Positions 1-64,000 of a stretch of 64,000 nucleotides of DNA are shown here, in pieces (within the stretch, counting starts at the first letter, position 1; every line of letters starts with the position of its first letter). The notes beneath the pieces were generated by a model. It had not been told where the DNA came from. It worked only from the letters and a program-made list of their open reading frames with translations, and ran no database searches. A program made the position numbers and the translations under genes. Origin of the DNA: Rhodobacteraceae bacterium IMCC1335 (GTDB lineage Bacteria > Pseudomonadota > Alphaproteobacteria > Rhodobacterales > Rhodobacteraceae); contig CP046864.1 of NCBI GenBank assembly GCA_039640495.1, forward strand, positions 2,715,001 through 2,779,000, written 5' to 3'.

Positions 1-1
1 C

Positions 2-829
2 CCCGATGCAGTGATGCATCTAGCGGCTGAAAGCCATGTGGACCGATCCATCGACGGACCTGCGGATTTTATCGAAACGAATATCAACGGCACCTTTAAC
101 ATGCTTGAGTCTGCGCGCAGTTATTGGCAGGCGCAAGGCCGACCCGATACGTTCCGGTTCCATCACATTAGCACGGATGAGGTGTTTGGATCGCTGGGCC
201 CGACGGGCATGTTTACCGAAGAAACCCCCTATGACCCGCGCAGCCCCTATTCCGCGTCCAAGGCCAGTTCAGACCATCTGGTTCGCGCGTGGCATGAAAC
301 CTACGGCCTGCCGGTGGTGCTAACGAATTGTTCGAACAATTATGGCCCCTATCACTTTCCGGAAAAGCTGATCCCCGTGGTGATCCTGAACGCACTGGCG
401 GGCAAACCGCTGCCCATTTACGGGGACGGCGGGAATATCCGCGATTGGCTGTATGTTGAGGATCACGCAGATGCTCTACTGTTGGTTTTGGCCAAGGGCG
501 CTGTGGGCCGCAGTTATAACATCGGCGGCGAAAACGAACGCACGAACCTAGAGCTGGTTAAAACGCTGTGCAGCATTTTGGATCGCCTGCGCCCACGCGA
601 TGGGGACAGCTATGCCGATTTGATCACCTTTGTCACGGATCGCCCAGGCCACGATGCGCGTTATGCGATTGACCCTGCACGCATTCGCGATGAACTGGGC
701 TGGCGCCCATCCGTGACGGTTGAGGAAGGTTTAGAAAAAACCGTGCAGTGGTATTTGGACAATGAAAACTGGTGGCAGCCCCTGTTGAACCGTACCGGTG
801 TTGGGCAACGCTTGGGCACGAAATCATGA
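2..829 (+). CDS. rfbB: dTDP-glucose 4,6-dehydratase, 5' truncated by window edge
   Basis: RfbB converts dTDP-glucose to dTDP-4-keto-6-deoxyglucose, the second step of dTDP-L-rhamnose synthesis for surface polysaccharide. The reading frame is open from the window edge; the first visible residues ([16 protein letters not shown]) lie well inside the family's NAD-binding extended-SDR fold, so roughly 75 N-terminal residues are missing. The STDEV stretch and the active-site YSASK motif (near nt 250-264) are present. The stop codon overlaps the rfbD start (ATGA), indicating translational coupling in an rfbB-rfbD-rfbA operon. Family assignment is firm. Confidence 0.95.
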
Positions 830-1674
830 TCCTTGTCTTTGGTAAAACCGGGCAAGTGGCGACAGAGTTGCAGCGGCTTGGTAACGTGGTAGCTTTGGGT
901 CGGGATCAGGCAGATTTATCTGATGCGGCGGCCTGTGCTAATACCATTCGCACCTATGCGCCACGGGTTGTGATCAATGCGGCGGCCTATACGGCTGTGG
1001 ATAAGGCCGAGGAAGAAGAGGCCTTGGCCACAATCATCAATGGCGATGCGCCCACAGCAATGGCGCAGGCCTGTGATGAACTGGACATCCCTCTGATCCA
1101 TATCTCAACCGATTATGTGTTTGCGGGAACGGGTGACGCGCCTTGGCAGCCCGATGACCCAACCGCGCCGCAAAATGCCTATGGCCGCAGTAAATTGGCG
1201 GGAGAAATTGGCATTCGCAACAGCGGTACCGTACATGCGATTTTACGCACCTCTTGGGTGGTATCGGCCCATGGGTCGAACTTTGTCAAAACCATGCTGC
1301 GCCTATCGGACACGCGTGATACGCTCAATATCGTGGCGGATCAAATCGGTGGGCCAACACCTTCGCGCGATATTGCAGCGGCTTGTTTGCAGATCGCCGA
1401 ACAGCTGATCGCGGATCCGTCGAAATCTGGCACCTATCATTACAGCGGCGCGCCAGATGTCTCATGGGCTGATTTTGCGCGGGCGATTTTTGAACAGACG
1501 GGCAAGGCAGTAACAGTCACTCCCATTCCAACGACCGACTATCCCACGCCCGCCAAACGCCCGCTGAATTCGCGGATGGAGTGCGGCGCAACAAAACGGG
1601 CATTTGGCATTCCACGCCCCGATTGGCGCGATGGATTGAACATGATATTACAGGAGTTAGAGGGTACAAAATGA
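826..1674 (+). CDS. rfbD: dTDP-4-dehydrorhamnose reductase
   Basis: RfbD reduces dTDP-4-keto-L-rhamnose to dTDP-L-rhamnose. The 282-residue protein begins [12 protein letters not shown], a typical RfbD nucleotide-binding start (G-x-x-G-Q); it has STDYVFAG and the catalytic YGRSK motif near residue 119. I chose the ATG at 826 because it overlaps the rfbB stop and gives the canonical N terminus; a longer in-frame start at 772 would run back into rfbB. Its stop overlaps the rfbA start. No rfbC is visible, so the epimerase must lie elsewhere, possibly upstream. Confidence 0.95.
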
Positions 1675-2543
1675 CGCAACGCAAAGGCATTATTCTGGCG
1701 GGCGGATCCGGCACGCGGCTGTATCCGCTTACGATAGCGGTGTCGAAACAACTGTTGCCTATTTATGATAAACCGATGATCTATTACCCGCTGACGGTGT
1801 TGATGTTGGCGGGCATCCGCGAAATTATGATCATCACAACACCCCAAGATCAGGACCAATTCCAACGCCTGTTGGGCGATGGAAGCCAGTGGGGCATTCG
1901 GCTGGAGTACAAAATACAACCCAGCCCAGATGGTCTGGCCCAGGCGTTTATCCTGGCCGAGGATTTCTTGGATGGCGCACCATCGGCCATGGTGTTGGGT
2001 GATAACATATTCTTTGGCCATGGCCTGCCACCGGTTTTGGCGGCAGCGGATGCACAAGAGAATGGCGCGACTGTGTTCGGCTATCACGTGTCAGACCCTG
2101 AACGCTATGGCGTGGTGGATTTTGACGCTGATGGTACGGTGAAGACCATCATTGAAAAACCCGAGGTCCCACCATCAAACTATGCGGTGACGGGGCTGTA
2201 TTTTGTCGATGGATCGGCCCCAGAACGCGCGAGACAGGTCACGCCATCAGCACGTGGGGAATTGGAAATCACATCCTTACTGGAAAGCTATCTAACCGAT
2301 GGCACATTGCGCGTCGAAAAAATGGGCCGCGGCTATGCGTGGTTGGACACAGGCACCCACGCATCCCTACTAGACGCCAGCAACTTCGTCCGCACCCTGA
2401 CCGAACGCCAAGGTCTGCAAGTCGGATCGCCGGATGAAGTGGCCTATCAACTTGATTGGATCAGTAGAGATCAGTTGCGTAAACGTGCAGAGCTGTTTGG
2501 CAAAAATAAGTATGGCCAATATTTATTAGGCTTATGTCGATGA
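1671..2543 (+). CDS. rfbA: glucose-1-phosphate thymidylyltransferase
   Basis: RfbA makes dTDP-glucose from dTTP and glucose-1-phosphate, feeding RfbB. The start at 1671 gives [20 protein letters not shown], with the signature GGSGTRL nucleotide-binding loop near residue 11, then DKPMIYYPL and VLGDNIFFG; about 290 residues is the usual length. It overlaps rfbD by four bases (ATGA) and is the last intact gene of the operon. A galE remnant follows within 20 bases, so the 3' end of the polysaccharide cluster has been rearranged. Confidence 0.95.
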   Translation: MTQRKGIILAGGSGTRLYPLTIAVSKQLLPIYDKPMIYYPLTVLMLAGIREIMIITTPQDQDQFQRLLGDGSQWGIRLEYKIQPSPDGLAQAFILAEDFLDGAPSAMVLGDNIFFGHGLPPVLAAADAQENGATVFGYHVSDPERYGVVDFDADGTVKTIIEKPEVPPSNYAVTGLYFVDGSAPERARQVTPSARGELEITSLLESYLTDGTLRVEKMGRGYAWLDTGTHASLLDASNFVRTLTERQGLQVGSPDEVAYQLDWISRDQLRKRAELFGKNKYGQYLLGLCR

Positions 2544-2561
2544 CAAAAAAATATAGTCGTC

Positions 2562-2717
2562 ACCCATGGTGCGCGCCGCCCTGGGGATTGCACGAAACTT
2601 GTGTCAGGGTCGCTGCGCGCAAAGACAGAATTGGGCTGGTCGGCTGATCGGTCCAACCTGAAACAGATGATCACAGACGCATGGCGCTGGCATCAGACCG
2701 GTGGCTACAAAAAATAG
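2562..2717 (+). pseudogene. galE: UDP-glucose 4-epimerase C-terminal remnant
   Basis: About 51 codons, open to TAG at 2715-2717, match the end of GalE: an RRPGD motif, then ELGWSAD and a terminal DAWRWHQ block. No start codon or NAD-binding half remains. It lies between rfbA and the tRNA-Cys fragment at 2931, at the distal end of whatever element lies to the left (E0). A complete galE that is not identical to this remnant lies at 49955. Confidence 0.8.
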
Positions 2718-2930
2718 CGGCCAGTGAGCTTTACAATAATTGGGGTGTTCGAAACCTTTGTATTTCAAATGTATTTCCTAGAGTATTTGAAATACTCCTC
2801 AGGCACAATCACAGTGTTCAACACACAATTATTGCTTTGGCGTAGCACGCGGTTTTACACGTTTTCATACACACCGAAAATTTGGATAATTTAGCTGTTT
2901 AAAAACAATAATTTGTAGACACTTATTTCA
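2718..2930. promoter_or_regulatory. distal (attR-side) arm of element E0, class A
   Basis: Non-coding stretch leading into the tRNA-Cys fragment. It holds GTGTTCAACAC at 2814-2824 followed by CACACAATTATTGCTTT and ACATACACACC-like repeats. The same order recurs before the fragments at 23835 and (less well) 52928. I infer integrase arm-binding sites. It also contains an 11-bp inverted repeat at 2760-2795. Confidence 0.55.
2760..2795. repeat. 11-bp inverted repeat
   Basis: GTATTTCAAAT at 2760-2770 is the perfect reverse complement of ATTTGAAATAC at 2785-2795, with a 14-base loop. It lacks a following T run, so a terminator is not convincing; a protein-binding dyad is equally possible. Confidence 0.5.
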
Positions 2931-2974
2931 TTGCAAATCCGTGTACACCGGTTCGATTCCGGTACCCGCCTCCA
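2931..2974 (+). other. attachment site: 3' end of tRNA-Cys(GCA), copy 1
   Basis: The 44 bases carry the 3' part of the anticodon arm (TTGCAAATCC, anticodon GCA), variable loop, T arm with a TTCGATT loop, the acceptor strand ACCCGCC, discriminator T and encoded CCA. The upstream half of the tRNA is absent, so this is not a working tRNA. Identical copies at 23835 and 46251, each followed by an integrase gene, make it the core of an integrase attachment site. Confidence 0.93.
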
Positions 2975-3219
2975 ATAAAATCAAGCACTTAGCCGCTTTT
3001 TTCCTCACAATTATCTCATACACAGTCGATACACAGTTTTCTGCGTATGTGTGCGCAGAATCACCGTGTTGAACACAGTGATTGCACTTACCGTGTTTGC
3101 CAGCAATTTGTGCTCGCACGGCACTTTTCTGCTGTTTGCCAGCAAAGATTTTGCGAACTCAGTAATCACAGACGCAAAGTTTCGTTTTCCTTTGAGACTT
3201 TTGATCGTACACTTGGGTT
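2975..3219. promoter_or_regulatory. integrase-proximal arm of element E1, class A
   Basis: Intergenic region between the tRNA fragment and int, nearly identical to 46295-46539. It holds two GATACACAG-like repeats (about 3020-3040), the palindrome GTGTTGAACAC at 3066-3076 and further TTTGCCAGCAA direct repeats. It should contain the integrase promoter and arm-type binding sites; that is inferred from position and repetition only. Confidence 0.6.
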
Positions 3220-4749
3220 ATGAAGGAGACCAAGAGAACCATCAAAGTCAGCGAACACATTCGACTGGATACAAGGCCTGGCAGTGCAAAGTGGCAAGCA
3301 CGGGTTAAACTGGCTGATGGCTCTTGGCATAGATTTTCGACCAAGACAGAAAGCATAGAACGCGCCACAGAAGTCGCGATGAAGTTTTTCTACACATCTG
3401 AAGATCGTCTCAAAAACAACCTGCCGCAAAGCACACGCAAGTTTCGTCGAGTGGCAGAATTTGCACGAGACAGGATGCAAGAAGAACTACGCTCTGGCAG
3501 CGGTCACATCGTCTACAAAGATTACATCACTGCCCTTGATAAGTATCTCATTCCGTTCTTCGGTTCATATGATGTAGCCAATATCAATGCCAAAGCTCTG
3601 GTGGACTTTGGCAAGTGGCGCACAGAACAGCTGGGACGCAAAGCGCATCACAGCACCATCAACACACACAACACGGCATTGAACCGTGTATTAGATGAAG
3701 CGGAACAGCGTGGGTGGATCACACATGCCATTCGACCCAAGCCCATCAATGACGGTATCAAGACCGAAAGCCGTGGCAGTTTTACCAAAGAAGAATACAA
3801 AACTATCTATGAGGCACTGCGGACGTTTCATAAGGCGTCTGACAATCCCAATACTCAGGCCACGCGTGAAGTGCTTAGGAACTACGTGCTGGTTCTTGCC
3901 AACACCGGCATGCGGCATGGAACTGAGGCTTTGAACCTCAAGTGGAAAAACCTGCTGTGGATCAAAGAAGAGGATCAGACCTATCTTGGGCTGTTTGTGG
4001 CAGGCAAGACGGGTCAGCGGCCCCTGATTGCGCGGGATCGCGCTATAAGGCCCCTTGAGCGCCAATTAGAGCTCAATCCCAATCTCAAAGGCAAAACGCT
4101 GGATGAAGTAATTGAAAGCAAATGCGAAGACTATGTATTTGTCACCCGCTATGGCGAGCGGGCAGCGCGGCCCAATCTCTCGCGCAACTTTGAAACGCTG
4201 CTTAAATCTCTCAAAATCGTTTATGGCGCCGATGGTAAAAAGCGAACGCTTTACAGCTGGCGGCATTTCTACGCCACATTAGATCTTCAACGCGGCATCA
4301 GCACCCACGCTCTCAGCAGGCAGATGGGCAACAGCACCGGCGTGTTGGACCGTTTCTACTCAAAGCTGTCGCCATTCATGAACCCAGGACTGCATTCAGG
4401 GCGTGATCAGCAAGAACAGCGTAACGCAGCAAAGACCGCCACAGAGCCGCAGCAAGCGACAACAAAAGCCGAGGGCGACCGAGAGCTGCAAGAAGCGCCA
4501 GTTGCCAATCAAACAGTGCCGGCACAAGCCGCAGGCACTTCAGATCAGCCCGCTGCCCCTAAAACATCAGCGCATGAGAAAGCTTTCGATCTCTTTGATG
4601 TTGGCAAGCTCTCAGAAAAAGCCCTGCTGATTACTGTTGGAGCGGAGCGCAGTGGGTTTGAACTTGCCGAAGACCTACGCTTGCGCACGCTCACAGCTTT
4701 TGAAGACGGACGCCTGTCAGAGGATGCAATGATAAAACTGCTGAGTTAA
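3220..4749 (+). CDS. tyrosine integrase of element E1 (long form, 509 aa)
   Basis: Site-specific tyrosine recombinase expected to integrate and excise the element at tRNA-Cys. An N-terminal arm-binding and core-binding portion (to about residue 180) is followed by the catalytic domain: GMRHGTE near 230 (first Arg), SWRHFYAT near 345 and the nucleophile in DRFYSK near 377. Unlike ordinary integrases it continues with a Q/A/T-rich linker (about 395-445) and a conserved 60-residue acidic/Leu-rich tail. It lies 246 bases downstream of the tRNA fragment and ends four bases into the convergent recombinase gene. The copy at 46540 is over 90% identical except in the linker. Confidence 0.93.
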   Translation: MKETKRTIKVSEHIRLDTRPGSAKWQARVKLADGSWHRFSTKTESIERATEVAMKFFYTSEDRLKNNLPQSTRKFRRVAEFARDRMQEELRSGSGHIVYKDYITALDKYLIPFFGSYDVANINAKALVDFGKWRTEQLGRKAHHSTINTHNTALNRVLDEAEQRGWITHAIRPKPINDGIKTESRGSFTKEEYKTIYEALRTFHKASDNPNTQATREVLRNYVLVLANTGMRHGTEALNLKWKNLLWIKEEDQTYLGLFVAGKTGQRPLIARDRAIRPLERQLELNPNLKGKTLDEVIESKCEDYVFVTRYGERAARPNLSRNFETLLKSLKIVYGADGKKRTLYSWRHFYATLDLQRGISTHALSRQMGNSTGVLDRFYSKLSPFMNPGLHSGRDQQEQRNAAKTATEPQQATTKAEGDRELQEAPVANQTVPAQAAGTSDQPAAPKTSAHEKAFDLFDVGKLSEKALLITVGAERSGFELAEDLRLRTLTAFEDGRLSEDAMIKLLS

Positions 4750-5312
4750 AGCAGCTCCACCGCCTCTTTCATCTGGTCTGCGTTTACATCGATATATCTT
4801 TGTGTGGTGGAGATATGAGAATGCCCCGCAAGTGCAGCCAGCAAGCGCACACCCACTCCCTTGTTTGCCAATCTGGTAATATAGGTTCTGCGACCTGAAT
4901 GGCTTGAGGCATCTTTAAAGCCGCAGTTTTTCAAAATGTCCAAAAACAGCTGACACATTGTGTTTGGTGAGAAGTGCCCGCCTTTTTGGCTCTCAAACAA
5001 AGGACGCTCTAAATTGCTAAAGTTTTTATCCAGGCCATAGTCGTCCAATGCTTTTGCGAGACGTTTGTTGATAAACACGCTGCGCCGCTGCCCACCCTTG
5101 GTTTGGTCGCTCTCAAGCGTAAACTGTTCACGCACTCGACCGTCGGCGTCAAACACGTCCCCCAACTTGAGCGCTGCAATTTCTTTAGCACGAAGCCCGG
5201 CAAAAAAGCTCACCATAAAAATTGCCGTGTCACGATTGGCGTGTCGTCTTGTGCGACAGTAGTGCAGAACTTTGCGAAACTGGGCTTCATTCAGTGTCTG
5301 TGCATGTCTCAT
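4746..5312 (-). CDS. minimal tyrosine recombinase (188 aa), E1
   Basis: A catalytic-domain-only tyrosine recombinase, the size of FimB/FimE-type enzymes and lacking an N-terminal SAM-like core-binding domain. All catalytic residues are visible: Arg41 (GLRAKE), Lys72 (QTKGG), His138/Arg141 (HSGRR), His164 (GHSHI) and Tyr173 (QRYID). It converges on int with a four-base overlap, so the two enzymes form a fixed unit in E1. Its upstream region is a dyad-rich block shared with E3. A second role, such as excision, cargo exchange or DNA inversion, is inference; no inverted segment was seen. Confidence 0.9.
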   Translation of the reverse strand: MRHAQTLNEAQFRKVLHYCRTRRHANRDTAIFMVSFFAGLRAKEIAALKLGDVFDADGRVREQFTLESDQTKGGQRRSVFINKRLAKALDDYGLDKNFSNLERPLFESQKGGHFSPNTMCQLFLDILKNCGFKDASSHSGRRTYITRLANKGVGVRLLAALAGHSHISTTQRYIDVNADQMKEAVELL

Positions 5313-5628
5313 GGCGTAATACCCTCAAATCTCATCTTCTCGCTATAAACACTATAAAGTCTGAGGTTTGGGTTGGGCGACCGGTTTCTGTCCCTCAAAT
5401 TACTTTATTTTAAAAGGCCAATTCGGCCAAAATCTCATGTTTTGTTTGGATTAAATACAAATCGTGAGATTTGATTTTGACGCAACTTGAGGCGCCGCTG
5501 CATACATCAATAAAATCAAAAACTTACGCGATAATCTCATGAAATATAGATAACATGAGATTATGGACGCTGTCGTCCAGCTCATCCGGGCACCCACACA
5601 GCATTGAACTTATGTTCAAATAATCATA
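5313..5628. promoter_or_regulatory. conserved dyad-rich control region upstream of the minimal recombinase, E1
   Basis: This non-coding block is conserved with 49517-49830 although the DNA beyond it differs completely. It contains GCTATAAACACTATAAAGTC near the recombinase start (related sequence in E2), a GGCC-AATTC-GGCC hairpin, the loose dyad AAAATCTCAT (5429) / CGTGAGATTT (5463), and a perfect dyad TAATCTCATG / CATGAGATTA at 5532-5563. Then comes a GGACG-CTGT-CGTCC hairpin. It should contain the recombinase promoter; recombinase sites or an origin are possible. Confidence 0.65.
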
Positions 5629-5657
5629 GATGGCACAGGATACTTAAGGTTAAAATA

Positions 5658-6008
5658 ATGAGGCCCCAAATGCAGAAGCTTCGCAAAGCAGTTTTCCCCG
5701 TCGCAGGGTTTGGTACAAGGTTTTTGCCCGCGACCAAAGCCATGCCCAAAGAGCTACTGCCTATCGTGGACAAACCTCTGATCCAGTATGCGGCTGAGGA
5801 AGCGATTGCTGCGGGCATTGATACGCTTATTCTGCGCAATCAACCCGCAGGAGCGGGTGGGGAAATCCAACTGGCAGATGCCATCAACACACAGGCCGCG
5901 AAAGATGCAGTGGAAGCCGTCACGCTCAATGGACGCCGCTTTGATTGTGGTAGTGTACAGGGTTATTTGGATGCCATCATGCATGTGGCTGATCGTAGAA
6001 CGCGCTGA
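5658..6008 (+). pseudogene. galU: UTP-glucose-1-phosphate uridylyltransferase with large internal deletion
   Basis: The frame stays open for about 116 codons but joins two separated parts of GalU. The N terminus ([31 protein letters not shown]) is joined directly to the distal [12 protein letters not shown] and GRRFDCGS segments, losing roughly half the enzyme, including much of the sugar-binding core. It starts just after the conserved control region, so it is the first cargo gene of E1. It cannot encode a working UDP-glucose pyrophosphorylase. Confidence 0.85.
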
Positions 6009-6724
6009 TCATTTAGTCAGAGCTGTTCCAACCCTATAGTATTTGTCATCTATCAAGCTCAGCTTCGCCGAGCTGACTATCGCTGTTTGTTCATTCGCTT
6101 GCGCTCAATCACAAACCGCTTCAGTCATGTATTTCAAACTTAATAAGCTCAAACAGCTTTTGTGATTGTTAATTTATATAAGTGGGATCTCATCCAGATT
6201 GTGTAGTCATACCAAGGCTTACTGCGGCCTTGGTATGACGATGACCTCATCCGAGTTGCTACCGTCTGTCATGAGCACAACCTTGTTACAGGAAGCTGGG
6301 GTTACTCTGTCAGCTTTACGCGCTACCTTTTCAGCAACGCACCCTAGTGCATCCAAAGCCATGACAAACCGTGGACACGGGCGTGGGGTTCTCATTTGAG
6401 CCTTGTATTCCCACTCCTGCCGTTTTCTTGCTTGGGCGCTATACGACAAAAAGCGCCAGTTGTTTTATTAGCAGCTCGGCATAAACTGCTGGGCGTCCCT
6501 AACATCCACCGCCACAGCGTGACCTGTGTTCGGATCTTCCTGGGGCATCTTCCAATGCATAGAGCCTGTTACCGATATGTGTGAGGCATGTTCAACTATT
6601 CCATCCTACACGTTTATTTATCACGAGACGCAGAAAACCGGCTCAAATGCGGTAAATTGTATCAAATCAGTGATATGAGGGCGAATTCAATCATGTTATA
6701 ATTTTTTAGTTTTGAGAGGTACAT
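6009..6724. other. non-coding stretch with strong hairpin
   Basis: No convincing gene on either strand. A perfect 13-bp stem, GTCATACCAAGGC at 6206-6218 and its complement at 6227-6239 with an 8-base loop, is the clearest structure. Short AT-rich and CAAACAGC-type repeats precede it. A minus-strand open stretch at about 6475-6590 (HWKMPQEDPNTGHAV) lacks a good start and could be a gene remnant. An ATAAATAA motif on the minus strand lies near 6612. Confidence 0.5.
6206..6239. repeat. perfect 13-bp hairpin
   Basis: GTCATACCAAGGC and GCCTTGGTATGAC flank an 8-base loop. There is no T tract after it on the plus strand. The first 11 bases (AGTCATACCAA) recur in a weaker hairpin of E2 at about 43275-43307, so the structure is a conserved feature of these elements rather than a random palindrome. 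Confidence 0.6.
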
Positions 6725-6928
6725 ATGACCAGCCAACTGTCAAAGCGGGTTACTATTGATATAGAGCCCGATCTTTACAAAAAATTAACGTTAAAGGCAG
6801 CGCAAGATGATTGTTCAGTTTCAGATATTGTCCATGAAGCTGTGTATCTGCTTTTGGCTGAAGATGCTGAAGATATCGCGGATTTTGACGCTCGGAGGGA
6901 TGAACCTTCAACGGATATTGAGTTGTAA
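6725..6928 (+). CDS. ribbon-helix-helix antitoxin-like protein (orphan)
   Basis: A 67-residue protein with an N-terminal beta strand (KRVTIDIEPDLYKKL) and two helices, typical of CopG/Arc-type antitoxins; the tail is acidic. An AGAGG ribosome site precedes the ATG. No toxin gene follows: the next gene, 14 bases downstream, is convergent and unrelated. It may be a solitary antitoxin or regulator left after loss of its RelE/ParE-type partner. Family assignment rests on fold pattern only. Confidence 0.65.
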   Translation: MTSQLSKRVTIDIEPDLYKKLTLKAAQDDCSVSDIVHEAVYLLLAEDAEDIADFDARRDEPSTDIEL

Positions 6929-6941
6929 TCTTCCTTAATTA

Positions 6942-7673
6942 CTAACCAGAAATATCTGCAAACAGATCACCATAACGCTTTTTGAATAAGCGCAGCGCTG
7001 GATCAAATGATCCACTGAGTTCACAAAGCGTAAACACATGTGCATCTGCAATGCCCTTGTTTTGCAGCGCATTGTCGAGAATACTGGGCAGTCGTTTTTG
7101 GATATTTTCCATTTGCTCGCGGTTATAGTGCTGTTGTGAGAGAAACCTCGCAAACTTGAGCCATGGCATAACAGGGTCTAGGTCTTGTACAATTTGCGCA
7201 TAAGAATGCCGCAACATCGTATCTGTCATGCCATCAACAGTAAAATTATCAAATCCCGTTGTTAAAAAACAGACTAAGAGACCATCGTATACCATCTCAA
7301 ATTCTAGATCTGAATGTCCTGTGAGCGCGTAATCAACTTGGTCCATGAGGCTGCTTGAGAACTGCGCACGCAAGATGTTTTCAATCTGACTAGGTAGATG
7401 AATGCGCACCCCGACACGCGCCACATAATGGTCATATTCTTTATGCTTTAAATATGCGGCTTCAATGGGAACGAGATCGCAATCAAATTGAAAATGCTGA
7501 GGCGTTGGTGCGACTTCATAGCCTAGAATTTGGCTCTCTTCTTGATCAGATAAAGATGCAATCTGGTTAAGATCAGTGTGGATACCAATTTCAGTATCAC
7601 ACAGACCTGCTAAGCATTGCACGATTTCTACAATGCAAGCCTCAAAAGCCTTTCTGTCTGAATTATGTTCCAT
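6942..7673 (-). CDS. unknown protein, last gene of the clamp-loader-like operon
   Basis: A 243-residue soluble protein of unknown function, no recognised motif, acidic N-terminal half. Its ATG overlaps the stop of the preceding gene (TGATG), so it is translationally coupled to it; this decides the start at 7673. It is the fourth and last gene of a minus-strand operon (9963 to 6942) that includes an RFC-like ATPase. A role as partner or effector of that ATPase is inferred from coupling only. Confidence 0.75.
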   Translation of the reverse strand: MEHNSDRKAFEACIVEIVQCLAGLCDTEIGIHTDLNQIASLSDQEESQILGYEVAPTPQHFQFDCDLVPIEAAYLKHKEYDHYVARVGVRIHLPSQIENILRAQFSSSLMDQVDYALTGHSDLEFEMVYDGLLVCFLTTGFDNFTVDGMTDTMLRHSYAQIVQDLDPVMPWLKFARFLSQQHYNREQMENIQKRLPSILDNALQNKGIADAHVFTLCELSGSFDPALRLFKKRYGDLFADISG

Positions 7674-8404
7674 CACGCGTTCAGCTTTGCTTCACAAAGA
7701 CACCGAATAATATCGCGCTTTACCGGATACTGAAACTTGAAGAGCTTTTTGTAAAACGCCAGTGCTTCCCCATTCTTACGCCTACCATACTCTGGCTGTT
7801 TGGCATACCTGAGCTCGCTTTTATAGAGCTTCAGAAACTCTGCATGATATTCGTCGCGCAACTCATGCAATAGATTGTAGTCCGGCTTCAGTTCTAAAAG
7901 TTGATCAATAAAGCACAGGTTTTGTGCCCATTCCTTATAGCGGTCAGTGATACTGTCGGGCAATGCGAGCATCAGCATGAGTGCACGTTTGCTACCCGTA
8001 TCTTGCACTCCTTTTGGCAAAGTAAGTTTTTCATGTGGAAGTACGGGTGTGAAGCCGGCTTCAATTTGGCGCAATTTTACATGAATTAAATTGCTCTTTT
8101 GATTGCTGGGGAATTTATACCCCCAGAAGCGATTGTAATGCCTTCGCACGGCTGGGTGTCCAGGGGAAGGATTTCTAGAGTATCCGTCTAATAGGAAGTT
8201 GTGATGGAGACTCGACTCGAGAGCTAGATTTTCCTGCTCATTTTTGTGCATTAATAAACCGCGCACACGATCAAAAACGTCAGTGTGTCGTAGTGCGCGA
8301 ACCTTTACATCAAATCCACACTGATCGAGAAACCATAAGAAATCAGTTTGTTCAGGCGACATCTCCAGCTCGTAGAGACCTTTTTCGTCAAATAAATCTT
8401 TCAT
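7673..8404 (-). CDS. unknown protein coupled to the RFC-like ATPase
   Basis: A 243-residue protein starting MKDLFDEKG at 8404, preceded by a GGGAGGG ribosome site and sharing a TGATG overlap with the ATPase stop; this decides against a longer start at 8464. Rich in charged and aromatic residues and mostly alpha-helical by appearance (for example YKEWAQNLCFIDQLLELKPDY), with no signal peptide or membrane segment. Not recognised. The tight coupling on both sides points to a multiprotein complex made in fixed ratios. Confidence 0.75.
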   Translation of the reverse strand: MKDLFDEKGLYELEMSPEQTDFLWFLDQCGFDVKVRALRHTDVFDRVRGLLMHKNEQENLALESSLHHNFLLDGYSRNPSPGHPAVRRHYNRFWGYKFPSNQKSNLIHVKLRQIEAGFTPVLPHEKLTLPKGVQDTGSKRALMLMLALPDSITDRYKEWAQNLCFIDQLLELKPDYNLLHELRDEYHAEFLKLYKSELRYAKQPEYGRRKNGEALAFYKKLFKFQYPVKRDIIRCLCEAKLNA

Positions 8405-9084
8405 CAGAGTGCCCTCCCTGAAGAATGTGATGTGATTGGCGCCGGTGACTGTGCAGTGCGCCATCCGATCACGGTCTCCTCCAACAAATCGATCAAATCT
8501 CGAGCACTGCCTTTAAAACTCTGCAGCATGAGTGCAACGTCTTGAGTGGATGGCGACATGCCTTCGTCTTCTAGAATAGCTTTTGCACGAGGCACCCAGT
8601 CTTGGTTTGTTGGTGGGGTAAGATCTACAACGCGAAACCTGCTTAGGATGGCACCGAGTATCCGCGATTTGTGGTTGGTGGTGGCAATGAAGCGAATGTA
8701 GGAGCGCTTTGCGTCCATAAAATCGCGAAACAAGGGTTGCTGCGTGCGAAGATCTAGCGTGTCGATTTCATTGATCACCACAAGAGCTTTATCTGAGTTG
8801 CCAAAGAGCTGGAAATTAGTCTCTGCCATAATTTGTGACTGCAGGTCTTTCCCTGAACTTCCCCCATTGAATTCCCAGGTCATGTTCTGGATGTTTTTGG
8901 TTTTGAAGTATGTCTGGGCAATGACACGCGCGGCTTCCGTCTTTCCAGCGCCAGGTGGGCCCACGAGTAATAGGGGCTTTGAGGGTATAGCAGTACAGTA
9001 TTGCTGTATGATGCCTGCGTTGAGCGGATCGGCAATAACGAGATCCTCAAAAGTTGATGGAAGATGTTTGAGATCAAAAGACAT
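8404..9084 (-). CDS. AAA+ ATPase resembling an RFC/clamp-loader subunit
   Basis: A 226-residue AAA+ protein. It has GPPGAGKT (Walker A, 42-49), VVINEID (Walker B, about 102-108), ATTNH (sensor 1, 134-138) and an LSRF arginine-finger-like box at 147-150, in the order seen in RFC small subunits and phage T4 gp44. The Walker B aspartate is replaced by asparagine (NEID), as also occurs in some eukaryotic RFC subunits. The DNA-binding collar domain is short or missing. I chose 9084 because GGAGG sits just before it. It is the second gene of a four-gene operon; whether it loads a clamp, remodels a partner or serves defence is unknown. Confidence 0.8.
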   Translation of the reverse strand: MSFDLKHLPSTFEDLVIADPLNAGIIQQYCTAIPSKPLLLVGPPGAGKTEAARVIAQTYFKTKNIQNMTWEFNGGSSGKDLQSQIMAETNFQLFGNSDKALVVINEIDTLDLRTQQPLFRDFMDAKRSYIRFIATTNHKSRILGAILSRFRVVDLTPPTNQDWVPRAKAILEDEGMSPSTQDVALMLQSFKGSARDLIDLLEETVIGWRTAQSPAPITSHSSGRAL

Positions 9085-9144
9085 GTTTGCCTCCATGAGA
9101 AAAATGGAAAAGGGCGACCTTGAAGCCGCCCGTTGAAATTTAAT

Positions 9145-9963
9145 TTAGCCATAATGTGGAGCTGTCGCGCCATTTGTGCGTATCGCTGTTCCATTGATCG
9201 AGGCATTCGGCATTGAACTCACAGTGATCATTTTGGAGGTAAATTCGCGGACATCGCGTGCACGTCGTTCTGCAAGATCACCAGCATCAACCTGCGCTTT
9301 GCTATCCTGGGCACGTTGATCCAGATCTTTGCCGGAAGATACTAGGACTGCGTCAATGACACCTGCTTCGTTGCAACCGTAGACAATTGTACCTGTGCCA
9401 TCATCGTGACAGCGCACAAGAGCAACCGCATAATCTTCTTCATAGTCTGTATTTGGTTGAATGAAGGTAGGAAGCTCAAATGTGCTGACCCCGACCTGGA
9501 CCTCTGCCAGGCCATCAAGCGCTAGCTTTTTATAATCATCCTTGCTCATTGTGCTGGCTTTTTGTGCCTTAGGAACACGGCGCACCTCTTCAATGCCGCC
9601 ACATTCTTGCACATAGCTGGTGAAGCTTTGATCTGGACCTTTCATGTCATGGGCGATCGCAATCACGCGGGCGTAAGAGTCCTCACGCCGACCTGCTTTA
9701 CCAAAGACATAGCGAATGACCTTCAGTGCTAAGCTGGTATTTGCCTGAATTTTTAGATCCAAATCTGTGAGCAGTGAGGCAAAGGCACGACGCTTGCCTA
9801 CTTCGGCCTTCAACTCAGAATAAAGTGCGTAGATTTGCTCCAAGATTGCATAGAGCTCAGTTGTGGCGGCACGCATTGTGCCTTCTTCCCAGACCACGCG
9901 CGCGGCGGACATTTGCTCGAGGCGCGTATGGATGTCGTGTTTAATTTGAGATTGAACTGACAT
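9145..9963 (-). CDS. unknown protein, first gene of the RFC-like operon
   Basis: A 272-residue soluble protein with AAGGA eight bases before the start. The N-terminal third is helical (RLEQMSAARVVWEEGTMRAA) and the rest mixed, with an acidic central segment. No catalytic motif recognised. It lies 60 bases before the ATPase gene and heads the operon, whose promoter should lie in the AT-rich divergent gap 9964-10173. Unknown function. Confidence 0.75.
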   Translation of the reverse strand: MSVQSQIKHDIHTRLEQMSAARVVWEEGTMRAATTELYAILEQIYALYSELKAEVGKRRAFASLLTDLDLKIQANTSLALKVIRYVFGKAGRREDSYARVIAIAHDMKGPDQSFTSYVQECGGIEEVRRVPKAQKASTMSKDDYKKLALDGLAEVQVGVSTFELPTFIQPNTDYEEDYAVALVRCHDDGTGTIVYGCNEAGVIDAVLVSSGKDLDQRAQDSKAQVDAGDLAERRARDVREFTSKMITVSSMPNASINGTAIRTNGATAPHYG

Positions 9964-10173
9964 TGGTTTTTCCTTTCAGAACATTTGATTGAAACCCCTG
10001 AAAACACAGGGGTGGTTGCAAACTCTGATGCTGGATGACGCTTCATGACACAAAGTTAAGGTGAACAGTCATTTGCGGGCATGTAGGTTCAAACAAGCAC
10101 AGAATGAGACTCACGCTATCGACTTTGAACCTTGAAAAACTAAAACCATATACATCATGAAGGAGATGGTTTT

Positions 10174-10941
10174 ATGGTCTACGACGCGACCATTGAGCTG
10201 CAATCGCCACTGAGCTTTATGACAGCTCCGCCAAATATAGACGATTTAAAAGGCACGAGATTCCGTGAGCCCAGAAATTCGCCCTATAAAGATGCACCTG
10301 CCTTCATGGCCTCGCTTTATTACTGGTGGTGGGCTTTCTTACGGCGCAACACCGCATACAAACGCACATGCCGCCAAAGTGGCAATGGAAGACTGGGGTG
10401 GCTTTATAATGATTTTGGGAATGTTTTTGGCAATGACTTCTTATCTTGGTGGCGAAGTCATCAATTGCTCTTTGCAGAACAGAATAAAGCAATGCCAGAA
10501 GAAGCAGGCATTGGCCTGAACTACTGGCTTGATCCTCGCAAACCCTTCAATCAGATCCACGAAGAGACTAAAGCACTGCACTTACGCGCACATTCACTTT
10601 TAAAAAATAATGAATCTACGCGTGCTTCCTCAGCACGTTACCCAATCTATAAAAATGTCTCTTCACACACACTGTACAAAACACTGACACTCTGGGATCT
10701 GCACCTGTATTATCCCGATATGTCAAAATATGACTTAGGTGTAAAAGCGGGGCTTAAGCCTAATCTTATGCCTGAGACCAAATATGGTGAACGGCGGACC
10801 AAACAGGCGATGCAGGTCAAAGCACACAATCACCGTGCGCGCACAAGCATTGCCAATCAGACCAGTCGATATCTACGCACAGCGCGGCAGTATATTGAGA
10901 ATGTCGGCAAGGGTGAGTTTCCAAAATTTGTGGGCCGTTAA
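10174..10941 (+). CDS. element backbone protein of the 'WW' family, E1 member
   Basis: A 255-residue protein with an AAGGAG ribosome site. It has an aromatic cluster (YYWWWAFLRRNTAYKR, about 49-64), then NDFGN and FLSWWR (near 90), and a basic Lys/Arg-rich C terminus ending ENVGKGEFP. The same succession (aromatic cluster, Y, FG, F..WW, basic tail, G-F-P) is present in the E2 proteins at 42077 and 44731, so the three form a divergent family. The motif resembles the W-E-F-L-R-R-N-x-x-Y signature of some alphaproteobacterial mobile-element regulators. A DNA-binding regulatory role is a guess. Confidence 0.75.
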   Translation: MVYDATIELQSPLSFMTAPPNIDDLKGTRFREPRNSPYKDAPAFMASLYYWWWAFLRRNTAYKRTCRQSGNGRLGWLYNDFGNVFGNDFLSWWRSHQLLFAEQNKAMPEEAGIGLNYWLDPRKPFNQIHEETKALHLRAHSLLKNNESTRASSARYPIYKNVSSHTLYKTLTLWDLHLYYPDMSKYDLGVKAGLKPNLMPETKYGERRTKQAMQVKAHNHRARTSIANQTSRYLRTARQYIENVGKGEFPKFVGR

Positions 10942-10990
10942 AACAAGTATAAACAACCTTAGGGTGCATTTTATCCACAGGTTCGCTAAT

Positions 10991-11047
10991 CAAACACTGT
11001 GTTTGCAACAGTACTGTTTGCCCACTTTGCTCAAACAGTACTGTTTG
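10991..11047. promoter_or_regulatory. cluster of three CAAACA...TGTTTG palindromes
   Basis: Three dyads in 57 bases: CAAACAC-T-GTGTTTG at 10991-11005, AACAGTACTGTT at 11007-11018 and the perfect 16-bp CAAACAGTACTGTTTG at 11032-11047. A fourth half-site (AGTGTTTGCCC) lies near 11081. Such phased palindromes are typical operators; the downstream gene at 11208 and the upstream WW-family gene are the candidate targets. The binding protein is unknown. Confidence 0.65.
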
Positions 11048-11207
11048 GTCACTTGTAAATAAATGCCATGTTAACATGCAGTGTTTGCCCGCACATCAAT
11101 AAGTAGAACACATCACACCTTTAAGGTGTATTCCTCATAAAAACAGATGTTTAAGTGATAAATAACTGTGAGGCAGGTCCTCCTGCCCAACAGTTGAGGA
11201 ATTTTAG

Positions 11208-11534
11208 ATGTCACGACATATTTTAGAAACAGCGCGCCGCGAACTTATCTCTGCAGGACTTGTGCAGCATTCCACGGAGTTTTGCCGCGCTTGGCTTGGG
11301 AAAAGTGAATGTTACCTGCGAACTTTGCGCATTCAAAACATTGACCCAAGCGCAGACGCACTTTCAACCTTTGCGAGTAAATTACGCTATTATGCAGAAC
11401 GTCTTGAGCAGACTGGAGAAAGCAACCATCTAGCCCTGGCACGCTTGCTAAGAAAACATCAAAAATTAAGCGAGGGCGCCCTAGACCAAAAAGCGCGTCA
11501 TAAGTGGATGCAGCCCGAGAGGATGGGTCTATGA
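11208..11534 (+). CDS. small element backbone protein (DUF6626-like)
   Basis: A 108-residue basic protein. The block FCRAWLGKSECYLRTLR followed by PSADALS and LRYYAERLEQ is shared in outline with the E2 protein at 42818-43108 (NWLNKCSSYYRSYK, then a helical A-L pattern). I recall this as the DUF6626 pattern of alphaproteobacterial mobile elements, without being able to check. It lies downstream of the palindrome cluster and a GTGATAAATAACTGTGA leader, and couples to a tiny ORF at its end (ATGA). Function unknown. Confidence 0.75.
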   Translation: MSRHILETARRELISAGLVQHSTEFCRAWLGKSECYLRTLRIQNIDPSADALSTFASKLRYYAERLEQTGESNHLALARLLRKHQKLSEGALDQKARHKWMQPERMGL

Positions 11535-11662
11535 CAGCGCTCGAAATGGGTCTTGCAGCTAAAAAATTTGCACTGCGGTTTTTTCTAGGGAAGTACTTAT
11601 CAGTTCTGGGTGGTGATTTTGCGCCACCCCAGTATGTAAACCTAGGAGCTGCTCATGGATGA
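11531..11662 (+). CDS. 43-residue coupled small protein
   Basis: Its ATG overlaps the stop of the preceding gene (ATGA) and its last codons overlap the start of the next gene (ATG at 11655), so three genes are chained. The product (MTALEMGLAAKKFALRFF...) has an amphipathic basic N-terminal helix and no cysteines. Not recognised; the main support is the overlap at both ends. It could merely be a coupling leader. Confidence 0.5.
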   Translation: MTALEMGLAAKKFALRFFLGKYLSVLGGDFAPPQYVNLGAAHG

Positions 11663-12020
11663 TCGTGAAGAAATGCGCCGCCTCATTGACATGATCGAAA
11701 AGTCTGCAGGATCCAATACGATTGAGCAGGCAGTCGATGATCTAAAGACTTTTGCGAATACGGCCAGCTTCTTGGCAAACAAGCTCGATAGCAGGCTGAA
11801 GGCAGGCGAGGTGAAGAAGAAAAAGCCTGCAAAGTCTGGCAAGGGGATAGGGCTATCGAAACCAGCGCCACCTCCCATTCCAAAGTCCCGTAACACACCT
11901 AAACCGCAGGACTCTGTGAGTGGTTTGCCTCAAGCTACCAGCACCAGCATCTCACAAGCCGACTATGACAAGGTGAAGCCTGTGCGTCCTATTGGAGCAT
12001 TGAGCGCAAACGAGGGTTGA
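11655..12020 (+). CDS. hypothetical protein with basic proline-rich centre
   Basis: A 121-residue protein. An N-terminal helical region (REEMRRLIDMIEKSAG, then DLKTFANTASFLANKL) is followed by a Lys/Pro-rich disordered stretch and an S/T-rich tail. Third gene of the 11208-12020 chain. No family recognised; the composition suggests a helix-mediated oligomer with a flexible nucleic-acid- or protein-binding tail. Confidence 0.65.
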   Translation: MDDREEMRRLIDMIEKSAGSNTIEQAVDDLKTFANTASFLANKLDSRLKAGEVKKKKPAKSGKGIGLSKPAPPPIPKSRNTPKPQDSVSGLPQATSTSISQADYDKVKPVRPIGALSANEG

Positions 12021-12149
12021 GCAATAACGCAGCCATGTGTCTGTTTTATAATGAAAAATATATGATTTTTGTGAAGATATATTCATTCTAGACTTGTCCA
12101 ATCAGTTGCCTGACAGGCATAGCAAGAATGGTTTGCAGCACATTCACTG

Positions 12150-13073
12150 TTATTCATCGTCCGAAGGCTCATCTGATGAGTCATCGTCTTCAGAATGCAC
12201 ACTGTCTGAGCTTGTACCTGGATCTTGACCTTCTCCGCTGACGGCCTCGTCCATGCTCACGGTATTCACCACAAGCTCAAAGGTATCGAGAATATCAGGA
12301 TGGTTCTGTGTGAGGTAATCTTTCACGGTTGGTGTGGAGATCAGTTTGCTTAAATACCCGCGCGCGACGACTAAATTAAGGAGGTCTGAGCCGTAATTGG
12401 CCTCTGCATCTTTGTACTTGGTTTGCACCTGGCTCATTTCTTTTTCCAATTTAACGATCTTTTCTAACGGATCTCCTTGAGGAATGTCTGGTTTGGAGGG
12501 CGCCGTGTCTGTGCGCTGTTCTGGCGGCGTTGCCTTAAGTAGGGCTTCAGCGTGGGGTCCTGTGATTTTATCTGCGGCGATCATCAACTCGACGGCCTCC
12601 ACTTGGCGCGCAGCTTTCATTTTGCGCAGGAAACGTGTGACCTCTGGGTTGAACTGTTGGTCTTGTAAGAGCTCAACGGCCTGGGGGCACACACCATGCA
12701 ACAAGTTCACACGCGTGTTGATGGCTGAGAGATTGACATTAAACGCGCGTGCTAAGCGCTCTTTGCTGACACCTTTGTCGATTGCGCGACGCAACATATA
12801 GTGCTCCTGCACCGTAGACAGTCTATTTATGCGATGGTTGTAGGTGTAGGTCTCAAAATCTTTGGCGATAAGACAAGGGGCCTGATCTTCGCCCAATTCC
12901 TTGAGTGCGAGCACGCGTAGGTTCCCATCGAGTAGGAGGAAGGTTTCGTTTTGGTCATCTGTTGGGATTATAGAAAGCGGCTCAATCAATCCAATTTCTT
13001 TGATGGAAGAGAGGATCTGTTTGAATTTGCGCGTGGTCATCACACCGTCAGGTACTTTCTTGCTTGGCATCAA
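12150..13073 (-). CDS. ParB/RepB-like partition protein, 5' end possibly truncated
   Basis: The protein has a ParB-like N domain (FLLLDGNLRVLALKEL), a central helix-turn-helix (SKERLARAFNVNLSAINTRV near 100-120) and a RepB-type C-terminal half, then a very acidic tail. Such proteins occur singly or in pairs on alphaproteobacterial transposons and islands. The frame stays open about 17 codons upstream of the TTG at 13073 (reading ENLPQLVTIEH) to a stop without a good start. The true N terminus may have been lost when the metal block arrived at about 13150-13209. No partner ParA is present. Confidence 0.8.
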   Translation of the reverse strand: MMPSKKVPDGVMTTRKFKQILSSIKEIGLIEPLSIIPTDDQNETFLLLDGNLRVLALKELGEDQAPCLIAKDFETYTYNHRINRLSTVQEHYMLRRAIDKGVSKERLARAFNVNLSAINTRVNLLHGVCPQAVELLQDQQFNPEVTRFLRKMKAARQVEAVELMIAADKITGPHAEALLKATPPEQRTDTAPSKPDIPQGDPLEKIVKLEKEMSQVQTKYKDAEANYGSDLLNLVVARGYLSKLISTPTVKDYLTQNHPDILDTFELVVNTVSMDEAVSGEGQDPGTSSDSVHSEDDDSSDEPSDDE

Positions 13074-13209
13074 ATGTTCGATGGTGACTAATTGAGGCAG
13101 GTTTTCGTAGTTTAAACGAATATCGGACGGGCTGTCGTTTTTCTTCTTGAAGCTCTAGTTGCTGTAGCTCGTATCCTTGCCAAAATAGTCGCGAATCTAG
13201 GGATAATTC
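13074..13209. other. junction between E1 backbone and GC-rich metal block
   Basis: The minus strand reads in frame into the ParB-like protein as far as about 13125. Beyond that, a second minus-strand frame (DSRLFWQGYELQQLE) looks like a piece of another gene. From 13210 on, GC content and codon use change sharply. No inverted repeat or target duplication typical of a transposon end was found. Confidence 0.5.
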
Positions 13210-15555
13210 ATGCCACACGTTGCTGCTCATCATGATCACGATCATGCCGCTGCTTCTTCTTCAGAAACAGGTACAAGTTGCTGCGGCGGTGATGCTATCG
13301 CGCCAACGCAAGTCAGCGCCTCCGACGGGCGAAGTTTTCACGTCAGCGGTTTGGACTGCGCGGAAGAGGTCTCGATCCTCAACAAAGTCGTCGGTCCAGA
13401 GGTCGGAGGGGCGGAATTTCTGGCCTTTGACGTCATTAACGCCAGAATGACCGTTCTTGAAGGTGGCACGTCAGTGTCCTCGGACAACATCATCAAGGCG
13501 GTCGCATCAACAGGCATGACGGCCAAACCGTGGGATGTCGAGGACGCCAGCGCTGATCAGGCTGCACATCTGAAGAAACAAAAGCTGTTCACGATGCTGA
13601 GCGGAGGCTTTTGGGCGGCGGGGTTCATTTACCACCTTGTTGAAACTGGCATCGGCGGGGCCATCGGCATTTTTTCCGGCCATGGTGAAGCCGCGATGCC
13701 AATTGCGGAAATCGCCTTGTTCGCTGGCGCTATTCTATTAGGTGTGTGGCTGGTCGCACCTAAAGCATGGTCGTCTGCGCGTCGGATCTCTCCTGATATG
13801 AACCTGTTGATGGTGGTTGCCGTTGCCGGTGCAATCGCACTTGGAGAGTTCTTTGAGGCCGCGACTGTTGCGTTTTTCTTCTCACTTTCACTGTATCTTG
13901 AAAGCTGGAGCGTCGGGCGCGCACGCAATGCTGTCTCGGCACTTCTCGACCTCGCGCCTCCTACGGCGCGGATTATTTACGATGATGGGTCTGAGGCTGA
14001 TATGCCTGCAGCGGCCGTTGCTATTGGAACCAAGTTCATCGTGCGCGGTGGTGACCGCATTCCTCTCGACGGAGAAGTTGTCGACGGGGCGGGAGCCGTC
14101 GACCAGGCCCCCATTACAGGTGAAAGCGCCTTGGTGCCAAAGGAGGCAGGCGACGATGTCTACGCGGGCACCATAAATGGTGAGGGCACGTTGACTGTAC
14201 GGGCATCGAAGGCCGCGTCTGACACGGTTCTGTCCAAGATCATTCGCATGGTTGGCGATGCGCATTCGCGTCGCGCGGAGGTCGAACAATGGGTGACAAA
14301 GTTCGCCCGCATTTACACGCCAGTTGTGATGGTGCTTGCCATTCTCATTGCTGTAATCCCCCCACTTGTCGCGGGCGGCGATTGGGGCTTTTGGTTCTAC
14401 AACGCACTGGTTCTTTTGGTCATCGCCTGCCCTTGTGCTTTGGTGATCTCGACTCCAGTTTCTATTGTCGCGGCCCTCGCCGCCTCGGCGCGCAACGGTG
14501 TGCTGATCAAGGGCGGAGCCTATGTCGAAGCCCCGGGTCGCACGACAGCACTGGCCATGGACAAGACCGGTACGATCACCATGAGTGAGCCCGAGGTTGC
14601 GGCCATTTATCCGCTTGGTGACACAAGCGAAGCCGAACTTATGGCACGGGCCGTTGCCCTCGAAGCGCGCTCGTCACATCCTCTGGCACGGGCGATCCTT
14701 GGCCGTGCAGAGCGAGACGGAATAAAAATTGTCGCCGCCGAGGATACCCGAACCGTTCCAGGACGCGGCCTTGAGGGTCAAATGGATGGTCAGTCCATAT
14801 GGCTCGGCTCCGATCGGTTTGCCGAGGAAAAGGGCCTTGGCGGGGATATCCCGGCTGATCTACGCAATCAGATCGAAGGCGCTGGAAGCACGCTTGTGGC
14901 GATCGGTGACGCGAAAGGCGTCAGCGGCGTTCTCGAACTGCGTGACCGGATCCGGCCAGATGCCAAGGGCATTATCGCGCGCTTGCACGCTCAAGGCGTT
15001 AAAAAGATCATCATGCTAACGGGTGACAACGCGGCCACCGCAAGTGCAGTGGCTGCCGAGGTCGGCATCGACGAGGTGCGTGCAGAACTCTTGCCCGAGG
15101 ACAAGGTCACAGCGATCGAGGAGCTGGTCGCACAATATAGCACCGTCGCAATGATCGGGGACGGAGTGAATGACGCACCGGCAATGGCGCGTGCGCATTA
15201 CGGCATCGCAATGGGCGCAGTTGGGTCGGACGCTGCGATTGAAACGGCGGACATCGCGCTCATGACCGATGATATCGGCAAAGTTCCATGGCTGATCGGG
15301 CATTCGCGCCGGACCATGTCGATCATCAAACAGAACATCGGCCTGTCTTTAGCAACCAAGGCAGTCTTCGTAGTCGCGACCGCCTTTGGCATGGCGTCCA
15401 TGTGGGGCGCGATCGCGGCAGACGTCGGGGTTTCGCTCCTCGTTGTCGCGAATGCCTTGCGGTTGTTACGAGCGCGCGACAACGATCAAGGACCGCGCGG
15501 CGGAGAGCAAGTTGGCGAAGAATTGGCAAAGGGCGCGCTGGCTCACGGCCATTGA
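13210..15555 (+). CDS. Zn2+/Cd2+/Pb2+-exporting P1B-type ATPase
   Basis: A 781-residue heavy-metal export ATPase of the inner membrane (ZntA/CadA class). A His-rich N terminus (HHDHDH) and a CCGG pair are followed by a degenerate HMA domain reading GLDCAEE rather than GMxCxxC, several membrane helices, the CPC metal-transport motif (about 406), DKTGTIT phosphorylation site (about 450), SSHPLA and GDGVNDAP (about 650). First gene of the metal block. The MerR regulator at 20808 is the likely controller of metal response, though it is 5 kb away. Confidence 0.93.
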   Translation: MPHVAAHHDHDHAAASSSETGTSCCGGDAIAPTQVSASDGRSFHVSGLDCAEEVSILNKVVGPEVGGAEFLAFDVINARMTVLEGGTSVSSDNIIKAVASTGMTAKPWDVEDASADQAAHLKKQKLFTMLSGGFWAAGFIYHLVETGIGGAIGIFSGHGEAAMPIAEIALFAGAILLGVWLVAPKAWSSARRISPDMNLLMVVAVAGAIALGEFFEAATVAFFFSLSLYLESWSVGRARNAVSALLDLAPPTARIIYDDGSEADMPAAAVAIGTKFIVRGGDRIPLDGEVVDGAGAVDQAPITGESALVPKEAGDDVYAGTINGEGTLTVRASKAASDTVLSKIIRMVGDAHSRRAEVEQWVTKFARIYTPVVMVLAILIAVIPPLVAGGDWGFWFYNALVLLVIACPCALVISTPVSIVAALAASARNGVLIKGGAYVEAPGRTTALAMDKTGTITMSEPEVAAIYPLGDTSEAELMARAVALEARSSHPLARAILGRAERDGIKIVAAEDTRTVPGRGLEGQMDGQSIWLGSDRFAEEKGLGGDIPADLRNQIEGAGSTLVAIGDAKGVSGVLELRDRIRPDAKGIIARLHAQGVKKIIMLTGDNAATASAVAAEVGIDEVRAELLPEDKVTAIEELVAQYSTVAMIGDGVNDAPAMARAHYGIAMGAVGSDAAIETADIALMTDDIGKVPWLIGHSRRTMSIIKQNIGLSLATKAVFVVATAFGMASMWGAIAADVGVSLLVVANALRLLRARDNDQGPRGGEQVGEELAKGALAHGH

Positions 15556-15621
15556 TTGGCGGAAGGCAACGCTGTATCAGATAGGCAAAACGAACCTCCG
15601 AAGAAAAGGCATTGGGCAGTA

Positions 15622-16131
15622 ATGATAACAAAATTACCGAGACGGCTGTTCCTATCTGGTGCGGTCGCGACATTCTTGGCCGGATGCGCCAACAAATTCA
15701 GTTCGTACACTGGCCCTGACGTGACACGCCTGCGCCTCTACAAATCTCAACGACTGCTCGTTCTCGATGGAGCGCAGGGCGTGCTGCGCTCTTACCCGGT
15801 CGGGCTTGGTTTTGCCCCGGAAGGACACAAGCAATTCGAGGGCGACGGACGCACGCCCGAAGGAACCTATACCATCGACCGCCGAAATCCCGAGAGCCTG
15901 TTTCATCTCTCAATTGGCATTTCGTACCCGAATGCGGCCGACCGCGCTTTTGCGGCAGCTCAGGGCCAGTCTCCAGGGGGTGATATCTTTATCCACGGTG
16001 GCCCGAGGCGGGGGATCGATCCAACGAATAAGCAGGACTGGACCGCCGGATGTATTGCGGTCAGTGATCGGCAGATTGAAGAGATTTATGCAATGGTGCG
16101 CGATGGCACGCCCATCGACATTTATGCCTGA
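15622..16131 (+). CDS. L,D-transpeptidase lipoprotein (YkuD family)
   Basis: A 169-residue exported protein. The start at 15622 gives MITKLPRRLFLSG with a lipobox (FLAGC), so a membrane-anchored lipoprotein is expected. The YkuD catalytic HGG...TAGCIAVSD motif with its cysteine is near residue 135-145. It could form 3-3 peptidoglycan cross-links or attach outer-membrane proteins. It overlaps the convergent lspA 3' end by ten bases; lspA encodes the signal peptidase that would process it. Confidence 0.88.
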   Translation: MITKLPRRLFLSGAVATFLAGCANKFSSYTGPDVTRLRLYKSQRLLVLDGAQGVLRSYPVGLGFAPEGHKQFEGDGRTPEGTYTIDRRNPESLFHLSIGISYPNAADRAFAAAQGQSPGGDIFIHGGPRRGIDPTNKQDWTAGCIAVSDRQIEEIYAMVRDGTPIDIYA

Positions 16132-16589
16132 CGACGTGCGTCCCACACCGGATACAACAAAAGTACGCCAACGCCACATACGACAAAAACATCGGCCAAG
16201 TTGAAGGCCGGCCAATACAGGCCCGCGATGTGGAAGCTCAGAAAGTCAGTAACGGCTTGAAATCGGAAGCGATCTACAACGTTTCCGAGTGCGCCGCCAA
16301 TGATCGCACCAAGTGCAACAGCTTCGATACGATTGTCGCTGCGAAAAAGCAGCACACCGAGAACGGCACATATCAAAAGCGCCAATGCCGACAGTCCCCA
16401 CCAAGGCATGCCCCCGAACATCCCGAAGCTAACCCCATCATTTTGAACATACACAAGGTCGAATATGGGTAAGATTTGAATGCCGGTGGCAAACGAGGAT
16501 GCGTTGTCCATGACAAAGAACTTCGTGACTTGATCCACGAAAAGAGCGATCAACACGGTAGTCAGGCCGGGAAGGATGAATATCTTCAT
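16122..16589 (-). CDS. lspA: lipoprotein signal peptidase
   Basis: A 155-residue inner-membrane aspartyl protease with four hydrophobic segments. The two catalytic motifs are present: GNVVDR (about 103) and FNLADV (about 130). It cleaves prolipoproteins after lipidation. LspA copies often accompany metal-resistance genes on mobile elements (with CadA/CzcD), which fits this setting; the housekeeping copy should be elsewhere. It sits seven bases from the ZIP gene, at the end of the minus-strand operon. Confidence 0.93.
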   Translation of the reverse strand: MKIFILPGLTTVLIALFVDQVTKFFVMDNASSFATGIQILPIFDLVYVQNDGVSFGMFGGMPWWGLSALALLICAVLGVLLFRSDNRIEAVALGAIIGGALGNVVDRFRFQAVTDFLSFHIAGLYWPAFNLADVFVVCGVGVLLLYPVWDARRQA

Positions 16590-16595
16590 CTTTTT

Positions 16596-17378
16596 TTATC
16601 CGAGCCAGACGTCCAAAAACAGCATGATGACCAAGCCGATCGCAAGGCCAAGTGTTGCCTTGTTCTGATGACCGCTTCGGTGGGTTTCAGGAATGATCTC
16701 GTGACTGATAACGTAGAGCATCGCACCTGCGGCAAACGCCAAACCCCAAGGAAGAAGCGGTTCGGAGATCGTGATGATCCCCGCACCCAAAAGCCCTCCA
16801 ATGGGTTCAACCATGCCAGTTAATGCGGCGATCCCCCAAGCCCGGACTTTCGAATACCCTTCGCCGAGCAGTGACACCGCGACGGCCAGACCTTCGGGCG
16901 CGTTCTGCAGCCCGATCCCGATCGCAAGCGGCATACCACCTGACACACCGTCCGCGCCGAAGCCGACGCCAACAGCGAGCCCTTCAGGAAAATTGTGGAT
17001 CGTGATGGCGATAATGAACAACCACACCCGTCGAAGGGATGCTGCCTCCGGCCCTTCGCGACCTGTGCTGAAATGCTCATGCGGGAGTTTCTCGTTCATG
17101 AGTGCCACGGCACCCATCCCGAGGAGGATCGCAATACACACAATAGCTGCCGGTGCGGCCTCGTTCACATACCGTAGTTCAGCAGCATCAAGTGCCGGTA
17201 TAATCAAGGAAAAGAACGATGCCGCCAGCATCACGCCTGCTGCGAAACCAAGTGAGAGGTCTCGGGTAGCGCGAGACGGTACGCGACCAAAAAGCACGGG
17301 TATTGCGCCAATGGCGGTCATTGAACCTGCGGCAAGACTACCCAGAAATCCGAGCATGATGGGGGAGAGAGTGTCCAA
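16596..17378 (-). CDS. ZIP-family metal transporter
   Basis: A 260-residue membrane protein of the ZIP family, close to the ZupT/GufA group. It has HNFPEG and QNAPEG metal-site motifs in helices 4 and 5 and ISHEIIPETH near residue 227. ZIP proteins move Zn2+ and other divalent metals towards the cytoplasm, the opposite direction to the ATPase at 13210, so the block may manage uptake and export together. Part of the minus-strand operon. Confidence 0.9.
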   Translation of the reverse strand: MDTLSPIMLGFLGSLAAGSMTAIGAIPVLFGRVPSRATRDLSLGFAAGVMLAASFFSLIIPALDAAELRYVNEAAPAAIVCIAILLGMGAVALMNEKLPHEHFSTGREGPEAASLRRVWLFIIAITIHNFPEGLAVGVGFGADGVSGGMPLAIGIGLQNAPEGLAVAVSLLGEGYSKVRAWGIAALTGMVEPIGGLLGAGIITISEPLLPWGLAFAAGAMLYVISHEIIPETHRSGHQNKATLGLAIGLVIMLFLDVWLG

Positions 17379-17404
17379 ATTTATATCTTTCGTTGTAAAT
17401 CTCT

Positions 17405-17854
17405 TCAGTCGCCAGAATAGCTTGAGAAGACTTCTGTCGACCCGTCGTTGTTGATGAGAAACACGTCGTAGGCCTCACGCCAGCGGCTCTGATCCATACC
17501 AGGCGAGCCAAGCGGCATGTCCGGCACCGCGAGGCCTACTGCGTCTGGTCTTTCGCTGAGTAACCTGCGTATATCACCCGCTGGGACATGGCCTTCGATC
17601 ACATATCCGTCGATGAGCCCCGTGTGACAGGACACCATACGTTGCGGAACGCCATTATCGAGTTTGAAGCGTACAAAAAGGCCTGCAAACATATCCTCAC
17701 CTGTGGGTTCAAAGCCGTTTTCTTCGAGGTGTTTCATCCACGCTAGGCAGCACCCGCAGCCATTCGTCTTAATAACTTCAATTTGGGTCGCTTGGGCGAT
17801 GGCCTGAGCGGCGAAGCTCATTGAAAAAAGGGTTGCGAGCGTAAAAAGCTTCAT
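17405..17854 (-). CDS. periplasmic DUF411 metal-binding protein
   Basis: A 149-residue exported protein: signal peptide ending near AQAIAQA, then the DUF411 hallmark NGCGCCLAW (CGCC near residue 33-36) and a second metal-ligand region (MVSCHTG). DUF411 proteins bind copper in the periplasm and accompany copper-resistance genes. The start overlaps the SCO1 gene stop (ATGA), so it is coupled to it. Confidence 0.88.
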   Translation of the reverse strand: MKLFTLATLFSMSFAAQAIAQATQIEVIKTNGCGCCLAWMKHLEENGFEPTGEDMFAGLFVRFKLDNGVPQRMVSCHTGLIDGYVIEGHVPAGDIRRLLSERPDAVGLAVPDMPLGSPGMDQSRWREAYDVFLINNDGSTEVFSSYSGD

Positions 17855-18474
17855 GAGGATTGTTCTCCGGTTCTTGCAAGGACGCGGCGGATTTTTGGCA
17901 CCGCGAATTCCCGTTGTTCATGGTAGTCTATTGTGCCGGAAAACTGCCCCTCAGCATCAAAGAGAAAGACGCTTGCCGTATGGTTCATCGTATAGTCGCC
18001 GTCCGTGGCGACCTTTTCATAGCGCGCACGGAAGCCAGCGGCAGCGCGCGCTGTCTCTTCAAGCGTCCCGTTCCAGCCTTGGATAGCAGGGTGAAAATAA
18101 TTGACATATTCCGCCATGGCGTCCACGGTATCGCGCTCCGGATCGACCGTGATGAACACGACGTTCATGTCCGCAACATCATCTCCAAGGTCGTCAAGCC
18201 AGCCAGAAATATCCGACAATGTGGTTGGGCAAACATCGGGGCAGTATGTGAAGCCAAAAAACACCATGGATGGATTGCCCAGAAGCGACGCGGGTCCGAC
18301 GGTTGCACCGCCTTGATCGGTCATCTGAAAGTCCATCTGGGTGAGCGGCAAGGGTCGCTGAGCTACAGGTTCAGGCGCGCCGGGACCGTTCACTCGCCAC
18401 CAGCCAATAAATAGCGTGAGCGCAAGCGCCCCGCTTATTGCGGCACCATAAGTGAAAAGGGTTCTTCGGTTCAT
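17851..18474 (-). CDS. SCO1/SenC copper chaperone (first copy in block)
   Basis: A 207-residue membrane-anchored thioredoxin-fold protein with an N-terminal hydrophobic helix, then FGFTYCPDVCPTTL (CxxxC copper site) and a conserved distal His (MNHTASVFLFD). It delivers copper to cytochrome oxidase CuA or keeps its cysteines reduced. Linked by four-base overlaps to DUF411 downstream and PCuAC upstream. A second, divergent SCO1 at 20039 heads the same operon. Confidence 0.92.
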   Translation of the reverse strand: MNRRTLFTYGAAISGALALTLFIGWWRVNGPGAPEPVAQRPLPLTQMDFQMTDQGGATVGPASLLGNPSMVFFGFTYCPDVCPTTLSDISGWLDDLGDDVADMNVVFITVDPERDTVDAMAEYVNYFHPAIQGWNGTLEETARAAAGFRARYEKVATDGDYTMNHTASVFLFDAEGQFSGTIDYHEQREFAVPKIRRVLARTGEQSS

Positions 18475-18935
18475 CAGCCTTCCGGACCGAGCGCCGCAAT
18501 GCCAAAAATTGGAACGTCAACAGTCAGTGTCCCGCCATCGGCAAAGTTTAAGGTTAGCTGAAACGTCTCGCCTTCGATCATCTTGGCTTGCAACCGCATC
18601 AGCATCGCATGCATGCCGCCTGGCTCCAGCGAGACACTCTCGCCCGGAGAAATGTTGATTTCACCGACAGGGCCCATGGAACTGACACCATTTGAATCAG
18701 TCGTGGTTTCGTGGATGTCCGGCATCATGGCCAATGGGGTTTCCAGCCCGACCAATGTCACCGGGTCAGTGCCCGTGTTGCGCAGGGTCATGTAGGCTAC
18801 GCCCGGACGGTTGGTACCGATAGACGCGCGGGCCCATGCGTCTTCGATCACAATGTCTTCCGAACCCGCAAGGGAAGCTGTAGGCAATCCGACCAGAATA
18901 CTGAATGCAAGGGCATGGAAGGTAGATTTTCTCAT
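18474..18935 (-). CDS. PCu(A)C periplasmic copper chaperone
   Basis: A 153-residue exported protein; the start at 18935 gives a clear signal peptide (MRKSTFHALAFSILVG...SLAGS). The copper site Met/His ligands appear as MMPDIHE and, distally, GGMHAMLMRL, the H(M)x10-Mx21-HxM arrangement of PCuAC. It hands Cu(I) to the CuA centre together with SCO1, encoded next door. A longer frame to 19040 would run back over the neighbouring gene and lacks a signal peptide. Confidence 0.9.
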   Translation of the reverse strand: MRKSTFHALAFSILVGLPTASLAGSEDIVIEDAWARASIGTNRPGVAYMTLRNTGTDPVTLVGLETPLAMMPDIHETTTDSNGVSSMGPVGEINISPGESVSLEPGGMHAMLMRLQAKMIEGETFQLTLNFADGGTLTVDVPIFGIAALGPEG

Positions 18936-18960
18936 AGGTTTGTTCCTGATAGTTTTCTGG

Positions 18961-19620
18961 TCATGATCCATTCGCCGAGACTTCCGCAGCCACGAGGGCG
19001 CGCAACTCATCTGCGCCGAAGGGATCAAGAGGTTTTCCATTTACGAAGAAGGTGGGTGTCTGGCGCACGCCAACCGCTTCCACATCGGCGCGATCTTGAT
19101 TGAGAACGCCAACGGTCTGAGGAGCCATCATCTGCGTTTGCGCGTTGTCAGCGTTAAGACCAGCTTGTTCAGCGATCGCAAGGATTAAACCGGGCGCGGG
19201 GGCACCATGGGAGGCCCACCGGGGCTGGAACTCAAGGAGTGCTTCGAGGACCGGCTCAAAAACGCCCTGCATGCGTGCCGCTTCGAGCACACGAATGGCC
19301 TGTTCTGAGGCTTCACCGTGGAAGGGGGTATATCTCAGCACGACGCGTACATCGCCGTCATGCTCGGCCAGTATGTCCTTCACAATCGGATGGAAGGCGC
19401 GGCAGGCTTCGCAAGCCGGATCGAAGAACTCGACTATAGTCACAGGGGCTTCTTCCGGACCAATGATTGGAGAGTAGGACCGGATTAGTGTTTCCGCGAT
19501 TTCCGGCTGGACTAGCTCAACCTGAACCACCGAGGCCGAGCGCGACTGAAACCAAACGGCGGCCGCAAAGACTGCAAGACCGACGAGAAGGACCGATAGA
19601 ACGATCGATTTGTTTTTCAT
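18961..19620 (-). CDS. DsbA-family thiol-disulfide oxidoreductase
   Basis: A 219-residue thioredoxin-fold protein anchored by an N-terminal helix. The active site is EFFDPACEACRAFHP (CEAC, about 71-74) and the cis-proline loop RQTPTFFVNG is near residue 187. Followed by DsbB-like and SCO1 genes with four-base overlaps upstream; together they can set the redox state of the copper chaperones' cysteines. Confidence 0.88.
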   Translation of the reverse strand: MKNKSIVLSVLLVGLAVFAAAVWFQSRSASVVQVELVQPEIAETLIRSYSPIIGPEEAPVTIVEFFDPACEACRAFHPIVKDILAEHDGDVRVVLRYTPFHGEASEQAIRVLEAARMQGVFEPVLEALLEFQPRWASHGAPAPGLILAIAEQAGLNADNAQTQMMAPQTVGVLNQDRADVEAVGVRQTPTFFVNGKPLDPFGADELRALVAAEVSANGS

Positions 19621-20042
19621 GTGCGTGGTTCCTTCAGGGAGAAAATGGACAGGACCACGATCAACCCGAAGGCGATCAGCGACAAGAGCGGGATTGGGAC
19701 GCCGAGGAAGACCTGATTGTCATCGGTGCAAGACGGGCCGGTCGCTGTGCAGGGCTGGATGCGCTCCGGGAGAATTCCAGTGTAGAGGCCCAGATGCCAA
19801 AGTGCGATGGCGGCCCCACCAAGGGCGAGCGCAACACCGTAGCGGCCGACCCGATGATCTTCCCACCAGAGACCAAGGCTAAGAACGATGGCTAGCGGAA
19901 ACATGAAAGCGCGCTGAAACCAACACAGATTGCACGGAGCCTGCCCCAGCACCTCACCGATATAGAGCACGGCCAGGGAACTTCCCAAAGCGACGATCCA
20001 CGCGGCGGTCAAAGCCGTCTCTTTTGACATCAATCGGCTCAT
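19617..20042 (-). CDS. DsbB-family disulfide bond formation protein
   Basis: A 141-residue four-helix membrane protein. The first periplasmic pair is CNLC (near residue 37-40) and the second pair is the Cys residues at IQPCTATGPSC. It would reoxidise the DsbA-like partner encoded immediately downstream (overlap ATGA) and pass electrons to quinone. Sits between dsbA-like and SCO1 genes in the copper operon. Confidence 0.9.
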   Translation of the reverse strand: MSRLMSKETALTAAWIVALGSSLAVLYIGEVLGQAPCNLCWFQRAFMFPLAIVLSLGLWWEDHRVGRYGVALALGGAAIALWHLGLYTGILPERIQPCTATGPSCTDDNQVFLGVPIPLLSLIAFGLIVVLSIFSLKEPRT

Positions 20043-20635
20043 ATCGACATCCGCGCCTTAAGGTCAGAAAGAATTTCTTCAGCTGATGTGCCATATGTCC
20101 AAGCCCCGACATATCCGCCTTGGGGATCAAAGAGGAACAGCTGAGAGGAATGCCCCATCGTGTACCCATTGGGCGAAGCCGCCTCTTCGATCTTCTCGTA
20201 ATATACACGGAAGGTTTCGGACGTTCGCTTGATCTGATCCGCTGTACCGGTGAGACCGATGATATTGGCATCAAAGGCCGGGACAAACCCTGCCAGTTGT
20301 TCGGGCGTATCACGTTCCGGATCAATCGAAATAAAAAGAGGCTGGACTTGGGCCGCGTTAGAGCCGAGCCCATCCATGACGGCGGCAACCTCGGCCAAGG
20401 TCGTGGGGCAGACATCAGGGCAATTCGCAAAGCCGAAGAACACGAGCATCCAGCGCCCTGCGAAGTCTTCGTCCGTCTGCACCTTGCCTTGGTGATCGGT
20501 CAGTTCGAAATCCGCCCGGAACGCAGGATCATCAGCCCGCGGTTCGCTTCTGGTAGAAACCTGCAGCCAAATGAACCCAACAATCGCGATTGTGACGAGT
20601 CCCCAAAGCATTTTTTGTAACGTAGAAAATCTCAT
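20039..20635 (-). CDS. SCO1/SenC copper chaperone (second copy), first gene of copper operon
   Basis: A 198-residue membrane-anchored SCO1 protein with FGFANCPDVCPTTL and a distal MGHSSQLFLFD histidine. It differs substantially from the copy at 17851. As first gene of an eight-gene minus-strand operon ending at lspA, its promoter must lie in 20636-20807, shared with the divergent merR gene. Confidence 0.92.
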   Translation of the reverse strand: MRFSTLQKMLWGLVTIAIVGFIWLQVSTRSEPRADDPAFRADFELTDHQGKVQTDEDFAGRWMLVFFGFANCPDVCPTTLAEVAAVMDGLGSNAAQVQPLFISIDPERDTPEQLAGFVPAFDANIIGLTGTADQIKRTSETFRVYYEKIEEAASPNGYTMGHSSQLFLFDPQGGYVGAWTYGTSAEEILSDLKARMSI

Positions 20636-20773
20636 TGGTCGTATTACGCCCGATTCCGCCCATTTTTACAGCAGTCTAAATGTTCTAGCTGCTAGAGGTT
20701 CAAGCTATTTCTTGGCTAAGAAGCAGCCCTTCACGGACATGTGATTACAGTGCTGGCTTGCGCATGCCAATAG

Positions 20774-20794
20774 CTATAGCTACCAACACTATAG
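20774..20794. promoter_or_regulatory. possible MerR-type operator in the divergent promoter region
   Basis: Two CTATAG half-sites at 20774-20779 and 20789-20794 flank CTACCAACA just upstream of the merR ATG. MerR-family operators are dyads of this kind inside an over-long promoter spacer. Controlling both merR and the leftward copper operon is plausible but inferred. Confidence 0.4.
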
Positions 20795-20807
20795 ATATGG
20801 AGGTTGC

Positions 20808-21236
20808 ATGCTGACAATTGGAAGCTTGGGAAAGAAGACCGGAACAAAAGTCCAAACCATTCGATACTATGAACAGATCGGCCTGATGCCCGAACCGGGT
20901 CGCACTGAAGGCGGGCAGCGGCGTTACGGTTACGCCGAAGTCGATCGCTTGTCCTTTATTCGACACGCGCGCCAGTTGGGATTTCCGCTGGAGGCGATCC
21001 GCGAGCTACTTGATCTTAGCGACAATCCGGATCGATCTTGCCATGAGGCCGGCTCCATCGCTCGTCGACAACTCAAACAGGTCGAATTGCGGATGGATCG
21101 CTTGAAAGCGCTGCGCACAGAGCTGAAACGGATGATCCACGAATGCAGCGGAGGCAATACGGCCGACTGTAAGGTTCTCGAAGTTCTACGCGATCATTCT
21201 CAGTGCCTGACCAACCACGATGAGATTGGAGCCTAG
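20808..21236 (+). CDS. MerR-family metal-responsive regulator (ZntR/CadR/PbrR-like)
   Basis: A 142-residue regulator: winged helix-turn-helix ([23 protein letters not shown]), long dimerisation helix, then metal-binding cysteines ([24 protein letters not shown]). The cysteine at about 78 and the C-terminal C-x7-C pattern fit zinc/cadmium/lead sensors. It is followed two bases later by a YnfA-family gene. Likely targets are the divergent copper operon and the MerR-like sites at 20774 and 21576. Confidence 0.9.
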
Positions 21237-21238
21237 TA

Positions 21239-21565
21239 ATGCCAGCACTGGCCGCTTACCCACTCGCCGCATTGGCCGAAATTGCCGGTTGCTTCGCAAT
21301 CTGTACCTGGTGGCGGCTCGGGGCAACCCCATTTTGGATACTCCCGGGAGGATGCGCCTTGTTAGCGTTTGGTTGGTTGCTGGCGCAGGTCGATACCACC
21401 GTCGCGGGGCGAGCATTTGCGGCTTATGGCGGGGTGTATATCGCAGCATCAGTTACGTGGATGTGGCTGGTTGAGGGCCAGCGGCCTGACCGGTGGGATG
21501 CAATGGGAGCGGCTGTCTGCCTCTTTGGCGCTGCCGTCATTCTCCTAGGTTCACGCAGCGCTTAA
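21239..21565 (+). CDS. YnfA-family small membrane protein
   Basis: A 108-residue protein with four hydrophobic helices. The family hallmarks [10 protein letters not shown] near the N terminus, FAAYGGVYI in the third helix and the DRWDA(M)GA loop before the last helix are visible. YnfA resembles SMR-type drug transporters, but its substrate is uncertain. It is co-transcribed with merR, a common pairing on metal islands. Confidence 0.9.
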
Positions 21566-21575
21566 AGTTAAGCCT

Positions 21576-21605
21576 TTAACCTATAGTCACTGTAGCAATT
21601 ATACC
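21576..21605 (+). promoter_or_regulatory. MerR-type promoter upstream of truncated gene
   Basis: TTAACC (21576-21581) and TATACC (21600-21605) are separated by 18 bases that include the dyad CTATAG-TCA-CTGTAG (21581-21595). This long spacer with an internal dyad is the MerR-regulated promoter layout. It now drives only a gene stump, so whatever metal-induced gene stood here has been lost. Confidence 0.45.
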
Positions 21606-21632
21606 TTACTCAAAGACGATTCGAGGAGATGT

Positions 21633-21794
21633 ATGATGAGCGCAGAAGACCGGCTGTTAGCAGCCACCCCAATCCTGAATTTCGGCCATCCGTCGATTGA
21701 GCAGTTGGTTGCGGAAAGAGGGTGGAAAGCTCTTGCGACCCATGACCGTATTGGCGCGGTCTACGATTTCGTACGCAATGAAATTGCCTTTGGG
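21633..21794 (+). pseudogene. transglutaminase-like protein, 5' fragment
   Basis: The first 54 codons (SAEDRLLAATPILNFGHPSI then DRIGAVYDFVRNEIAFG) match the start of mobile-element transglutaminase-domain proteins. Homology then stops abruptly, and the continuing frame reads the antisense of a different, also truncated, regulator gene. The catalytic Cys-His-Asp part is missing. The join at about 21790-21795 marks a recombination boundary. Confidence 0.65.
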
Positions 21795-21867
21795 TCCAGC
21801 CGCGCGCCTTTCGAGTCCGGCGAAGTGCCTCGCCGATCTGCTCGGCCGTGCGTGCTGTGAGGTCCAT
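21790..21867 (-). pseudogene. XRE/HipB-type regulator, N-terminal stump
   Basis: Only 26 residues (TAEQIGEALRRTRKARGWTQ) of an Xre/HipB-like DNA-binding protein remain, ending in the middle of the helix-turn-helix where the transglutaminase fragment begins. Its promoter and GCGTAA/TTACGC operators (21891-21955) are intact upstream. A HipA-like kinase partner is not present. Confidence 0.65.
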
Positions 21868-21888
21868 GATGCGGCTCCTTTTACGGAG

Positions 21889-21955
21889 TAGCGTAAATCA
21901 AAGTAAATTACGCCGCAACGTAAATATTTTATTTTTACGCCACAGCGTAACATGC
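21889..21955. promoter_or_regulatory. repeated GCGTAA/TTACGC operators
   Basis: GCGTAAATCA...AAATTACGC at 21891-21913 and CGTAAATA...TTTTTACG at 21919-21939 are two inverted repeats with the same half-site, followed by a further AGCGTAACA half-site near 21945. They lie upstream of the XRE/HipB stump and match autoregulatory operators of such antitoxins. Confidence 0.6.
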
Positions 21956-21964
21956 GAGCTACAC

Positions 21965-22795
21965 TCACGACTGCAGCCCCGCAGCGCAGACCTGCTCGGG
22001 CGTCACCAGCTTTGACGCAATCAAATCCTCGGTCTGCCGGTTCGTGATATGGCGGCACAGGGGATGGCGCTCGTGAATCCACTCGGCGAGGCTCGCACGG
22101 CCTTTGGCTTCGGCCTCTCGCGCCTTCTCACGGTCGGCCTGCACCTGGGCAAGCCCCTTCTCCCACCGGCGCATCTTGAACCAGTTGTCTGAGAAACAGA
22201 CCTTGCTGCGCGTGTAGCCTTCGCTTTCGTTGGCATAGGCTTTGATCGCTTGCTTCAGGTCATCGGGCTCCACACCGGCTTTCTCAGCCGCTGCAATCAG
22301 GCGCAGAGTAGTCCGCCGGTCTCGGATCCTGTCTTCGGGATAGGCCGCCAAGATCTTCTCAGTTTCAAAATCTTCAACCTCCGCCGCCGCCTCGCGCCTG
22401 CGCGTAGGTGGTTTATGGATGGTTTTAGGATGGTTTGGGGTCCACCGTGAACCCCGTACCCCGTTCACCGTGGACCCCGTACCGGGTTCAGGCTGGACGG
22501 GGTTCACAGTGACCCCCGTCTCAATGTCGGGCTCGGCGGTGGGGTCGAGCGCGGCCACGCGTTCCAGAACGATGCGGTAAATGACAGTGTAGCCGTTCTT
22601 GCAGTGTCGCCGCCCTGTCTCGATCAAGATGCCTTCACGCAGGAAGTCGATGATGGTGCGCTGGATCGTGCCCTTGGAGCACCAGATGCCCGAGCCATCA
22701 TCGCTCGCCTTGTCAGCCAGGAACATGATGATCTGCTTGCGCGCGGCGCTGCCAAAGCGGCGTTCGGCGCATTCGTTTGCGATACGCCAGCTCAT
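21965..22795 (-). CDS. helix-turn-helix replication-initiator-like protein
   Basis: A 276-residue protein. The N-terminal winged-helix region (MSWRIANECAERRFGSAARK, ...IDFLREGILIETGRR) resembles plasmid/phage replication or regulatory proteins of Alphaproteobacteria. A low-complexity T/P/V linker follows, then an acidic-basic C-terminal half (KAGVEPDDLKQAIKAYA, WIHERHP). The helix-turn-helix looks shorter than usual between CSKGTIQ and RTIIDFL, so a small internal deletion is possible. GC-rich like the metal block. Confidence 0.6.
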   Translation of the reverse strand: MSWRIANECAERRFGSAARKQIIMFLADKASDDGSGIWCSKGTIQRTIIDFLREGILIETGRRHCKNGYTVIYRIVLERVAALDPTAEPDIETGVTVNPVQPEPGTGSTVNGVRGSRWTPNHPKTIHKPPTRRREAAAEVEDFETEKILAAYPEDRIRDRRTTLRLIAAAEKAGVEPDDLKQAIKAYANESEGYTRSKVCFSDNWFKMRRWEKGLAQVQADREKAREAEAKGRASLAEWIHERHPLCRHITNRQTEDLIASKLVTPEQVCAAGLQS

Positions 22796-22901
22796 TGGAC
22801 CACCTCACCGGTCAGAGGCCATGAAAAAGCAGACTGAGCGTTTGCGGTGCAGCACGGGCCTATGCTATTGTCCATTGAAAGCTGACAGGCTTTTTCTATT
22901 T

Positions 22902-22942
22902 GGCCCCGGTTCACAGTTGCCGCTGTGACGGGGCCTTTTTCG
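22902..22942 (+). terminator. strong rho-independent terminator
   Basis: GGCCCCGGTTCACAG and CTGTGACGGGGCC form a long GC-rich stem with a short loop (TTGCCG), followed by TTTTTCG. The stem also works on the opposite strand, upstream of the leftward gene ending at 21965, but the T run lies on the plus strand. Confidence 0.75.
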
Positions 22943-23013
22943 TTTTGAACCGGCGAAATTGGCTTTGAAACTTTCGCTTTTTGTTCACTTTTTGTCAGGG
23001 GGTGTTTTGCACC

Positions 23014-23110
23014 CTTAAGTCGTTGTTTTTGAAGTCTCTCTTTCTGGATTGCAAAAACAGTTACACTCGCCCAAACTTCCCATTTAAATACTTAAAAACA
23101 ACGACTTAAG
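23014..23110. repeat. 17-bp perfect inverted repeat around a 63-base spacer
   Basis: CTTAAGTCGTTGTTTTT at 23014-23030 is the exact reverse complement of 23094-23110. The spacer has no coding capacity. The size suits terminal inverted repeats of a tiny non-autonomous element or a binding dyad; there is no clear flanking duplication. Confidence 0.6.
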
Positions 23111-23124
23111 AGAAATTTACCCTT

Positions 23125-23195
23125 CAAAATCAGCTTACACAGTTGATACACAGTTTTCACACAAAATTGAGCAAAATCAGGGTGTTGAACACGGT
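23125..23195. promoter_or_regulatory. relic of a class A integrase-proximal arm
   Basis: CTTACACAGTTGATACACAG, TTTTCACACA and GTGTTGAACAC (23182-23192) follow in the same order as in the arms at 2975 and 46295, but no tRNA fragment precedes them and no integrase follows. It marks a further element that lost its int and att core. Confidence 0.55.
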
Positions 23196-23431
23196 AATTA
23201 TGCCCCTGGAAAAGTTGATCCTCAGACTGCTAATGCGAACACAATGTGCAGGATAAATTCTGCTTTTCTGACAGCACTAGTACCTCGTTTTGAGCAGCCC
23301 CACTTGAGTGGTCCATATTGAAAGTTAGTGCATGATCGGCCTTTGGTCCATCGGGATGATGGCTTCGGGCGCTGGTGGGCGGTATCGTCAGATACGAAGA
23401 TGTATATTCCAGGAATTAACGGAGAAGATAA

Positions 23432-23660
<229 letters not shown>

Positions 23661-23699
23661 TCTCGAGCAATAGTCTGTTACTTCCGAGGCTTAAGGGTT

Positions 23700-23834
23700 C
23701 CGATAAGCGCATTTGTGGTGTTGAACACACAATTCTTGCTTTAATACAACACACGGACTTACACATTTACATACACACCGTACATTTAATAAAAATAACT
23801 ATTTAATTACAATTATTTAAACGCGTACATTCCA
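23700..23834. promoter_or_regulatory. distal arm of element E1, class A
   Basis: GTGTTGAACAC at 23718-23728, CACACAATTCTTGCTTTAA and ACATACACACCGTACA precede the tRNA fragment, in the same order as in the arm at 2809-2930. Inferred to be the distal arm-type sites of the class A (509-aa) integrase. Confidence 0.55.
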
Positions 23835-23878
23835 TTGCAAATCCGTGTACACCGGTTCGATTCCGGTACCCGCCTCCA
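23835..23878 (+). other. attachment site: 3' end of tRNA-Cys(GCA), copy 2
   Basis: All 44 bases are identical to 2931-2974, from the anticodon loop to the encoded CCA. Sequence on both sides differs from copy 1 immediately outside this block, so the repeat is the recombination core plus tRNA homology. It separates E1 (left) from E2 (right). Confidence 0.93.
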
Positions 23879-24026
23879 CAACATCTTGTAGATGTTAGTT
23901 AAAACCTACCACGTCAAACTACATGTAGTCATTAAATTTCCGTACACAATTTGTACACAAAATTAGATATGAATTTTCACAGATTCATGTTACTCCATAA
24001 AAACAGATACTTATGGACTTTTTAGC
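23879..24026. promoter_or_regulatory. integrase-proximal arm of element E2, class B
   Basis: A CATCTTGTAGATG dyad follows the tRNA end, then GTACACAATTTGTACACAAAA at about 23952. This differs from class A arms but matches the region after copy 4 (TACACAATTTGTACACAAAA) and E2's own distal arm (GTACACAAACTTGTACACAAA). It must also hold the int promoter; CTCCATAAAAACAGAT near the gene recurs at 11133. Confidence 0.6.
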
Positions 24027-25220
24027 ATGAGCTACGGCGTAGAATCTATCCGAATACACAAGAAGCTGAGGCTGGATAAACGTGCAGGCAGTGACAACTG
24101 GTATGCTCGTCTGACACTACCAAATGGCAAACGCCTGGTTAAAACAACTAAGACTGAAGATATAGAAACAGCCAAAGAAGTGGCGCTGCGTCTTTATTAC
24201 GAAGTTGATGCTCGCATTCAAAACAAACTGCCAGCAACTACCCGTAAGTTTGCGGATGTTGCTAAACACGCCATCGCACGTATGGAAACAGAAATACGTG
24301 AGGGTGTGGGTAAGCAGGCATACAGAGACTACACTCAGGCTCTAAACAAATGGCTCATTCCTTACTTTGGCACCACTGATATAGCAAAGCTGGATTTGGC
24401 TGCTGTAACGGCGTTTGATGCGTGGCGTACGGCACAGAATGGGCGGGTGCCTGCGCAGAGTACCATCAATAATCACAACTCAGCACTAAACCGTGTACTG
24501 GACGAAGCAGAACTCAATGGCTGGTTAGTAAAGTCACTGCGCCCTACCCTGCTCAACAAAGGTGTGAAGACACAGAGCAGAGGCAGCTTTAGCGTTGAGG
24601 AATATCGTGTAATTTATTCCGCACTAAGAACGTTCCACAAAAAGACACCCAATGAGAAGTCAGCCGCCACAAGAGAAACTCTCCGAAACTATGTGTTATT
24701 CCTAGCCAACACCGGTGTGAGGCATGGCACTGAAGCACTGGGATTATGTTGGCGCAACATCGAATGGTATGAGCGTGATGGTGAGCGTTACTTGGCAGTC
24801 AATGTGGATGGTAAAACAAACAAGCGAACAGCAATAGCTAGAGATAGCGTTGAAAATTCTCTTTGGCGTCAGGCAAAGTTAAATCCACGCATTCGTGCAG
24901 CAGACTTCGATAGTTTGATTGCTGCTAAGTTAGACGAGCCAGTATTTACCACAAGGCTTGGTGAGACAGTTACCGTGCACAATCTCAATCGAGCATTTAA
25001 CGCATTGCTGGCGGAATTGGATTTAAAGACTGGTGCAGATGGTAGGACACGCACGCTGTATAGCTTCAGGCATTTCTATGCCACGCTGAACTTGGAACGT
25101 GGTGTGACGACACACGCATTAAGCAGACAACTTGGTAACAGCACTGAGATGATAGACAGGCATTATAGTAAGTACAGCCCGTTGCTGAATGCTGAGGTGC
25201 ATAGTGGGCGGAAGCGGTGA
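24027..25220 (+). CDS. tyrosine integrase of element E2 (397 aa)
   Basis: Related to the 509-aa integrases along its length (RLDKRAGSDNWYARL, then TTRKFADVAKHA) but without their linker and C-terminal tail. Catalytic residues: GVRHGTE (first Arg, about 231), YSFRHFYATL (about 346) and the nucleophile in DRHYSKYSP (about 378). It lies 148 bases from tRNA copy 2. In E1 the minimal recombinase follows at once, but here it is 15 kb away at 40364, with the putative defence cargo in between. Confidence 0.93.
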   Translation: MSYGVESIRIHKKLRLDKRAGSDNWYARLTLPNGKRLVKTTKTEDIETAKEVALRLYYEVDARIQNKLPATTRKFADVAKHAIARMETEIREGVGKQAYRDYTQALNKWLIPYFGTTDIAKLDLAAVTAFDAWRTAQNGRVPAQSTINNHNSALNRVLDEAELNGWLVKSLRPTLLNKGVKTQSRGSFSVEEYRVIYSALRTFHKKTPNEKSAATRETLRNYVLFLANTGVRHGTEALGLCWRNIEWYERDGERYLAVNVDGKTNKRTAIARDSVENSLWRQAKLNPRIRAADFDSLIAAKLDEPVFTTRLGETVTVHNLNRAFNALLAELDLKTGADGRTRTLYSFRHFYATLNLERGVTTHALSRQLGNSTEMIDRHYSKYSPLLNAEVHSGRKR

Positions 25221-25265
25221 CTAGCTGCCAATCCTTTCAAAGTGTTCAATATCAAAAGGAGCCCC

Positions 25266-28200
25266 TTAATCATCCACAATGCAGTCCACTATTCTTTCAT
25301 GCAAATCTGGGCCCGTACGTTTAAATCCCAAAACTCCCGAAATTGCTTTGACAAGTTCTTCCATAGGAATTTCACCACTTTCTTCAGTTATAAGTTCGGC
25401 ACAGGATTTTATCTCCTCTTTGGATATAAATTCAGCCTTGGTCGTAGGAGTAGTTTCTTCTGATCTATCCCTTACTGAAACCTTATGAAATTGTTCTTGA
25501 GTTGCCAAAAAGTTCATTTTTTCTAAAAACATTCCATTAGAAACGCATTTTTTCACAGCATTCTTGACGGCTGATAAGATCCGAGATCCAACTTTAGTCT
25601 TTCCATGCGCTGTGGTGTACCTACGAGCCAGCTCGTTAACATGAATTGGACCTTCAATTTTTACGATTTCGTATAATGCGGACATAATAGTCGAAAGTGG
25701 TTGTTCATGTGGCTCAAAACCATTTGGAACGCTTATTGTGGCCTTAGTATACTTTGGAACCTCTATTTTAGTTTCCAAAATTATTATTTCATCAAGCTTA
25801 GGAGTATCAACTTCATTCTTGATTTTTGGTGCGTTATGGTTGGAACCTTTTATAAAAGTTCCAATCTCCAACTCTGCACAATTTTCCAAAACTGTTTTTA
25901 GACGCTCCAATTCTGCATTGCGTCTATGAAACCAATCAGTGCTCCAAACTCGATGGAACTTCCAACCGAATCCTTCCAGGACATTTTGCCTTAAACGGTC
26001 ACGTTCTCTGGCCCACAAAGCTGAGTGATATGTTGCACCATCACATTCTACGGCGAGTAAAAAGTTATTTGAGCCTCTCTTTCGAACCCCAATATCAATT
26101 CTGAAACCTGCAGTACCTACCTGATAGTCAACCTCATAACCCATTTTTTTGATTTCAAAAGCTACATCAACCTCAAAATCGCTATCAGGCTCTTCTGTAG
26201 AAACATCTAACGCAGGTAGAAAACCATTTTCAGCAAATTGCAGAAATTTCTTAAGAACTTTAGGTCCTTCTTTTGAAGTTCTCGACGGATCAATATCAGC
26301 GGGATTAAATGAAGTATAAACTTCACATGCTACTCGTGACCTACTAAATAGTACGTTAAGTCTTCGTTCCCCACCATCCGAATTAATTGGTCCAAAGTTC
26401 ATTGTTGATAAGGCCTGGTTAGGTTCAAATGGACCGTAACCAACACTTATCAATATAATGTCTCTTTCATCACCTTGAACATTCTCAATATTTTTTACAA
26501 AAACGTTTTCAGGTTTATTTTCCCGAAGACACATATCTAGCACTGAATTATGGCGGCGTTTGAATTCAAGTATTTCTGTTACCATATCTGCTTGCGATTT
26601 TGAAAATGTGACGATCCCAACGGAAAAATTAGGATGACTTGACGCTAACTCAGTTAATCGATCAACTACAGCTTCTGCCTCTATTCTATTGGTTCCGGCC
26701 CTTCCTTGCCCTTTACTTGCGCTAGAGTATGCCCCGGGCACTCGGTTTAGGGACAAACCAAAAAAACCATCTTGAGCCATAGGGCTTGGTGGAAGAATTA
26801 AACGGCTATCATAGAACTCTATATTTGATACCATAATCAAAGAAGGATCACGTGACCTATAATGCCATTCCAGCATTGATTGATGCATGCCTCTCGCTTC
26901 ACATAGAGAAAGAATACTCTCCATTTCTACGGCCTGAACAATTGACGGGCTTTCATCTTCTAAATCTTCAGCCTCAGCATTATCTATTAGCCTGTCAAAA
27001 AAAGAAGTGGGTGGCAGCTGTTTCTGATCTCCTACAACTACAATTTGTTTGGCTCGGGCGATTGACCCAAGAGCATCCTCAGGGCGCACTTGACTTGCCT
27101 CATCAATAACAAGTAGGTCAAACTCGACCTTTTCAGGGGGTAAATATTGAGCCACAGAAATAGGGCTCATTAAAAAAATAGGTTTAATACGAGAGATCAT
27201 ATTACCCGCATGTGTCATCATATATCTTAAAGATTTATGTCTCCGCTTTTTTGCTAATTCGCCACGAATTAAACCCATTTCTCCCACTGCACCTTTGGGC
27301 AAATTCTCTAAATGAGATTTGAGAATTTTCTTACAGGTGAAATCCACTTTCTTTTCTTCTAAAGATGAGAAAGTACTAACTAGTTTATGTCTATCTAGTT
27401 TAGAAATTTCAGTTAATTCTGGAAACTTGTGTTGGCAAATACGCCACTTCTCTTCGAAAATTGCGAATTCAATTTCACTAGCAAGCAGACTGTCAGATAT
27501 TTTTTTATCATCATGTGCTTCTAAGTACGCCTCAATACCTTTTTCGATGAGTGTTTGACGAGAAAAGTGAAACTCAGTCCATTCCGGATACAACGAAAGA
27601 TGATCCAAAATTTGTTGAAACTTTTGGTCGCAAACATCCAACGAGTTATCGTCCAACATCAACTTACTTTTTAATAGATCTAAAGACCCAAATAAGTTTA
27701 AACTCAATTCTTCCGCCTGGTTATTTACAAATTCCTCCAGGTTAGTGGCTTTTACTTTTGCAATCACTTGTGGAGAACAATCTTTCATTTCAGCAGGAAA
27801 CTTTTTGATCCAATTGAGCACTTGTTGAAGCTCTGAAACTTCCGTCCTTTCAGCTCTCCAAGCATAGTCAAGTTTCGAGGAAAGATACCCAGCCTCTGCT
27901 TCAAATAACTTTTTCTCTTTTGCCGCCACAATTATGGCGTCTATAAAATCTAAGCGATCGCTAGGTGAATGGGGCAAAGTAAATTTGACATGGGTTTGCA
28001 AATCTTTGCAAATTCTACGGTAGGGGCCAAAAACTCGTTTAAACCAGCTTGTCGTTCCAGCAGCAACAGCCGACCTAATTGAATTATGGTCCAAGGACCA
28101 TACCGTGTCAGCTACTTTTTCAGATAATGCTTTTTTAGATGACGCCCAAGTGGCTGTCGCTTCGAGACCATCAAAAAAACGTCCGTCTTCACTTAAGGGT

Positions 28201-29885
28201 TTAAGCAGTTCATAAAGATTTGTATCAGAACTTGGAAAATCCCTCAGGTGTTTTACGAGCTCTACATGCTCTGCTACGGCATTTACAGATGCATCATTCA
28301 TAGTTTCAAGTAAGTCTGCTATCGTCGAAGCAAAAACTTTCCAATCACTAAATTGTCTTTGGAAGTTACGAATTTCGTTAGGTAACCTCTGAACATCAAA
28401 GGGTTGTATGTCTAAATTTTGTACCCCCAAGAATGGATGAGAATTATAGCTGCCATATTTTACTTTTAGTCCTACATATTTTTTGACAGAATGCAGTAAC
28501 TCGTCAATTTCACTGAAAGTTAAATGCTCAAGATCAGGCAATGAAATTTCCGGCGGCTCGACTCCTTCACCCATTAATCTTGAAATCTTTGCTAATACCG
28601 AAAATGCAGAATAGTCCCTATCGGCAACTACCTCATGCAGCATACCTGAAATTTCGTTCAATCTATCTCTATGAATGGTGAGATCCTCATCGACAGACTG
28701 TGCTTCCACAATTGATGAGCTTTTTGAAAGGGTCATACCAATTTCGCCTAACACAGCCTTCTTATTCGCAGTCTTCGAATGTAATTCTAAACATAGATCA
28801 CTAAGGCCAACTTTAACCATTCTTTGGTACACAACATTCAAAGCAGCCATTTTCTCAGCGACAAATAACACTTTTTTTCCACTGTGAGCTGCAGCTGCTA
28901 AGATATTAGTGATAGTTTGAGATTTCCCAGTACCCGGCGGACCCTGTACAACAAGATTTTTACCCGAATTAACTTCTTCTATCACCTTAGTTTGACTTGA
29001 ATCAGCATCAATTACTTGAAAGATGTTTTTTACATCAAGGACTTCGTCAATTTTCTCACCTTGACCGATTACTGGTTCTTCTGACCCAAATCCAGACACT
29101 AGCAATCTATCAATAATATCATTTTGGGTTAAATCTTGGAGTGTCCAGTTCTCTGGATCTAGATCTCGAAGCATCAAAAGTTTTGCAAAAGAGAAAAAAC
29201 CTAATTGCATTCCATCATGGTCGACTGACCATCTACCTTTGTTACCAATTATACTTTCAATTTTGTTAAAATATTCAGTGGGTGACCATTCATCAACTTC
29301 CTCAATTTCGGGCAGTTCAATCCCAAAATCATTATAAAGACGTTCTTGCAGCGGTAAGTTGGTGACTATGTCCTCGTCACGGCTCACTAAATCAAGGGTA
29401 GAAGTCTTTGCATTTCTAACTAACTCTACCGGTAAAAGAATTAGAGGAGACTCTCGCAAGACTTCTGATTTTTCATCTTCATACCACCGCAGAAAACCAA
29501 TGGCTAAATACAGAATATTCAACCCTTGTTCTTCTTCAGACGTTCTCGCTGCGCTAGAAATTTTCAGAAGTCGTTTTTGCAAAGCGTCCGGCGTCAGATC
29601 AGTTTCGATTATTAAATCGGTATACCTGGTTTCATCAACTTCCTCAGATATAGCCAGCAAAATATCATCTTCTGAGACCTCGTCTTGTTCAATGCCAACA
29701 CCCAGAAATTTCATGCGCTTAGAATCTTCTTTTAAGATTTTGAAGATTTCATTCGACTTCTCATTAACTACATTAATTAAGTTTCCACGCTTCGTTGAAC
29801 GATTGACATGTATCAGCCTATTACGTGTTCCTGTTTCCACTAAACGCTTGCGAGTTGCTTCTAACTGGGTTGCGATTTCAGACAT
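25266..29885 (-). CDS. DUF4011-type helicase-nuclease (Hhe-like, putative anti-phage)
   Basis: A 1539-residue protein. An N-terminal DUF4011-like region leads to a superfamily 1 helicase with GPPGTGKSQT (Walker A, about 313) and, after some 600 residues of insertion, LVIDEASQVRPED (Walker B, about 925), GDQKQLPP and GDERDIILIS. A PD-(D/E)XK/DUF559-Vsr-like nuclease follows (FRIDIGV...VECDGATYHSA, about 1265-1285), then a DUF3320-like C terminus. This architecture matches single-gene helicase-nuclease defence proteins such as those named Hhe. Activity against phage is inferred. It is convergent with int and AT-rich like the rest of the cargo. Confidence 0.85.
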   Translation of the reverse strand: MSEIATQLEATRKRLVETGTRNRLIHVNRSTKRGNLINVVNEKSNEIFKILKEDSKRMKFLGVGIEQDEVSEDDILLAISEEVDETRYTDLIIETDLTPDALQKRLLKISSAARTSEEEQGLNILYLAIGFLRWYEDEKSEVLRESPLILLPVELVRNAKTSTLDLVSRDEDIVTNLPLQERLYNDFGIELPEIEEVDEWSPTEYFNKIESIIGNKGRWSVDHDGMQLGFFSFAKLLMLRDLDPENWTLQDLTQNDIIDRLLVSGFGSEEPVIGQGEKIDEVLDVKNIFQVIDADSSQTKVIEEVNSGKNLVVQGPPGTGKSQTITNILAAAAHSGKKVLFVAEKMAALNVVYQRMVKVGLSDLCLELHSKTANKKAVLGEIGMTLSKSSSIVEAQSVDEDLTIHRDRLNEISGMLHEVVADRDYSAFSVLAKISRLMGEGVEPPEISLPDLEHLTFSEIDELLHSVKKYVGLKVKYGSYNSHPFLGVQNLDIQPFDVQRLPNEIRNFQRQFSDWKVFASTIADLLETMNDASVNAVAEHVELVKHLRDFPSSDTNLYELLKPLSEDGRFFDGLEATATWASSKKALSEKVADTVWSLDHNSIRSAVAAGTTSWFKRVFGPYRRICKDLQTHVKFTLPHSPSDRLDFIDAIIVAAKEKKLFEAEAGYLSSKLDYAWRAERTEVSELQQVLNWIKKFPAEMKDCSPQVIAKVKATNLEEFVNNQAEELSLNLFGSLDLLKSKLMLDDNSLDVCDQKFQQILDHLSLYPEWTEFHFSRQTLIEKGIEAYLEAHDDKKISDSLLASEIEFAIFEEKWRICQHKFPELTEISKLDRHKLVSTFSSLEEKKVDFTCKKILKSHLENLPKGAVGEMGLIRGELAKKRRHKSLRYMMTHAGNMISRIKPIFLMSPISVAQYLPPEKVEFDLLVIDEASQVRPEDALGSIARAKQIVVVGDQKQLPPTSFFDRLIDNAEAEDLEDESPSIVQAVEMESILSLCEARGMHQSMLEWHYRSRDPSLIMVSNIEFYDSRLILPPSPMAQDGFFGLSLNRVPGAYSSASKGQGRAGTNRIEAEAVVDRLTELASSHPNFSVGIVTFSKSQADMVTEILEFKRRHNSVLDMCLRENKPENVFVKNIENVQGDERDIILISVGYGPFEPNQALSTMNFGPINSDGGERRLNVLFSRSRVACEVYTSFNPADIDPSRTSKEGPKVLKKFLQFAENGFLPALDVSTEEPDSDFEVDVAFEIKKMGYEVDYQVGTAGFRIDIGVRKRGSNNFLLAVECDGATYHSALWARERDRLRQNVLEGFGWKFHRVWSTDWFHRRNAELERLKTVLENCAELEIGTFIKGSNHNAPKIKNEVDTPKLDEIIILETKIEVPKYTKATISVPNGFEPHEQPLSTIMSALYEIVKIEGPIHVNELARRYTTAHGKTKVGSRILSAVKNAVKKCVSNGMFLEKMNFLATQEQFHKVSVRDRSEETTPTTKAEFISKEEIKSCAELITEESGEIPMEELVKAISGVLGFKRTGPDLHERIVDCIVDD

Positions 29886-30078
29886 TCAGCATTCCTTATT
29901 TAACGTCTCAGCTTAAAAGTAGTGAGCCGTTAGTGACAAGGAAAAATTCTTAAAATTAAATATCGTTAAATTGCTTTTTAAACACTTATGATTTTTTTTA
30001 GAAAAGGTTTATCATTAAAAATTGCTAGCATTTCAATTGGTACAATTTGCTAGGCACAGTTCTGTGATTGACGTCTAA

Positions 30079-32913
30079 TTATAATCTTTTGCTTACTTCC
30101 GAGTATCGGCAGAATGGATTGGCGAGTTGCATTTGCCGAGGGGTCATACAGTTTACATTAAATAGATTGTCTGAAGCCACCAAAACGGCAGCGCATTGCG
30201 CTCTAGAAATAGCAACGTTGAAACGGTTTGAGCTGTACAGAAATTCCATTCCACGGGGGGCGTCGCTATAAGTAGAGGTTGCCATTGAAAAAATAGCTAT
30301 TGCTGCTTCTTGACCTTGAAACTTATCAACGGTCCCAACTCGAGCTGTTGGGAGTAGTTTTTGAATTTCGAATACATGAGCATTATAAGGTGCAATTATG
30401 ACAATATCGTTTAGCGTAATCACTTTCTGAGTACCGCCACGATCTGTCCAAGTCTCGCCAGTTTCCAATATATCTGCCACTAGTTTCTGGACTGCGGTGG
30501 CCTCTTCAACTGATGAACTAGTATTTCCGCCATGAGACACAGGAAGAAGGTATAAGCCTGGGCCATCTATTTTGCCACTAGTATTAACAGACTGATTTTC
30601 GCAACCAGAAACAGCAGTCAGCTTGTCTTCATAAAACATTTCGGAAACAAAATTGCTGATTTTTGGATGCATCCTATAGGTTACGCCCAAAAATAAACCC
30701 TCATTGCTGGCAATGGTTTTTCGTCCATCTAGCAAATGGTCTAAGGCGGAAACTCCAGTACCATCTGGATGCGTACCCTGCATTGGTTGTTCTAATTGCT
30801 GAGGATCACCTAAAAGAATAACTGTTTGTGCCGCATGAGCTAAAGCCAACACATTGGCTAATGACATTTGACCCGCCTCATCGACCACCAAGACGTCTAC
30901 CGCTTCAAAAGCATCTTCACGGCTCCAAAAAAAGTGAGTTGCTCCAGCCACCTGAGCAGTCCCGTCATTAAGTGAAACAAGCACATTATCGTTGGTTTTA
31001 GCGAATATGAGGCTTGGCGAATTCGGCTCAACGCTTCCCATTTCTGGCTTTTGTATGCAGGTTAAATCCATATTTAGTTCGGCAGCTGCTTCACGGGTTT
31101 TATCAAGAAGGTTACGGATCACTTTATGACTATTGGCAGTGATACCTACTTTTTTACCCTGCCTGACTAGCTCACAGATAATCCGTGCTCCAGTAAACGA
31201 CTTTCCAGTCCCGGGAGGGCCTTGAATAGGAAGAACTCCTGAAGTCAAAAAGCTGGCTAAGTCGATAGATCTAGAAAGAGCAGTTGTATTATCATCCTCA
31301 ACTGAAATGCTGTCCATCGGGACTTTGGACCGAAGAAGGAGATCCCTTGAGCTTTTGTATGGACCTTCACCTAAAATTCCATTTTCGGCAACATACTCCC
31401 CTAATCGAAGTAGTGACGCTGCCTGTTCCTTAGGATCGATGAACTGATGCACAAAGATACCTTCTGGGTGTATCTCAGCGGATGCTTTTGACTTTTTTAT
31501 ATCGATGGTTTGTTCTTCAAATGAGATATTGGATATTGTACCTAATTTTGCCCCACCTACATTATGAACGCTTTCTCCACCTCTAATATCAGTGTCCTGC
31601 ATATCAAAGCTGTAGCGATCAGTTGGAATGCCCGTTTTGCTCGCCGCAATAGTTTCTAAAAAGCTTAGCCCGGAAAGACCTGCTTTTTCATCATAAAGTT
31701 CAGCTTCATTAAGATCTTGGAGCCTAAACTTTTCCCACCACACAGCCTTATTTTCTCTACGGTGCCAATCAAGAATATGAGCTAAAAGCCATAAGGCAGT
31801 TTGTTCACTATTTTGCTCAGCTGCATCTACTGGCACATCCTGAACCAATATTTCGATCAGTTCTTGAATACGCTTTTGCTGAGCAGTTAGCTCTTCGCTA
31901 GGCTCATCGTATTTAGGCGCTGGACGTGTGATTGGTGCGCCCTCAGATAATTTTTGATTGCGAAGATCTTCTAGCCAATCACGTAGCTTCAGTGTCGCAT
32001 AACAGTCGTCAGCATTATACTCCTCTACAATAGATTTTGCTTCATCGCTGATAGAACCAATGTTATTCAACTCAAGCCCAGCGGTCACTTGCGTCAGAGC
32101 AACATTAGCATCATGCAATGAAACCTTACGTTCGTACCCACAAAATGCCTCAAGCTGTTTTAAAGAATAACTTTCTACACTTGCCCGAATAGTATTCTTT
32201 GTCACAGACAATAGGTCTACTAGAACTAACCCACGCAATAGGTTGTCCACTTCATTCTCACGAGTGGCATACCTGCCCATCAAGCGCTTTAAAGCGCCAG
32301 CTTCATAGCCGCCAAAATGATAGATGTGCATGCCTGGATACTCTTGCCGTCTTCGGCAAACGAAATCTACAAACCGTTCAAAAATAGCTTTTTCAGAGAC
32401 ACGATCTAATGCCCAGTCGGCCACATACTCATGTTCTCCGTCATCATTGGTTATGCTATAACCAAACAAGTACTCGATACCGTGTTCGCCAACGAACTGA
32501 TCACTTTCTATATCAAAAAATACATCCCCTGGGTTGGGCTCGGGTAGTGCGGACAACCCAGTTTCAGGGACAAATTCAAGGAATTCAAATTTTAAATGGC
32601 CGGCTTCTCGGGCCTCAACTTGAATTGAAGCTTGAGCCAATATCTTTTCAAATGAAGAAATAGAAACTTTCTTCGGTCTAAAGCCCTCAGGCAACTGCCA
32701 ACTAGCAAACTGTTTCATTGTGTTGATGTTATGTGAGCCGAGTTCTTTAATTTGATTTTTAGATATCCCAGCTACCAGACAGAGATGATCATCATTCCGG
32801 CGGCGTTTTTCGCAGTCTTTTTGCCAGCGGCAAACGTCACAATGCATTTTAGGTTCTGGATACGTCACCGCCAGGGCAGATAGATCAACAGCGACTTCTG
32901 CTGCTAACTTCAC
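30079..32913 (-). CDS. TM0106-type RecB-like nuclease/helicase, C-terminal part (frameshifted)
   Basis: 944 residues: a cysteine cluster (CDVCRWQKDC), an RNase H-like region (DIESDQ...YLFGY) and an SF1 helicase with GPPGTGKSFTG, VLVVDEAGQMSLANVL, GDPQQLEQP and DKFQGQEA, ending FLYSSNRFNVAISRAQ. It continues the N-terminal piece at 32910-33485: reading on one frame over at about 32962 restores FEPEEFRYADYSAYYRG. One missing T in a T run on the coding strand separates the two. Intact, the protein would be about 1,135 residues. Broken or recoded; a sequencing error cannot be excluded. Confidence 0.85.
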   Translation of the reverse strand: MKLAAEVAVDLSALAVTYPEPKMHCDVCRWQKDCEKRRRNDDHLCLVAGISKNQIKELGSHNINTMKQFASWQLPEGFRPKKVSISSFEKILAQASIQVEAREAGHLKFEFLEFVPETGLSALPEPNPGDVFFDIESDQFVGEHGIEYLFGYSITNDDGEHEYVADWALDRVSEKAIFERFVDFVCRRRQEYPGMHIYHFGGYEAGALKRLMGRYATRENEVDNLLRGLVLVDLLSVTKNTIRASVESYSLKQLEAFCGYERKVSLHDANVALTQVTAGLELNNIGSISDEAKSIVEEYNADDCYATLKLRDWLEDLRNQKLSEGAPITRPAPKYDEPSEELTAQQKRIQELIEILVQDVPVDAAEQNSEQTALWLLAHILDWHRRENKAVWWEKFRLQDLNEAELYDEKAGLSGLSFLETIAASKTGIPTDRYSFDMQDTDIRGGESVHNVGGAKLGTISNISFEEQTIDIKKSKASAEIHPEGIFVHQFIDPKEQAASLLRLGEYVAENGILGEGPYKSSRDLLLRSKVPMDSISVEDDNTTALSRSIDLASFLTSGVLPIQGPPGTGKSFTGARIICELVRQGKKVGITANSHKVIRNLLDKTREAAAELNMDLTCIQKPEMGSVEPNSPSLIFAKTNDNVLVSLNDGTAQVAGATHFFWSREDAFEAVDVLVVDEAGQMSLANVLALAHAAQTVILLGDPQQLEQPMQGTHPDGTGVSALDHLLDGRKTIASNEGLFLGVTYRMHPKISNFVSEMFYEDKLTAVSGCENQSVNTSGKIDGPGLYLLPVSHGGNTSSSVEEATAVQKLVADILETGETWTDRGGTQKVITLNDIVIIAPYNAHVFEIQKLLPTARVGTVDKFQGQEAAIAIFSMATSTYSDAPRGMEFLYSSNRFNVAISRAQCAAVLVASDNLFNVNCMTPRQMQLANPFCRYSEVSKRL

Positions 32914-33485
32914 GCCTCGATAATAAGCGCTGTAGTCAGCATAGCGAAACTCTTCAGGCTCAAATTATTCCAGGGCGAGACTACATACATTCGTTCTGGC
33001 GCACATCCTTGGACTTGTGCTAGCAAATCAGAGTAGAGACAAAGCTGCAATAATGTGCCGCCTTTAGTTTCACGAGCGAGCTTTGTATCAATGATTTCAT
33101 ATGAATAGGAACCAAGTGAACTGGGAATATTAACTTTACGTAAAATATCGGCACGACCAACCCATCGTTCATTTTTTAATGCGGCCTGAACTATGTATTC
33201 GTCTCCTGCAATCATTGCGGTTTTGGTCGCCTCAACAGTAGCATCTGAAATGTCTACGCCGTCTATGACGGTAATCTGACACCCCTTGTTTCTGAGGTGT
33301 TCAATGTAATCGTCTTCATGCCTCTGGCCTCGTTCCTGTAACAAGCGAAGCAGTGGGTCATAGCTATCGGGCTGATTTAATGTCCTATTAGCAACTTGGA
33401 CGTTAAGAGATGTAAGGTGGTCACAATTAAGATGACCAATGAGATCGCCAGAACTCAACTGTATGCTGTTTTCAACACATTTCAT
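32910..33485 (-). CDS. TM0106-type nuclease/helicase, N-terminal nuclease part (frameshifted)
   Basis: The 191-residue piece carries the RecB-like PD-(D/E)XK domain: GRADILR, YEIIDTKLARETKGG (D-x-K) and QLCLYSDLL. The last 17 residues after VVSPWNN are frameshift translation. Homologues continue directly into the C-terminal part, which overlaps by four bases. The nuclease active site is intact, so a stand-alone nuclease fragment might still be made. Confidence 0.8.
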   Translation of the reverse strand: MKCVENSIQLSSGDLIGHLNCDHLTSLNVQVANRTLNQPDSYDPLLRLLQERGQRHEDDYIEHLRNKGCQITVIDGVDISDATVEATKTAMIAGDEYIVQAALKNERWVGRADILRKVNIPSSLGSYSYEIIDTKLARETKGGTLLQLCLYSDLLAQVQGCAPERMYVVSPWNNLSLKSFAMLTTALIIEA

Positions 33486-33534
33486 GATTTGTTTGCCAGT
33501 TGTGCTTAAGATTTAACGTGAATGAAAATTACAG

Positions 33535-34236
33535 CTATTCCCAAGTGAAATCTACTTTTCTGAGTTTGGATTTCTGCGCTGAACTTAACTGTTTCTGCCA
33601 CCTTCTCTGGTAACGTATCCATTGGCCTAATTTTATACCGTCTTCAATTTGTGATACCGGAACATTGGAGTGACCTTCTCGGGTATAAAATTTCAACAAA
33701 GTATTGAAACCCTCTTCCCATGCGTGGGTACGGGGATCCCAAATGAATCCTAATCTATCTAATTCTTCAATTTGTTGTTGTGGGAGTTTATCATTTTTAC
33801 GGCTTTGTCTGGCTTTAACAACCCAGTTACTTAATTTGTAACCGTCGGGTGTTACATATCCTTCTCGGATTTTGTTCCCTTGTGGAACTTTTGAATGTCC
33901 AAATTCCTCTACAAACTTTTTGAATTCAGAAACCCCTCTGTCCCAAGCTGCGGTATTCGCCACCCATATAAATCCTAACTCGTCTAATTTTTTCTTCTTG
34001 TCCGGCTCCAAGTGTTCCCTTTTATTTCGTTGATCTGAAACCCAGCCTCCCAGATTATAGCCATTATGAATGGTTTGTGTGTTTAACTGTGTGATTTCAT
34101 CATTGAGCAAAAAATCCTGTAAGTGACTAAATCCCGCATCCCAAGCATCTTTTACCGGCGCCCATTCAAAACCTAATTCTTTTAATTCTCTTTTTTTATT
34201 ATCTGAAACTTCGTACTGAAACTGTAAAATTGTCAA
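33535..34236 (-). CDS. orphan helicase-associated (HA) domain protein, likely a fragment
   Basis: 233 residues made of three to four helicase-associated repeats, each with an L-x-x-L-G-F-x-W turn and a K-L-x-x-W-V/I core. The repeats lie at about 15-60, 78-118, 135-172 and 180-220. HA repeats normally follow a DEAD/DEAH helicase, but none is encoded here. The start is a weak TTG, and upstream homology ends at the duplicated segment beginning near 34281. It may be the C-terminal remnant of a large helicase truncated by that rearrangement, or a DNA-binding adaptor. Confidence 0.65.
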   Translation of the reverse strand: MTILQFQYEVSDNKKRELKELGFEWAPVKDAWDAGFSHLQDFLLNDEITQLNTQTIHNGYNLGGWVSDQRNKREHLEPDKKKKLDELGFIWVANTAAWDRGVSEFKKFVEEFGHSKVPQGNKIREGYVTPDGYKLSNWVVKARQSRKNDKLPQQQIEELDRLGFIWDPRTHAWEEGFNTLLKFYTREGHSNVPVSQIEDGIKLGQWIRYQRRWQKQLSSAQKSKLRKVDFTWE

Positions 34237-34280
34237 GGGGCGAGGATGACAAGCTCTGCGCCTTTGTAATTGTTGACGTT

Positions 34281-34460
34281 ATGGCCTTAGTTTTGTTAAA
34301 AAGTATGTTGGGAAAAGCTAACGGAGCTAAAGTAGCAGGTAAGTTTGCTGAAAAAATAGATCGATTGATATCAAAAGAACAAAACCCCTTCATGGTTACA
34401 GAAGCAATTAAAGATCTTTGTAATCTGAACCAATGCCGCCAATCTGAGGATATTTTTTAG
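34281..34460 (+). CDS. 59-residue unknown protein, copy 1
   Basis: A 59-residue basic helical protein (ALVLLKSMLGKANGAKVAGK...) nearly identical to 38653-38832; only the first 25 residues differ noticeably. It ends TAG overlapping the GTG of an exonuclease I stump, as the intact copy overlaps intact xonA. The conserved length and coupling suggest a real partner of exonuclease I. Confidence 0.6.
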   Translation: MALVLLKSMLGKANGAKVAGKFAEKIDRLISKEQNPFMVTEAIKDLCNLNQCRQSEDIF

Positions 34461-34558
34461 TGTCCCGTTACGTTTTCTACGACTTCGAAACTACTGGCAT
34501 TAGCCCAGCGTTCGATCATCCGTTGCAATTTGCGGCAATTGTTACTGACGAACATCTA
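34460..34558 (+). pseudogene. exonuclease I, 5' stump
   Basis: The first 33 codons of the exonuclease I gene at 38832 (YVFYDFETTGISPAFDHPL, then AIVTDEHL) are repeated here with few silent changes and then stop at 34558. Together with the preceding small gene it makes a roughly 280-bp direct repeat that flanks 34559-38652. Not functional. Confidence 0.85.
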
Positions 34559-34668
34559 TACATCAGAGCGGTTTTCGATTTTCAATCACGCTGAAACGCA
34601 TTTATCGCATTTTACTAATTGAAATATAAAGTATCACTAGCTCTTCTATAGTCACGTTTTGTCATGTC

Positions 34669-35718
34669 TTGAGCCTTAAAAAATTTTATGTTTTAAGAAG
34701 GTATAGCTCTTTGAATGAAAAGCCGAAAGGCCATAATGTGAAGAAAACCGCAGACCAAACGCAACGAAAGGGCTGGCAAACCTTACTAGCTCTATTGCTT
34801 ATAGCATTTGCAGTTTCAATAGGATTTGCTCCTTTGTTTGAGCTAATTGAAGATGGCATTGCTGCAAGAGTTATTGGATCTTCATTCGGAGCAATATTTG
34901 TAGTAATTTTAACTATGTTCCTGCTTAACAAGCAAACCGAAATTGAACAAGAATCTAAAAAGAGTGAACGAGTCTTTGATGAGAAAGTAAAAATTTACCA
35001 AAAAATATTAGATATAACCAGTGAGATGCTTATCGATGGCCAGTTAACTCAAAAAGAAATAAATAGATTGCCATTCCCACTAATTAGATTGCAAATGCTT
35101 GCTGGTGATGAGGTAATTCAGGCATTCCAGAAGATTTTTGATAAACTAAATGAAGTTTACGCTGAAGATGGTGAGATTGTTGAAATTCAGGATGAAGATA
35201 AAAATGAAATATATAAATTGATTTCAAATTTCTCTGGGGAATGTCGAAAAGATTTAGAAATATCTAATGAAAAGGTTGATAAAAGTATTCAAGAGGCAAC
35301 TGTAACTGCAATTTCTAAGTCTGATAAGAAAAAAAATGACCAAACTAAATTTAAATTTTCTGGAAAAATGTTACCAAAAAATCAATATGTTTATAGTGTT
35401 ATAACTAATTATCTGAATGAAAATCCGAAACTTACATTAGAACAATTTAAGGAATACTTTTTCGACAAGGATTTTGATGGAAGTCGTAAAGGTCAGTATG
35501 AAGCCTGGAAGACTTATGAAGAAATCATGGATATTCATCGCAGCGGGATTGGCACAATTAGATTTTATGTCAGTAGCAAAAGAAAAGATATTGCTACAAA
35601 TAAAGATATGGTGCTGAAGCTTGCAGACGCAGAGATATGTTTAAGTAATTTTTGGGGTATTCAGCATATGGCACCCTTTAAAGAACTAATGAATTCCAAA
35701 AATATCAGGTTAGAGTAA
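34669..35718 (+). CDS. membrane protein with coiled coil, partner of downstream nuclease
   Basis: 349 residues: two transmembrane helices near 36-55 and 66-88 (LLALLLIAFAVSIGFAPLF; GAIFVVILTMFLLN), then a charged cytoplasmic region (TEIEQESKKSERVFDEKVK, coiled-coil-like) and a C-terminal alpha/beta part. Starts at 34669 (TTG), 34711 (TTG after AAGAAGG) or 34738 (GTG) are all possible. Four bases separate it from the nuclease-like gene. Membrane sensor plus cytoplasmic nuclease is a recurrent defence layout; the role here is inference. Confidence 0.75.
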   Translation: MSLKKFYVLRRYSSLNEKPKGHNVKKTADQTQRKGWQTLLALLLIAFAVSIGFAPLFELIEDGIAARVIGSSFGAIFVVILTMFLLNKQTEIEQESKKSERVFDEKVKIYQKILDITSEMLIDGQLTQKEINRLPFPLIRLQMLAGDEVIQAFQKIFDKLNEVYAEDGEIVEIQDEDKNEIYKLISNFSGECRKDLEISNEKVDKSIQEATVTAISKSDKKKNDQTKFKFSGKMLPKNQYVYSVITNYLNENPKLTLEQFKEYFFDKDFDGSRKGQYEAWKTYEEIMDIHRSGIGTIRFYVSSKRKDIATNKDMVLKLADAEICLSNFWGIQHMAPFKELMNSKNIRLE

Positions 35719-35722
35719 TAAT

Positions 35723-36607
35723 ATGCCTTCTATCTCAAAAGAAACCTATGTGACCAGAAATTTTCAAAAAATTTCTGGCAAGAGGTGGGAGCTTTATGTC
35801 ATCACCAGAGTTATTCATTTATTAAACGATCCAGATATAGAATATGTCTGCCAGCAGTATATCAAACCACCTAAGAACGAAGGACATTATCTTGCAGATT
35901 TAGCGTTTCCATCACTTAGGTTATATTTAGAAATTGACGAAGGACAGCACGGAAACCAAGACCATAAACTTTCTGATATAAAAAGAGATGCAGAAATCCT
36001 AGAGGCTACAGATTGGCAATGTCAAAGAATTGCTATCTTCGTGGAACAGGGCAATACAAAGGTTGATAAGAAACTTGAAGTGCTCAATAAAGAGATAGAT
36101 GATTTTGTACAATACATACGAAATAGGAAACAAAATTTAATTAGTCAGGGAAATAGTATTTCCTGGAACTATGAAGAAAAATATCTTCCAGAGACTTTTA
36201 TAAAACAACAAATAATAAATGTTAAGGATAATGTTGCATTATTAAACCATAGAGATGTTCTGCGCCTTTTTGGTTATACAAAAGGGCATTATCAAAGAGC
36301 TGTTTGGACAATAGATAATTTTCATGAAATTGTATGGTTCCCTAAGCTTTACCCTAATGCAGATTGGGTAAATGAATTTAATGAAGAAACCGGCTCAATT
36401 CTTCAATTTAGAAAAGATAAAACACCACATCCAATGCCGGCAGAGGATGATCCTGAACGAATTGTTTTTGCACACCAAAAAAATACCTTTGGTCAAACAC
36501 TATATAAATTTTATGGAGTGTATGCTCCGGATATTTCAATGTCAGACCCTGTAAATCATTATTTTAAAAGAATTAAAACTAGTATTGATCTAAAAAAATA
36601 CTTCTGA
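35723..36607 (+). CDS. DUF559/PD-(D/E)XK-like endonuclease with DNA-reader-like C terminus
   Basis: 294 residues. The N-terminal half has the nuclease pattern GHYLADLAF (Asp), YLEIDEGQHG (E-x-D-E) and KRDAEILEATDW followed by RIAIFVE, as in DUF559/Vsr-like nucleases. The C-terminal half ends RIVFAHQKNTFGQTLYKFYG, a pattern I associate with C-terminal specificity domains of modification-dependent restriction enzymes. It would cut DNA, perhaps sensing a base modification. Co-transcribed with the membrane protein at 34669; no methyltransferase nearby. Confidence 0.7.
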   Translation: MPSISKETYVTRNFQKISGKRWELYVITRVIHLLNDPDIEYVCQQYIKPPKNEGHYLADLAFPSLRLYLEIDEGQHGNQDHKLSDIKRDAEILEATDWQCQRIAIFVEQGNTKVDKKLEVLNKEIDDFVQYIRNRKQNLISQGNSISWNYEEKYLPETFIKQQIINVKDNVALLNHRDVLRLFGYTKGHYQRAVWTIDNFHEIVWFPKLYPNADWVNEFNEETGSILQFRKDKTPHPMPAEDDPERIVFAHQKNTFGQTLYKFYGVYAPDISMSDPVNHYFKRIKTSIDLKKYF

Positions 36608-36798
36608 CCTCGGTGTCAGATCGCACTTGTTTGAAACAGGATGGGAGTAATTTTAGCGTTTTGTTTAGAACGCAATAGATTGATCGCCATTTTATGCTTG
36701 AGCTTGGGTTCAGACATACTGGCGGATGCAATGGATATTGAATTTGGTAGTTTATACACCTGCGGTTTGCTCCACAGACCTGATCATGACTTTTTTCA

Positions 36799-37182
36799 CT
36801 ATGGAAACTCAGGAGGTGTGTAAACCTCATCGCCGTTAACGCAAACTTTAACGCCTAACGACAAATCTTCTAATGAAAGATTTTTTCGGTCAATTGCATC
36901 GCAAATTTTGGAAGTAACGTAATCACTAATCTGCTTGGCCACATGTCGGTTTAAGTTTCCCACTTCCAGAGAATTTACTTTAAGTATCAGATAAAAATTA
37001 CCTTTTTGACCAACTTGTATCTTGATTTCGGCTTCAGCCTCGTGATCTCCACAAAGAGAGACAATCATTCCTTTCTCTCTTAATTTATTGTTAATATCTT
37101 CTAAAACATCAAAAAGTTCCGACGGCGAGCTTAAAAATAGTTCTTTCAATAAAGTTCTGTCTATGTGACCAGAGTCTGCCAT
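36799..37182 (-). CDS. unknown small acidic protein 1
   Basis: 127 residues, acidic, with alternating beta/alpha character (AEIKIQVGQKGNFYLILKVN). Not recognised. It lies 11 bases downstream of a second unknown gene that also begins with a helix followed by an acidic beta-rich core, so the pair may be paralogous or form a complex. The 190 bases between it and the convergent nuclease gene hold no gene. Confidence 0.6.
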   Translation of the reverse strand: MADSGHIDRTLLKELFLSSPSELFDVLEDINNKLREKGMIVSLCGDHEAEAEIKIQVGQKGNFYLILKVNSLEVGNLNRHVAKQISDYVTSKICDAIDRKNLSLEDLSLGVKVCVNGDEVYTPPEFP

Positions 37183-37193
37183 AGCTTGAATTT

Positions 37194-37565
37194 CTAGATC
37201 ATTTGGTCGTTTAAATAAATAGAAACATAAATGTCTTCAAAGGACGAATTAACTTTCGATTGTAGTTCATCCGGAAGGCTCTCAATGGCTGCATTGGCTT
37301 GGTTGCTGAAAAAGTTTCTTTGCATGTTAAAGGCTCCTTCGTCCTCTTCAGAATATTGATAAATATCTGATGAAATTCTTACCTCGAAATATAAAGAAGG
37401 GTCATCGTCATCCTCAATGGCGAAAAAAAATGTTGCCGATGCATTCTCATCGTCTCCAGTCAAAAACTTAATTCTGCCCGCTTTGGAGGCCTTTTCAGCT
37501 ATCGTTCCGAGATTTTCAGCTAGCGCTTCGTTGACAAGTTTCGCTAAAGTTTTTAATTCTGACAT
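37194..37565 (-). CDS. unknown small acidic protein 2
   Basis: 123 residues from the ATG at 37565, which has a GGGGG ribosome site seven bases upstream; a longer frame to 37625 has none. An N-terminal helix (LAKLVNEALAENLGTIAEKA) is followed by a strongly acidic beta-rich core (FAIEDDDDPSLYFEVRIS). Not recognised. First gene of a two-gene unit with 36799-37182. Confidence 0.6.
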   Translation of the reverse strand: MSELKTLAKLVNEALAENLGTIAEKASKAGRIKFLTGDDENASATFFFAIEDDDDPSLYFEVRISSDIYQYSEEDEGAFNMQRNFFSNQANAAIESLPDELQSKVNSSFEDIYVSIYLNDQMI

Positions 37566-37625
37566 CTTATATCCCCCTGCAGTTTCGGATCCATTAAATA
37601 TCAAACGAACACAAGAGATCAACAT

Positions 37626-37947
37626 TTTTAACGAAATGCCAAGCTAACATCGCTCCATTCGTTTCGAGTTAGTTCTAAAGTAGCCTTTGGTGGTACGCTG
37701 TTCAAAAGTTTCTTCAACTTCTTATGTTTGGATCAAACCTGCATATAAGCTTCAGTCAAAATAGAATAGCTTGCTTTTATATCTATTTAGGAATTTTTTT
37801 CACCCAATATGCTTCTAATCCAGAGTGTGCTTCCATAGCTAATCCAATGTCGTCATCAAACTGGAATATCTTTCATTAGCAGAATCCCATTATACATAAA
37901 ATAATTTGACTTAAGATACAGTTTCGTATCAAAAATTAACAAAGCAA
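37626..37947. other. intergenic stretch with a short coding scar
   Basis: No complete gene. The minus strand at about 37785-37870 keeps a 27-codon open stretch (DDDIGLAMEAHSGLEAYWVK) ending in a stop, without a start; it looks like the 3' end of a lost gene. The rest is AT-rich promoter sequence for the two diverging units. Confidence 0.4.
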
Positions 37948-37967
37948 CGTGATTGAAGGAGGCACAA

Positions 37968-38441
37968 TTGCCGAAATTTAAAGCTCTTGTTGATGTCAAT
38001 TTTAAAACTAGCGGTCTTCTAAAACATGATGATGAATCTTTCACATACCGCAACTTGAACTCTGATGAAGTGACATCAGAAATACAGAATATAGATTGGT
38101 CAAAATTTAAATTAGACCTTGTAGGTTATGATACGACTGACGAATATGATGGAACGGGCATTGCAATCCCTATCAAACCAAAAGTAGGTTCGGTGTCTCT
38201 AGAATTTTTATCAGATCGATCTGGTCTAAATATTTCTATAAATGATACATTGAAAGTGCCACTAAGAGCAGGAGTCAAACAGCACTTCACAAGCTTAGGG
38301 AATAACTTCAAACTATCTGTTATAGGAGTATCATATCTCAGCGGGGGGTGGACTGATGGGTTCAAAAGTTTGATCGATGGCTTAAATGACGAAGAAAGAA
38401 CTACATGGAACATCCATATAGAAAACTATGAGTTCTTATAA
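37968..38441 (+). CDS. unknown protein, TTG start
   Basis: 157 residues; the AAGGAGG ribosome site at 37956-37962 decides for the TTG at 37968. Beta-rich with Gly/Asp turns and no signal peptide (KVGSVSLEFLSDRSGLNISI). Not recognised. It is the last gene of the module between the exonuclease I repeats. Confidence 0.65.
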   Translation: MPKFKALVDVNFKTSGLLKHDDESFTYRNLNSDEVTSEIQNIDWSKFKLDLVGYDTTDEYDGTGIAIPIKPKVGSVSLEFLSDRSGLNISINDTLKVPLRAGVKQHFTSLGNNFKLSVIGVSYLSGGWTDGFKSLIDGLNDEERTTWNIHIENYEFL

Positions 38442-38652
38442 GTTGTAATTGGGGTTGCTTTTTACACTTTTCTGGAGGCCTAAAACCACAAACTCTGGTG
38501 TATGTCATAACCAATTGTCTATTTTCGACTGGGAACCGAACTTCTTGTCATTTGCCCGCATTAGAAAACTCCAAGTCTGGTCAAGCAAGTACTCGGTACA
38601 CGCCGAAGATCTTCTGGACAGGAAGATTAGTTTTAAATCCGATCTAAAAGGC

Positions 38653-38832
38653 ATGGTATTAGTATTGTTACAGAGCATCTTAGGAAGAGCTAAAGGAGCC
38701 AAAGCAGCAGGTAAGTTTGCTGAAAAAATAGATCGATTGATATCAAAAGAACAAAACCCCTTCATGGTTACAGAAGCAATTAAAGATCTTTGTAATCTGA
38801 ACCAATGCCGCCAATCTGAGGATATTTTTTAG
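38653..38832 (+). CDS. 59-residue unknown protein upstream of exonuclease I, copy 2
   Basis: A 59-residue basic helical protein (LVLLQSILGRAKGAKAAGK...), stop TAG sharing its last base with the exonuclease I GTG start, so translation is coupled. A longer frame to 38449 exists but only this part is conserved in the copy at 34281. Possibly a regulator or partner of exonuclease I. Unknown family. Confidence 0.65.
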   Translation: MVLVLLQSILGRAKGAKAAGKFAEKIDRLISKEQNPFMVTEAIKDLCNLNQCRQSEDIF

Positions 38833-40196
38833 TGTCCCGTTATGTTTTCTATGACTTCGAAACTACTGGCATTAGTCCAGCGTTTGATCATCCGTTGCAA
38901 TTTGCGGCAATCGTTACTGACGAACATCTAAACGAGGTTGATCGTGTAGATATAAGGTGCCAGGCGGCTCCTCACATACTTCCCTCACCGATTGCTTTAC
39001 ACGTCACCAATATAAAGCCTGAGCAAGCCATCAATAAAAACCTTCCAACTCCTTTTGAGTTTGCTCAAACCTTACAGAAATTTACGAAAGATTGGGCGCC
39101 AGCTTGCTGGCTGGGTTATAACACCATCGCCTTTGACGAACCCATGATGCGTCAAATGTTTTACCAAAACCTACAGCCAGAAATATTTGCCACCCAGATG
39201 AATGGGAATAGCCGGTTGGACGTTATGAAAATGGTTTTTGCTACCCATGCAGAGGCACCTGGCACTCTAACTTGGCCAGTTTCTGACAATGAAAACACTA
39301 GCTTTAAACTTGATCGTTTAGCCCCTGCAAATGGCTTCGCTCACGAAAATGCACATGATGCTTTGGCCGATGTAGAAGCGACCATTTTTATATTTAAAAA
39401 AATAAGAGATGGTGCACCCGAACTCTTCAAAAAGCTTGTCGAAGCGGGTGATAAAACTATCACCTCCAGTTCACTGAAAAGCTTTCTTCCAATGGAAGTT
39501 ACGCTTCGGTTTGGAGGAAATGCGCCGAAGACTTATCAAGGATGTTACTGTGGTAGTAATAAAGATAACCCAAACTCGATCGGGTTTGCAGATTTCGAAC
39601 TTAACAAAGCTGAAGAATTCTCTCAGGCATCCAAACTTTCTGTTTCTGAAGCAATTGAAGGAACACCCAAGAAAATCCGAACTTTAGCTGTAAACAGATC
39701 TGAAACTTTTCGAGTGATAGAGAACCCTTCAAAAGAGATGCTTGAGTTTTGTGAAACCATTAAAGAGGCCAACAAATTACAAAGCCTTGTTTCTGAAGTT
39801 TTAAGCAAACGGTATGCCGATACTGAGCAAACTAACTTAGAAGTGGAAGAAAGAATTTACTCAGGGTTCTATGGTAACTCTGACAAAGAATTACTCGAAC
39901 AGTTTCAAACTGCATCTTGGCCAGAACGAGTTTCAATCATAAACGATTTCACTGATGAACGCCTAAAACAGTTAGGTAAGAGGTTGATCGCTTTTTACGC
40001 ACCAGAGCTTTTGACTGATGAGCAAAGATCTGCATTTAAAGCATTTATTCAAAGGCGATGGAACACTTCCATGGATGATGCCCCATGGACAACTGCAGAA
40101 GATATCTGGGCCAGCCTTAATGAATTAAAATCAGAAATTGACGAGAGTAATTGGCGAGAGTTTTATCAGGCTAGGATTAATTCAGTAGCCGTCTGA
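38832..40196 (+). CDS. sbcB: exodeoxyribonuclease I
   Basis: 454 residues (E. coli ExoI: 475). DEDDh exonuclease motifs are intact: FYDFETTG (about 6-13), WLGYNTIAFDEP (about 95) and HENAHDALADVEAT (about 175). ExoI degrades single-stranded DNA 3' to 5' and is typical of Gammaproteobacteria, so transfer is likely here. The start is GTG, coupled to the 59-residue protein. It may help process phage or recombination intermediates along with the helicases. Confidence 0.9.
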   Translation: MSRYVFYDFETTGISPAFDHPLQFAAIVTDEHLNEVDRVDIRCQAAPHILPSPIALHVTNIKPEQAINKNLPTPFEFAQTLQKFTKDWAPACWLGYNTIAFDEPMMRQMFYQNLQPEIFATQMNGNSRLDVMKMVFATHAEAPGTLTWPVSDNENTSFKLDRLAPANGFAHENAHDALADVEATIFIFKKIRDGAPELFKKLVEAGDKTITSSSLKSFLPMEVTLRFGGNAPKTYQGCYCGSNKDNPNSIGFADFELNKAEEFSQASKLSVSEAIEGTPKKIRTLAVNRSETFRVIENPSKEMLEFCETIKEANKLQSLVSEVLSKRYADTEQTNLEVEERIYSGFYGNSDKELLEQFQTASWPERVSIINDFTDERLKQLGKRLIAFYAPELLTDEQRSAFKAFIQRRWNTSMDDAPWTTAEDIWASLNELKSEIDESNWREFYQARINSVAV

Positions 40197-40199
40197 GCA

Positions 40200-40325
40200 T
40201 TAGCTATAGGCTAGGAGTAGACCGAGCAAAATAATACCTCCTATGATCCACCAAGCGGCACCTGTTTTGAACAGCCAGTAGATCACCATTAGGATAAGGC
40301 CAGCTATCACCAGTTCAAAAATCAA
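40200..40325 (-). CDS. 41-residue putative membrane peptide
   Basis: Starting with TTG (AAGGA upstream), the product is almost wholly hydrophobic: two helices (LVIAGLILMVIYWLF and WWIIGGIILLGLLLAY) split by KTGAA. Size and layout resemble small toxins or holin-like peptides. It lies between exonuclease I and the recombinase, beside the cargo end. Support is the composition alone. Confidence 0.45.
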   Translation of the reverse strand: MIFELVIAGLILMVIYWLFKTGAAWWIIGGIILLGLLLAYS

Positions 40326-40363
40326 ACGCCATTATCCTTGTAAGCTCCTGCCCGTTCGCACCT

Positions 40364-40939
40364 CTAATTAAGCAATTCCACTGCATTACGCAAAGCATTC
40401 TCATTCACATCAATATAGCGTTGTGTTGTGCTCAGATGCTTGTGTCTGGCTAGCACCTGAACCAGGCGAGCGTTGATGCCTCTGTCAGCTAATTGTGTAA
40501 CAAACTGACGTCGTCCACTGTGACTGCTGGCGCCATCTATGCCTGCCATCTTATACAACCTCTTAAACAGGTTCACTATGGTCTGAGCGGTAAAGCCACC
40601 ACCCTTAGCACTGAACAACAGCGGTGCTGATATATTACTGGTATGTACGGGGTATTGCTTGGCAAACTTCAGCAGCTGTCTTCGGAGTTTGCTGTTCACC
40701 AAAACACTGCCACTGTCAGATCCTTTGGTTTGATCTGCGCTTAGGTAGATGGTGTCTTTAACACCACCAGACTCATCAAACACGTCACCAACACGGAGGG
40801 CCGCAATCTCACATGCTCGTAGCCCCGCATAAAAGCTCAATGCTATTATTGTGTGATTGCGAGTTGGATAACGCAGTGAATTTACGATGGCAGTAAGACG
40901 TCGAAATTCTGGTTCAGTTAATAGCTTGGCTTGTTTCAT
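40364..40939 (-). CDS. minimal tyrosine recombinase (191 aa), E2
   Basis: Homologue of the 188-residue recombinases of E1 and E3, about 45% alike, with all catalytic residues: GLRACE, QTKGS, HSGRRQ, ARHKHL and QRYID. It keeps the same orientation facing int, but 15.1 kb separates them. The promoter side carries GCTATCAAACATTATAAAGTC, matching a similar sequence before the E1/E3 genes. Confidence 0.9.
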   Translation of the reverse strand: MKQAKLLTEPEFRRLTAIVNSLRYPTRNHTIIALSFYAGLRACEIAALRVGDVFDESGGVKDTIYLSADQTKGSDSGSVLVNSKLRRQLLKFAKQYPVHTSNISAPLLFSAKGGGFTAQTIVNLFKRLYKMAGIDGASSHSGRRQFVTQLADRGINARLVQVLARHKHLSTTQRYIDVNENALRNAVELLN

Positions 40940-41111
40940 CTAGGGACCCTTAAATGTTTGGTTTTGCTATCAAACATTATAAAGTCATATATTTTGAAAT
41001 CCGACTGAAAAAGGCAAAATTTTAACCAGTTGATATCATTACTGGAAGACAAAGATGTTATAGATTGTATATTCTATAACATATTTTTTGGTGTTGATTT
41101 TACTGGCGAGA
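40940..41111. promoter_or_regulatory. recombinase control region of E2
   Basis: Contains GCTATCAAACATTATAAAGTC near 40966 (reads TATAAT on the minus strand, a plausible -10) and the perfect 10-bp dyad at 41055-41082. Same layout as the control regions of E1 and E3, but with different dyad sequences. Confidence 0.5.
41055..41082. repeat. perfect 10-bp dyad, spacer 8
   Basis: ATGTTATAGA at 41055-41064 and TCTATAACAT at 41073-41082. It lies 115 bases upstream of the recombinase start, in the position held by the TAATCTCATG dyad of E1 and E3. Confidence 0.65.
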
Positions 41112-41270
41112 TTACTTTTGAAGATCTACACGAATTTTCGTATTGAGCTTCAAAATATTCTTACGACATTCCCAGTGCTGCTTTGAGCTTTTGAGGTTTT
41201 TACGAAGCCACTGTTCATGGTGCTGTTCTCGACGGAGTTTCTTTTTTAATCCATGAACTGACGTCTTCAT
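41112..41270 (-). CDS. 52-residue basic protein
   Basis: A Lys/Arg-rich 52-residue product (SVHGLKKKLRREQHHEQWLR) in the same orientation as the two small genes upstream and the recombinase downstream. No good ribosome site. Could be an excisionase-like or nucleic-acid-binding peptide; not recognised. Confidence 0.4.
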   Translation of the reverse strand: MKTSVHGLKKKLRREQHHEQWLRKNLKSSKQHWECRKNILKLNTKIRVDLQK

Positions 41271-41378
41271 ATCAGTACGTTAATTTCGGATTTGATGCCA
41301 GTCGATGCGATTTTATTAAAAGAGCCACCATCTTTTGAAAATACAAGGCGTACCAAATGTAGATACGCCTTGCTGAAT

Positions 41379-41585
41379 TTATCTCGCTCGTTTTTTTAAT
41401 TTACGGATCTGGCCACGAACTAATGTATCGAAATTGCAATGCTTTGATACGCTAAAATTATAACCCATAACTGCACCTCCAAATTCAATTTGGAGCTTTT
41501 GCATTTTCCTATGGTGTGAAATCTCAACGACCTTTCCTCCTTCCTTCATTACGATTTTTTTAAGTGTTCTGTAATTTTTCTGCAT
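41379..41585 (-). CDS. 68-residue basic unknown protein
   Basis: A small basic protein (MQKNYRTLKKIVMKEGGKVV ... IRKLKKRAR) with a beta-rich middle (LQIEFGGAVMGYNFSV). A clear AGGGCAAA region precedes the ATG. It follows the gene at 41602 by 16 bases, in a run of small minus-strand genes typical of element control regions. Function unknown. Confidence 0.6.
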   Translation of the reverse strand: MQKNYRTLKKIVMKEGGKVVEISHHRKMQKLQIEFGGAVMGYNFSVSKHCNFDTLVRGQIRKLKKRAR

Positions 41586-41601
41586 TTTGCCCTCTTATGT
41601 T

Positions 41602-41793
41602 TTAAGCTACGCAACCATCAACGAGGCCAGCTAGGTAAAGGCTGTACAATGCGTCTTCCATGCAGGTGAACTGAGCGTTCTCTACAAAATTTTCGAAAGA
41701 GTTATACGACCCAACTAAACCGGCGCTGCTCGTTTCCCCAAGCTCTTCGATAATTACGTCTGCTGACAGAACGATTTTTTTTAAATTTTCCAT
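41602..41793 (-). CDS. 63-residue unknown protein
   Basis: A small acidic protein (NLKKIVLSADVIIEELGETS ... YSLYLAGLVDGCVA), AGGAGAC ribosome site upstream. First gene of the small minus-strand cluster 41793-41112. Not recognised; might be an excision factor or anti-repressor. Confidence 0.6.
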   Translation of the reverse strand: MENLKKIVLSADVIIEELGETSSAGLVGSYNSFENFVENAQFTCMEDALYSLYLAGLVDGCVA

Positions 41794-42076
41794 TTTAGTC
41801 TCCTATTTGATGTTTGGAAATGTTGAAAACTCTGTGTCCTCAATAGGTAAAATATATACTTTTTTATCAATAAAATAAGTGACAAGACGAGTGATTACCT
41901 TGTCCAACGGTCCTGTCCGAACTTATAAATTCGAATGCGCCCATAGGAAATCCTATCGAATATTAACTGTGTGGATGGCAATAAGATTCAACACAATTCA
42001 GGCCTGACTTAAGTGACATAATACGCCTTTAACTGGTAAGGTTGACCTATTCACTTTGCTTCGGGAGAGAGTTAAA
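41794..42076. promoter_or_regulatory. divergent promoter region of E2 backbone
   Basis: 283 AT-rich bases between the leftward small genes and the rightward WW-family gene. No gene. No long dyad except short repeats near 41930-41960. Confidence 0.4.
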
Positions 42077-42814
42077 TTGTTTAAAAAATGGTCAGGCGAT
42101 GGCACCTATTATCTACCTGCAAGACAGGTTGAGCCGTATCGATTGTGGTTTGAGTTCCTCAAGCAAGCTCATAGAGATCCAGAAATTGACGTGGATTATA
42201 ACCATTACAAAGAGTGGGGAGAATTTTATGCGCAAGAATTTGGCGAATGGTGGAGCGGCGCTACTTGGAGACTGCTCTTTGCTGTAGACGCTGGTGTCCG
42301 AGTTCTTGACCATGGTGAAATACCACCCACAGATGAGCATGCTTTGCTAATCAGGTTACCACTCAACAAAGAGCCTAAACAAACTCTCAAAGACATTGAG
42401 CAACTGCTTGAGCAGCACGAAGCAGGAACCAAGCTGGGTAAAATCAGCCAAGGCAAGTTTGCTCTGTCAGATAGGTATGAACAGGCATTTTTAAAATACT
42501 TACCCAATGTTCGTGTGATGCTGAGATGTTATTCTTATTGGCTTGATAATGTTGAATTGCACAACCGTGAACGCACGAGCAAAACCGCAGTTGACTTTTA
42601 TACATGGGCTAAATCCAGAGATAACCTGATTATAGAGCGTAAATACAAGTACTCGAGACCACTTATCCCCTTTGCTGTTGCTGAATATGCAAAACAAATC
42701 TTAGCAAATGAAAACCCAGATGAAGACCAAAAACGTGCATTTAAAAGATACCTGCAGAAGGCACGTAATTTAGCTAAAAACGCATCAATGGGTACCTTCC
42801 CTGGCAAGTATTAA
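42077..42814 (+). CDS. element backbone protein of the 'WW' family, E2 member 1
   Basis: 245 residues from the TTG at 42077, preceded by GGGAGAG. It shows the family pattern: EPYRLWFEFLKQAHRDPEID (about 23-42), EWGEFYAQEFGEWW then WRLLFAVD, a charged middle, and a basic C terminus ending NASMGTFPGKY, like the E1 protein at 10174. It diverges from the small leftward genes. Role unknown; a regulator or replication factor of the element is possible. Confidence 0.75.
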   Translation: MFKKWSGDGTYYLPARQVEPYRLWFEFLKQAHRDPEIDVDYNHYKEWGEFYAQEFGEWWSGATWRLLFAVDAGVRVLDHGEIPPTDEHALLIRLPLNKEPKQTLKDIEQLLEQHEAGTKLGKISQGKFALSDRYEQAFLKYLPNVRVMLRCYSYWLDNVELHNRERTSKTAVDFYTWAKSRDNLIIERKYKYSRPLIPFAVAEYAKQILANENPDEDQKRAFKRYLQKARNLAKNASMGTFPGKY

Positions 42815-42817
42815 GGG

Positions 42818-43108
42818 CTATCTGATCAAGTAACCAATTTGTGTTTTTGTATGTTCACGTAAATGATCATATTGATCTGCCTTTGCATGAAGTAATTTCT
42901 GGTTGTTATTCCTGCGTAATGCATCCGCTTTGTTTGAAAGATTAATCAACAAACACATAATCGCATGAAGTGTCATATCTCTGTCACTGGCTTTATATGA
43001 CCTGTAATATGAACTGCATTTGTTAAGCCAATTGGTGCTGAATTGATCTGTTGTAATACTTGGATCAATTGCTTTTATTTCCTTATATGCGTGTTTGATA
43101 AATGACAT
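42818..43108 (-). CDS. small backbone protein (DUF6626-like), E2
   Basis: 96 residues. The block FSTNWLNKCSSYYRSYK with the following helix (LHAIMCLLINLSNKADALRR) aligns with the E1 protein at 11208 (FCRAWLGKSECYLR). The leader AATAAATAACTTCATAAGAGGAG lies just before its ATG. Convergent with the WW-family gene. Unknown function. Confidence 0.7.
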   Translation of the reverse strand: MSFIKHAYKEIKAIDPSITTDQFSTNWLNKCSSYYRSYKASDRDMTLHAIMCLLINLSNKADALRRNNNQKLLHAKADQYDHLREHTKTQIGYLIR

Positions 43109-43703
43109 GTGATAACTCCTCTTATGAAGTTATTTATTGGGTCAGTTGATATGCTTGCCTGACAGCAAGCAGCAAGTTTCAGTTTGCTTCGCAAACATCA
43201 CTTGCATTTTCTTTTTCAAATAGTTTTTATTTATTTTATATAATTGAATATGGAGATCATTTCTTAGGTGGGAAGTCATACCAACGCCCCTTTTGGGCGC
43301 CAGTATGGAGCTCATTTCTTGAGGCCTTGCACCATCCACATACACACACACCTTATAGGCTGGGTAGGTTCCGCTATCACCCCATTTACTGTGCCACGCT
43401 ACGCAAGATGTAACGCCGTATGTGGAAGGCTGATGATACTTAAAAAGCAGAGCAACTGTTACACCTTTGAGGGTTACTTGTTTCCAAGCGTTGTATCCCT
43501 CTCACTAGGAACTCTTAATTTAAGTTCCTGTTCAGATCTTTCGATCTTACCACCATTCCTCTCAGCAGAAATTTTGTCAGGATCAGTCCTGCAACTTTAA
43601 GGCACCCCACTGGGTGTCTGCTGAAGCGAATAACGAGCAATTCGATTATGATGACGTTTTCAAAGTACGCCACCACGGCATTATAACAATTGGCGTGCCA
43701 GCC
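43109..43703. other. non-coding stretch with hairpins
   Basis: No convincing gene in 595 bases. Hairpins include GCTTGC-CTGACA-GCAAGC near 43152 and a compound stem CATAC...GCCC-CTTTT-GGGC...GTATG at about 43277-43307, whose first arm matches the E1 hairpin at 6206. Position in the element is different from E1, so it moves with other backbone pieces. Confidence 0.45.
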
Positions 43704-43976
43704 TTAATCCCGTTTGTCTTTATGTTGATGGTACTTTGCCCACCAGCTCTGTTTTTCCAGCTCATAATTGATGCCAGCTAGTTCGCAAATGCGTTTCATT
43801 TGATCTCTGAACGCAGCAACTTCCACGGCGTCTTTGTATTGATTAACCAATTCAATATTGGCTTTATCAAAGGCAGTTAGCTCGTCCACCTTTATGGCTT
43901 TTCCAAGCTCTTTTGCTTTGGCTAATTCTGCCTTCAGCAGGTCAGTATTGAATTTGTCTTTTTTACTGGAGTACAT
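43704..43976 (-). CDS. 90-residue unknown helical protein
   Basis: A highly charged helical protein (LLKAELAKAKELGKAIKVDE ... MKRICELAGINYELEKQSWW). The leader GTGATAAATAACTGTGA lies about 10-30 bases before the ATG and is the same as that before the E1 gene at 11208. Not recognised. Confidence 0.6.
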   Translation of the reverse strand: MYSSKKDKFNTDLLKAELAKAKELGKAIKVDELTAFDKANIELVNQYKDAVEVAAFRDQMKRICELAGINYELEKQSWWAKYHQHKDKRD

Positions 43977-44074
43977 CTGTTTTTCCGTTCACAGTTATTT
44001 ATCACGGAGCGCTATTAATATAGCTAAAACAGTTGAAACCTTTGATTTCTCGAAAAGAGATCAAAAATTAAATA

Positions 44075-44575
44075 TTAGACTTCGATATGATGCGCACTTG
44101 GGGTATCGCTAGATACCTTTGAGATCACGTATTCTACCCACTCGTCCATATTCATACACTGCACATTCGCACCAAAACCGAATTTCATCCAAGCTTTTTC
44201 AAAATCATTCAGGTCCTGACGATTTCCAAAATAGATTTTACCGTTTGTTGCTTTGATAAAGTTTGCTTGGTTGCCTGTTTCTGTTTCCCAGAAATTCCAG
44301 TCAGCACAAGTGCTAATTTTTGCCAATTTATTTAGAGGCAAGTCATGCTTTAGACAAAAGCCAGAAATAGTCTGCATCAGTTTATTTAATTGAGACCTTT
44401 CTGAGCTTTCTATTTTCAACTTTGCATTGAGGTGAGATTGGGTCTCTCCATCTTCCAGTATTTCTTCGAATGTTAACAATACATCAAAGCTCAATAAATT
44501 TGGTGAGTTGCAAGATGAACCTTTAAAATTATGGTCCTGAGTGACTGTTTCTGTGTTTTTAACTGTTAGTACCAT
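44075..44575 (-). CDS. 166-residue unknown protein
   Basis: AAAGGAAAA ribosome site. Mixed composition with an N-terminal beta segment (FDVLLTFEEILEDGETQ), a central helix and FGNRQDLNDFEKAWMKFGFG near the C terminus; cysteines are scattered. Not recognised. Belongs to the leftward backbone genes of E2. Confidence 0.6.
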   Translation of the reverse strand: MVLTVKNTETVTQDHNFKGSSCNSPNLLSFDVLLTFEEILEDGETQSHLNAKLKIESSERSQLNKLMQTISGFCLKHDLPLNKLAKISTCADWNFWETETGNQANFIKATNGKIYFGNRQDLNDFEKAWMKFGFGANVQCMNMDEWVEYVISKVSSDTPSAHHIEV

Positions 44576-44730
44576 TTTGTTTTCCTTTGTAATTAAATGC
44601 CGTCATTGGCACACCCTTTTTAGCATGCCATGGTGCCCACGGTCTTCTGTCAGCGATTAAGGAGTTTGTTGGCTGATAGAAAAAAATTGATAGATTGGGA
44701 GCGAACCTGAGGAGCGCAAAGGCAACTTAA

Positions 44731-45507
44731 ATGAAGCGATTTTTCATCTCAAAGCATCCAACCTTTGGGAGCTACAAAAACCCAGTTGCTCATAAAATTG
44801 AGCAATCTCCATACTATTTTTGGTGGCTGGCTTTAACGCTCAACAAGGAATATTTGGCACTATGCGCTGGCGCTTCAGACTGTACCAAAGTCGAAGATAG
44901 CCCGTTGAAGCAGGTATTCGCCGACTTCGGTGAAGTTCGCTGCGACGGAGACAAATACAAAGCATTCGCAAACTGGTGGCGCAGAAAAGCCAACGATACC
45001 GAAACTATGGGTGAATACCTGTTCTCTGAGCCAGTAGCGGCAACAAAAGTAATGCTGGTAGACGATGCTGAGGCTGCAAAACAATCTGCTGATGATGTTA
45101 GCAGTCTTCTAATCAGTATCCCCAAAAACTTAACTCGCAAGCAAATCGACAAAGCTTTGGATAACATATTTCGCAAAGAGCTGTCATTTGAAAGAGGTAG
45201 GCAGACAAGGAACCCTGCACGTTCGAATGCTCGCTACAGCCTTACTAAACCAGCTAAAGCAGAGAGTTTAAAATCGGCTTTTGACATCATTGAAGCGGAG
45301 CGTGAAGCACTGGCTATTGGCAAGAAGTTATCTAACGTGCAGCTGGCAGACAAAGTGGGCTTAAAAGTAGAAATAAGTGAGGCAACACGAGCTGAACAAG
45401 ACGGCTTGGCTGAGTATGAAATCTATCTTTTATCCACCACTGTAAGTCGCAAAAAGAAGTTGGCTAAGACTGCCATAGCGAATGCAGCTAAAGGCATTTT
45501 TCCATGA
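44731..45507 (+). CDS. element backbone protein of the 'WW' family, E2 member 2
   Basis: 258 residues. It has QSPYYFWWLALTLNKEYLAL (about 29-48), FADFGEV, FANWWRR and YLFSEP in the same order as in the E1 protein at 10174, and a basic C terminus ending IANAAKGIFP. It lies near the distal end of E2, 90 bases before cytochrome b561. Two members in one element suggest distinct roles or a dimer of different subunits. Confidence 0.75.
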   Translation: MKRFFISKHPTFGSYKNPVAHKIEQSPYYFWWLALTLNKEYLALCAGASDCTKVEDSPLKQVFADFGEVRCDGDKYKAFANWWRRKANDTETMGEYLFSEPVAATKVMLVDDAEAAKQSADDVSSLLISIPKNLTRKQIDKALDNIFRKELSFERGRQTRNPARSNARYSLTKPAKAESLKSAFDIIEAEREALAIGKKLSNVQLADKVGLKVEISEATRAEQDGLAEYEIYLLSTTVSRKKKLAKTAIANAAKGIFP

Positions 45508-45596
45508 AAAAATTTAGATTTCTATGCAAATTTGTGCACACGGATGTAAAACAGATTCATCTTATTGATGAAGATTAAAGGGCGTTTGGGAAAACA

Positions 45597-46127
45597 ATGG
45601 ACGGTACAAACACAACAGCCAAAAGCACAAATTACAGCACTACAGCGAAAGTTTTTCACTGGGGTTTTGTCGTTTTATTCGCATATGGAATTGCCAAACA
45701 GGTTGATGACATAAGTCAGCTTGAAGATTTTGCTCTTCTTAGATTTGAACTCGTCTTCGCCACATTGTTGATTTTATTACTCGCCGTAAGATTTCTTTAC
45801 ATGACTAAAACACAAACCTCTTCCCTACCTGAGAAGACGTCCGCAATTCAGAAACTTGCAGCTAAGTTAGTACATTTAGGGATGTATGCATCCCTAACTA
45901 CAATAGCCCTTTCTGGTATCTTAATTGGGGGCATCTACTGGATGGAGATGAAAGAGGGTTTGCTCATTGAGGGCATAATAACCGTACACGAGCTAGCAGT
46001 CACAGCAAGCTATTGGCTCATAGGTTTACATATAGCAGCGGCAGTCTGTCATAGGTTCAAAAATGACGGCGTATGGAATTCAATGGTTCCTGTATGGAAA
46101 GAAACAGAAACCAAAAAAATTGAATAG
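45597..46127 (+). CDS. cytochrome b561-like membrane protein, copy 1
   Basis: 176 residues with four transmembrane helices. Conserved histidines (KVFHWGF, LVHLGMY, TVHELAV, GLHIAAAVCH) are arranged as heme b ligands of the cytochrome b561/CybB family. It would transfer electrons in the inner membrane. It lies 124 bases before tRNA copy 3, and a paralogue (about 70% identical) lies just after tRNA copy 4. Confidence 0.85.
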   Translation: MDGTNTTAKSTNYSTTAKVFHWGFVVLFAYGIAKQVDDISQLEDFALLRFELVFATLLILLLAVRFLYMTKTQTSSLPEKTSAIQKLAAKLVHLGMYASLTTIALSGILIGGIYWMEMKEGLLIEGIITVHELAVTASYWLIGLHIAAAVCHRFKNDGVWNSMVPVWKETETKKIE

Positions 46128-46250
46128 TTAGGAAAAACCCAATAAGTATCTTTATAGAACACACGAACCTTTCGTACACAAACTTGTACACAAAGATTTA
46201 ATACACAAGCAATATACTGATAGATAAGGAACAAATTTGATGTAGATTTA
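46128..46250. promoter_or_regulatory. distal arm of element E2, class B
   Basis: GTACACAAACTTGTACACAAA at about 46176-46196 and AATACACAAGC precede tRNA copy 3. This matches the class B motif at E2's integrase side and differs from class A arms. No GTGTTGAACAC. Confidence 0.6.
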
Positions 46251-46294
46251 TTGCAAATCCGTGTACACCGGTTCGATTCCGGTACCCGCCTCCA
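46251..46294 (+). other. attachment site: 3' end of tRNA-Cys(GCA), copy 3
   Basis: Identical 44-base tRNA-Cys 3' segment. The following AATAAAATCAAGCACTTAGC is the same as after copy 1, but not after copies 2 and 4. Separates E2 from E3. Confidence 0.93.
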
Positions 46295-46539
46295 ATAAAA
46301 TCAAGCACTTAGCCGCCTTTTTCCTCAAAAATTTCTTATACACAGGCGATACACAGTTTTCTGTGTATGTATGAACAGAATCACCGTGTTGAACACAGTG
46401 ATCGCAGTTGCAGTGTTTTCCAGCAATTTCTGCTCGCACGGCACTTTTCTACTGTTTGCCTGCAAAGATTTTGGAAACTCAGTAATTGCTGCTGCAAAGT
46501 TTCGTTTTCCTTTGAGACTTTTGATCGTACACTTAGTTT
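46295..46539. promoter_or_regulatory. integrase-proximal arm of element E3, class A
   Basis: Nearly identical to 2975-3219, with GATACACAG repeats and GTGTTGAACAC at 46386-46396. Holds the int promoter and presumed arm-type sites. Confidence 0.6.
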
Positions 46540-48069
46540 ATGAAGGAGACCAATAGAACCATCAAAGTCAGCGAACACATTCGACTGGATACCAGACCTG
46601 GCAGTGCAAAGTGGCAAGCACGGGTTAAATTGGCTGATGGCTCTTGGCATAGATTTTCTACCAAGACAGAAAGCCTAGAACGCGCCACTGAAGCCGCAAT
46701 GAAGTTTTTCTATACATCTGAAGACCGCCTTAAAAACAACCTGCCGCAAAGCACGCGCAAGTTTCGCAGAGTGGCTGAATTTGCACGAGACAGGATGCAA
46801 GAAGAACTGCGCTCAGGAAGCGGTCATATCGTATACAAAGATTATATCACTGCGCTCGACAAATATCTCATTCCATTCTTTGGTTCTTATGATGTGGCCA
46901 ATATCAATGCCAAAGCTTTGGTGGACTTTGGCAAGTGGCGCACAGAGCAGCTGGGACGCAAGGCGCATCACAGTACCATCAACACGCATAACACAGCACT
47001 CAACAGGGTGTTGGATGAAGCAGAGCAGCGTGGCTGGATCACGCATGCCATTCGCCCAAAGCCCATTAATGACGGTATTAAGACAGAAAGCCGCGGCAGC
47101 TTTACCAAAGAAGAGTACAAAACCATCTATGAGGCACTGAGATCGTTTCACAAGGCGTCTGACAATCCCAATACGCAGGCCACACGTGAAGTACTGCGCA
47201 ACTACGTGCTGATTCTTGCCAACACAGGCATGCGGCATGGGACTGAGGCTCTGAATCTCAAATGGAAAAACCTGCTGTGGATCAAAGAAGAGGATCAGAC
47301 CTATTTGGGGCTGTTTGTAGCGGGCAAAACGGGTCAGAGGCCATTAATAGCAAGGGATCGCGCTATTAGGCCCCTTGAGCGACAATTGGAGCTCAATCCC
47401 AATCTCAAGGGCAAAACACTAGATGAGGTGATTGAGAGCAAATGCGAAGAGTATGTATTTGTCACCCGCTACGGCGAGCGGGCAGCACGGCCCAACCTTT
47501 CGCGTAATTTTGAGACGCTGCTTAAGTCTCTCAAAATCGTATACGGCGCCGATGGTAAAAAGCGCACACTTTACAGCTGGCGACATTTCTACGCCACGTT
47601 GGATCTTCAGCGTGGCATCAGCACCCATGCTCTCAGCAGGCAGATGGGCAACAGCACGGGCGTGTTGGACCGTTTCTACTCAAAACTGTCGCCCTTCATG
47701 AACCCAGGTCTGCATTCAGGGCGGGATCAGCAGGAGCAGCGTAATGCAACAAAGACCGTCACAAAGCCGGCAAAGACAGCAACACAAGCCGTGGGCGACC
47801 GAGAGCTGCAAAAGGCGCAAGTTGCTAGTCCAACAGCGCCTGTGCAAGTTACAAGTGCTTCAGATCAACCTGCTGTCCTTAAAGCATCTGCGCATGAGAA
47901 AGCCTTCGATCTTTTTGACGCTGGCAAGCTGTCAGAAAAAGCTCTGCTGATTGCAGTTGGAGCAGAGCGAAGAGGGTTTGAGCTTGCTGAAGACTTACGC
48001 TTGCGCACGCTCACAGCTTTTGAAGACGGACGCCTTTCAGAAGATGCTATGATTAAACTGCTGAGTTAA
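46540..48069 (+). CDS. tyrosine integrase of element E3 (long form, 509 aa)
   Basis: Over 90% identical to the E1 integrase over 509 residues, including catalytic motifs GMRHGTE, SWRHFYAT and DRFYSK and the C-terminal tail. Differences cluster in the linker at about 402-445, where the Q/A/T-rich sequence has been reshuffled. The gene runs into a duplicated 3' end of the recombinase gene rather than the gene itself. Long near-identity with E1 makes homologous recombination between the two elements likely. Confidence 0.93.
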   Translation: MKETNRTIKVSEHIRLDTRPGSAKWQARVKLADGSWHRFSTKTESLERATEAAMKFFYTSEDRLKNNLPQSTRKFRRVAEFARDRMQEELRSGSGHIVYKDYITALDKYLIPFFGSYDVANINAKALVDFGKWRTEQLGRKAHHSTINTHNTALNRVLDEAEQRGWITHAIRPKPINDGIKTESRGSFTKEEYKTIYEALRSFHKASDNPNTQATREVLRNYVLILANTGMRHGTEALNLKWKNLLWIKEEDQTYLGLFVAGKTGQRPLIARDRAIRPLERQLELNPNLKGKTLDEVIESKCEEYVFVTRYGERAARPNLSRNFETLLKSLKIVYGADGKKRTLYSWRHFYATLDLQRGISTHALSRQMGNSTGVLDRFYSKLSPFMNPGLHSGRDQQEQRNATKTVTKPAKTATQAVGDRELQKAQVASPTAPVQVTSASDQPAVLKASAHEKAFDLFDAGKLSEKALLIAVGAERRGFELAEDLRLRTLTAFEDGRLSEDAMIKLLS

Positions 48070-48180
48070 AGCAACTCGACCGCCTCTTTCATTTGGTCTG
48101 CATTGACATCGATATATCTTTGAGTGGTCGAGATATGAGAATGACCCGCAAGTGCTGCAAGTAAGCACACACCCACTCCC
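48067..48180 (-). pseudogene. 3' end of a second copy of the minimal recombinase gene
   Basis: About 114 bases next to int repeat the last ~37 codons of the recombinase gene (reads to TTQRYIDVNADQMKEAVELL) and then stop at a junction. The complete gene lies 770 bases further on at 48950. The toxin-antitoxin pair at 48292 lies between the two copies, as if the junction region had been duplicated by the insertion. Confidence 0.85.
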
Positions 48181-48227
48181 TCTTTCATTTCATCTGCGGT
48201 TGAACCAATGTAGCAGTTCATTGATGC

Positions 48228-48254
48228 GATATTGATAGGTACCTATAAAATATC
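48228..48254. promoter_or_regulatory. toxin-antitoxin operator (imperfect palindrome)
   Basis: GATATT-GA-TAGGTACCTA-TAA-AATATC, a 27-base imperfect palindrome centred on TAGGTACCTA, lies 38 bases before the toxin start. A typical site for an autoregulating ribbon-helix-helix antitoxin. Confidence 0.55.
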
Positions 48255-48291
48255 ATTGGCAATGTGATGTCGTATGTGCTATCAATAGTGG

Positions 48292-48720
48292 ATGCAAGTT
48301 GTCCTTGATACTAACATCATTGTTGGAGCAATGTTGCGCGACGGCGGTGCCTCCCGTGCGGTGTTAAGGCTATGTTTGCAGGGTGAGGTGCAGCCTATAA
48401 TTGGGGTCGCCCTGTTTGCCGAGATGGAAGATGTGCTGTCACGCGAAGATTTGTTTCGCAATAGCAAGCTAACAACTGGGGAACGGCAAGACCTATTTGC
48501 GGCGTTCTTGAGTGTGACCCAATGGGTGCCGATTTATTACACGTGGCGGCCAAACTTGCGCGATGAAGCTGATAACCATGTTGTTGATTTGGCGATAGCA
48601 GGTAATGCGGAATACATAATCACGCAAAATATACGAGACTTTGCGAGTATGGATCTTAAGTTCCCAGCTCTAACACTGGCTACAGCTGCGACATTTATGG
48701 AAACCTGGAGGAAAGAATGA
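48292..48720 (+). CDS. PIN-domain toxin (VapC-like, COG1569 type)
   Basis: 142 residues: VVLDTNIIVGAML (first Asp), EMEDVLSRED and DEADNHVVDLAIAGNAEYI (acidic cluster), then TQNIRDF: the PIN ribonuclease layout. It would cut RNA to arrest growth. It precedes and overlaps its antitoxin (ATGA), the reverse of the usual gene order but common in this PIN subgroup. Inserted between the duplicated recombinase ends. Confidence 0.88.
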   Translation: MQVVLDTNIIVGAMLRDGGASRAVLRLCLQGEVQPIIGVALFAEMEDVLSREDLFRNSKLTTGERQDLFAAFLSVTQWVPIYYTWRPNLRDEADNHVVDLAIAGNAEYIITQNIRDFASMDLKFPALTLATAATFMETWRKE

Positions 48721-48941
48721 GCGTTGTTACGTTACGATTGCCAAAGGATCAGCATCAACGATTGAAGGCGATGGCGCAGTCACGCGGCATCAGTTTAAAC
48801 AAGTTGTTTGAACAATTGACTGCGCAAGCTTTAACAGAAAATGACATCGAACTTCGGTATCGCCGCATGGCTGCAACCGGTTCTGCTGAACGGGGCTTAG
48901 AGCTGCTGGATAAGTTAGATCGCTTTGAGCGAGAACAATGA
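48717..48941 (+). CDS. ribbon-helix-helix antitoxin
   Basis: 74 residues: a beta strand (VVTLRLPKDQHQRLKAM) and helix (SLNKLFEQLTAQALTEND) of the RHH fold, then a toxin-binding tail. Coupled to the PIN toxin by ATGA overlap. Ends eight bases before the convergent recombinase gene. Confidence 0.85.
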   Translation: MSVVTLRLPKDQHQRLKAMAQSRGISLNKLFEQLTAQALTENDIELRYRRMAATGSAERGLELLDKLDRFEREQ

Positions 48942-48949
48942 TCCTTATT

Positions 48950-49516
48950 TTAAAGCAGCTCGACAGCCTCTTTCATCTGATCTGCATTAACATCAATGTA
49001 TCTCTGAGTGGTGGAGATATGCGAATGTCCGGCGAGAGCTGCTAGCAAGCGCACGCCGACGCCTTTGTTTGCTAAGCGTGTGATGTAAGTCCTGCGCCCT
49101 GAGTGGCTGGACGCATCCTTTAGCCCACAGGCCTTGTAAATGTCGAGGAACAGCTGACACATGGTGTTGGCAGAGAAGTGACCACCTTTTTGGCTCTCAA
49201 AAAGCGCACGATCTAAGTTCCCTAGGTTTTTGTCTAGCCCATAATCGTCGAGTGCTTTTGCGAGACGTTTGTTTATGAACACGCTGCGCCGCTGCCCCCC
49301 TTTGGTTTGATCACTTTCAAGTGTAAACTGCTCACGCACACGACCTTCGGCATCAAACATGTCACCCAATTTAAGTGCAGCTATTTCTTTAGCACGAAGT
49401 CCCGCAAAAAAGCTTACCATGAAGATGGCTGTGTCACGATTGGCGTGCCGTCTTGTGCGACAGTAGTTTAGAACTTTGCGAAACTGGGCTTCATTCAGTG
49501 TCTGTGCATGTCTCAT
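48950..49516 (-). CDS. minimal tyrosine recombinase (188 aa), E3
   Basis: Over 90% identical to the E1 recombinase, with Arg41, Lys72, His138/Arg141, His164 and Tyr173 all present. Upstream lies the conserved control region. Separated from int by the toxin-antitoxin pair and the partial copy of its own 3' end. Confidence 0.9.
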   Translation of the reverse strand: MRHAQTLNEAQFRKVLNYCRTRRHANRDTAIFMVSFFAGLRAKEIAALKLGDMFDAEGRVREQFTLESDQTKGGQRRSVFINKRLAKALDDYGLDKNLGNLDRALFESQKGGHFSANTMCQLFLDIYKACGLKDASSHSGRRTYITRLANKGVGVRLLAALAGHSHISTTQRYIDVNADQMKEAVELL

Positions 49517-49830
49517 AGCGTAATACCCTCAAATCTCATCTTCTCGCTATAAACACTATAAAGTCTGAGGTTTGGGTTGGGCGACCGGTTTCTGCTCAAA
49601 GAAACACTTTATTTTAAAAGGCCAATTCGGCCAAAATCTCATGTTTTGTTTGGATTAAATACAAATCGTGAGATTTGATTTTGACATAACTTGAGGTGCT
49701 GCTGCATACATAAATAAAATCAATAACTTACGCGATAATCTCATATAATGCACATTTCATGAGATTTCGGACGCTGTCGTTCAGCTTATCCGAGCATCCA
49801 CGCAGCATTGAACTTGTGTTCAAATAATCA
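49517..49830. promoter_or_regulatory. conserved dyad-rich control region upstream of the minimal recombinase, E3
   Basis: Same block as 5313-5628, including GCTATAAACACTATAAAGTC, the GGCC hairpin and the loose AAAATCTCAT/CGTGAGATTT dyad. The second dyad is decayed in its spacer but keeps TAATCTCAT and CATGAGATT. Similarity ends sharply after TTCAAATAATCATA, where the E3 cargo starts. Confidence 0.65.
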
Positions 49831-49954
49831 TAATAGCTCTTAGAGAATTTATGTGCAATTTTTTGCATGCTTTGCGGCCCTTGCGAAACTGAGCAGAAAG
49901 ACCATGTATAATGTTTGAAAACACGAACTTTTCCCTGGATCTATGGTGCATGGC

Positions 49955-50974
49955 ATGAAAGTCTTAGTCACAGGTGGTGCAGGGTACATTGGCAGTCATA
50001 CATGCCTGGAGCTGTTAAGGTCCGGTCATGACGTCGCGGTCGTGGATAGTCTTTACAATGGAAATGAGGAGGCGTTGGCAAGAGTTCAACGATTATCGAA
50101 CCGCACTCTTGAATTTAGCCAGTGTGATGTGCGGGATGTGCATGCCCTCGATGGAATTTTTGATCAATTCAAACCAGATGCTGTTATTCATTTTGCTGGC
50201 TTAAAGGCAGTTGGTGAAAGTGTCTCCGAGCCAGAGCGATACTATGATGTCAACGTTGGAGGAACTGCAACATTGCTGGGGGTGATGGAACGAGCAGACT
50301 GTTCCAATATTGTCTTTTCTTCTTCCGCGACTGTATATGGCGAGCCCCAATACTTACCGTGTGACGAAAATCATCCGTTGAGCCCAATTAATCCTTATGG
50401 CCGCACCAAACTCATGGGAGAAAATTTATTACAAGACTGGTCAAATGCGAAGCAAGGGAGACATGCAGTCGCATTGAGATACTTCAACCCTGTTGGCGCA
50501 GATGCCTCGGGTCTCATCGGCGAAGATCCGAACGGTATCCCAAACAACCTCATGCCATTTATTTCCCAGGTTGCGGTAGGTCGGAGAGAATGCTTGCAAG
50601 TGTTTGGTGATGACTACGAGACAATAGATGGAACAGGGGTACGAGACTACATCCACGTCGTAGATCTTTCACAGGCTCATGTTGCAGCAGTGGAACAAAT
50701 CTACAATCTTCAAATTTTTGAAGCGATAAACATTGGTACTGGCGAGGGGTTTTCAGTCTTGCAGATGGTAAAAGAATTTGAAAATCAATCAGGCAAGACT
50801 GTAAGGTACAAAATTGGTCCACGCCGACCCGGAGATGCACCCGCTGTATGGGCTGAAGCTTTTAAAGCATTTGATATACTTGGATTTAAAGCAACACGTG
50901 GAATAGTCGAAATGTGCAAAGATACATGGCGTTGGCAGAGTTCAAATCCGACAGGGTTCTCGGAAAATCAGTAA
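49955..50974 (+). CDS. galE: UDP-glucose 4-epimerase
   Basis: 339 residues from the ATG at 49955 (MKVLVTGGAGYIGSHTCLEL); the 49943 start adds four residues. The NAD loop GGAGYIG, SSSATVYG and catalytic YGRTK (about 149-153) are intact. It interconverts UDP-glucose and UDP-galactose for surface polysaccharide. First cargo gene of E3, as the galU remnant is of E1. The stop is followed in the same frame by a headless HicB gene. Confidence 0.93.
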   Translation: MKVLVTGGAGYIGSHTCLELLRSGHDVAVVDSLYNGNEEALARVQRLSNRTLEFSQCDVRDVHALDGIFDQFKPDAVIHFAGLKAVGESVSEPERYYDVNVGGTATLLGVMERADCSNIVFSSSATVYGEPQYLPCDENHPLSPINPYGRTKLMGENLLQDWSNAKQGRHAVALRYFNPVGADASGLIGEDPNGIPNNLMPFISQVAVGRRECLQVFGDDYETIDGTGVRDYIHVVDLSQAHVAAVEQIYNLQIFEAINIGTGEGFSVLQMVKEFENQSGKTVRYKIGPRRPGDAPAVWAEAFKAFDILGFKATRGIVEMCKDTWRWQSSNPTGFSENQ

Positions 50975-50986
50975 AGTAGGTACGGT

Positions 50987-51331
50987 TTGTGGTTTCCCGA
51001 CGTGGAGGGATGCTTTTCAGCAGCAGATCGTGAAGAAGATATTATTAGTAACGCAATTGAAGCGCTACTACTGCACCTTGAAGATGAGGTGCAGCCACAT
51101 GCACGACAGGTACATGAGATCGCGAGTGACCCTTCAGTTGCTCAAGAACTCGCGTCCGGCTCATATCTTATTGCAGTGCCACTCGTGACGGCGAAAAATC
51201 GCTCGGTACGGGTCAACTTAAGTTTAGACAAAGGCATTGTGGAGGCCATCGATGCTGCGGCTCGATTGCGGGGGCTGTCTCGGTCGGGCTTTTTGGCAGA
51301 AGCTGCGCAAAATGAAATCAGAGGCCGTTGA
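50987..51331 (+). pseudogene. HicB-type antitoxin lacking its N terminus
   Basis: The HicB core is clear (WFPDVEGCFSAADREEDIIS), followed by a C-terminal ribbon-helix-helix (VRVNLSLDKGIVEAIDAAAR, RSGFLAEAA). The first beta strand (about 15 residues) is missing and the frame begins right after the galE stop, in phase with it. A TTG at 50987 is the only start. The HicA toxin gene is absent. Confidence 0.75.
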
Positions 51332-51420
51332 CCATTTTTTACGTGAATTTTGCTGAGATTTTGCACGCGTATTTTGACTTACACGTGTCCTATCGATGGG
51401 TGCCTTTCCTAAACCTAAAT

Positions 51421-51699
51421 TTATAAAGCCTGCTTGAGGTCTCGATAGAAATTCTCATCAGAGCCGAGGGCAAGGAGCGAAAGCGTCAAAACTTCATCTT
51501 CATAGCTGTAAGCCAAAAGGTTTAGCTGATTTACTATTTTAAATTTGTAGACGCGGACGTCTCCTAGATCTCCAGACTTAAGATCACCAATGAGTGGGTC
51601 CTGAATGAGCAGCTGTACTGCCTTGTCCAAATCTGCCTTCTGGTTGGCGTGTAGTTTTTTTACGGATTTCGCAAACTGCCGAGACTGGAGGACTTTCAT
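51421..51699 (-). CDS. RelE/ParE-family toxin
   Basis: 92 residues: MKVLQSRQFAKSVKKLHANQ, then GDLGDVRVYKFKIVNQLNLL and YSYEDEVLTLSLLALGSDEN: the RelE/ParE fold. The antitoxin gene lies three bases upstream. It would inhibit translation or gyrase; which is not readable from the sequence. Confidence 0.82.
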   Translation of the reverse strand: MKVLQSRQFAKSVKKLHANQKADLDKAVQLLIQDPLIGDLKSGDLGDVRVYKFKIVNQLNLLAYSYEDEVLTLSLLALGSDENFYRDLKQAL

Positions 51700-51702
51700 G
51701 CT

Positions 51703-51921
51703 TTATCCAAACTTGTAAGACGTCACATCACCACTGAGAACTTCGCGCTGCGCCAATAGGATCTCTTTAATAAAGCTGTACGGTAAATCAGGGTTCTCTT
51801 CTGAGATTTTCCCAATTGTCGACCAGTATTCGATCTGCTTGGCTGTTGAGCGATGGTACACATCGCCATAGTGGCGGGCTTGTTTAATCAGCTCATCAGA
51901 TAGTTTTACGGATTGGGGCAT
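51703..51921 (-). CDS. ParD-like antitoxin
   Basis: 72 residues from the ATG at 51921, which has an AGGAAA site; a longer frame lacks one. The start MPQSVKLSDELIKQARHYGD and the RSTAKQIEYWSTIGK motif identify the ParD-like antitoxin family. Antitoxin first, toxin second, three bases apart. Confidence 0.82.
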   Translation of the reverse strand: MPQSVKLSDELIKQARHYGDVYHRSTAKQIEYWSTIGKISEENPDLPYSFIKEILLAQREVLSGDVTSYKFG

Positions 51922-52139
51922 GTAAATTTCCTGTGTACCATTATGTCGCAAAAAGTTGCAAAATGCAACGTTGGTATAATCTGCGCTCAGATGAAAATCT
52001 GGTAGTTTAACTAAACGATTTGATAATCTGTCCTTTTTGGGGTGGCGTGAATGTACACAGTCCACTCACTTGACAAATATTGCCAAAATAGTTAACAGAC
52101 TTTGCCATTCAATTCACAGTCAAGGTAGGAGGCATCCCT

Positions 52140-52382
52140 ATGGCGACAATGAATATCTCGCTCCCGGATCCAATGAAAAATTGGATTGAGGAGCACCTAA
52201 AGGACGGAACGTTTAGCAATAGTAGTGATTATCTGCGACATCTCATCCGAAAGGATCAAGAGCGCACATTTGCTATCAAAATGCTACAGTTGGAAATCGA
52301 AAAAGGCATACAAAGCGGTGAGCCGGAACCTTTTGATTTAGCGACCTTTAAAAATAGGATGAAAGAAAAATATGTCCGATAA
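52140..52382 (+). CDS. parD: ParD-type antitoxin
   Basis: 80 residues: ATMNISLPDPMKNWIEEHL and SNSSDYLRHLIRKDQE are the ribbon-helix-helix of ParD; the acidic C-terminal tail binds toxin. GTAGGAGG ribosome site and a TTGACA promoter element near 52070. Overlaps the toxin gene by 11 bases. Confidence 0.88.
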   Translation: MATMNISLPDPMKNWIEEHLKDGTFSNSSDYLRHLIRKDQERTFAIKMLQLEIEKGIQSGEPEPFDLATFKNRMKEKYVR

Positions 52383-52689
52383 AAAAATCTCGGAATATTT
52401 ACTTACACCCCAGGCAGAAAAAGATTTAGAAGACATTTGGTTTTATTCTTATCAGACATGGTCTGAACACCAAGCGGATCGGTACGTTGAAATTTTAGAA
52501 GATACCTTTGTCCATTTATCCTTCATGCCAGAGCAAGCGCGTGAACTATTAGAGTTTAACCCGCCTGTGCGCATTTTTCCATGTGCAAAACATATTATCG
52601 TTTACCGAATTGACGCACAGGCTATTGTCATATTGAGAGTGTTAGGAGCGAAGCAAGATTGGATAACAATCCTACACAGCTTAGAATAG
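52372..52689 (+). CDS. parE: ParE-type toxin
   Basis: 105 residues with the ParE pattern: YLLTPQAEKDLEDIWFYSYQ, ADRYVEILEDTF, and a C-terminal HIIVYRIDAQAIVILRVLGA strand pair. ParE toxins poison DNA gyrase. It ends 239 bases before the last tRNA-Cys fragment and probably stabilises E3. Confidence 0.9.
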   Translation: MSDKKISEYLLTPQAEKDLEDIWFYSYQTWSEHQADRYVEILEDTFVHLSFMPEQARELLEFNPPVRIFPCAKHIIVYRIDAQAIVILRVLGAKQDWITILHSLE

Positions 52690-52927
52690 AGCTGAGGAAC
52701 CATTAATCCACTTGAGGCGGAGTTGGATGCGTGATTCATAGCCCTCAATTTGGGGGATACCTTAAAATTCTTGCGCCCTGTGTGTCAGAATGCTCCCCAG
52801 CACAATCACCGTGTTGAACAGGGAGTTTGTGCTAGCGCGGAACACACCGAGATACACATTCTGATACACATTTTAAATTTTGTGAAATTAAATACTTATT
52901 ATCAATAATTTAGATTGAATAATTTCT
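52690..52927. promoter_or_regulatory. distal arm of element E3, class A
   Basis: GTGTTGAACA at 52811-52820, GAACACACCGAGATACACATT and a further ATACACATTTT precede tRNA copy 4, matching in order the distal arms at 2809 and 23718. Confidence 0.55.
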
Positions 52928-52971
52928 TTACAAATCCGTGTACACTGGTTCGATTCCGGTACCCACCTCCA
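52928..52971 (+). other. attachment site: 3' end of tRNA-Cys(GCA), degenerate copy 4
   Basis: 44-base tRNA-Cys segment with three changes from the other copies: anticodon G to A, a T-stem C to T, and an acceptor G to A (ACCCACC). Two changes break tRNA pairing, so it has drifted and is the oldest-looking site of the stack. It is followed by a class B arm. Confidence 0.9.
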
Positions 52972-53119
52972 CAATATATTGCGTATCCCTTTCAAATAAC
53001 GCCATCTAAAACAACATGTTGTTTCTATTTCCTTATACACAATTTGTACACAAAATTTCGGTGTAGATTTGGCGATGCTGACGCTAAGCTGTTTCTAGTA
53101 ATAAGCGGAGCTTAGAGAA
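52972..53119. promoter_or_regulatory. class B proximal arm without an integrase (E4 relic)
   Basis: After the CCA comes CAATATATTG and then TACACAATTTGTACACAAAA near 53036, the class B integrase-side pattern of E2. Instead of an integrase the next gene is cytochrome b561. Confidence 0.6.
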
Positions 53120-53653
53120 GTGGTATACGAAGCAGCTAAAACACCTAATCGAGCAAATTACAGCACGTTAGCGAAAGTTTTTCATTGGGGCTTTGTAGCG
53201 TTGTTTGCCTATGGAATTGCCAAGCAGGTGGATGACATAACTCAGCTTGCAGATTTCTCGCTTCTGCGCTTCGAGCTTATTTTTGCGACAATAATGTTAG
53301 TGCTTCTCGCCGTTCGCTTTCTTTACATGAGGAAAACACAATCATCATCTCTGCCCGATGAGACACATCCAATGCAAAAACTCGCAGCTCGGTTAGTGCA
53401 TTTGGGAATGTATGTTTCACTAGCCACCATCGCTATTTCCGGCATCTTTGTTGGTGTCATTTATTGGATTGGCATAAAAGATGGCTTGCTGATTGAGGGT
53501 ATAATAGCTGTGCACGAATTAGCAGTGACAACGAGCTACTGGCTCATAGCCTGCCATGTATCTGCAGCACTATTTCATTGCTTTAAAAGGGATGGTGTTT
53601 GGAACTCGATGGTGCCCGTTTGGAGGGAGGCAGGCGGCGCTGAAAATCGGTAA
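53120..53653 (+). CDS. cytochrome b561-like membrane protein, copy 2
   Basis: 177 residues, about 70% identical to copy 1, with four transmembrane helices and heme-ligand histidines (KVFHWGF, LVHLGMYV, AVHELAV, ACHVSAALFH). Starts with GTG. Divergence from copy 1 argues against a recent duplication. Confidence 0.85.
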   Translation: MVYEAAKTPNRANYSTLAKVFHWGFVALFAYGIAKQVDDITQLADFSLLRFELIFATIMLVLLAVRFLYMRKTQSSSLPDETHPMQKLAARLVHLGMYVSLATIAISGIFVGVIYWIGIKDGLLIEGIIAVHELAVTTSYWLIACHVSAALFHCFKRDGVWNSMVPVWREAGGAENR

Positions 53654-54592
53654 AGAGCAAGGCCTCTCAACAGATCGAGCACTAGCTGCAAAAGTTGACA
53701 GCGCCGCGCATGCGGACCCGCATTCAGAGAAAAATTTTAAGGGGAAGCGCTCGGGATGCGAATGAACCACAAGTATTCTGCGCCCAGCTCGCAAACAAAG
53801 CACTTTACCCGCTTGAACCACGCCTCTTGCTGGGCATAATTCATTGGAAATAACTGCCGGTTGGCTCGGCCGCGGTTGCTTATTGCAAAGGATTGATCAG
53901 ATCAGAGAGCAGTCCTTTTTCCAGCCTTTTATCCTTTTTGAGATCTTTTGCACAAGACAATGCGGAGCTTTCGAAAATATGCCTCTTGGGTTTTATTTGC
54001 GCGCGCTGGTCCAGGCACCCGATGAGAATATTAAACATCGACCTATCCAGATCGGTCGCAAACATCTGCGATCCACAGGTGCCGTCAAACGCATGAATGC
54101 GATGATTTCCAATCTCGGCCGTTTTTACAAACTCATTAACATCTCCGTCAATGATAACAGTATCCGCCCGCGCAATCGCCACAGCGCGCTATAGGGCGTC
54201 GCAGAAAATTTGGCAATGGATGCAATAGCAAGCGACCATCATATAATCCGCAACCTCAGCCTGACTGCTGATTTTTCTGCAAAAACAGCTTCCGCTAACC
54301 TTCATACTATCTTTCCTTCATTTTGTTTAATCGGGCCTCATTCCCCGCTTTCAACCTAGGCATTTTGACCTTGAGACAGGGATTAGAGCGTTTGTATTAT
54401 GTCACAATAGATATCGGGTTTTGCCCCAGACGCTGCCAAAAAGGGAAACGGAGTAGCGCGCGATATTGGCGGACATCCTCCGGGTTTCATCAGCTCTTTG
54501 TGATACATATCTTATCTTTAGGGTTGAATGTCTGAAACATTCGGCGCTTTTCTATCCCTAACGTTTTACCAAATAGCAGCAGGAGCCATAAA
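53654..54592. other. 939-base degenerate stretch
   Basis: No intact gene. A minus-strand open stretch at about 53880-54182 (ADTVIIDGDVNEFVKTAEIG, then HAFDGTCGS) has coding character but no recognisable full domain; it is probably a decayed gene. The rest has stops in all frames. It separates the island stack from the catabolic genes. Confidence 0.5.
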
Positions 54593-55411
54593 ATGAATAG
54601 AATAGAAAATAAGGTGGCCATCGTTACCGGGGGAACGCAAGGCTTGGGTGCTGCAATCGCTTGGCAATTTGCCCAAGCCGGTGCCAAGGCCATTCTGACC
54701 TGCGGACGAAACGCTGAAAACGGCAGCCAAGTGGCTACAAAGATCACCCAAAGCACGGGCGTTCCAGTGGTGTTTATTCAAGCTGATCTTGAAAGCGTTG
54801 CGGATTGCCGAAATGTTGTAACCGAGGCCGATACGCGCTTTGGGCAGGTCGATATCTTGGTCAATGCTGCCGGTCTTACGGATCGCGGAAATTTACTGGA
54901 TACCAGCGAAGATCTTTTCAATCGTATGTTCGCGGTCAATACCCGCGCGCCGTTTTTTCTGATGCAAGAAAGCACAAAAGTGATGATCCGCGAGAATATA
55001 AAAGGCTCAATTGTAAATATTGGTTCGGCTTCAGCGATGGCAGGTCAGCCCTTTATCGCGCCCTATTGCGCCTCCAAAGGGGCATTGGCGACCTTAACGC
55101 GCAATTCTGGATATGCCTTGATGCGCAATAATATTCGGGTCAATCAGTTGAATATTGGCTGGATGGCGTCGGATGGGGAAGATCGTATCCAACGCGAATA
55201 TCACGGGGCTGAAGATAACTGGCTAGACGCGGCAGCAGCTGAAATGCCCTTTGGCAGGCTGTTAGATCCAAAAGAAGTGGCCAAGGCCGTTACATTTCTA
55301 GCATCAGACGATAGCGGCATGATGACCGGATCGGTGATCCATTTCGATCAATCGGTTTGGGGTGGATATTCCTTTGCGCCGCCAACGCCCAACGATGCTT
55401 TGGCCCTTTAG
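54593..55411 (+). CDS. short-chain dehydrogenase/reductase
   Basis: 272 residues, classical SDR: TGGTQGLG cofactor loop (about 13-20), NAAG, a Ser in IGSASAMA and the catalytic YCASK (about 157-161). The extended C terminus (VIHFDQSVWGGYSFAPPTP) is typical of sugar- or polyol-acting SDRs. It faces the catabolic operon and probably belongs to it functionally. Confidence 0.88.
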   Translation: MNRIENKVAIVTGGTQGLGAAIAWQFAQAGAKAILTCGRNAENGSQVATKITQSTGVPVVFIQADLESVADCRNVVTEADTRFGQVDILVNAAGLTDRGNLLDTSEDLFNRMFAVNTRAPFFLMQESTKVMIRENIKGSIVNIGSASAMAGQPFIAPYCASKGALATLTRNSGYALMRNNIRVNQLNIGWMASDGEDRIQREYHGAEDNWLDAAAAEMPFGRLLDPKEVAKAVTFLASDDSGMMTGSVIHFDQSVWGGYSFAPPTPNDALAL

Positions 55412-55666
55412 CCCAAAGGGCTGCAGAGGCAGCTTGTAGGTTTTAAATAACCCGCCTAGCCCCCCTACCCTCTTAGAAACATAAATCTCATAGCGGCCTA
55501 AAGAACCATTGAGGGCCTGCCCAAAGTGCCCAAAGTCCCACTGAAAGTTTGAGTTGCGCAGGGGGCGATGATGACCCAATCGAGGATATAGCGAAGCCCT
55601 ATCGGACGGGAAACCGCCAAGACATAAGATAATCTGTACGCGGATCAGCGCCGGGGCTGCTTGGGC

Positions 55667-56803
55667 CTATCCCCCCTCGGCTTTTGATGCCAGCTGCGCC
55701 CCCTCAGACAGGGCCGTAAGTTTTGCAAAGGCAATTTCAGGATCGATCGTCCCAAAACCGGCAAAGGTTCCAAAGCCGCAATCACTGCTGGCGATCACCC
55801 TGTCTTGCCCAACAATCCCCGAAAACCGCCGCAGCCGCTCTGCCACCAATTCGGGATGTTCCACAAAATTGGTTGTGGTATCCACGACGCCTGGCACCAA
55901 GATTTTATCGTCTGGGATATCATTTTTACGATCTGCAAACACTTGCCATTCATGCCCATGGCGCGGGTTTGAGGTTTCGAACAAGACATAGCGCGATTTG
56001 GTCGCCATCAGCGTGTCAAACATTTTTGACATTGGGATGTCGCAGATATGCGGTCCCTCGTAATTTCCCCAACAAATATGAACCCGTACTTTCTCTTGCG
56101 GTACATTTTGCAACGCATAATTCAATGCCTCAACATGCGATTGCGCTATTTTTAGAAAGGCCTCATCGCTGAGATCATGAAACAACATATGCCGTGATAG
56201 TGCTAAATCCGGGCAATCCAATTGCAAATCCAGACCAGAGGCCACAATCGTTTCATATTCCTGCTTCATCGCCTCGGCTAAAGCTTCCAGATATTTTTCA
56301 CGGCTCGCATAATATTCATTTTGCAAAAACAACGATATCACCCCGGGAGAAGCGGCATTCATAAATCCGCGCTCTACCCCCGTGGCGGCCATCGCGCCTT
56401 TTAAATTGGCGATATCCTTTTCCAACTCGCCTTGGCCTTTGGATTTCACATCCCCCACGCACATAGGGCGCGCATATTGCGGTGTGCCACCATCATCGGC
56501 CAGGCGCTTTAAAAAGCTTGGAAACTGCTTTAAATCCGCGGGCGCATTGCGCGGGCCATCGCCATCAAAACCAGTATAGCGATCTTTGACATAGGTTGCA
56601 TAAGAAATTTTTGACGTCTCCCCATCCGATACAATGGATATGCCGGCATCCACTTGCTTTTGAACCGTATCAAGAACCGCCTCCTGCATGGTGCGGTCGA
56701 ATGCCACCTGATCATAGGATTGTTTATGTTCACGGGCAAAAATAAAATCCACAACAGCTTGGCTGCGCGGCAAAGACCCGACATGCGTTGTTGCAATCTT
56801 CAT
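55667..56803 (-). CDS. cobalamin-independent methionine synthase-like (MetE C-terminal family) protein
   Basis: 378 residues with the UROD/MetE-like barrel: THVGSLPR start, SDGE, zinc ligands HICWGNYEGPH and SSDCGFGTFAG. Stand-alone proteins of this family transfer or cleave methyl groups in catabolic clusters and do not necessarily make methionine. It starts one base from the cupin gene stop, as next gene in the operon. Confidence 0.85.
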   Translation of the reverse strand: MKIATTHVGSLPRSQAVVDFIFAREHKQSYDQVAFDRTMQEAVLDTVQKQVDAGISIVSDGETSKISYATYVKDRYTGFDGDGPRNAPADLKQFPSFLKRLADDGGTPQYARPMCVGDVKSKGQGELEKDIANLKGAMAATGVERGFMNAASPGVISLFLQNEYYASREKYLEALAEAMKQEYETIVASGLDLQLDCPDLALSRHMLFHDLSDEAFLKIAQSHVEALNYALQNVPQEKVRVHICWGNYEGPHICDIPMSKMFDTLMATKSRYVLFETSNPRHGHEWQVFADRKNDIPDDKILVPGVVDTTTNFVEHPELVAERLRRFSGIVGQDRVIASSDCGFGTFAGFGTIDPEIAFAKLTALSEGAQLASKAEGG

Positions 56804-57778
56804 TTAATTTCCTTTCCAAGTGGGCCCAGCAGGGTCTGCAGTTTTGCGGATCCGAAAGGCCGCGCAAGCGCCGCTCATCGCTGGCGCCAAGCGATGCGGC
56901 ATGTTTTCAGGAACCGAAGCTGTATCGCCTGGATTAAGCACCGTGCTGCCACCCTCATAATGCAAACGCCAATGCCCGCGCACGGGCATAATGACATCCG
57001 CTCGATCAAACCTCTCAAGATCCTCAAAGCGGGTGCATTGCGTGATAAACTCAACTTCAAACCCTGGTCGATCCGGAAGCATCGCGCCTTCGCCAATGAT
57101 TTTTGCCGGCGCGGGATCCGCGAAGGCGACCATATCCCAATAACGTGCAACGTGGTTTGGCACCAAATCCTGCACTGACAATTCAGGAAATGCGACAAGC
57201 TCTTGCGGCGTTAAAACAGGCATCGGGATGTCCCCTGCGGGAAGGCTTTGCCCCTGGGCTGTATCATAAAGCTTACCTTTTTGAGATAAAACAAGCCCAT
57301 GATCTTTGGCATCTTCGATCACTTGCGGCGCCCAAATCACGCCTCCACCCGCATCATCGCCGCCTAATACCGCCATGATCATTCCATAATCGGTTCCGAT
57401 ATTTTCAAACCCTCTGAAAATACCTGTCGGCAGGTTGATGATATCTCCTGCCTCAAGAACCACCTCACCTGCGGTGCCCCAACGTCCCCAAAAAAACCTC
57501 CACCGACCCGAGAGCACAAAAAACACCTCGGCTGTGCGGTGCGAATGCAGTGAGTTACGGCATTTGGGCGGCTGCCCGGCAGCGCCAATATTAAACCCGT
57601 GCGGAATATTGATATGAACATGCTGATCCGCGCTTTCCGAGACCCCCCCACCAATAATGGTGAAGTTTTCCTTTTGATCCGAACCTGGGGTATGGGCATC
57701 GATAAAGGCGGTTTTACAGGGGATCAAATCCCCATATCTTACGATCCTTTTTTCCATCTCTTTCGGCGTCATTATCAT
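56804..57778 (-). CDS. double-cupin protein (dioxygenase-like)
   Basis: 324 residues with two cupin domains: SLHSHRTAEVFFVLSGRW (metal His pair, about 80-100) and VMPVRGHWRLHYEGG...PENMPH (about 270-300). It resembles gentisate 1,2-dioxygenase-like and other bicupins. The second domain keeps fewer metal ligands. Substrate unknown. Confidence 0.82.
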   Translation of the reverse strand: MIMTPKEMEKRIVRYGDLIPCKTAFIDAHTPGSDQKENFTIIGGGVSESADQHVHINIPHGFNIGAAGQPPKCRNSLHSHRTAEVFFVLSGRWRFFWGRWGTAGEVVLEAGDIINLPTGIFRGFENIGTDYGMIMAVLGGDDAGGGVIWAPQVIEDAKDHGLVLSQKGKLYDTAQGQSLPAGDIPMPVLTPQELVAFPELSVQDLVPNHVARYWDMVAFADPAPAKIIGEGAMLPDRPGFEVEFITQCTRFEDLERFDRADVIMPVRGHWRLHYEGGSTVLNPGDTASVPENMPHRLAPAMSGACAAFRIRKTADPAGPTWKGN

Positions 57779-57922
57779 TTATCCTTGATCCATCAGATTA
57801 TAAGGGCTGTAGCAGAAGCGCATTCATAAAGGGGTCAAACCTGGCTAGAACGGTGTGCTGCAGGGTGTGAAAAGCTTTTGACTTTATTTCAAAGCGGCGC
57901 TTGCCATCTGGGCTTTCCATTC

Positions 57923-58897
57923 TTATGTCGCCCCGGTGGCGATGAAAATTTGCTTCCAGATGGAAACCGGATCAAACAATGTGAATTCGCGGCGCAGCCC
58001 GTAAGGCCCAAATTCGGCATGGGTAAAGCCCATTACATGGATCTGAGCGCCCGTTGGCTGGCCAAACATCCCCCAACCATCATGCTTGCCATTCAAGCTC
58101 CAGCGCACCGCCGCACGCGGAGACAGCATCGGATCCTCACGGCCTATCTGATGGTCAACCGAAAATTCAGCACTCGGAAAAGAGGCCCGCAGACCCATCC
58201 AAAGCTTTTCAGTATCGGCCCAGGAATGCACCGTGGTTGAGCCTGGATGTTCCGTTTGAACCGCCCGGTCATATTCGGCGCGGATCACCGAAAAATCTTT
58301 TTCCATCATCCGGCGCAAAATATCCGATAGCCGCGCGCCCCATTCGTTTTCATTGCCTCGGCTTTTATAAGGCCCTTGAACATCGACCGCCGGAGAGAAC
58401 GGTGTAACGCAGCGCTCTGCCCCCCCTTCTCGTACGATTAGATCACGCGCAAATTCTTTCGGATCAAGACCCAATTGCAACACCAAACCTGCTGTATCCC
58501 GGATCAGCCATTCATCATTGATTTGATTGTTGATCGCCGCACAATCTGCGATGGCGCGAATGACAAAGCGCTTACCGGTAGGGGGGCCAAAATAACCGCC
58601 CCCGGTATGCGTGCCCATGGTCAACAAGCGATGCGAAGATAAAAACCCGTCTTGCTCATTGCCCGACCAGATTACATCCTCGCCGGTTAATTCGCGATCG
58701 GGAAATTCTGCCAAGGTGGATAAAGTTCCGTTGATCGTGCGCTGATTACCAATCGAGACACCTTCGGGGAACCGCATCGGAATATTCTCAGCATAGTAAT
58801 GATTGAGCGTGGCCAAGCCACGACCTTCCCAAATTTCTTTGGTAATCCCCAAAATATAATCTGGAAGATCGCCCCATTGTTCGGAAAATCCCTTCAT
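57923..58897 (-). CDS. tandem SnoaL/NTF2-like protein 1
   Basis: 324 residues made of two NTF2-like folds (about 15-150 and 185-320; e.g. HYYAENIPMRFPEG and EYDRAVQTEHPGS). SnoaL-type proteins act as cyclases, hydrolases or isomerases. Its stop side is free; its start overlaps lacI (ATGA). One of three such proteins in this operon. Confidence 0.8.
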   Translation of the reverse strand: MKGFSEQWGDLPDYILGITKEIWEGRGLATLNHYYAENIPMRFPEGVSIGNQRTINGTLSTLAEFPDRELTGEDVIWSGNEQDGFLSSHRLLTMGTHTGGGYFGPPTGKRFVIRAIADCAAINNQINDEWLIRDTAGLVLQLGLDPKEFARDLIVREGGAERCVTPFSPAVDVQGPYKSRGNENEWGARLSDILRRMMEKDFSVIRAEYDRAVQTEHPGSTTVHSWADTEKLWMGLRASFPSAEFSVDHQIGREDPMLSPRAAVRWSLNGKHDGWGMFGQPTGAQIHVMGFTHAEFGPYGLRREFTLFDPVSIWKQIFIATGAT

Positions 58898-59910
58898 GTT
58901 TCACTCCTTCCCACTCTGCGCACCGAGCGTCGCAAAACCAAGGGGCCATCGATTTCCACGCGGCGGGGCGCTTCGGCTTTATTTTCTATTTGCGCCATCA
59001 AAATTGCCACGGTTTCGCCCACCATGCGGTTCGCCGGTTGGCGCACTGTGCTAAGATTATAGGCGGGCCAGGCAGCGGCCGGCACATCATCATAGCCGAT
59101 TACGGAAACATCATCAGGAATGGTTAAGCCAAGCTCAAACCGCAATGTGTCCATAACCGCCAGCGCCATATGGTCATTCGCCACAAACACCGCATCCGGT
59201 GGGCTGTGAGCAAACATCCTCCGCACCGCCTCTGTGGCGCCATTCATGGTGAAATTGCCAACCTCTCTTGCGTGCAGAGCGACACCAGCAGCATTCAGGC
59301 CAGCGCGAAACCCTGCCTCCCGATCCCGCTGCGTCGAGGCGCCTTCCCAGCCGGCGATATAGCCAATCCTCTGATGCCCTGTGGCCAGCAGGTGCTGCGC
59401 AATTTTTTGCCCGCCTGCGTGATTGTCCGAGGTCACCGCAGACATGCCTGTATCGTCTTGGCTTCGATTAAATAATACCATAGGAACCCCGGCAGCTCGA
59501 CAACGATTTGCCAAAGTCGATGACAGCGCCACCGATGCGGTCACGATGCCATCTACTTGATAATCCAAAATTTCTTCGATCACATGTTCGATGCTGGCAT
59601 TGTCTTTACCGGCCATAAAGATCAAAACATGATAGCCTTTTTCCTGCAGTGCGTTTGAAAGCTTTTCCAAGGCTTCGGGATAAAATTGGTTCTCAAGATA
59701 GGCCACAACAAGCCCGATGATCCGGCTTTTCCCCGACACCATCGCGCGCGCAATGAAATTTGGACGATAGCCCATTTCATCCGCAATACGACGCACTTTT
59801 TCGACGGTTTTGGCCGAAGCCGAGGCACCCGGCGTGAACACACGGCTCACCGCAGATTGGCTTACCCCCGCCCGCTTTGCCACCTCGCTTGATGTGATCC
59901 GTCCGCTCAT
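58894..59910 (-). CDS. LacI-family transcriptional regulator
   Basis: 338 residues: N-terminal HTH (ITSSEVAKRAGVSQSAVSRV), hinge helix (NFIARAMVSGKSR) and a periplasmic-binding-protein-like ligand domain. Overlaps both neighbours by four bases, so it is expressed from within the operon it probably controls. A sugar- or polyol-like inducer is expected. Confidence 0.92.
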   Translation of the reverse strand: MSGRITSSEVAKRAGVSQSAVSRVFTPGASASAKTVEKVRRIADEMGYRPNFIARAMVSGKSRIIGLVVAYLENQFYPEALEKLSNALQEKGYHVLIFMAGKDNASIEHVIEEILDYQVDGIVTASVALSSTLANRCRAAGVPMVLFNRSQDDTGMSAVTSDNHAGGQKIAQHLLATGHQRIGYIAGWEGASTQRDREAGFRAGLNAAGVALHAREVGNFTMNGATEAVRRMFAHSPPDAVFVANDHMALAVMDTLRFELGLTIPDDVSVIGYDDVPAAAWPAYNLSTVRQPANRMVGETVAILMAQIENKAEAPRRVEIDGPLVLRRSVRRVGRSET

Positions 59911-60671
59911 TCAGCCGTCCAGCCTCCATCCACCAAAAGAGAGGCGCCTGTCATCAGCGCAGAGGCATCAGAGGCCAGAAATACAACCGGCCCCATAATA
60001 TCTTCTACCGTTCCCACGCGGCCCAATTTGATTTTGCTTTCCACCCAAGCGCGTTTCTCTGCATCCTCAAACGTGGCCTGCGTCAGATCGGTTAAAACAA
60101 AGGTCGGGCAGATCGAGTTAACGCGGATCCCCGCCTGCCCCCACTCAATCGCCATCGCTTTGGTAAACCCTTCAACCGCATGCTTAGACGCACAGTAAAC
60201 GGCGCGATCAAGGCCCCCCACATGCGCCATCTGACTTGAGATATTGATCAAGCTGCCGGGTTTTTGCGCGCCAAGCAGCCCCTTTGCCACCGCTTGGGTC
60301 AAAAAATAAGCGCCGCGAATATTCACCTTTGCTACGGCGTCGTAATCGACCGCTGTTGTATCACTGGCCTTGCCATGGCGCGCCAAGCCGGCCGAGTTGA
60401 CTAAAATATCGAACGGGCCCGCCGCAGCCACAGCCACTGATGTGGCTTCAATATCCGCAACATCCAGTTGCAATATCTCAGCATGGCGTCCTGCGGCCTG
60501 TAAACGCGCCGCAAGGGCTTGCAATCGCTCGGTGCGGCGTGCGGCCAAAGTCACAACGGCCCCATGCTCGGCCAAAGCCACAGCGCAGGCCAGTCCAATG
60601 CCCGAGGAGGCCCCGGCGATCAATGCGCGTTTACCAGTTAAATTGAAAGATGGCGTTGTGGGTAAAATCAT
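59907..60671 (-). CDS. short-chain dehydrogenase/reductase
   Basis: 254 residues, classical SDR: AGASSGIG (about 16-23), NSAG, ISSQMAHVGG and catalytic YCASK (about 158-162), ending MTGASLLVDGGW. Coupled to lacI and the upstream SnoaL gene by four-base overlaps. Likely oxidises a hydroxyl in the pathway. Confidence 0.9.
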   Translation of the reverse strand: MILPTTPSFNLTGKRALIAGASSGIGLACAVALAEHGAVVTLAARRTERLQALAARLQAAGRHAEILQLDVADIEATSVAVAAAGPFDILVNSAGLARHGKASDTTAVDYDAVAKVNIRGAYFLTQAVAKGLLGAQKPGSLINISSQMAHVGGLDRAVYCASKHAVEGFTKAMAIEWGQAGIRVNSICPTFVLTDLTQATFEDAEKRAWVESKIKLGRVGTVEDIMGPVVFLASDASALMTGASLLVDGGWTAE

Positions 60672-61747
60672 GACAGCCCCTGATCTATTGAAATCGCCGA
60701 CATAGAACGGGCTTTGTTGAATTCACGCAAGCGTGCAAACACATCAACCCCCAATTGCGCATAAGTATATGGCACATCAATCTGAACCCAATTTTCACGG
60801 ATTTTTCCGTTTTCCAAGCGCCAAAAATCGATACTGCGCAGGGTAATTTCACGGCCTGCTGGAGCGATCCCCATCCAGCCATCACCGGTTAATTTCATCC
60901 GCATATTGGGCCAGCCTGTTTCGCAGACATAGGCGCCCTCTGCGATGTAATGGGAATGTAAATCATACATCTCTTCTGCAGCCAAGCGATCCCCAGCTGG
61001 ATCAACTTTACGATCCGGCATTCCGCGCAAAAAAGGGATCTGGTGCCAATGGCGAAACCCGGATATACCCCGACCCGTACCAATCCCCGCCGGCCCGTAC
61101 CAATTAAACCGAGGATGCCAAAAGCGATCCAACTGCATCACCTTTGGATCCGGATTATCAGGATATCGACATAAAGCCGTTTCCATATCTTTGATATGCT
61201 CAAGACTGGCCCGCCCGTCGCCAGACGCGCTCAGTCCGTCACCGCTAAGCGGCCCGGGCGTGCATAAGAATGCGCCCAATTGCGGCGCCATTGGCCAGGC
61301 TTTGGCCTGCATCATCAATTCAGGCAGATCCCAAATCACCTGCATTTCAGCAACCCGGCCATCTTCAATCCGGAAAAACTCGTGATAGCGCATATGCGCC
61401 AAATGCCCAGTTGGCGGAATATCCGCAAACGGCGCCAAGAATGTGCCCATATAATTGCCCATCGTGCCAATCCAATCCTGGCCTTCAGGCGAGGTGCCAG
61501 CCAACAAGATTAAATCGCGCCGCTCAAGATCGGGCAGCGCTGTTATCAAGGGCTGATAGATCGTGTCATAAATTTTTTCAGCGCCGTAAAGATCGCCAAA
61601 AGGGTGACACATATGAAGCGTAATATCGGGGGCGCATAAATTGCTTAATGCATGGCGAATATGCGCCGCATCTTCAAAATCTGCCATCGCTCTGCGCCAA
61701 GGCAACAAAACCGCTTTTAATGTTTCAGCTGGCGCGGCGATGCTCAT
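60668..61747 (-). CDS. tandem SnoaL/NTF2-like protein 2
   Basis: 359 residues from the ATG at 61747 ([13 protein letters not shown]), which overlaps the HisD-like stop (ATGA); a longer frame to 61843 reads antisense-like sequence inside the neighbour. Two NTF2-like folds ([14 protein letters not shown], and [20 protein letters not shown] with RKVDPAGDR). Related to the protein at 57923. Confidence 0.82.
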
Positions 61748-63054
61748 TCTGCGGCTGCTCCATAAGGCACATTTTGCCCCCCATAGCGGCGCACCCTCAG
61801 ATTGCACTGCTCGGCATGCCCCACAAAACCTTCCAACATGCATAAACGGCTGCCATAGGCACCAATTTCAGCCGCAGCTGCATCGGTTAAAACTCTTTGG
61901 TAGCTATGTGTTTTCAGGAATTTTCCAACCCAGAGGCCGCCCGTATACCGGCCCGCTTTTTTGGTAGGCAATGTATGGTTGGTGCCAATCACCTTATCCC
62001 CATTTGCCACATTGGTGCGGGCACCCAAAAATAAAGCGCCATAACAGGTCATATGCTCTAAAAACCAATCATCGCGATCCGTCATCACCTGCACATGTTC
62101 TGAAGCGATATCATCAGCCACCTGCAGCATTTCTTCATAGGTCTCGCATAAGATCACTTCGCCATAATCTTCCCAGCTCACTTTCGCCGTGCCGGCGGTG
62201 GGCAAGATGCGCAGGATGCGATCAATCTCAGCCAATGTTTGCTCGGCCAATTTCCGCGAATTGGTCACCAAAACCGCGGGCGAATTATATCCATGCTCTG
62301 CTTGGCCCAGCAAATCAGTGGCGCAGAGTTCCGCATCTACTGTGTCATCCGCGATCACCATCGTTTCAGTGGGGCCTGCAAATAAATCAATCCCAACGCG
62401 CCCAAAAAGCTGGCGCTTTGCCTCGGCTACAAAGGCATTGCCCGGCCCCACAAGCAAATGCACCGGATCAATGCTCTGCGTCCCAAGCGCCATCGCCCCA
62501 ACGGCCTGAATGCCCCCTAATACGTAGATTTCATGCGCACCGCCCAAATGCATCGCGGCGATCACTGCAGGGTTTGGTTCGCCGTTAAAAGGCGGCGTGG
62601 CTGCGATAATACGCGGCACTCCCGCAACGCTGGCGGTGGCAACCGACATATGCGCCGAGGCCACCATGGGAAATTTACCGCCCGGCACGTAGCATCCAAC
62701 AGATTGCACTGGGATGTTTTTATGCCCCAAGATCACGCCGGGGAGCGTTTCCACTTCAATATCCAACATACTGTCGCGCTGCGCCTGCGCAAAATTGCGC
62801 ACCTGCTCTTGGGCGAATTTAATATCCTCCATATCGCGCTTTGACACTTTAGCGATGATCGTTTGCACCTCATCCTCGGTGAGGCGATAGGTTGGGCGAT
62901 CATAATTATCAAATTTTACCGCCAATTCATGCACGGCCTCATCTCCGCGCATCTCGATATCTTTCAGCGTTGCGGCAACCGCAGTGGCCACTTTAGCATC
63001 ATCTTCGGCTCGATCTGCCTCGGGCTTGCCCCGCTTTAAATATTCAATCGTCAT
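61744..63054 (-). CDS. histidinol dehydrogenase-family oxidoreductase (HpsN-like)
   Basis: 436 residues from ATG 63054 ([14 protein letters not shown]). HisD-family blocks: [31 protein letters not shown] and [16 protein letters not shown]. The His/Glu/Asp zinc and catalytic ligands are present in the expected places. It clusters with catabolic genes and not his genes, so I infer a polyol-type dehydrogenase like sulfopropanediol dehydrogenase HpsN. Confidence 0.88.
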
Positions 63055-63055
63055 C

Positions 63056-63664
63056 TCATCCATCCTTCCCATCAGGGCTTGGCGCTTGACGCGCGCCCCG
63101 ATCATAAGCTTCCCACCCTTCGCCGCAAAACACATCATGGCCAAGCTGGGCCAGAACATGGGGAAAATCCACCATCACCCAATTGTCAGAGATCTTACCA
63201 TCCTCCACTTTCCAAAAGTCCATATACCGGATCTCAATACGCTTCCCCGTCGCTTCAATACCCATGAAATATCCGCTATGGGTGGCTTCCTGGCGCCCAA
63301 AAGCCGCCGCCCATTCGCCCATAAACAGCCGCGCTTCATCAACGCACACCTTATCTGAAAAGGCGGCTTGAAACGGCTTTTGCCAATTGTTCTGAAATTC
63401 TGTCAGGCCAGACTTCGTGCCACAGCCTGCATTGCCCATCCAGCGGAAGCTTTCACTGAAAAACTCGCCGATATCGGCGATTCGGTGATCATTCAACCCA
63501 TCTACCATAGCCTCGATAACAGCCCGCGTTTCGTCTGTTTTAGACATGTCCGTGTCGCGGCTAAGCGTGGCTTGTTCTGGGCGCGATCCCTTCATGCGCC
63601 CAAGCTCCTGTTTAAGCGTTTTTGAGCATCCGCAACTTTCATCTTTATCTGTTGGCACATCCAA
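63056..63664 (-). CDS. SnoaL/NTF2-like protein 3
   Basis: 202 residues as shown; a start at 63547 ([14 protein letters not shown]) is more typical and gives 163 residues. A single NTF2-like fold ([40 protein letters not shown]). Ends one base before the HisD-like start. Third SnoaL-type protein of the operon. Confidence 0.8.
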
Positions 63665-63680
63665 ACCTTACGCGCGCAGC

Positions 63681-64000
63681 TCATCCCTTAACCGCCCCTT
63701 GTGTCAGGCCCGATACAATCTGGCGCTGAAAGAACATCACTAAAATAAACAACGGTGCTGTAGCTGAGACCACAGAAGCCACGGCGAACATGATATTGCC
63801 CTCTGTGTAGGTTGTTCCCAAAAACGCTGCTACCTGCGGTACCATCGTACGGTTTTCTTCCGATAATAACATCGCGGTAACCGCAAAATCATTATATGCC
63901 AGTAAAAAGCTGAACAATCCTGTGGTAATCACCCCCGGCCACATCACCGGAATAATCACGTGCCGAAAGGCTTGGAATTGCGTGCAGCCATCAACTTTGG
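63681..64000 (-). CDS. ABC sugar transporter permease (MalG-like), 5' truncated by window edge
   Basis: The C-terminal ~106 residues of an inner-membrane permease: the EAA-loop end (DGCTQFQAFRHVIIPVMWPG) and last membrane helices, ending FQRQIVSGLTQGAVKG as in carbohydrate ABC permeases. It imports the substrate of the downstream enzymes; the rest of the transporter lies beyond the edge. Confidence 0.88.
   Translation of the reverse strand, partial: KVDGCTQFQAFRHVIIPVMWPGVITTGLFSFLLAYNDFAVTAMLLSEENRTMVPQVAAFLGTTYTEGNIMFAVASVVSATAPLFILVMFFQRQIVSGLTQGAVKG

Follow-up and report, generated by a model that had tools for sequence, protein, structure and literature searches.

RFC small subunits and phage gp44 are the closest described counterparts of the ATPase considered here, hereafter AAA, which shares with them the same AAA+ core over the full domains 1 and 2, yet lacks the collar, has no recognised clamp gene beside it and resides in an integrative element. 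As far as the available text of two reports describes them (PMC10872708, PMC10803314), islands that target tRNA genes by tyrosine recombinases, tycheposons included, resemble the present elements in half-site repeats (10 of 50 loci here), an integrase gene (int) beside att, cargo and an exact empty site; the present elements differ in their backbone, which comprises the gene pair g1-AAA, YWWW, xer188 and DUF6641, and in that many loci have no tRNA in the stretch. PICMI phage satellites, which the accessible part of one report defines by int, alpA and primase (PMC10803314), are likewise small integrative elements, and no capsid genes are recognised here; AlpA and primase models gave no significant match among the element proteins scanned, a subset of all ORFs. 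GInts and strand-biased circularizing elements (SEs), in the portions available of the reports on them (PMC5385486, PMC10214605), also have two or more tyrosine recombinases each. Literature searches found no description of the g1-AAA/YWWW/xer188/DUF6641 backbone, and no papers for the DUF names of the element proteins and combined terms, so that the statement of an earlier note on this DNA that it knew of no named system with these genes still stands. The recombinases of GInts and SEs are reportedly arranged in tandem, with other small partners; the present elements, in which int and xer188 usually lie apart and the backbone is another, are unlike them.

Gene layout and the AAA ATPase

The window, i.e., the whole 64,000-nt stretch analysed, carries four ORFs on its minus strand between 6942 and 9963, as confirmed by an ORF check: g1 (9145..9963, 272 aa), a conserved gene of the element backbone and the partner of AAA; AAA itself (8404..9084, 226 aa), an AAA+ ATPase of the RFC small subunit/gp44 clade without a collar; and the accessory genes g3 (7673..8404) and g4 (6942..7673), each encoding 243 aa. 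AAA and g3 overlap by TGATG at 8406-8402, as do g3 and g4 at 7675-7671. The g1 and AAA genes do not overlap; they are separated by a 60-nt gap that contains a minus-strand hairpin (9112..9131; stem 8, loop 4; z -3.5), and comparable hairpins are found in many relatives. The AAA start is assigned to the 226-aa form, which is preceded by GGAGG; an upstream ATG would give 230 aa. Among the close copies in the window and loci L008 and L026, dN/dS is 0.05-0.21 for g1, AAA and g3 and 0.30-0.39 for g4, and these low values indicate that the four ORFs behave as real genes. The four genes with two TGATG overlaps that the earlier note had read from the sequence, and the protein of 272 residues, unknown to it, ahead of the ATPase, are thus confirmed.

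AAA is similar in sequence to RFC small subunits and to the clamp loaders of phages, the best profile match being to the former (2chg, 1.9e-33), with weaker ones to T4 gp44 (1.1e-21), DnaX (2.5e-20) and RarA (2e-13). The profile match stops at chain residue 207 of 319, and an hhalign alignment with phage gp44 (E 2.6e-32) stops at column 214 of 315. The predicted model terminates after the lid helix 194-212, and in all 33 AAA ORFs of the family (212-261 aa) the collar is missing, with tails of just 1-27 aa behind the domain. Since the match stops after the lid, the collar is missing altogether; the earlier note was right that collar is lost, but underestimated the extent in supposing that much of it, rather than all, was gone. 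Close relatives of AAA were found in none of the viral contigs, plasmids or phages searched.

Domains 1 and 2 are present with Walker A, the catalytic Glu, sensor 1, the arginine finger and sensor 2, and the Walker A Lys, Walker B Glu, sensor-1 Asn, SRC Arg and sensor-2 Arg are invariant in 33 of 33 family members; RFC box II and the SRC cysteine are kept only in part. Both the RFC/gp44 order of motifs and the Asn in Walker B that the earlier note had pointed out are borne out by these profiles and motifs. In the window, Walker B reads VVINEID, with the first Asp replaced by Asn and the catalytic Glu retained. Because the first position is Asp in 20, Asn in 11 and Glu in two members and the Glu is kept in all 33, the Asn is natural variation and does not mark the site as inactive. 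In L023, a relative outside the 33, a Cys replaces a Walker A Gly. Judged by sequence, the ATPase motifs of AAA are intact, including the trans-acting arginine-finger position. Structure prediction, a check put forward in the earlier note, succeeded in part: clamp-loader or clamp-unloader chains fill 49 of the best 50 Foldseek rows obtained with the AAA model, the remaining row being PCH-2, while AlphaFold2 gave no usable fold for g1 (pLDDT 42). Since the AAA model is itself weak (pLDDT 55, Foldseek TM at most 0.44), this result is supportive only.

The g1-AAA pair and its variable neighbours

The conserved unit consists of two genes, g1 and then AAA, usually with a hairpin between them. AAA or a remnant of it lies directly behind g1 in 19 of 20 loci, five of which are near-identical copies, and in 23 of 38 loci of one genus; in the other 15, g1 or a distant g1 occurs without AAA, so AAA is not obligatory in the wider family. 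In a co-variation test that took in only 15 of 49 loci, the patristic distances of g1 and AAA gave r 0.92 and a partial r of 0.73 (permutation p 0.001), the top value of 15 core-gene pairs. The family alignments comprise 33 AAA and 43 g1 members. Adjacency of the two genes can by itself raise their co-variation.

With respect to g1 itself, profiles of gp45 and gp62, built from only 4 and 5 aligned rows, gave no match, and at this profile level identity with a sliding clamp or with gp62 was rejected. No kinship of g1 to YWWW or g4 was seen, and comparison of g1, YWWW, g4 and g3 with solved structures yielded only matches with E above 0.1. No relatives of g1 or g3 turned up among plasmids, phages or IMG/VR contigs, the last searched by pattern-based scans of limited reach.

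The two downstream genes behave differently from the pair, and the earlier note's proposal that all four form one set fails: g1, AAA, g3 and g4 occur together in only 3 of 20 loci (the window, L008 and L026). g3, for which domain and profile searches gave no family above chance, was found only in its own genome (1 of 292 genomes of the order) and, as near-identical copies, in 4 of 20 loci, with L020 truncated at a contig end; L019 stops within AAA and is uninformative for genes behind it. g4 or a relative is present in 7 of 20 loci, directly behind AAA at 26-27% in L024 and L025, and as a partial match of 21% in L022. A four-gene unit was therefore rejected, as g3 and g4 are not conserved: the profile search in other genomes that the earlier note had called for recovers the g1-AAA pair repeatedly, with g3 and g4 optional, and these two are accessory passengers of one lineage.

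The integrative element and its tRNA sites

Besides g1-AAA, the conserved set comprises the recombinases int and xer188, YWWW and DUF6641. In the window, int (3220..4749, plus strand, 509 aa) is a long tyrosine recombinase adjoining an att half-site, and xer188 (4746..5312, minus strand, 188 aa) is a tyrosine recombinase reduced to the catalytic domain. The YWWW protein of the element core (10174..10941, plus strand, 255 aa) is encoded divergently from g1, and is followed on the same strand by a DUF6626 protein (PF20331; 11208..11534, 1.1e-27) and by p121 (11655..12020), a small Lys/Pro-rich backbone protein whose sole PHROG match, to an excisionase/regulator family, is non-significant (E 0.1). 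A RepB/ParB-like gene lies on the minus strand (12150..13073), its start truncated relative to the L008 copy. The most compact locus, L106, contains xer188, YWWW, g1, AAA, int, DUF6641 and one 131-aa ORF, and its gene list, in which that unscanned ORF stands apart, names no replicase, helicase or primase. In certain relatives there is a RepB/ParB pair or an HUH-like gene, the latter with weak support. This HUH-like gene, in L009, L024 and L041, contains what we take to be an HUH motif; the L009 copy matches Pfam PF23343 below threshold (E 0.042), PHROGs gave nothing, and Pfam gave nothing for the L041 copy. The recombinases are of the tyrosine type, with serine-type ones in addition in L008 and L026, and no DDE transposase, the class that IstB and TnsC serve, is among the backbone genes named. 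Nor was a clamp or polymerase gene recognised in the elements, clamp profiles having been run on g1.

Half-copies of a tRNA gene delimit these genes. A 45-bp 3' half of tRNA-Cys(gca) at 2930..2974 forms the left att, beside int at 3220; an identical 45-bp half at 23834..23878 marks the right end of the interval containing g1-AAA, a third identical 45-bp half at 46250..46294 ends a second element, and a fourth of 41 bp and 95% identity lies at 52931..52971, all on the plus strand. On this sequence pattern, the window contains a tandem array at tRNA-Cys half-sites. The earlier note's placement of the genes in a bacterial element is borne out. In L041, L040, L028 and L087, int likewise adjoins att. 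Direct repeats of tRNA halves, with copies of at least 37 bp, are present in 10 of 50 other stretches; 32 have no tRNA gene and six a tRNA without a copy. The L087 element is a 10,278-bp insertion whose empty site is found in 10 of 61 genomes with flanks abutting to the base, four of the ten resting on right-flank matches of only 40-44 bp. Where both ends are mapped, elements are about 10 kb in size, with no capsid genes recognised. At least some g1-AAA elements thus insert at tRNA genes.

Possible roles of g1-AAA

On the strength of sequence comparisons, we tentatively favour, at somewhat short of an even chance, a reading in which g1 and the collar-less AAA would form a two-protein, ATP-driven DNA-remodelling module of the element backbone that aids replication of the excised element. 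AAA would form a collar-less ring or spiral of the RFC type, and g1 would direct it either to the DNA of the element or to some protein; following excision, ATP hydrolysis by AAA would serve to open DNA or to bring in host replication proteins (helicase, clamp or polymerase), and the element circle would be copied and could then integrate anew or be transmitted. Owing to the hairpin between the two cistrons, g1 is probably made in larger amounts than AAA. A wider proposal, which we advance with greater reserve, is that this clamp-loader-clade ATPase, directed by g1, may serve as the dedicated motor in a hitherto undescribed family of tRNA-targeting, sometimes defence-carrying elements in Pseudomonadota, a new means for a small element that has no helicase, primase or polymerase of its own to take over host replication.

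Rather than replicases, it is two tyrosine recombinases, int and xer188, that constantly accompany the pair, a point in favour of a rather doubtful alternative in which g1-AAA controls site-specific recombination, AAA acting as an assembly/disassembly ATPase for int and xer188, much as IstB or TnsC do for DDE transposases, and g1 as a DNA-binding adaptor or directionality factor. AAA-type transposase helpers do exist, as the available text of a report on IS21 describes (PMC11208146). AAA shows a slight positive partial co-variation with xer188 (0.27, p 0.031), yet this value and that for int (0.29, p 0.092) are weak against the 0.73 with g1, and by profile AAA belongs to the RFC clade. AAA is presumably not of the IstB/DnaC or TnsC type, and no tyrosine recombinase is known to us to depend on an AAA partner. 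The RFC/gp44 homology, together with the retained arginine finger and sensors and a partner-loader gene order recalling phage gp45-gp44-gp62, might instead mark AAA as a genuine subunit of a clamp loader, which would put the host beta clamp onto element DNA or take it off; g1 would then stand in for the absent collar or for a second subunit, the part that gp62 plays beside gp44. This is improbable: with the collar absent from every AAA ORF, a canonical clamp loader becomes less likely, g1 matches neither the gp62 nor the gp45 profile, and no clamp gene is recognised; a host clamp may serve. By its predicted domain content, AAA is not a canonical clamp loader.

Defence genes occur in several elements, with type II restriction-modification (RM) inside the tRNA-bounded L040 and L081, and, beside backbones whose ends are unmapped, type IIG in L039, type I RM in L029 and a SIR2-like gene in L105. 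They would fit a four-gene anti-phage defence or plasmid-sensing module; however, g1-AAA is backbone around which cargo varies, g3 and g4 are not conserved, and PADLOC models match only the P-loop region of AAA and nothing in g1, g3 or g4, leaving this reading very unlikely. On the same PADLOC result, a known defence protein among the four was rejected, and the earlier note's suggestion that the system senses foreign DNA finds no support. Least credible of all is a functionless replication remnant of a T4-like phage: AAA is 25-28% identical to myophage gp44-type proteins, but its profile is nearer RFC than gp44, the genes are under purifying selection, the ATPase motifs are kept in 32-33 of 33 members, and AAA pairs with g1 repeatedly in distant genomes.

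In at least one genus the g1-AAA element family seems to be common, with g1 present in 23 of 61 genomes, and certain members bring restriction-modification and other defence genes. Surveys based on plasmids, phages or IMG/VR could miss it, since no g1 or g3 and no close AAA relative was found there. Should g1-AAA control recombination instead, it would be, to our knowledge, the first case of tyrosine recombinases with an AAA+ partner; if, as we tentatively favour, it drives replication of the excised element, it would represent a minimal route to recruiting the host replication machinery.

Core gene pair and its distribution

Four ORFs that the earlier note had placed on the minus strand, g1 (272 aa, 9145–9963), the RFC/gp44-clade ATPase gene AAA (8404–9084) and the genes g3 (7673–8404) and g4 (6942–7673), each encoding a 243-residue protein, were re-read from the window sequence with the strand, lengths and two TGATG overlaps all as noted. 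The best start of AAA is 9084, where GGAGG lies a few bases ahead of the ATG, giving a 226-aa protein. Comparison of the window with L008 and L026, near copies of its locus, yields dN/dS values of 0.09–0.12 for g1, 0.05–0.08 for AAA, 0.10–0.11 for g3 and 0.30–0.39 for g4 (L008 versus L026: 0.08, 0.21, 0.10 and 0.32, respectively), showing that purifying selection acts on all four proteins.

A first set of 20 loci comprised the window, three other places in its own genome, nine loci from a genome-contig collection and seven in other genomes. These loci are interdependent, the window, L008, L019, L020 and L026 being near-identical copies, and include a remnant (L010) and two loci with a broken g1 (L009 and L040). 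In all but one of them (19/20; the exception is L042), g1 has AAA or a remnant of AAA behind it in the same orientation. g3 is present in 4/20 (a contig end cuts L020, and L019 stops within AAA), g4 or a relative in 7/20 and the full set in 3/20; among 292 genomes of the order, g3 has no match beyond its own genome. The four-gene set of the earlier note is thus not one system; the conserved core consists of two genes, g1 and AAA.

In a single genus, 22 genomes supplied a second set of 38 loci, which covers all but three of its 41 g1 matches; these three, L039, L042 and L038, come from G798 and G925. AAA follows g1 in 23 of these loci and is missing from 15, and the AAA-less loci form distinct types. 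Nine encode 350–456-aa proteins with long extensions, similar to g1 over part of their length only; four (L084, L086, L089 and L099) carry a gene for a 204–221-aa protein ahead of g1; L085 and L105 have neither feature. A gene of the 204–221-aa type also stands ahead of g1 in L042, so that these five loci make up an element class in which this gene precedes g1 and AAA is absent. g1 is rare elsewhere, with 3/385 genomes of the class, 5/398 of the phylum and 1/369 of a second class (the centre genome itself), but reaches 23/61 in the genus of G798. Named matches in the genome-contig collection are mostly Rhodobacteraceae, to which we take some of the genera to belong, with one MAG labelled Sphingomonadales.

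A clamp-loader-clade ATPase and the hairpin ahead of it

PHROGs groups AAA with clamp loaders (phrog_168, 2.2e-25), and the NCBIfam RFC small-subunit model matches it at 9.6e-17 with a score far under the curated cutoff. Searched against solved structures, a profile built from nine members finds RFC small subunits at the top (2chg, 1.9e-33), followed by T4 gp44 (1.1e-21), DnaX (2.5e-20) and RarA (2e-13). The 2chg construct is titled “Replication Factor C domains 1 and 2”, and the element ATPases consist of these two domains only, ending at the expected start of the collar. A weak AlphaFold2 model (pLDDT 55) displays the AAA+ element order and three lid helices, then the chain end; 49 of its best 50 Foldseek rows are clamp-loader or unloader chains, with low TM scores. 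The Walker A Lys, Walker B Glu, sensor-1 Asn, SRC-position Arg and sensor-2 Arg are kept in 33/33 members, and the Walker B Asp position is D in 20, N in 11 and E in 2. The Asn spotted by the earlier note at this position is therefore a natural variant, and the ATPase motifs of the window protein are apparently intact. Outside the 33, the L023 protein has a Walker A Gly-to-Cys change, and the L023 recombinase genes are likewise broken.

In the first set, the 53–76-nt gap separating the end of g1 from the AAA start codon folds better than shuffles (z ≤ −2) in 11 of 13 loci tested, the counter-cases being L008 (z −1.48) and L039 (z +0.13). In the second set, 14 of 23 gaps reach z ≤ −2 when folded together with the beginning of AAA, and L082, L102 and L107 are without a clear stem. 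Stem sequences vary by lineage and the stem itself persists, in some cases with a terminal U run; in L040, where g1 is broken, the gap is only 12 nt long and the hairpin is absent. Our reading is a putative partial terminator or RNA-stability hairpin that would keep g1 above AAA.

Element backbone, insertion sites and the tRNA-Cys array

The usual neighbours of g1-AAA are int (a long tyrosine recombinase), xer188 (a catalytic-domain-only tyrosine recombinase of 188–194 aa), YWWW (a core protein, 255 aa in the window, mostly encoded divergently from g1) and DUF6641, with DUF6626, DUF3768 and a Lys/Pro-rich protein as frequent additions; any of these neighbours may be lacking at an individual locus. 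At least some members insert at tRNA genes, as tRNA-half copies of at least 37 bp (tRNA-Pro, -Cys, -Met and -Phe) occur in 10 of 50 stretches examined. This does not extend to a general rule: a tRNA gene is absent from 32/50 and lacks a copy in 6/50, which therefore have another insertion site or ends beyond the stretch. L038 (G925) is of the latter kind, with its left tRNA-Met just outside and the half copy 26 kb further. In G1365, a 10,278-bp element (L087 1825–12102; G1365:C2:248825–259102) sits at tRNA-Met between two flanks that join to the base in 10/61 genomes of the genus (G1412, G1376, G1377, G846, G1388 and G1402; by short right-flank matches, G1361, G1392, G1390 and G1375). This insertion is exact, and the element offers a natural model for excision tests. 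Two tandem int/xer188 sets occupy tRNA-Met in one genome (L009 813–14000), the inner with g1 split by a frameshift and without g3 and g4.

In the window, an identical 45-bp 3' half of tRNA-Cys(gca) recurs at 2930, 23834 and 46250, and a further copy, at 52931, is 95% identical; an intact tRNA-Cys lies upstream in L008. The array thus comprises several tandem elements, and g1-AAA belongs to the one spanning 2930 to 23834. The RepB/ParB gene of this element breaks off at ~13.1 kb, where L008 similarity stops and GC content climbs, so this copy may be damaged on that side; the g1, AAA, YWWW, int and xer188 frames are open. The same interval holds a higher-GC block (13210–22800) with, by eye, heavy-metal P-type ATPase, lipoprotein signal peptidase-like, SCO/metal-chaperone-like and MerR-like genes. 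A truncated galU-like gene (5604–6008) lies between xer188 and g4; the corresponding gene in L008 and in L026 encodes 273 aa, and sugar-nucleotide genes may thus be cargo of the lineage.

A second related element (23834–46294) carries int (24027–25220), xer191 (40364–40939), large helicases (25266–29885, PDC-S37/Hhe type; 30079–32913) and ExoI-like (38832–40196), YWWW-like (42056–42814 and 44731–45507) and DUF6626-like (42818–43108) genes; profile search found no g1 or AAA in it. A third, small element between two tRNA-Cys halves (46250–52971) has int (46540–48069), xer188 (48950–49516) and, by eye, VapC-like, galE-like and small toxin-antitoxin-like genes. Upstream of the array, 37-bp 5' halves of tRNA-Cys at ~1.4-kb spacing (L030 14139–15579, L008 947–983) adjoin genes that resemble relBE on inspection and a 132-bp repeat with palindromic AACAGTACTGTTTG arms, a second copy of which lies at window 10971–11102.

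Possible role of the g1-AAA pair

Co-variation was assessed in the 15 of 49 entered loci with all six core proteins, 34 being left out. Among 15 pairs, g1-AAA has the top patristic-distance correlation (r 0.92, partial 0.73, permutation p 0.001); partial correlations are 0.29 for AAA-int, 0.27 for AAA-xer188 and −0.20 for AAA-YWWW. Adjacency could account for part of this, another neighbouring pair, YWWW-xer188, reaching 0.44 and xer188-DUF6641 0.53. The family, its motifs, g1-AAA adjacency, site-specific insertion of some members and selection can be read from the sequences. We propose that g1 would direct the collar-less RFC-like ATPase to element DNA or a partner, and that ATP hydrolysis by AAA would aid replication of the excised element, a proposal independent of the insertion site.

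The main rival, itself plausible, is that the pair controls recombination. AAA is less likely to be a canonical clamp loader: it has no collar, no clamp was recognised and g1 is unlike gp62 or gp45. Nothing supports g1 and AAA themselves acting in defence. Cargo proteins hand-picked for a defence-like look, not a random cargo sample, include type II restriction-modification genes within tRNA-bounded elements (L040 and L081), type IIG (L039) and type I restriction-modification genes (L029) beside backbones with unmapped ends, a SIR2-like gene (L105), a Schlafen-group-3-helicase-like gene near int of L038 and the PDC-S37/Hhe-type helicases of the window's second element; in some elements, e.g., L100 and L106, no defence gene was recognised.

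L008 (12949–16523) and L026 (4239–7810) encode a large serine recombinase alongside ParB- and RepB-like proteins, and an HUH-like gene occupies this part of the element in L009, L023 and L024, which suggests that maintenance modules are exchanged between sister elements. Open-licence papers, the literature searched (most subscription papers and bioRxiv fall outside it), yielded no description of the g1-AAA backbone and no mention of DUF6641, DUF6626 or DUF3768. The tRNA-integrating island is a known kind of element; what is new, as far as we have seen, is a backbone that includes a clamp-loader ATPase lacking the collar.
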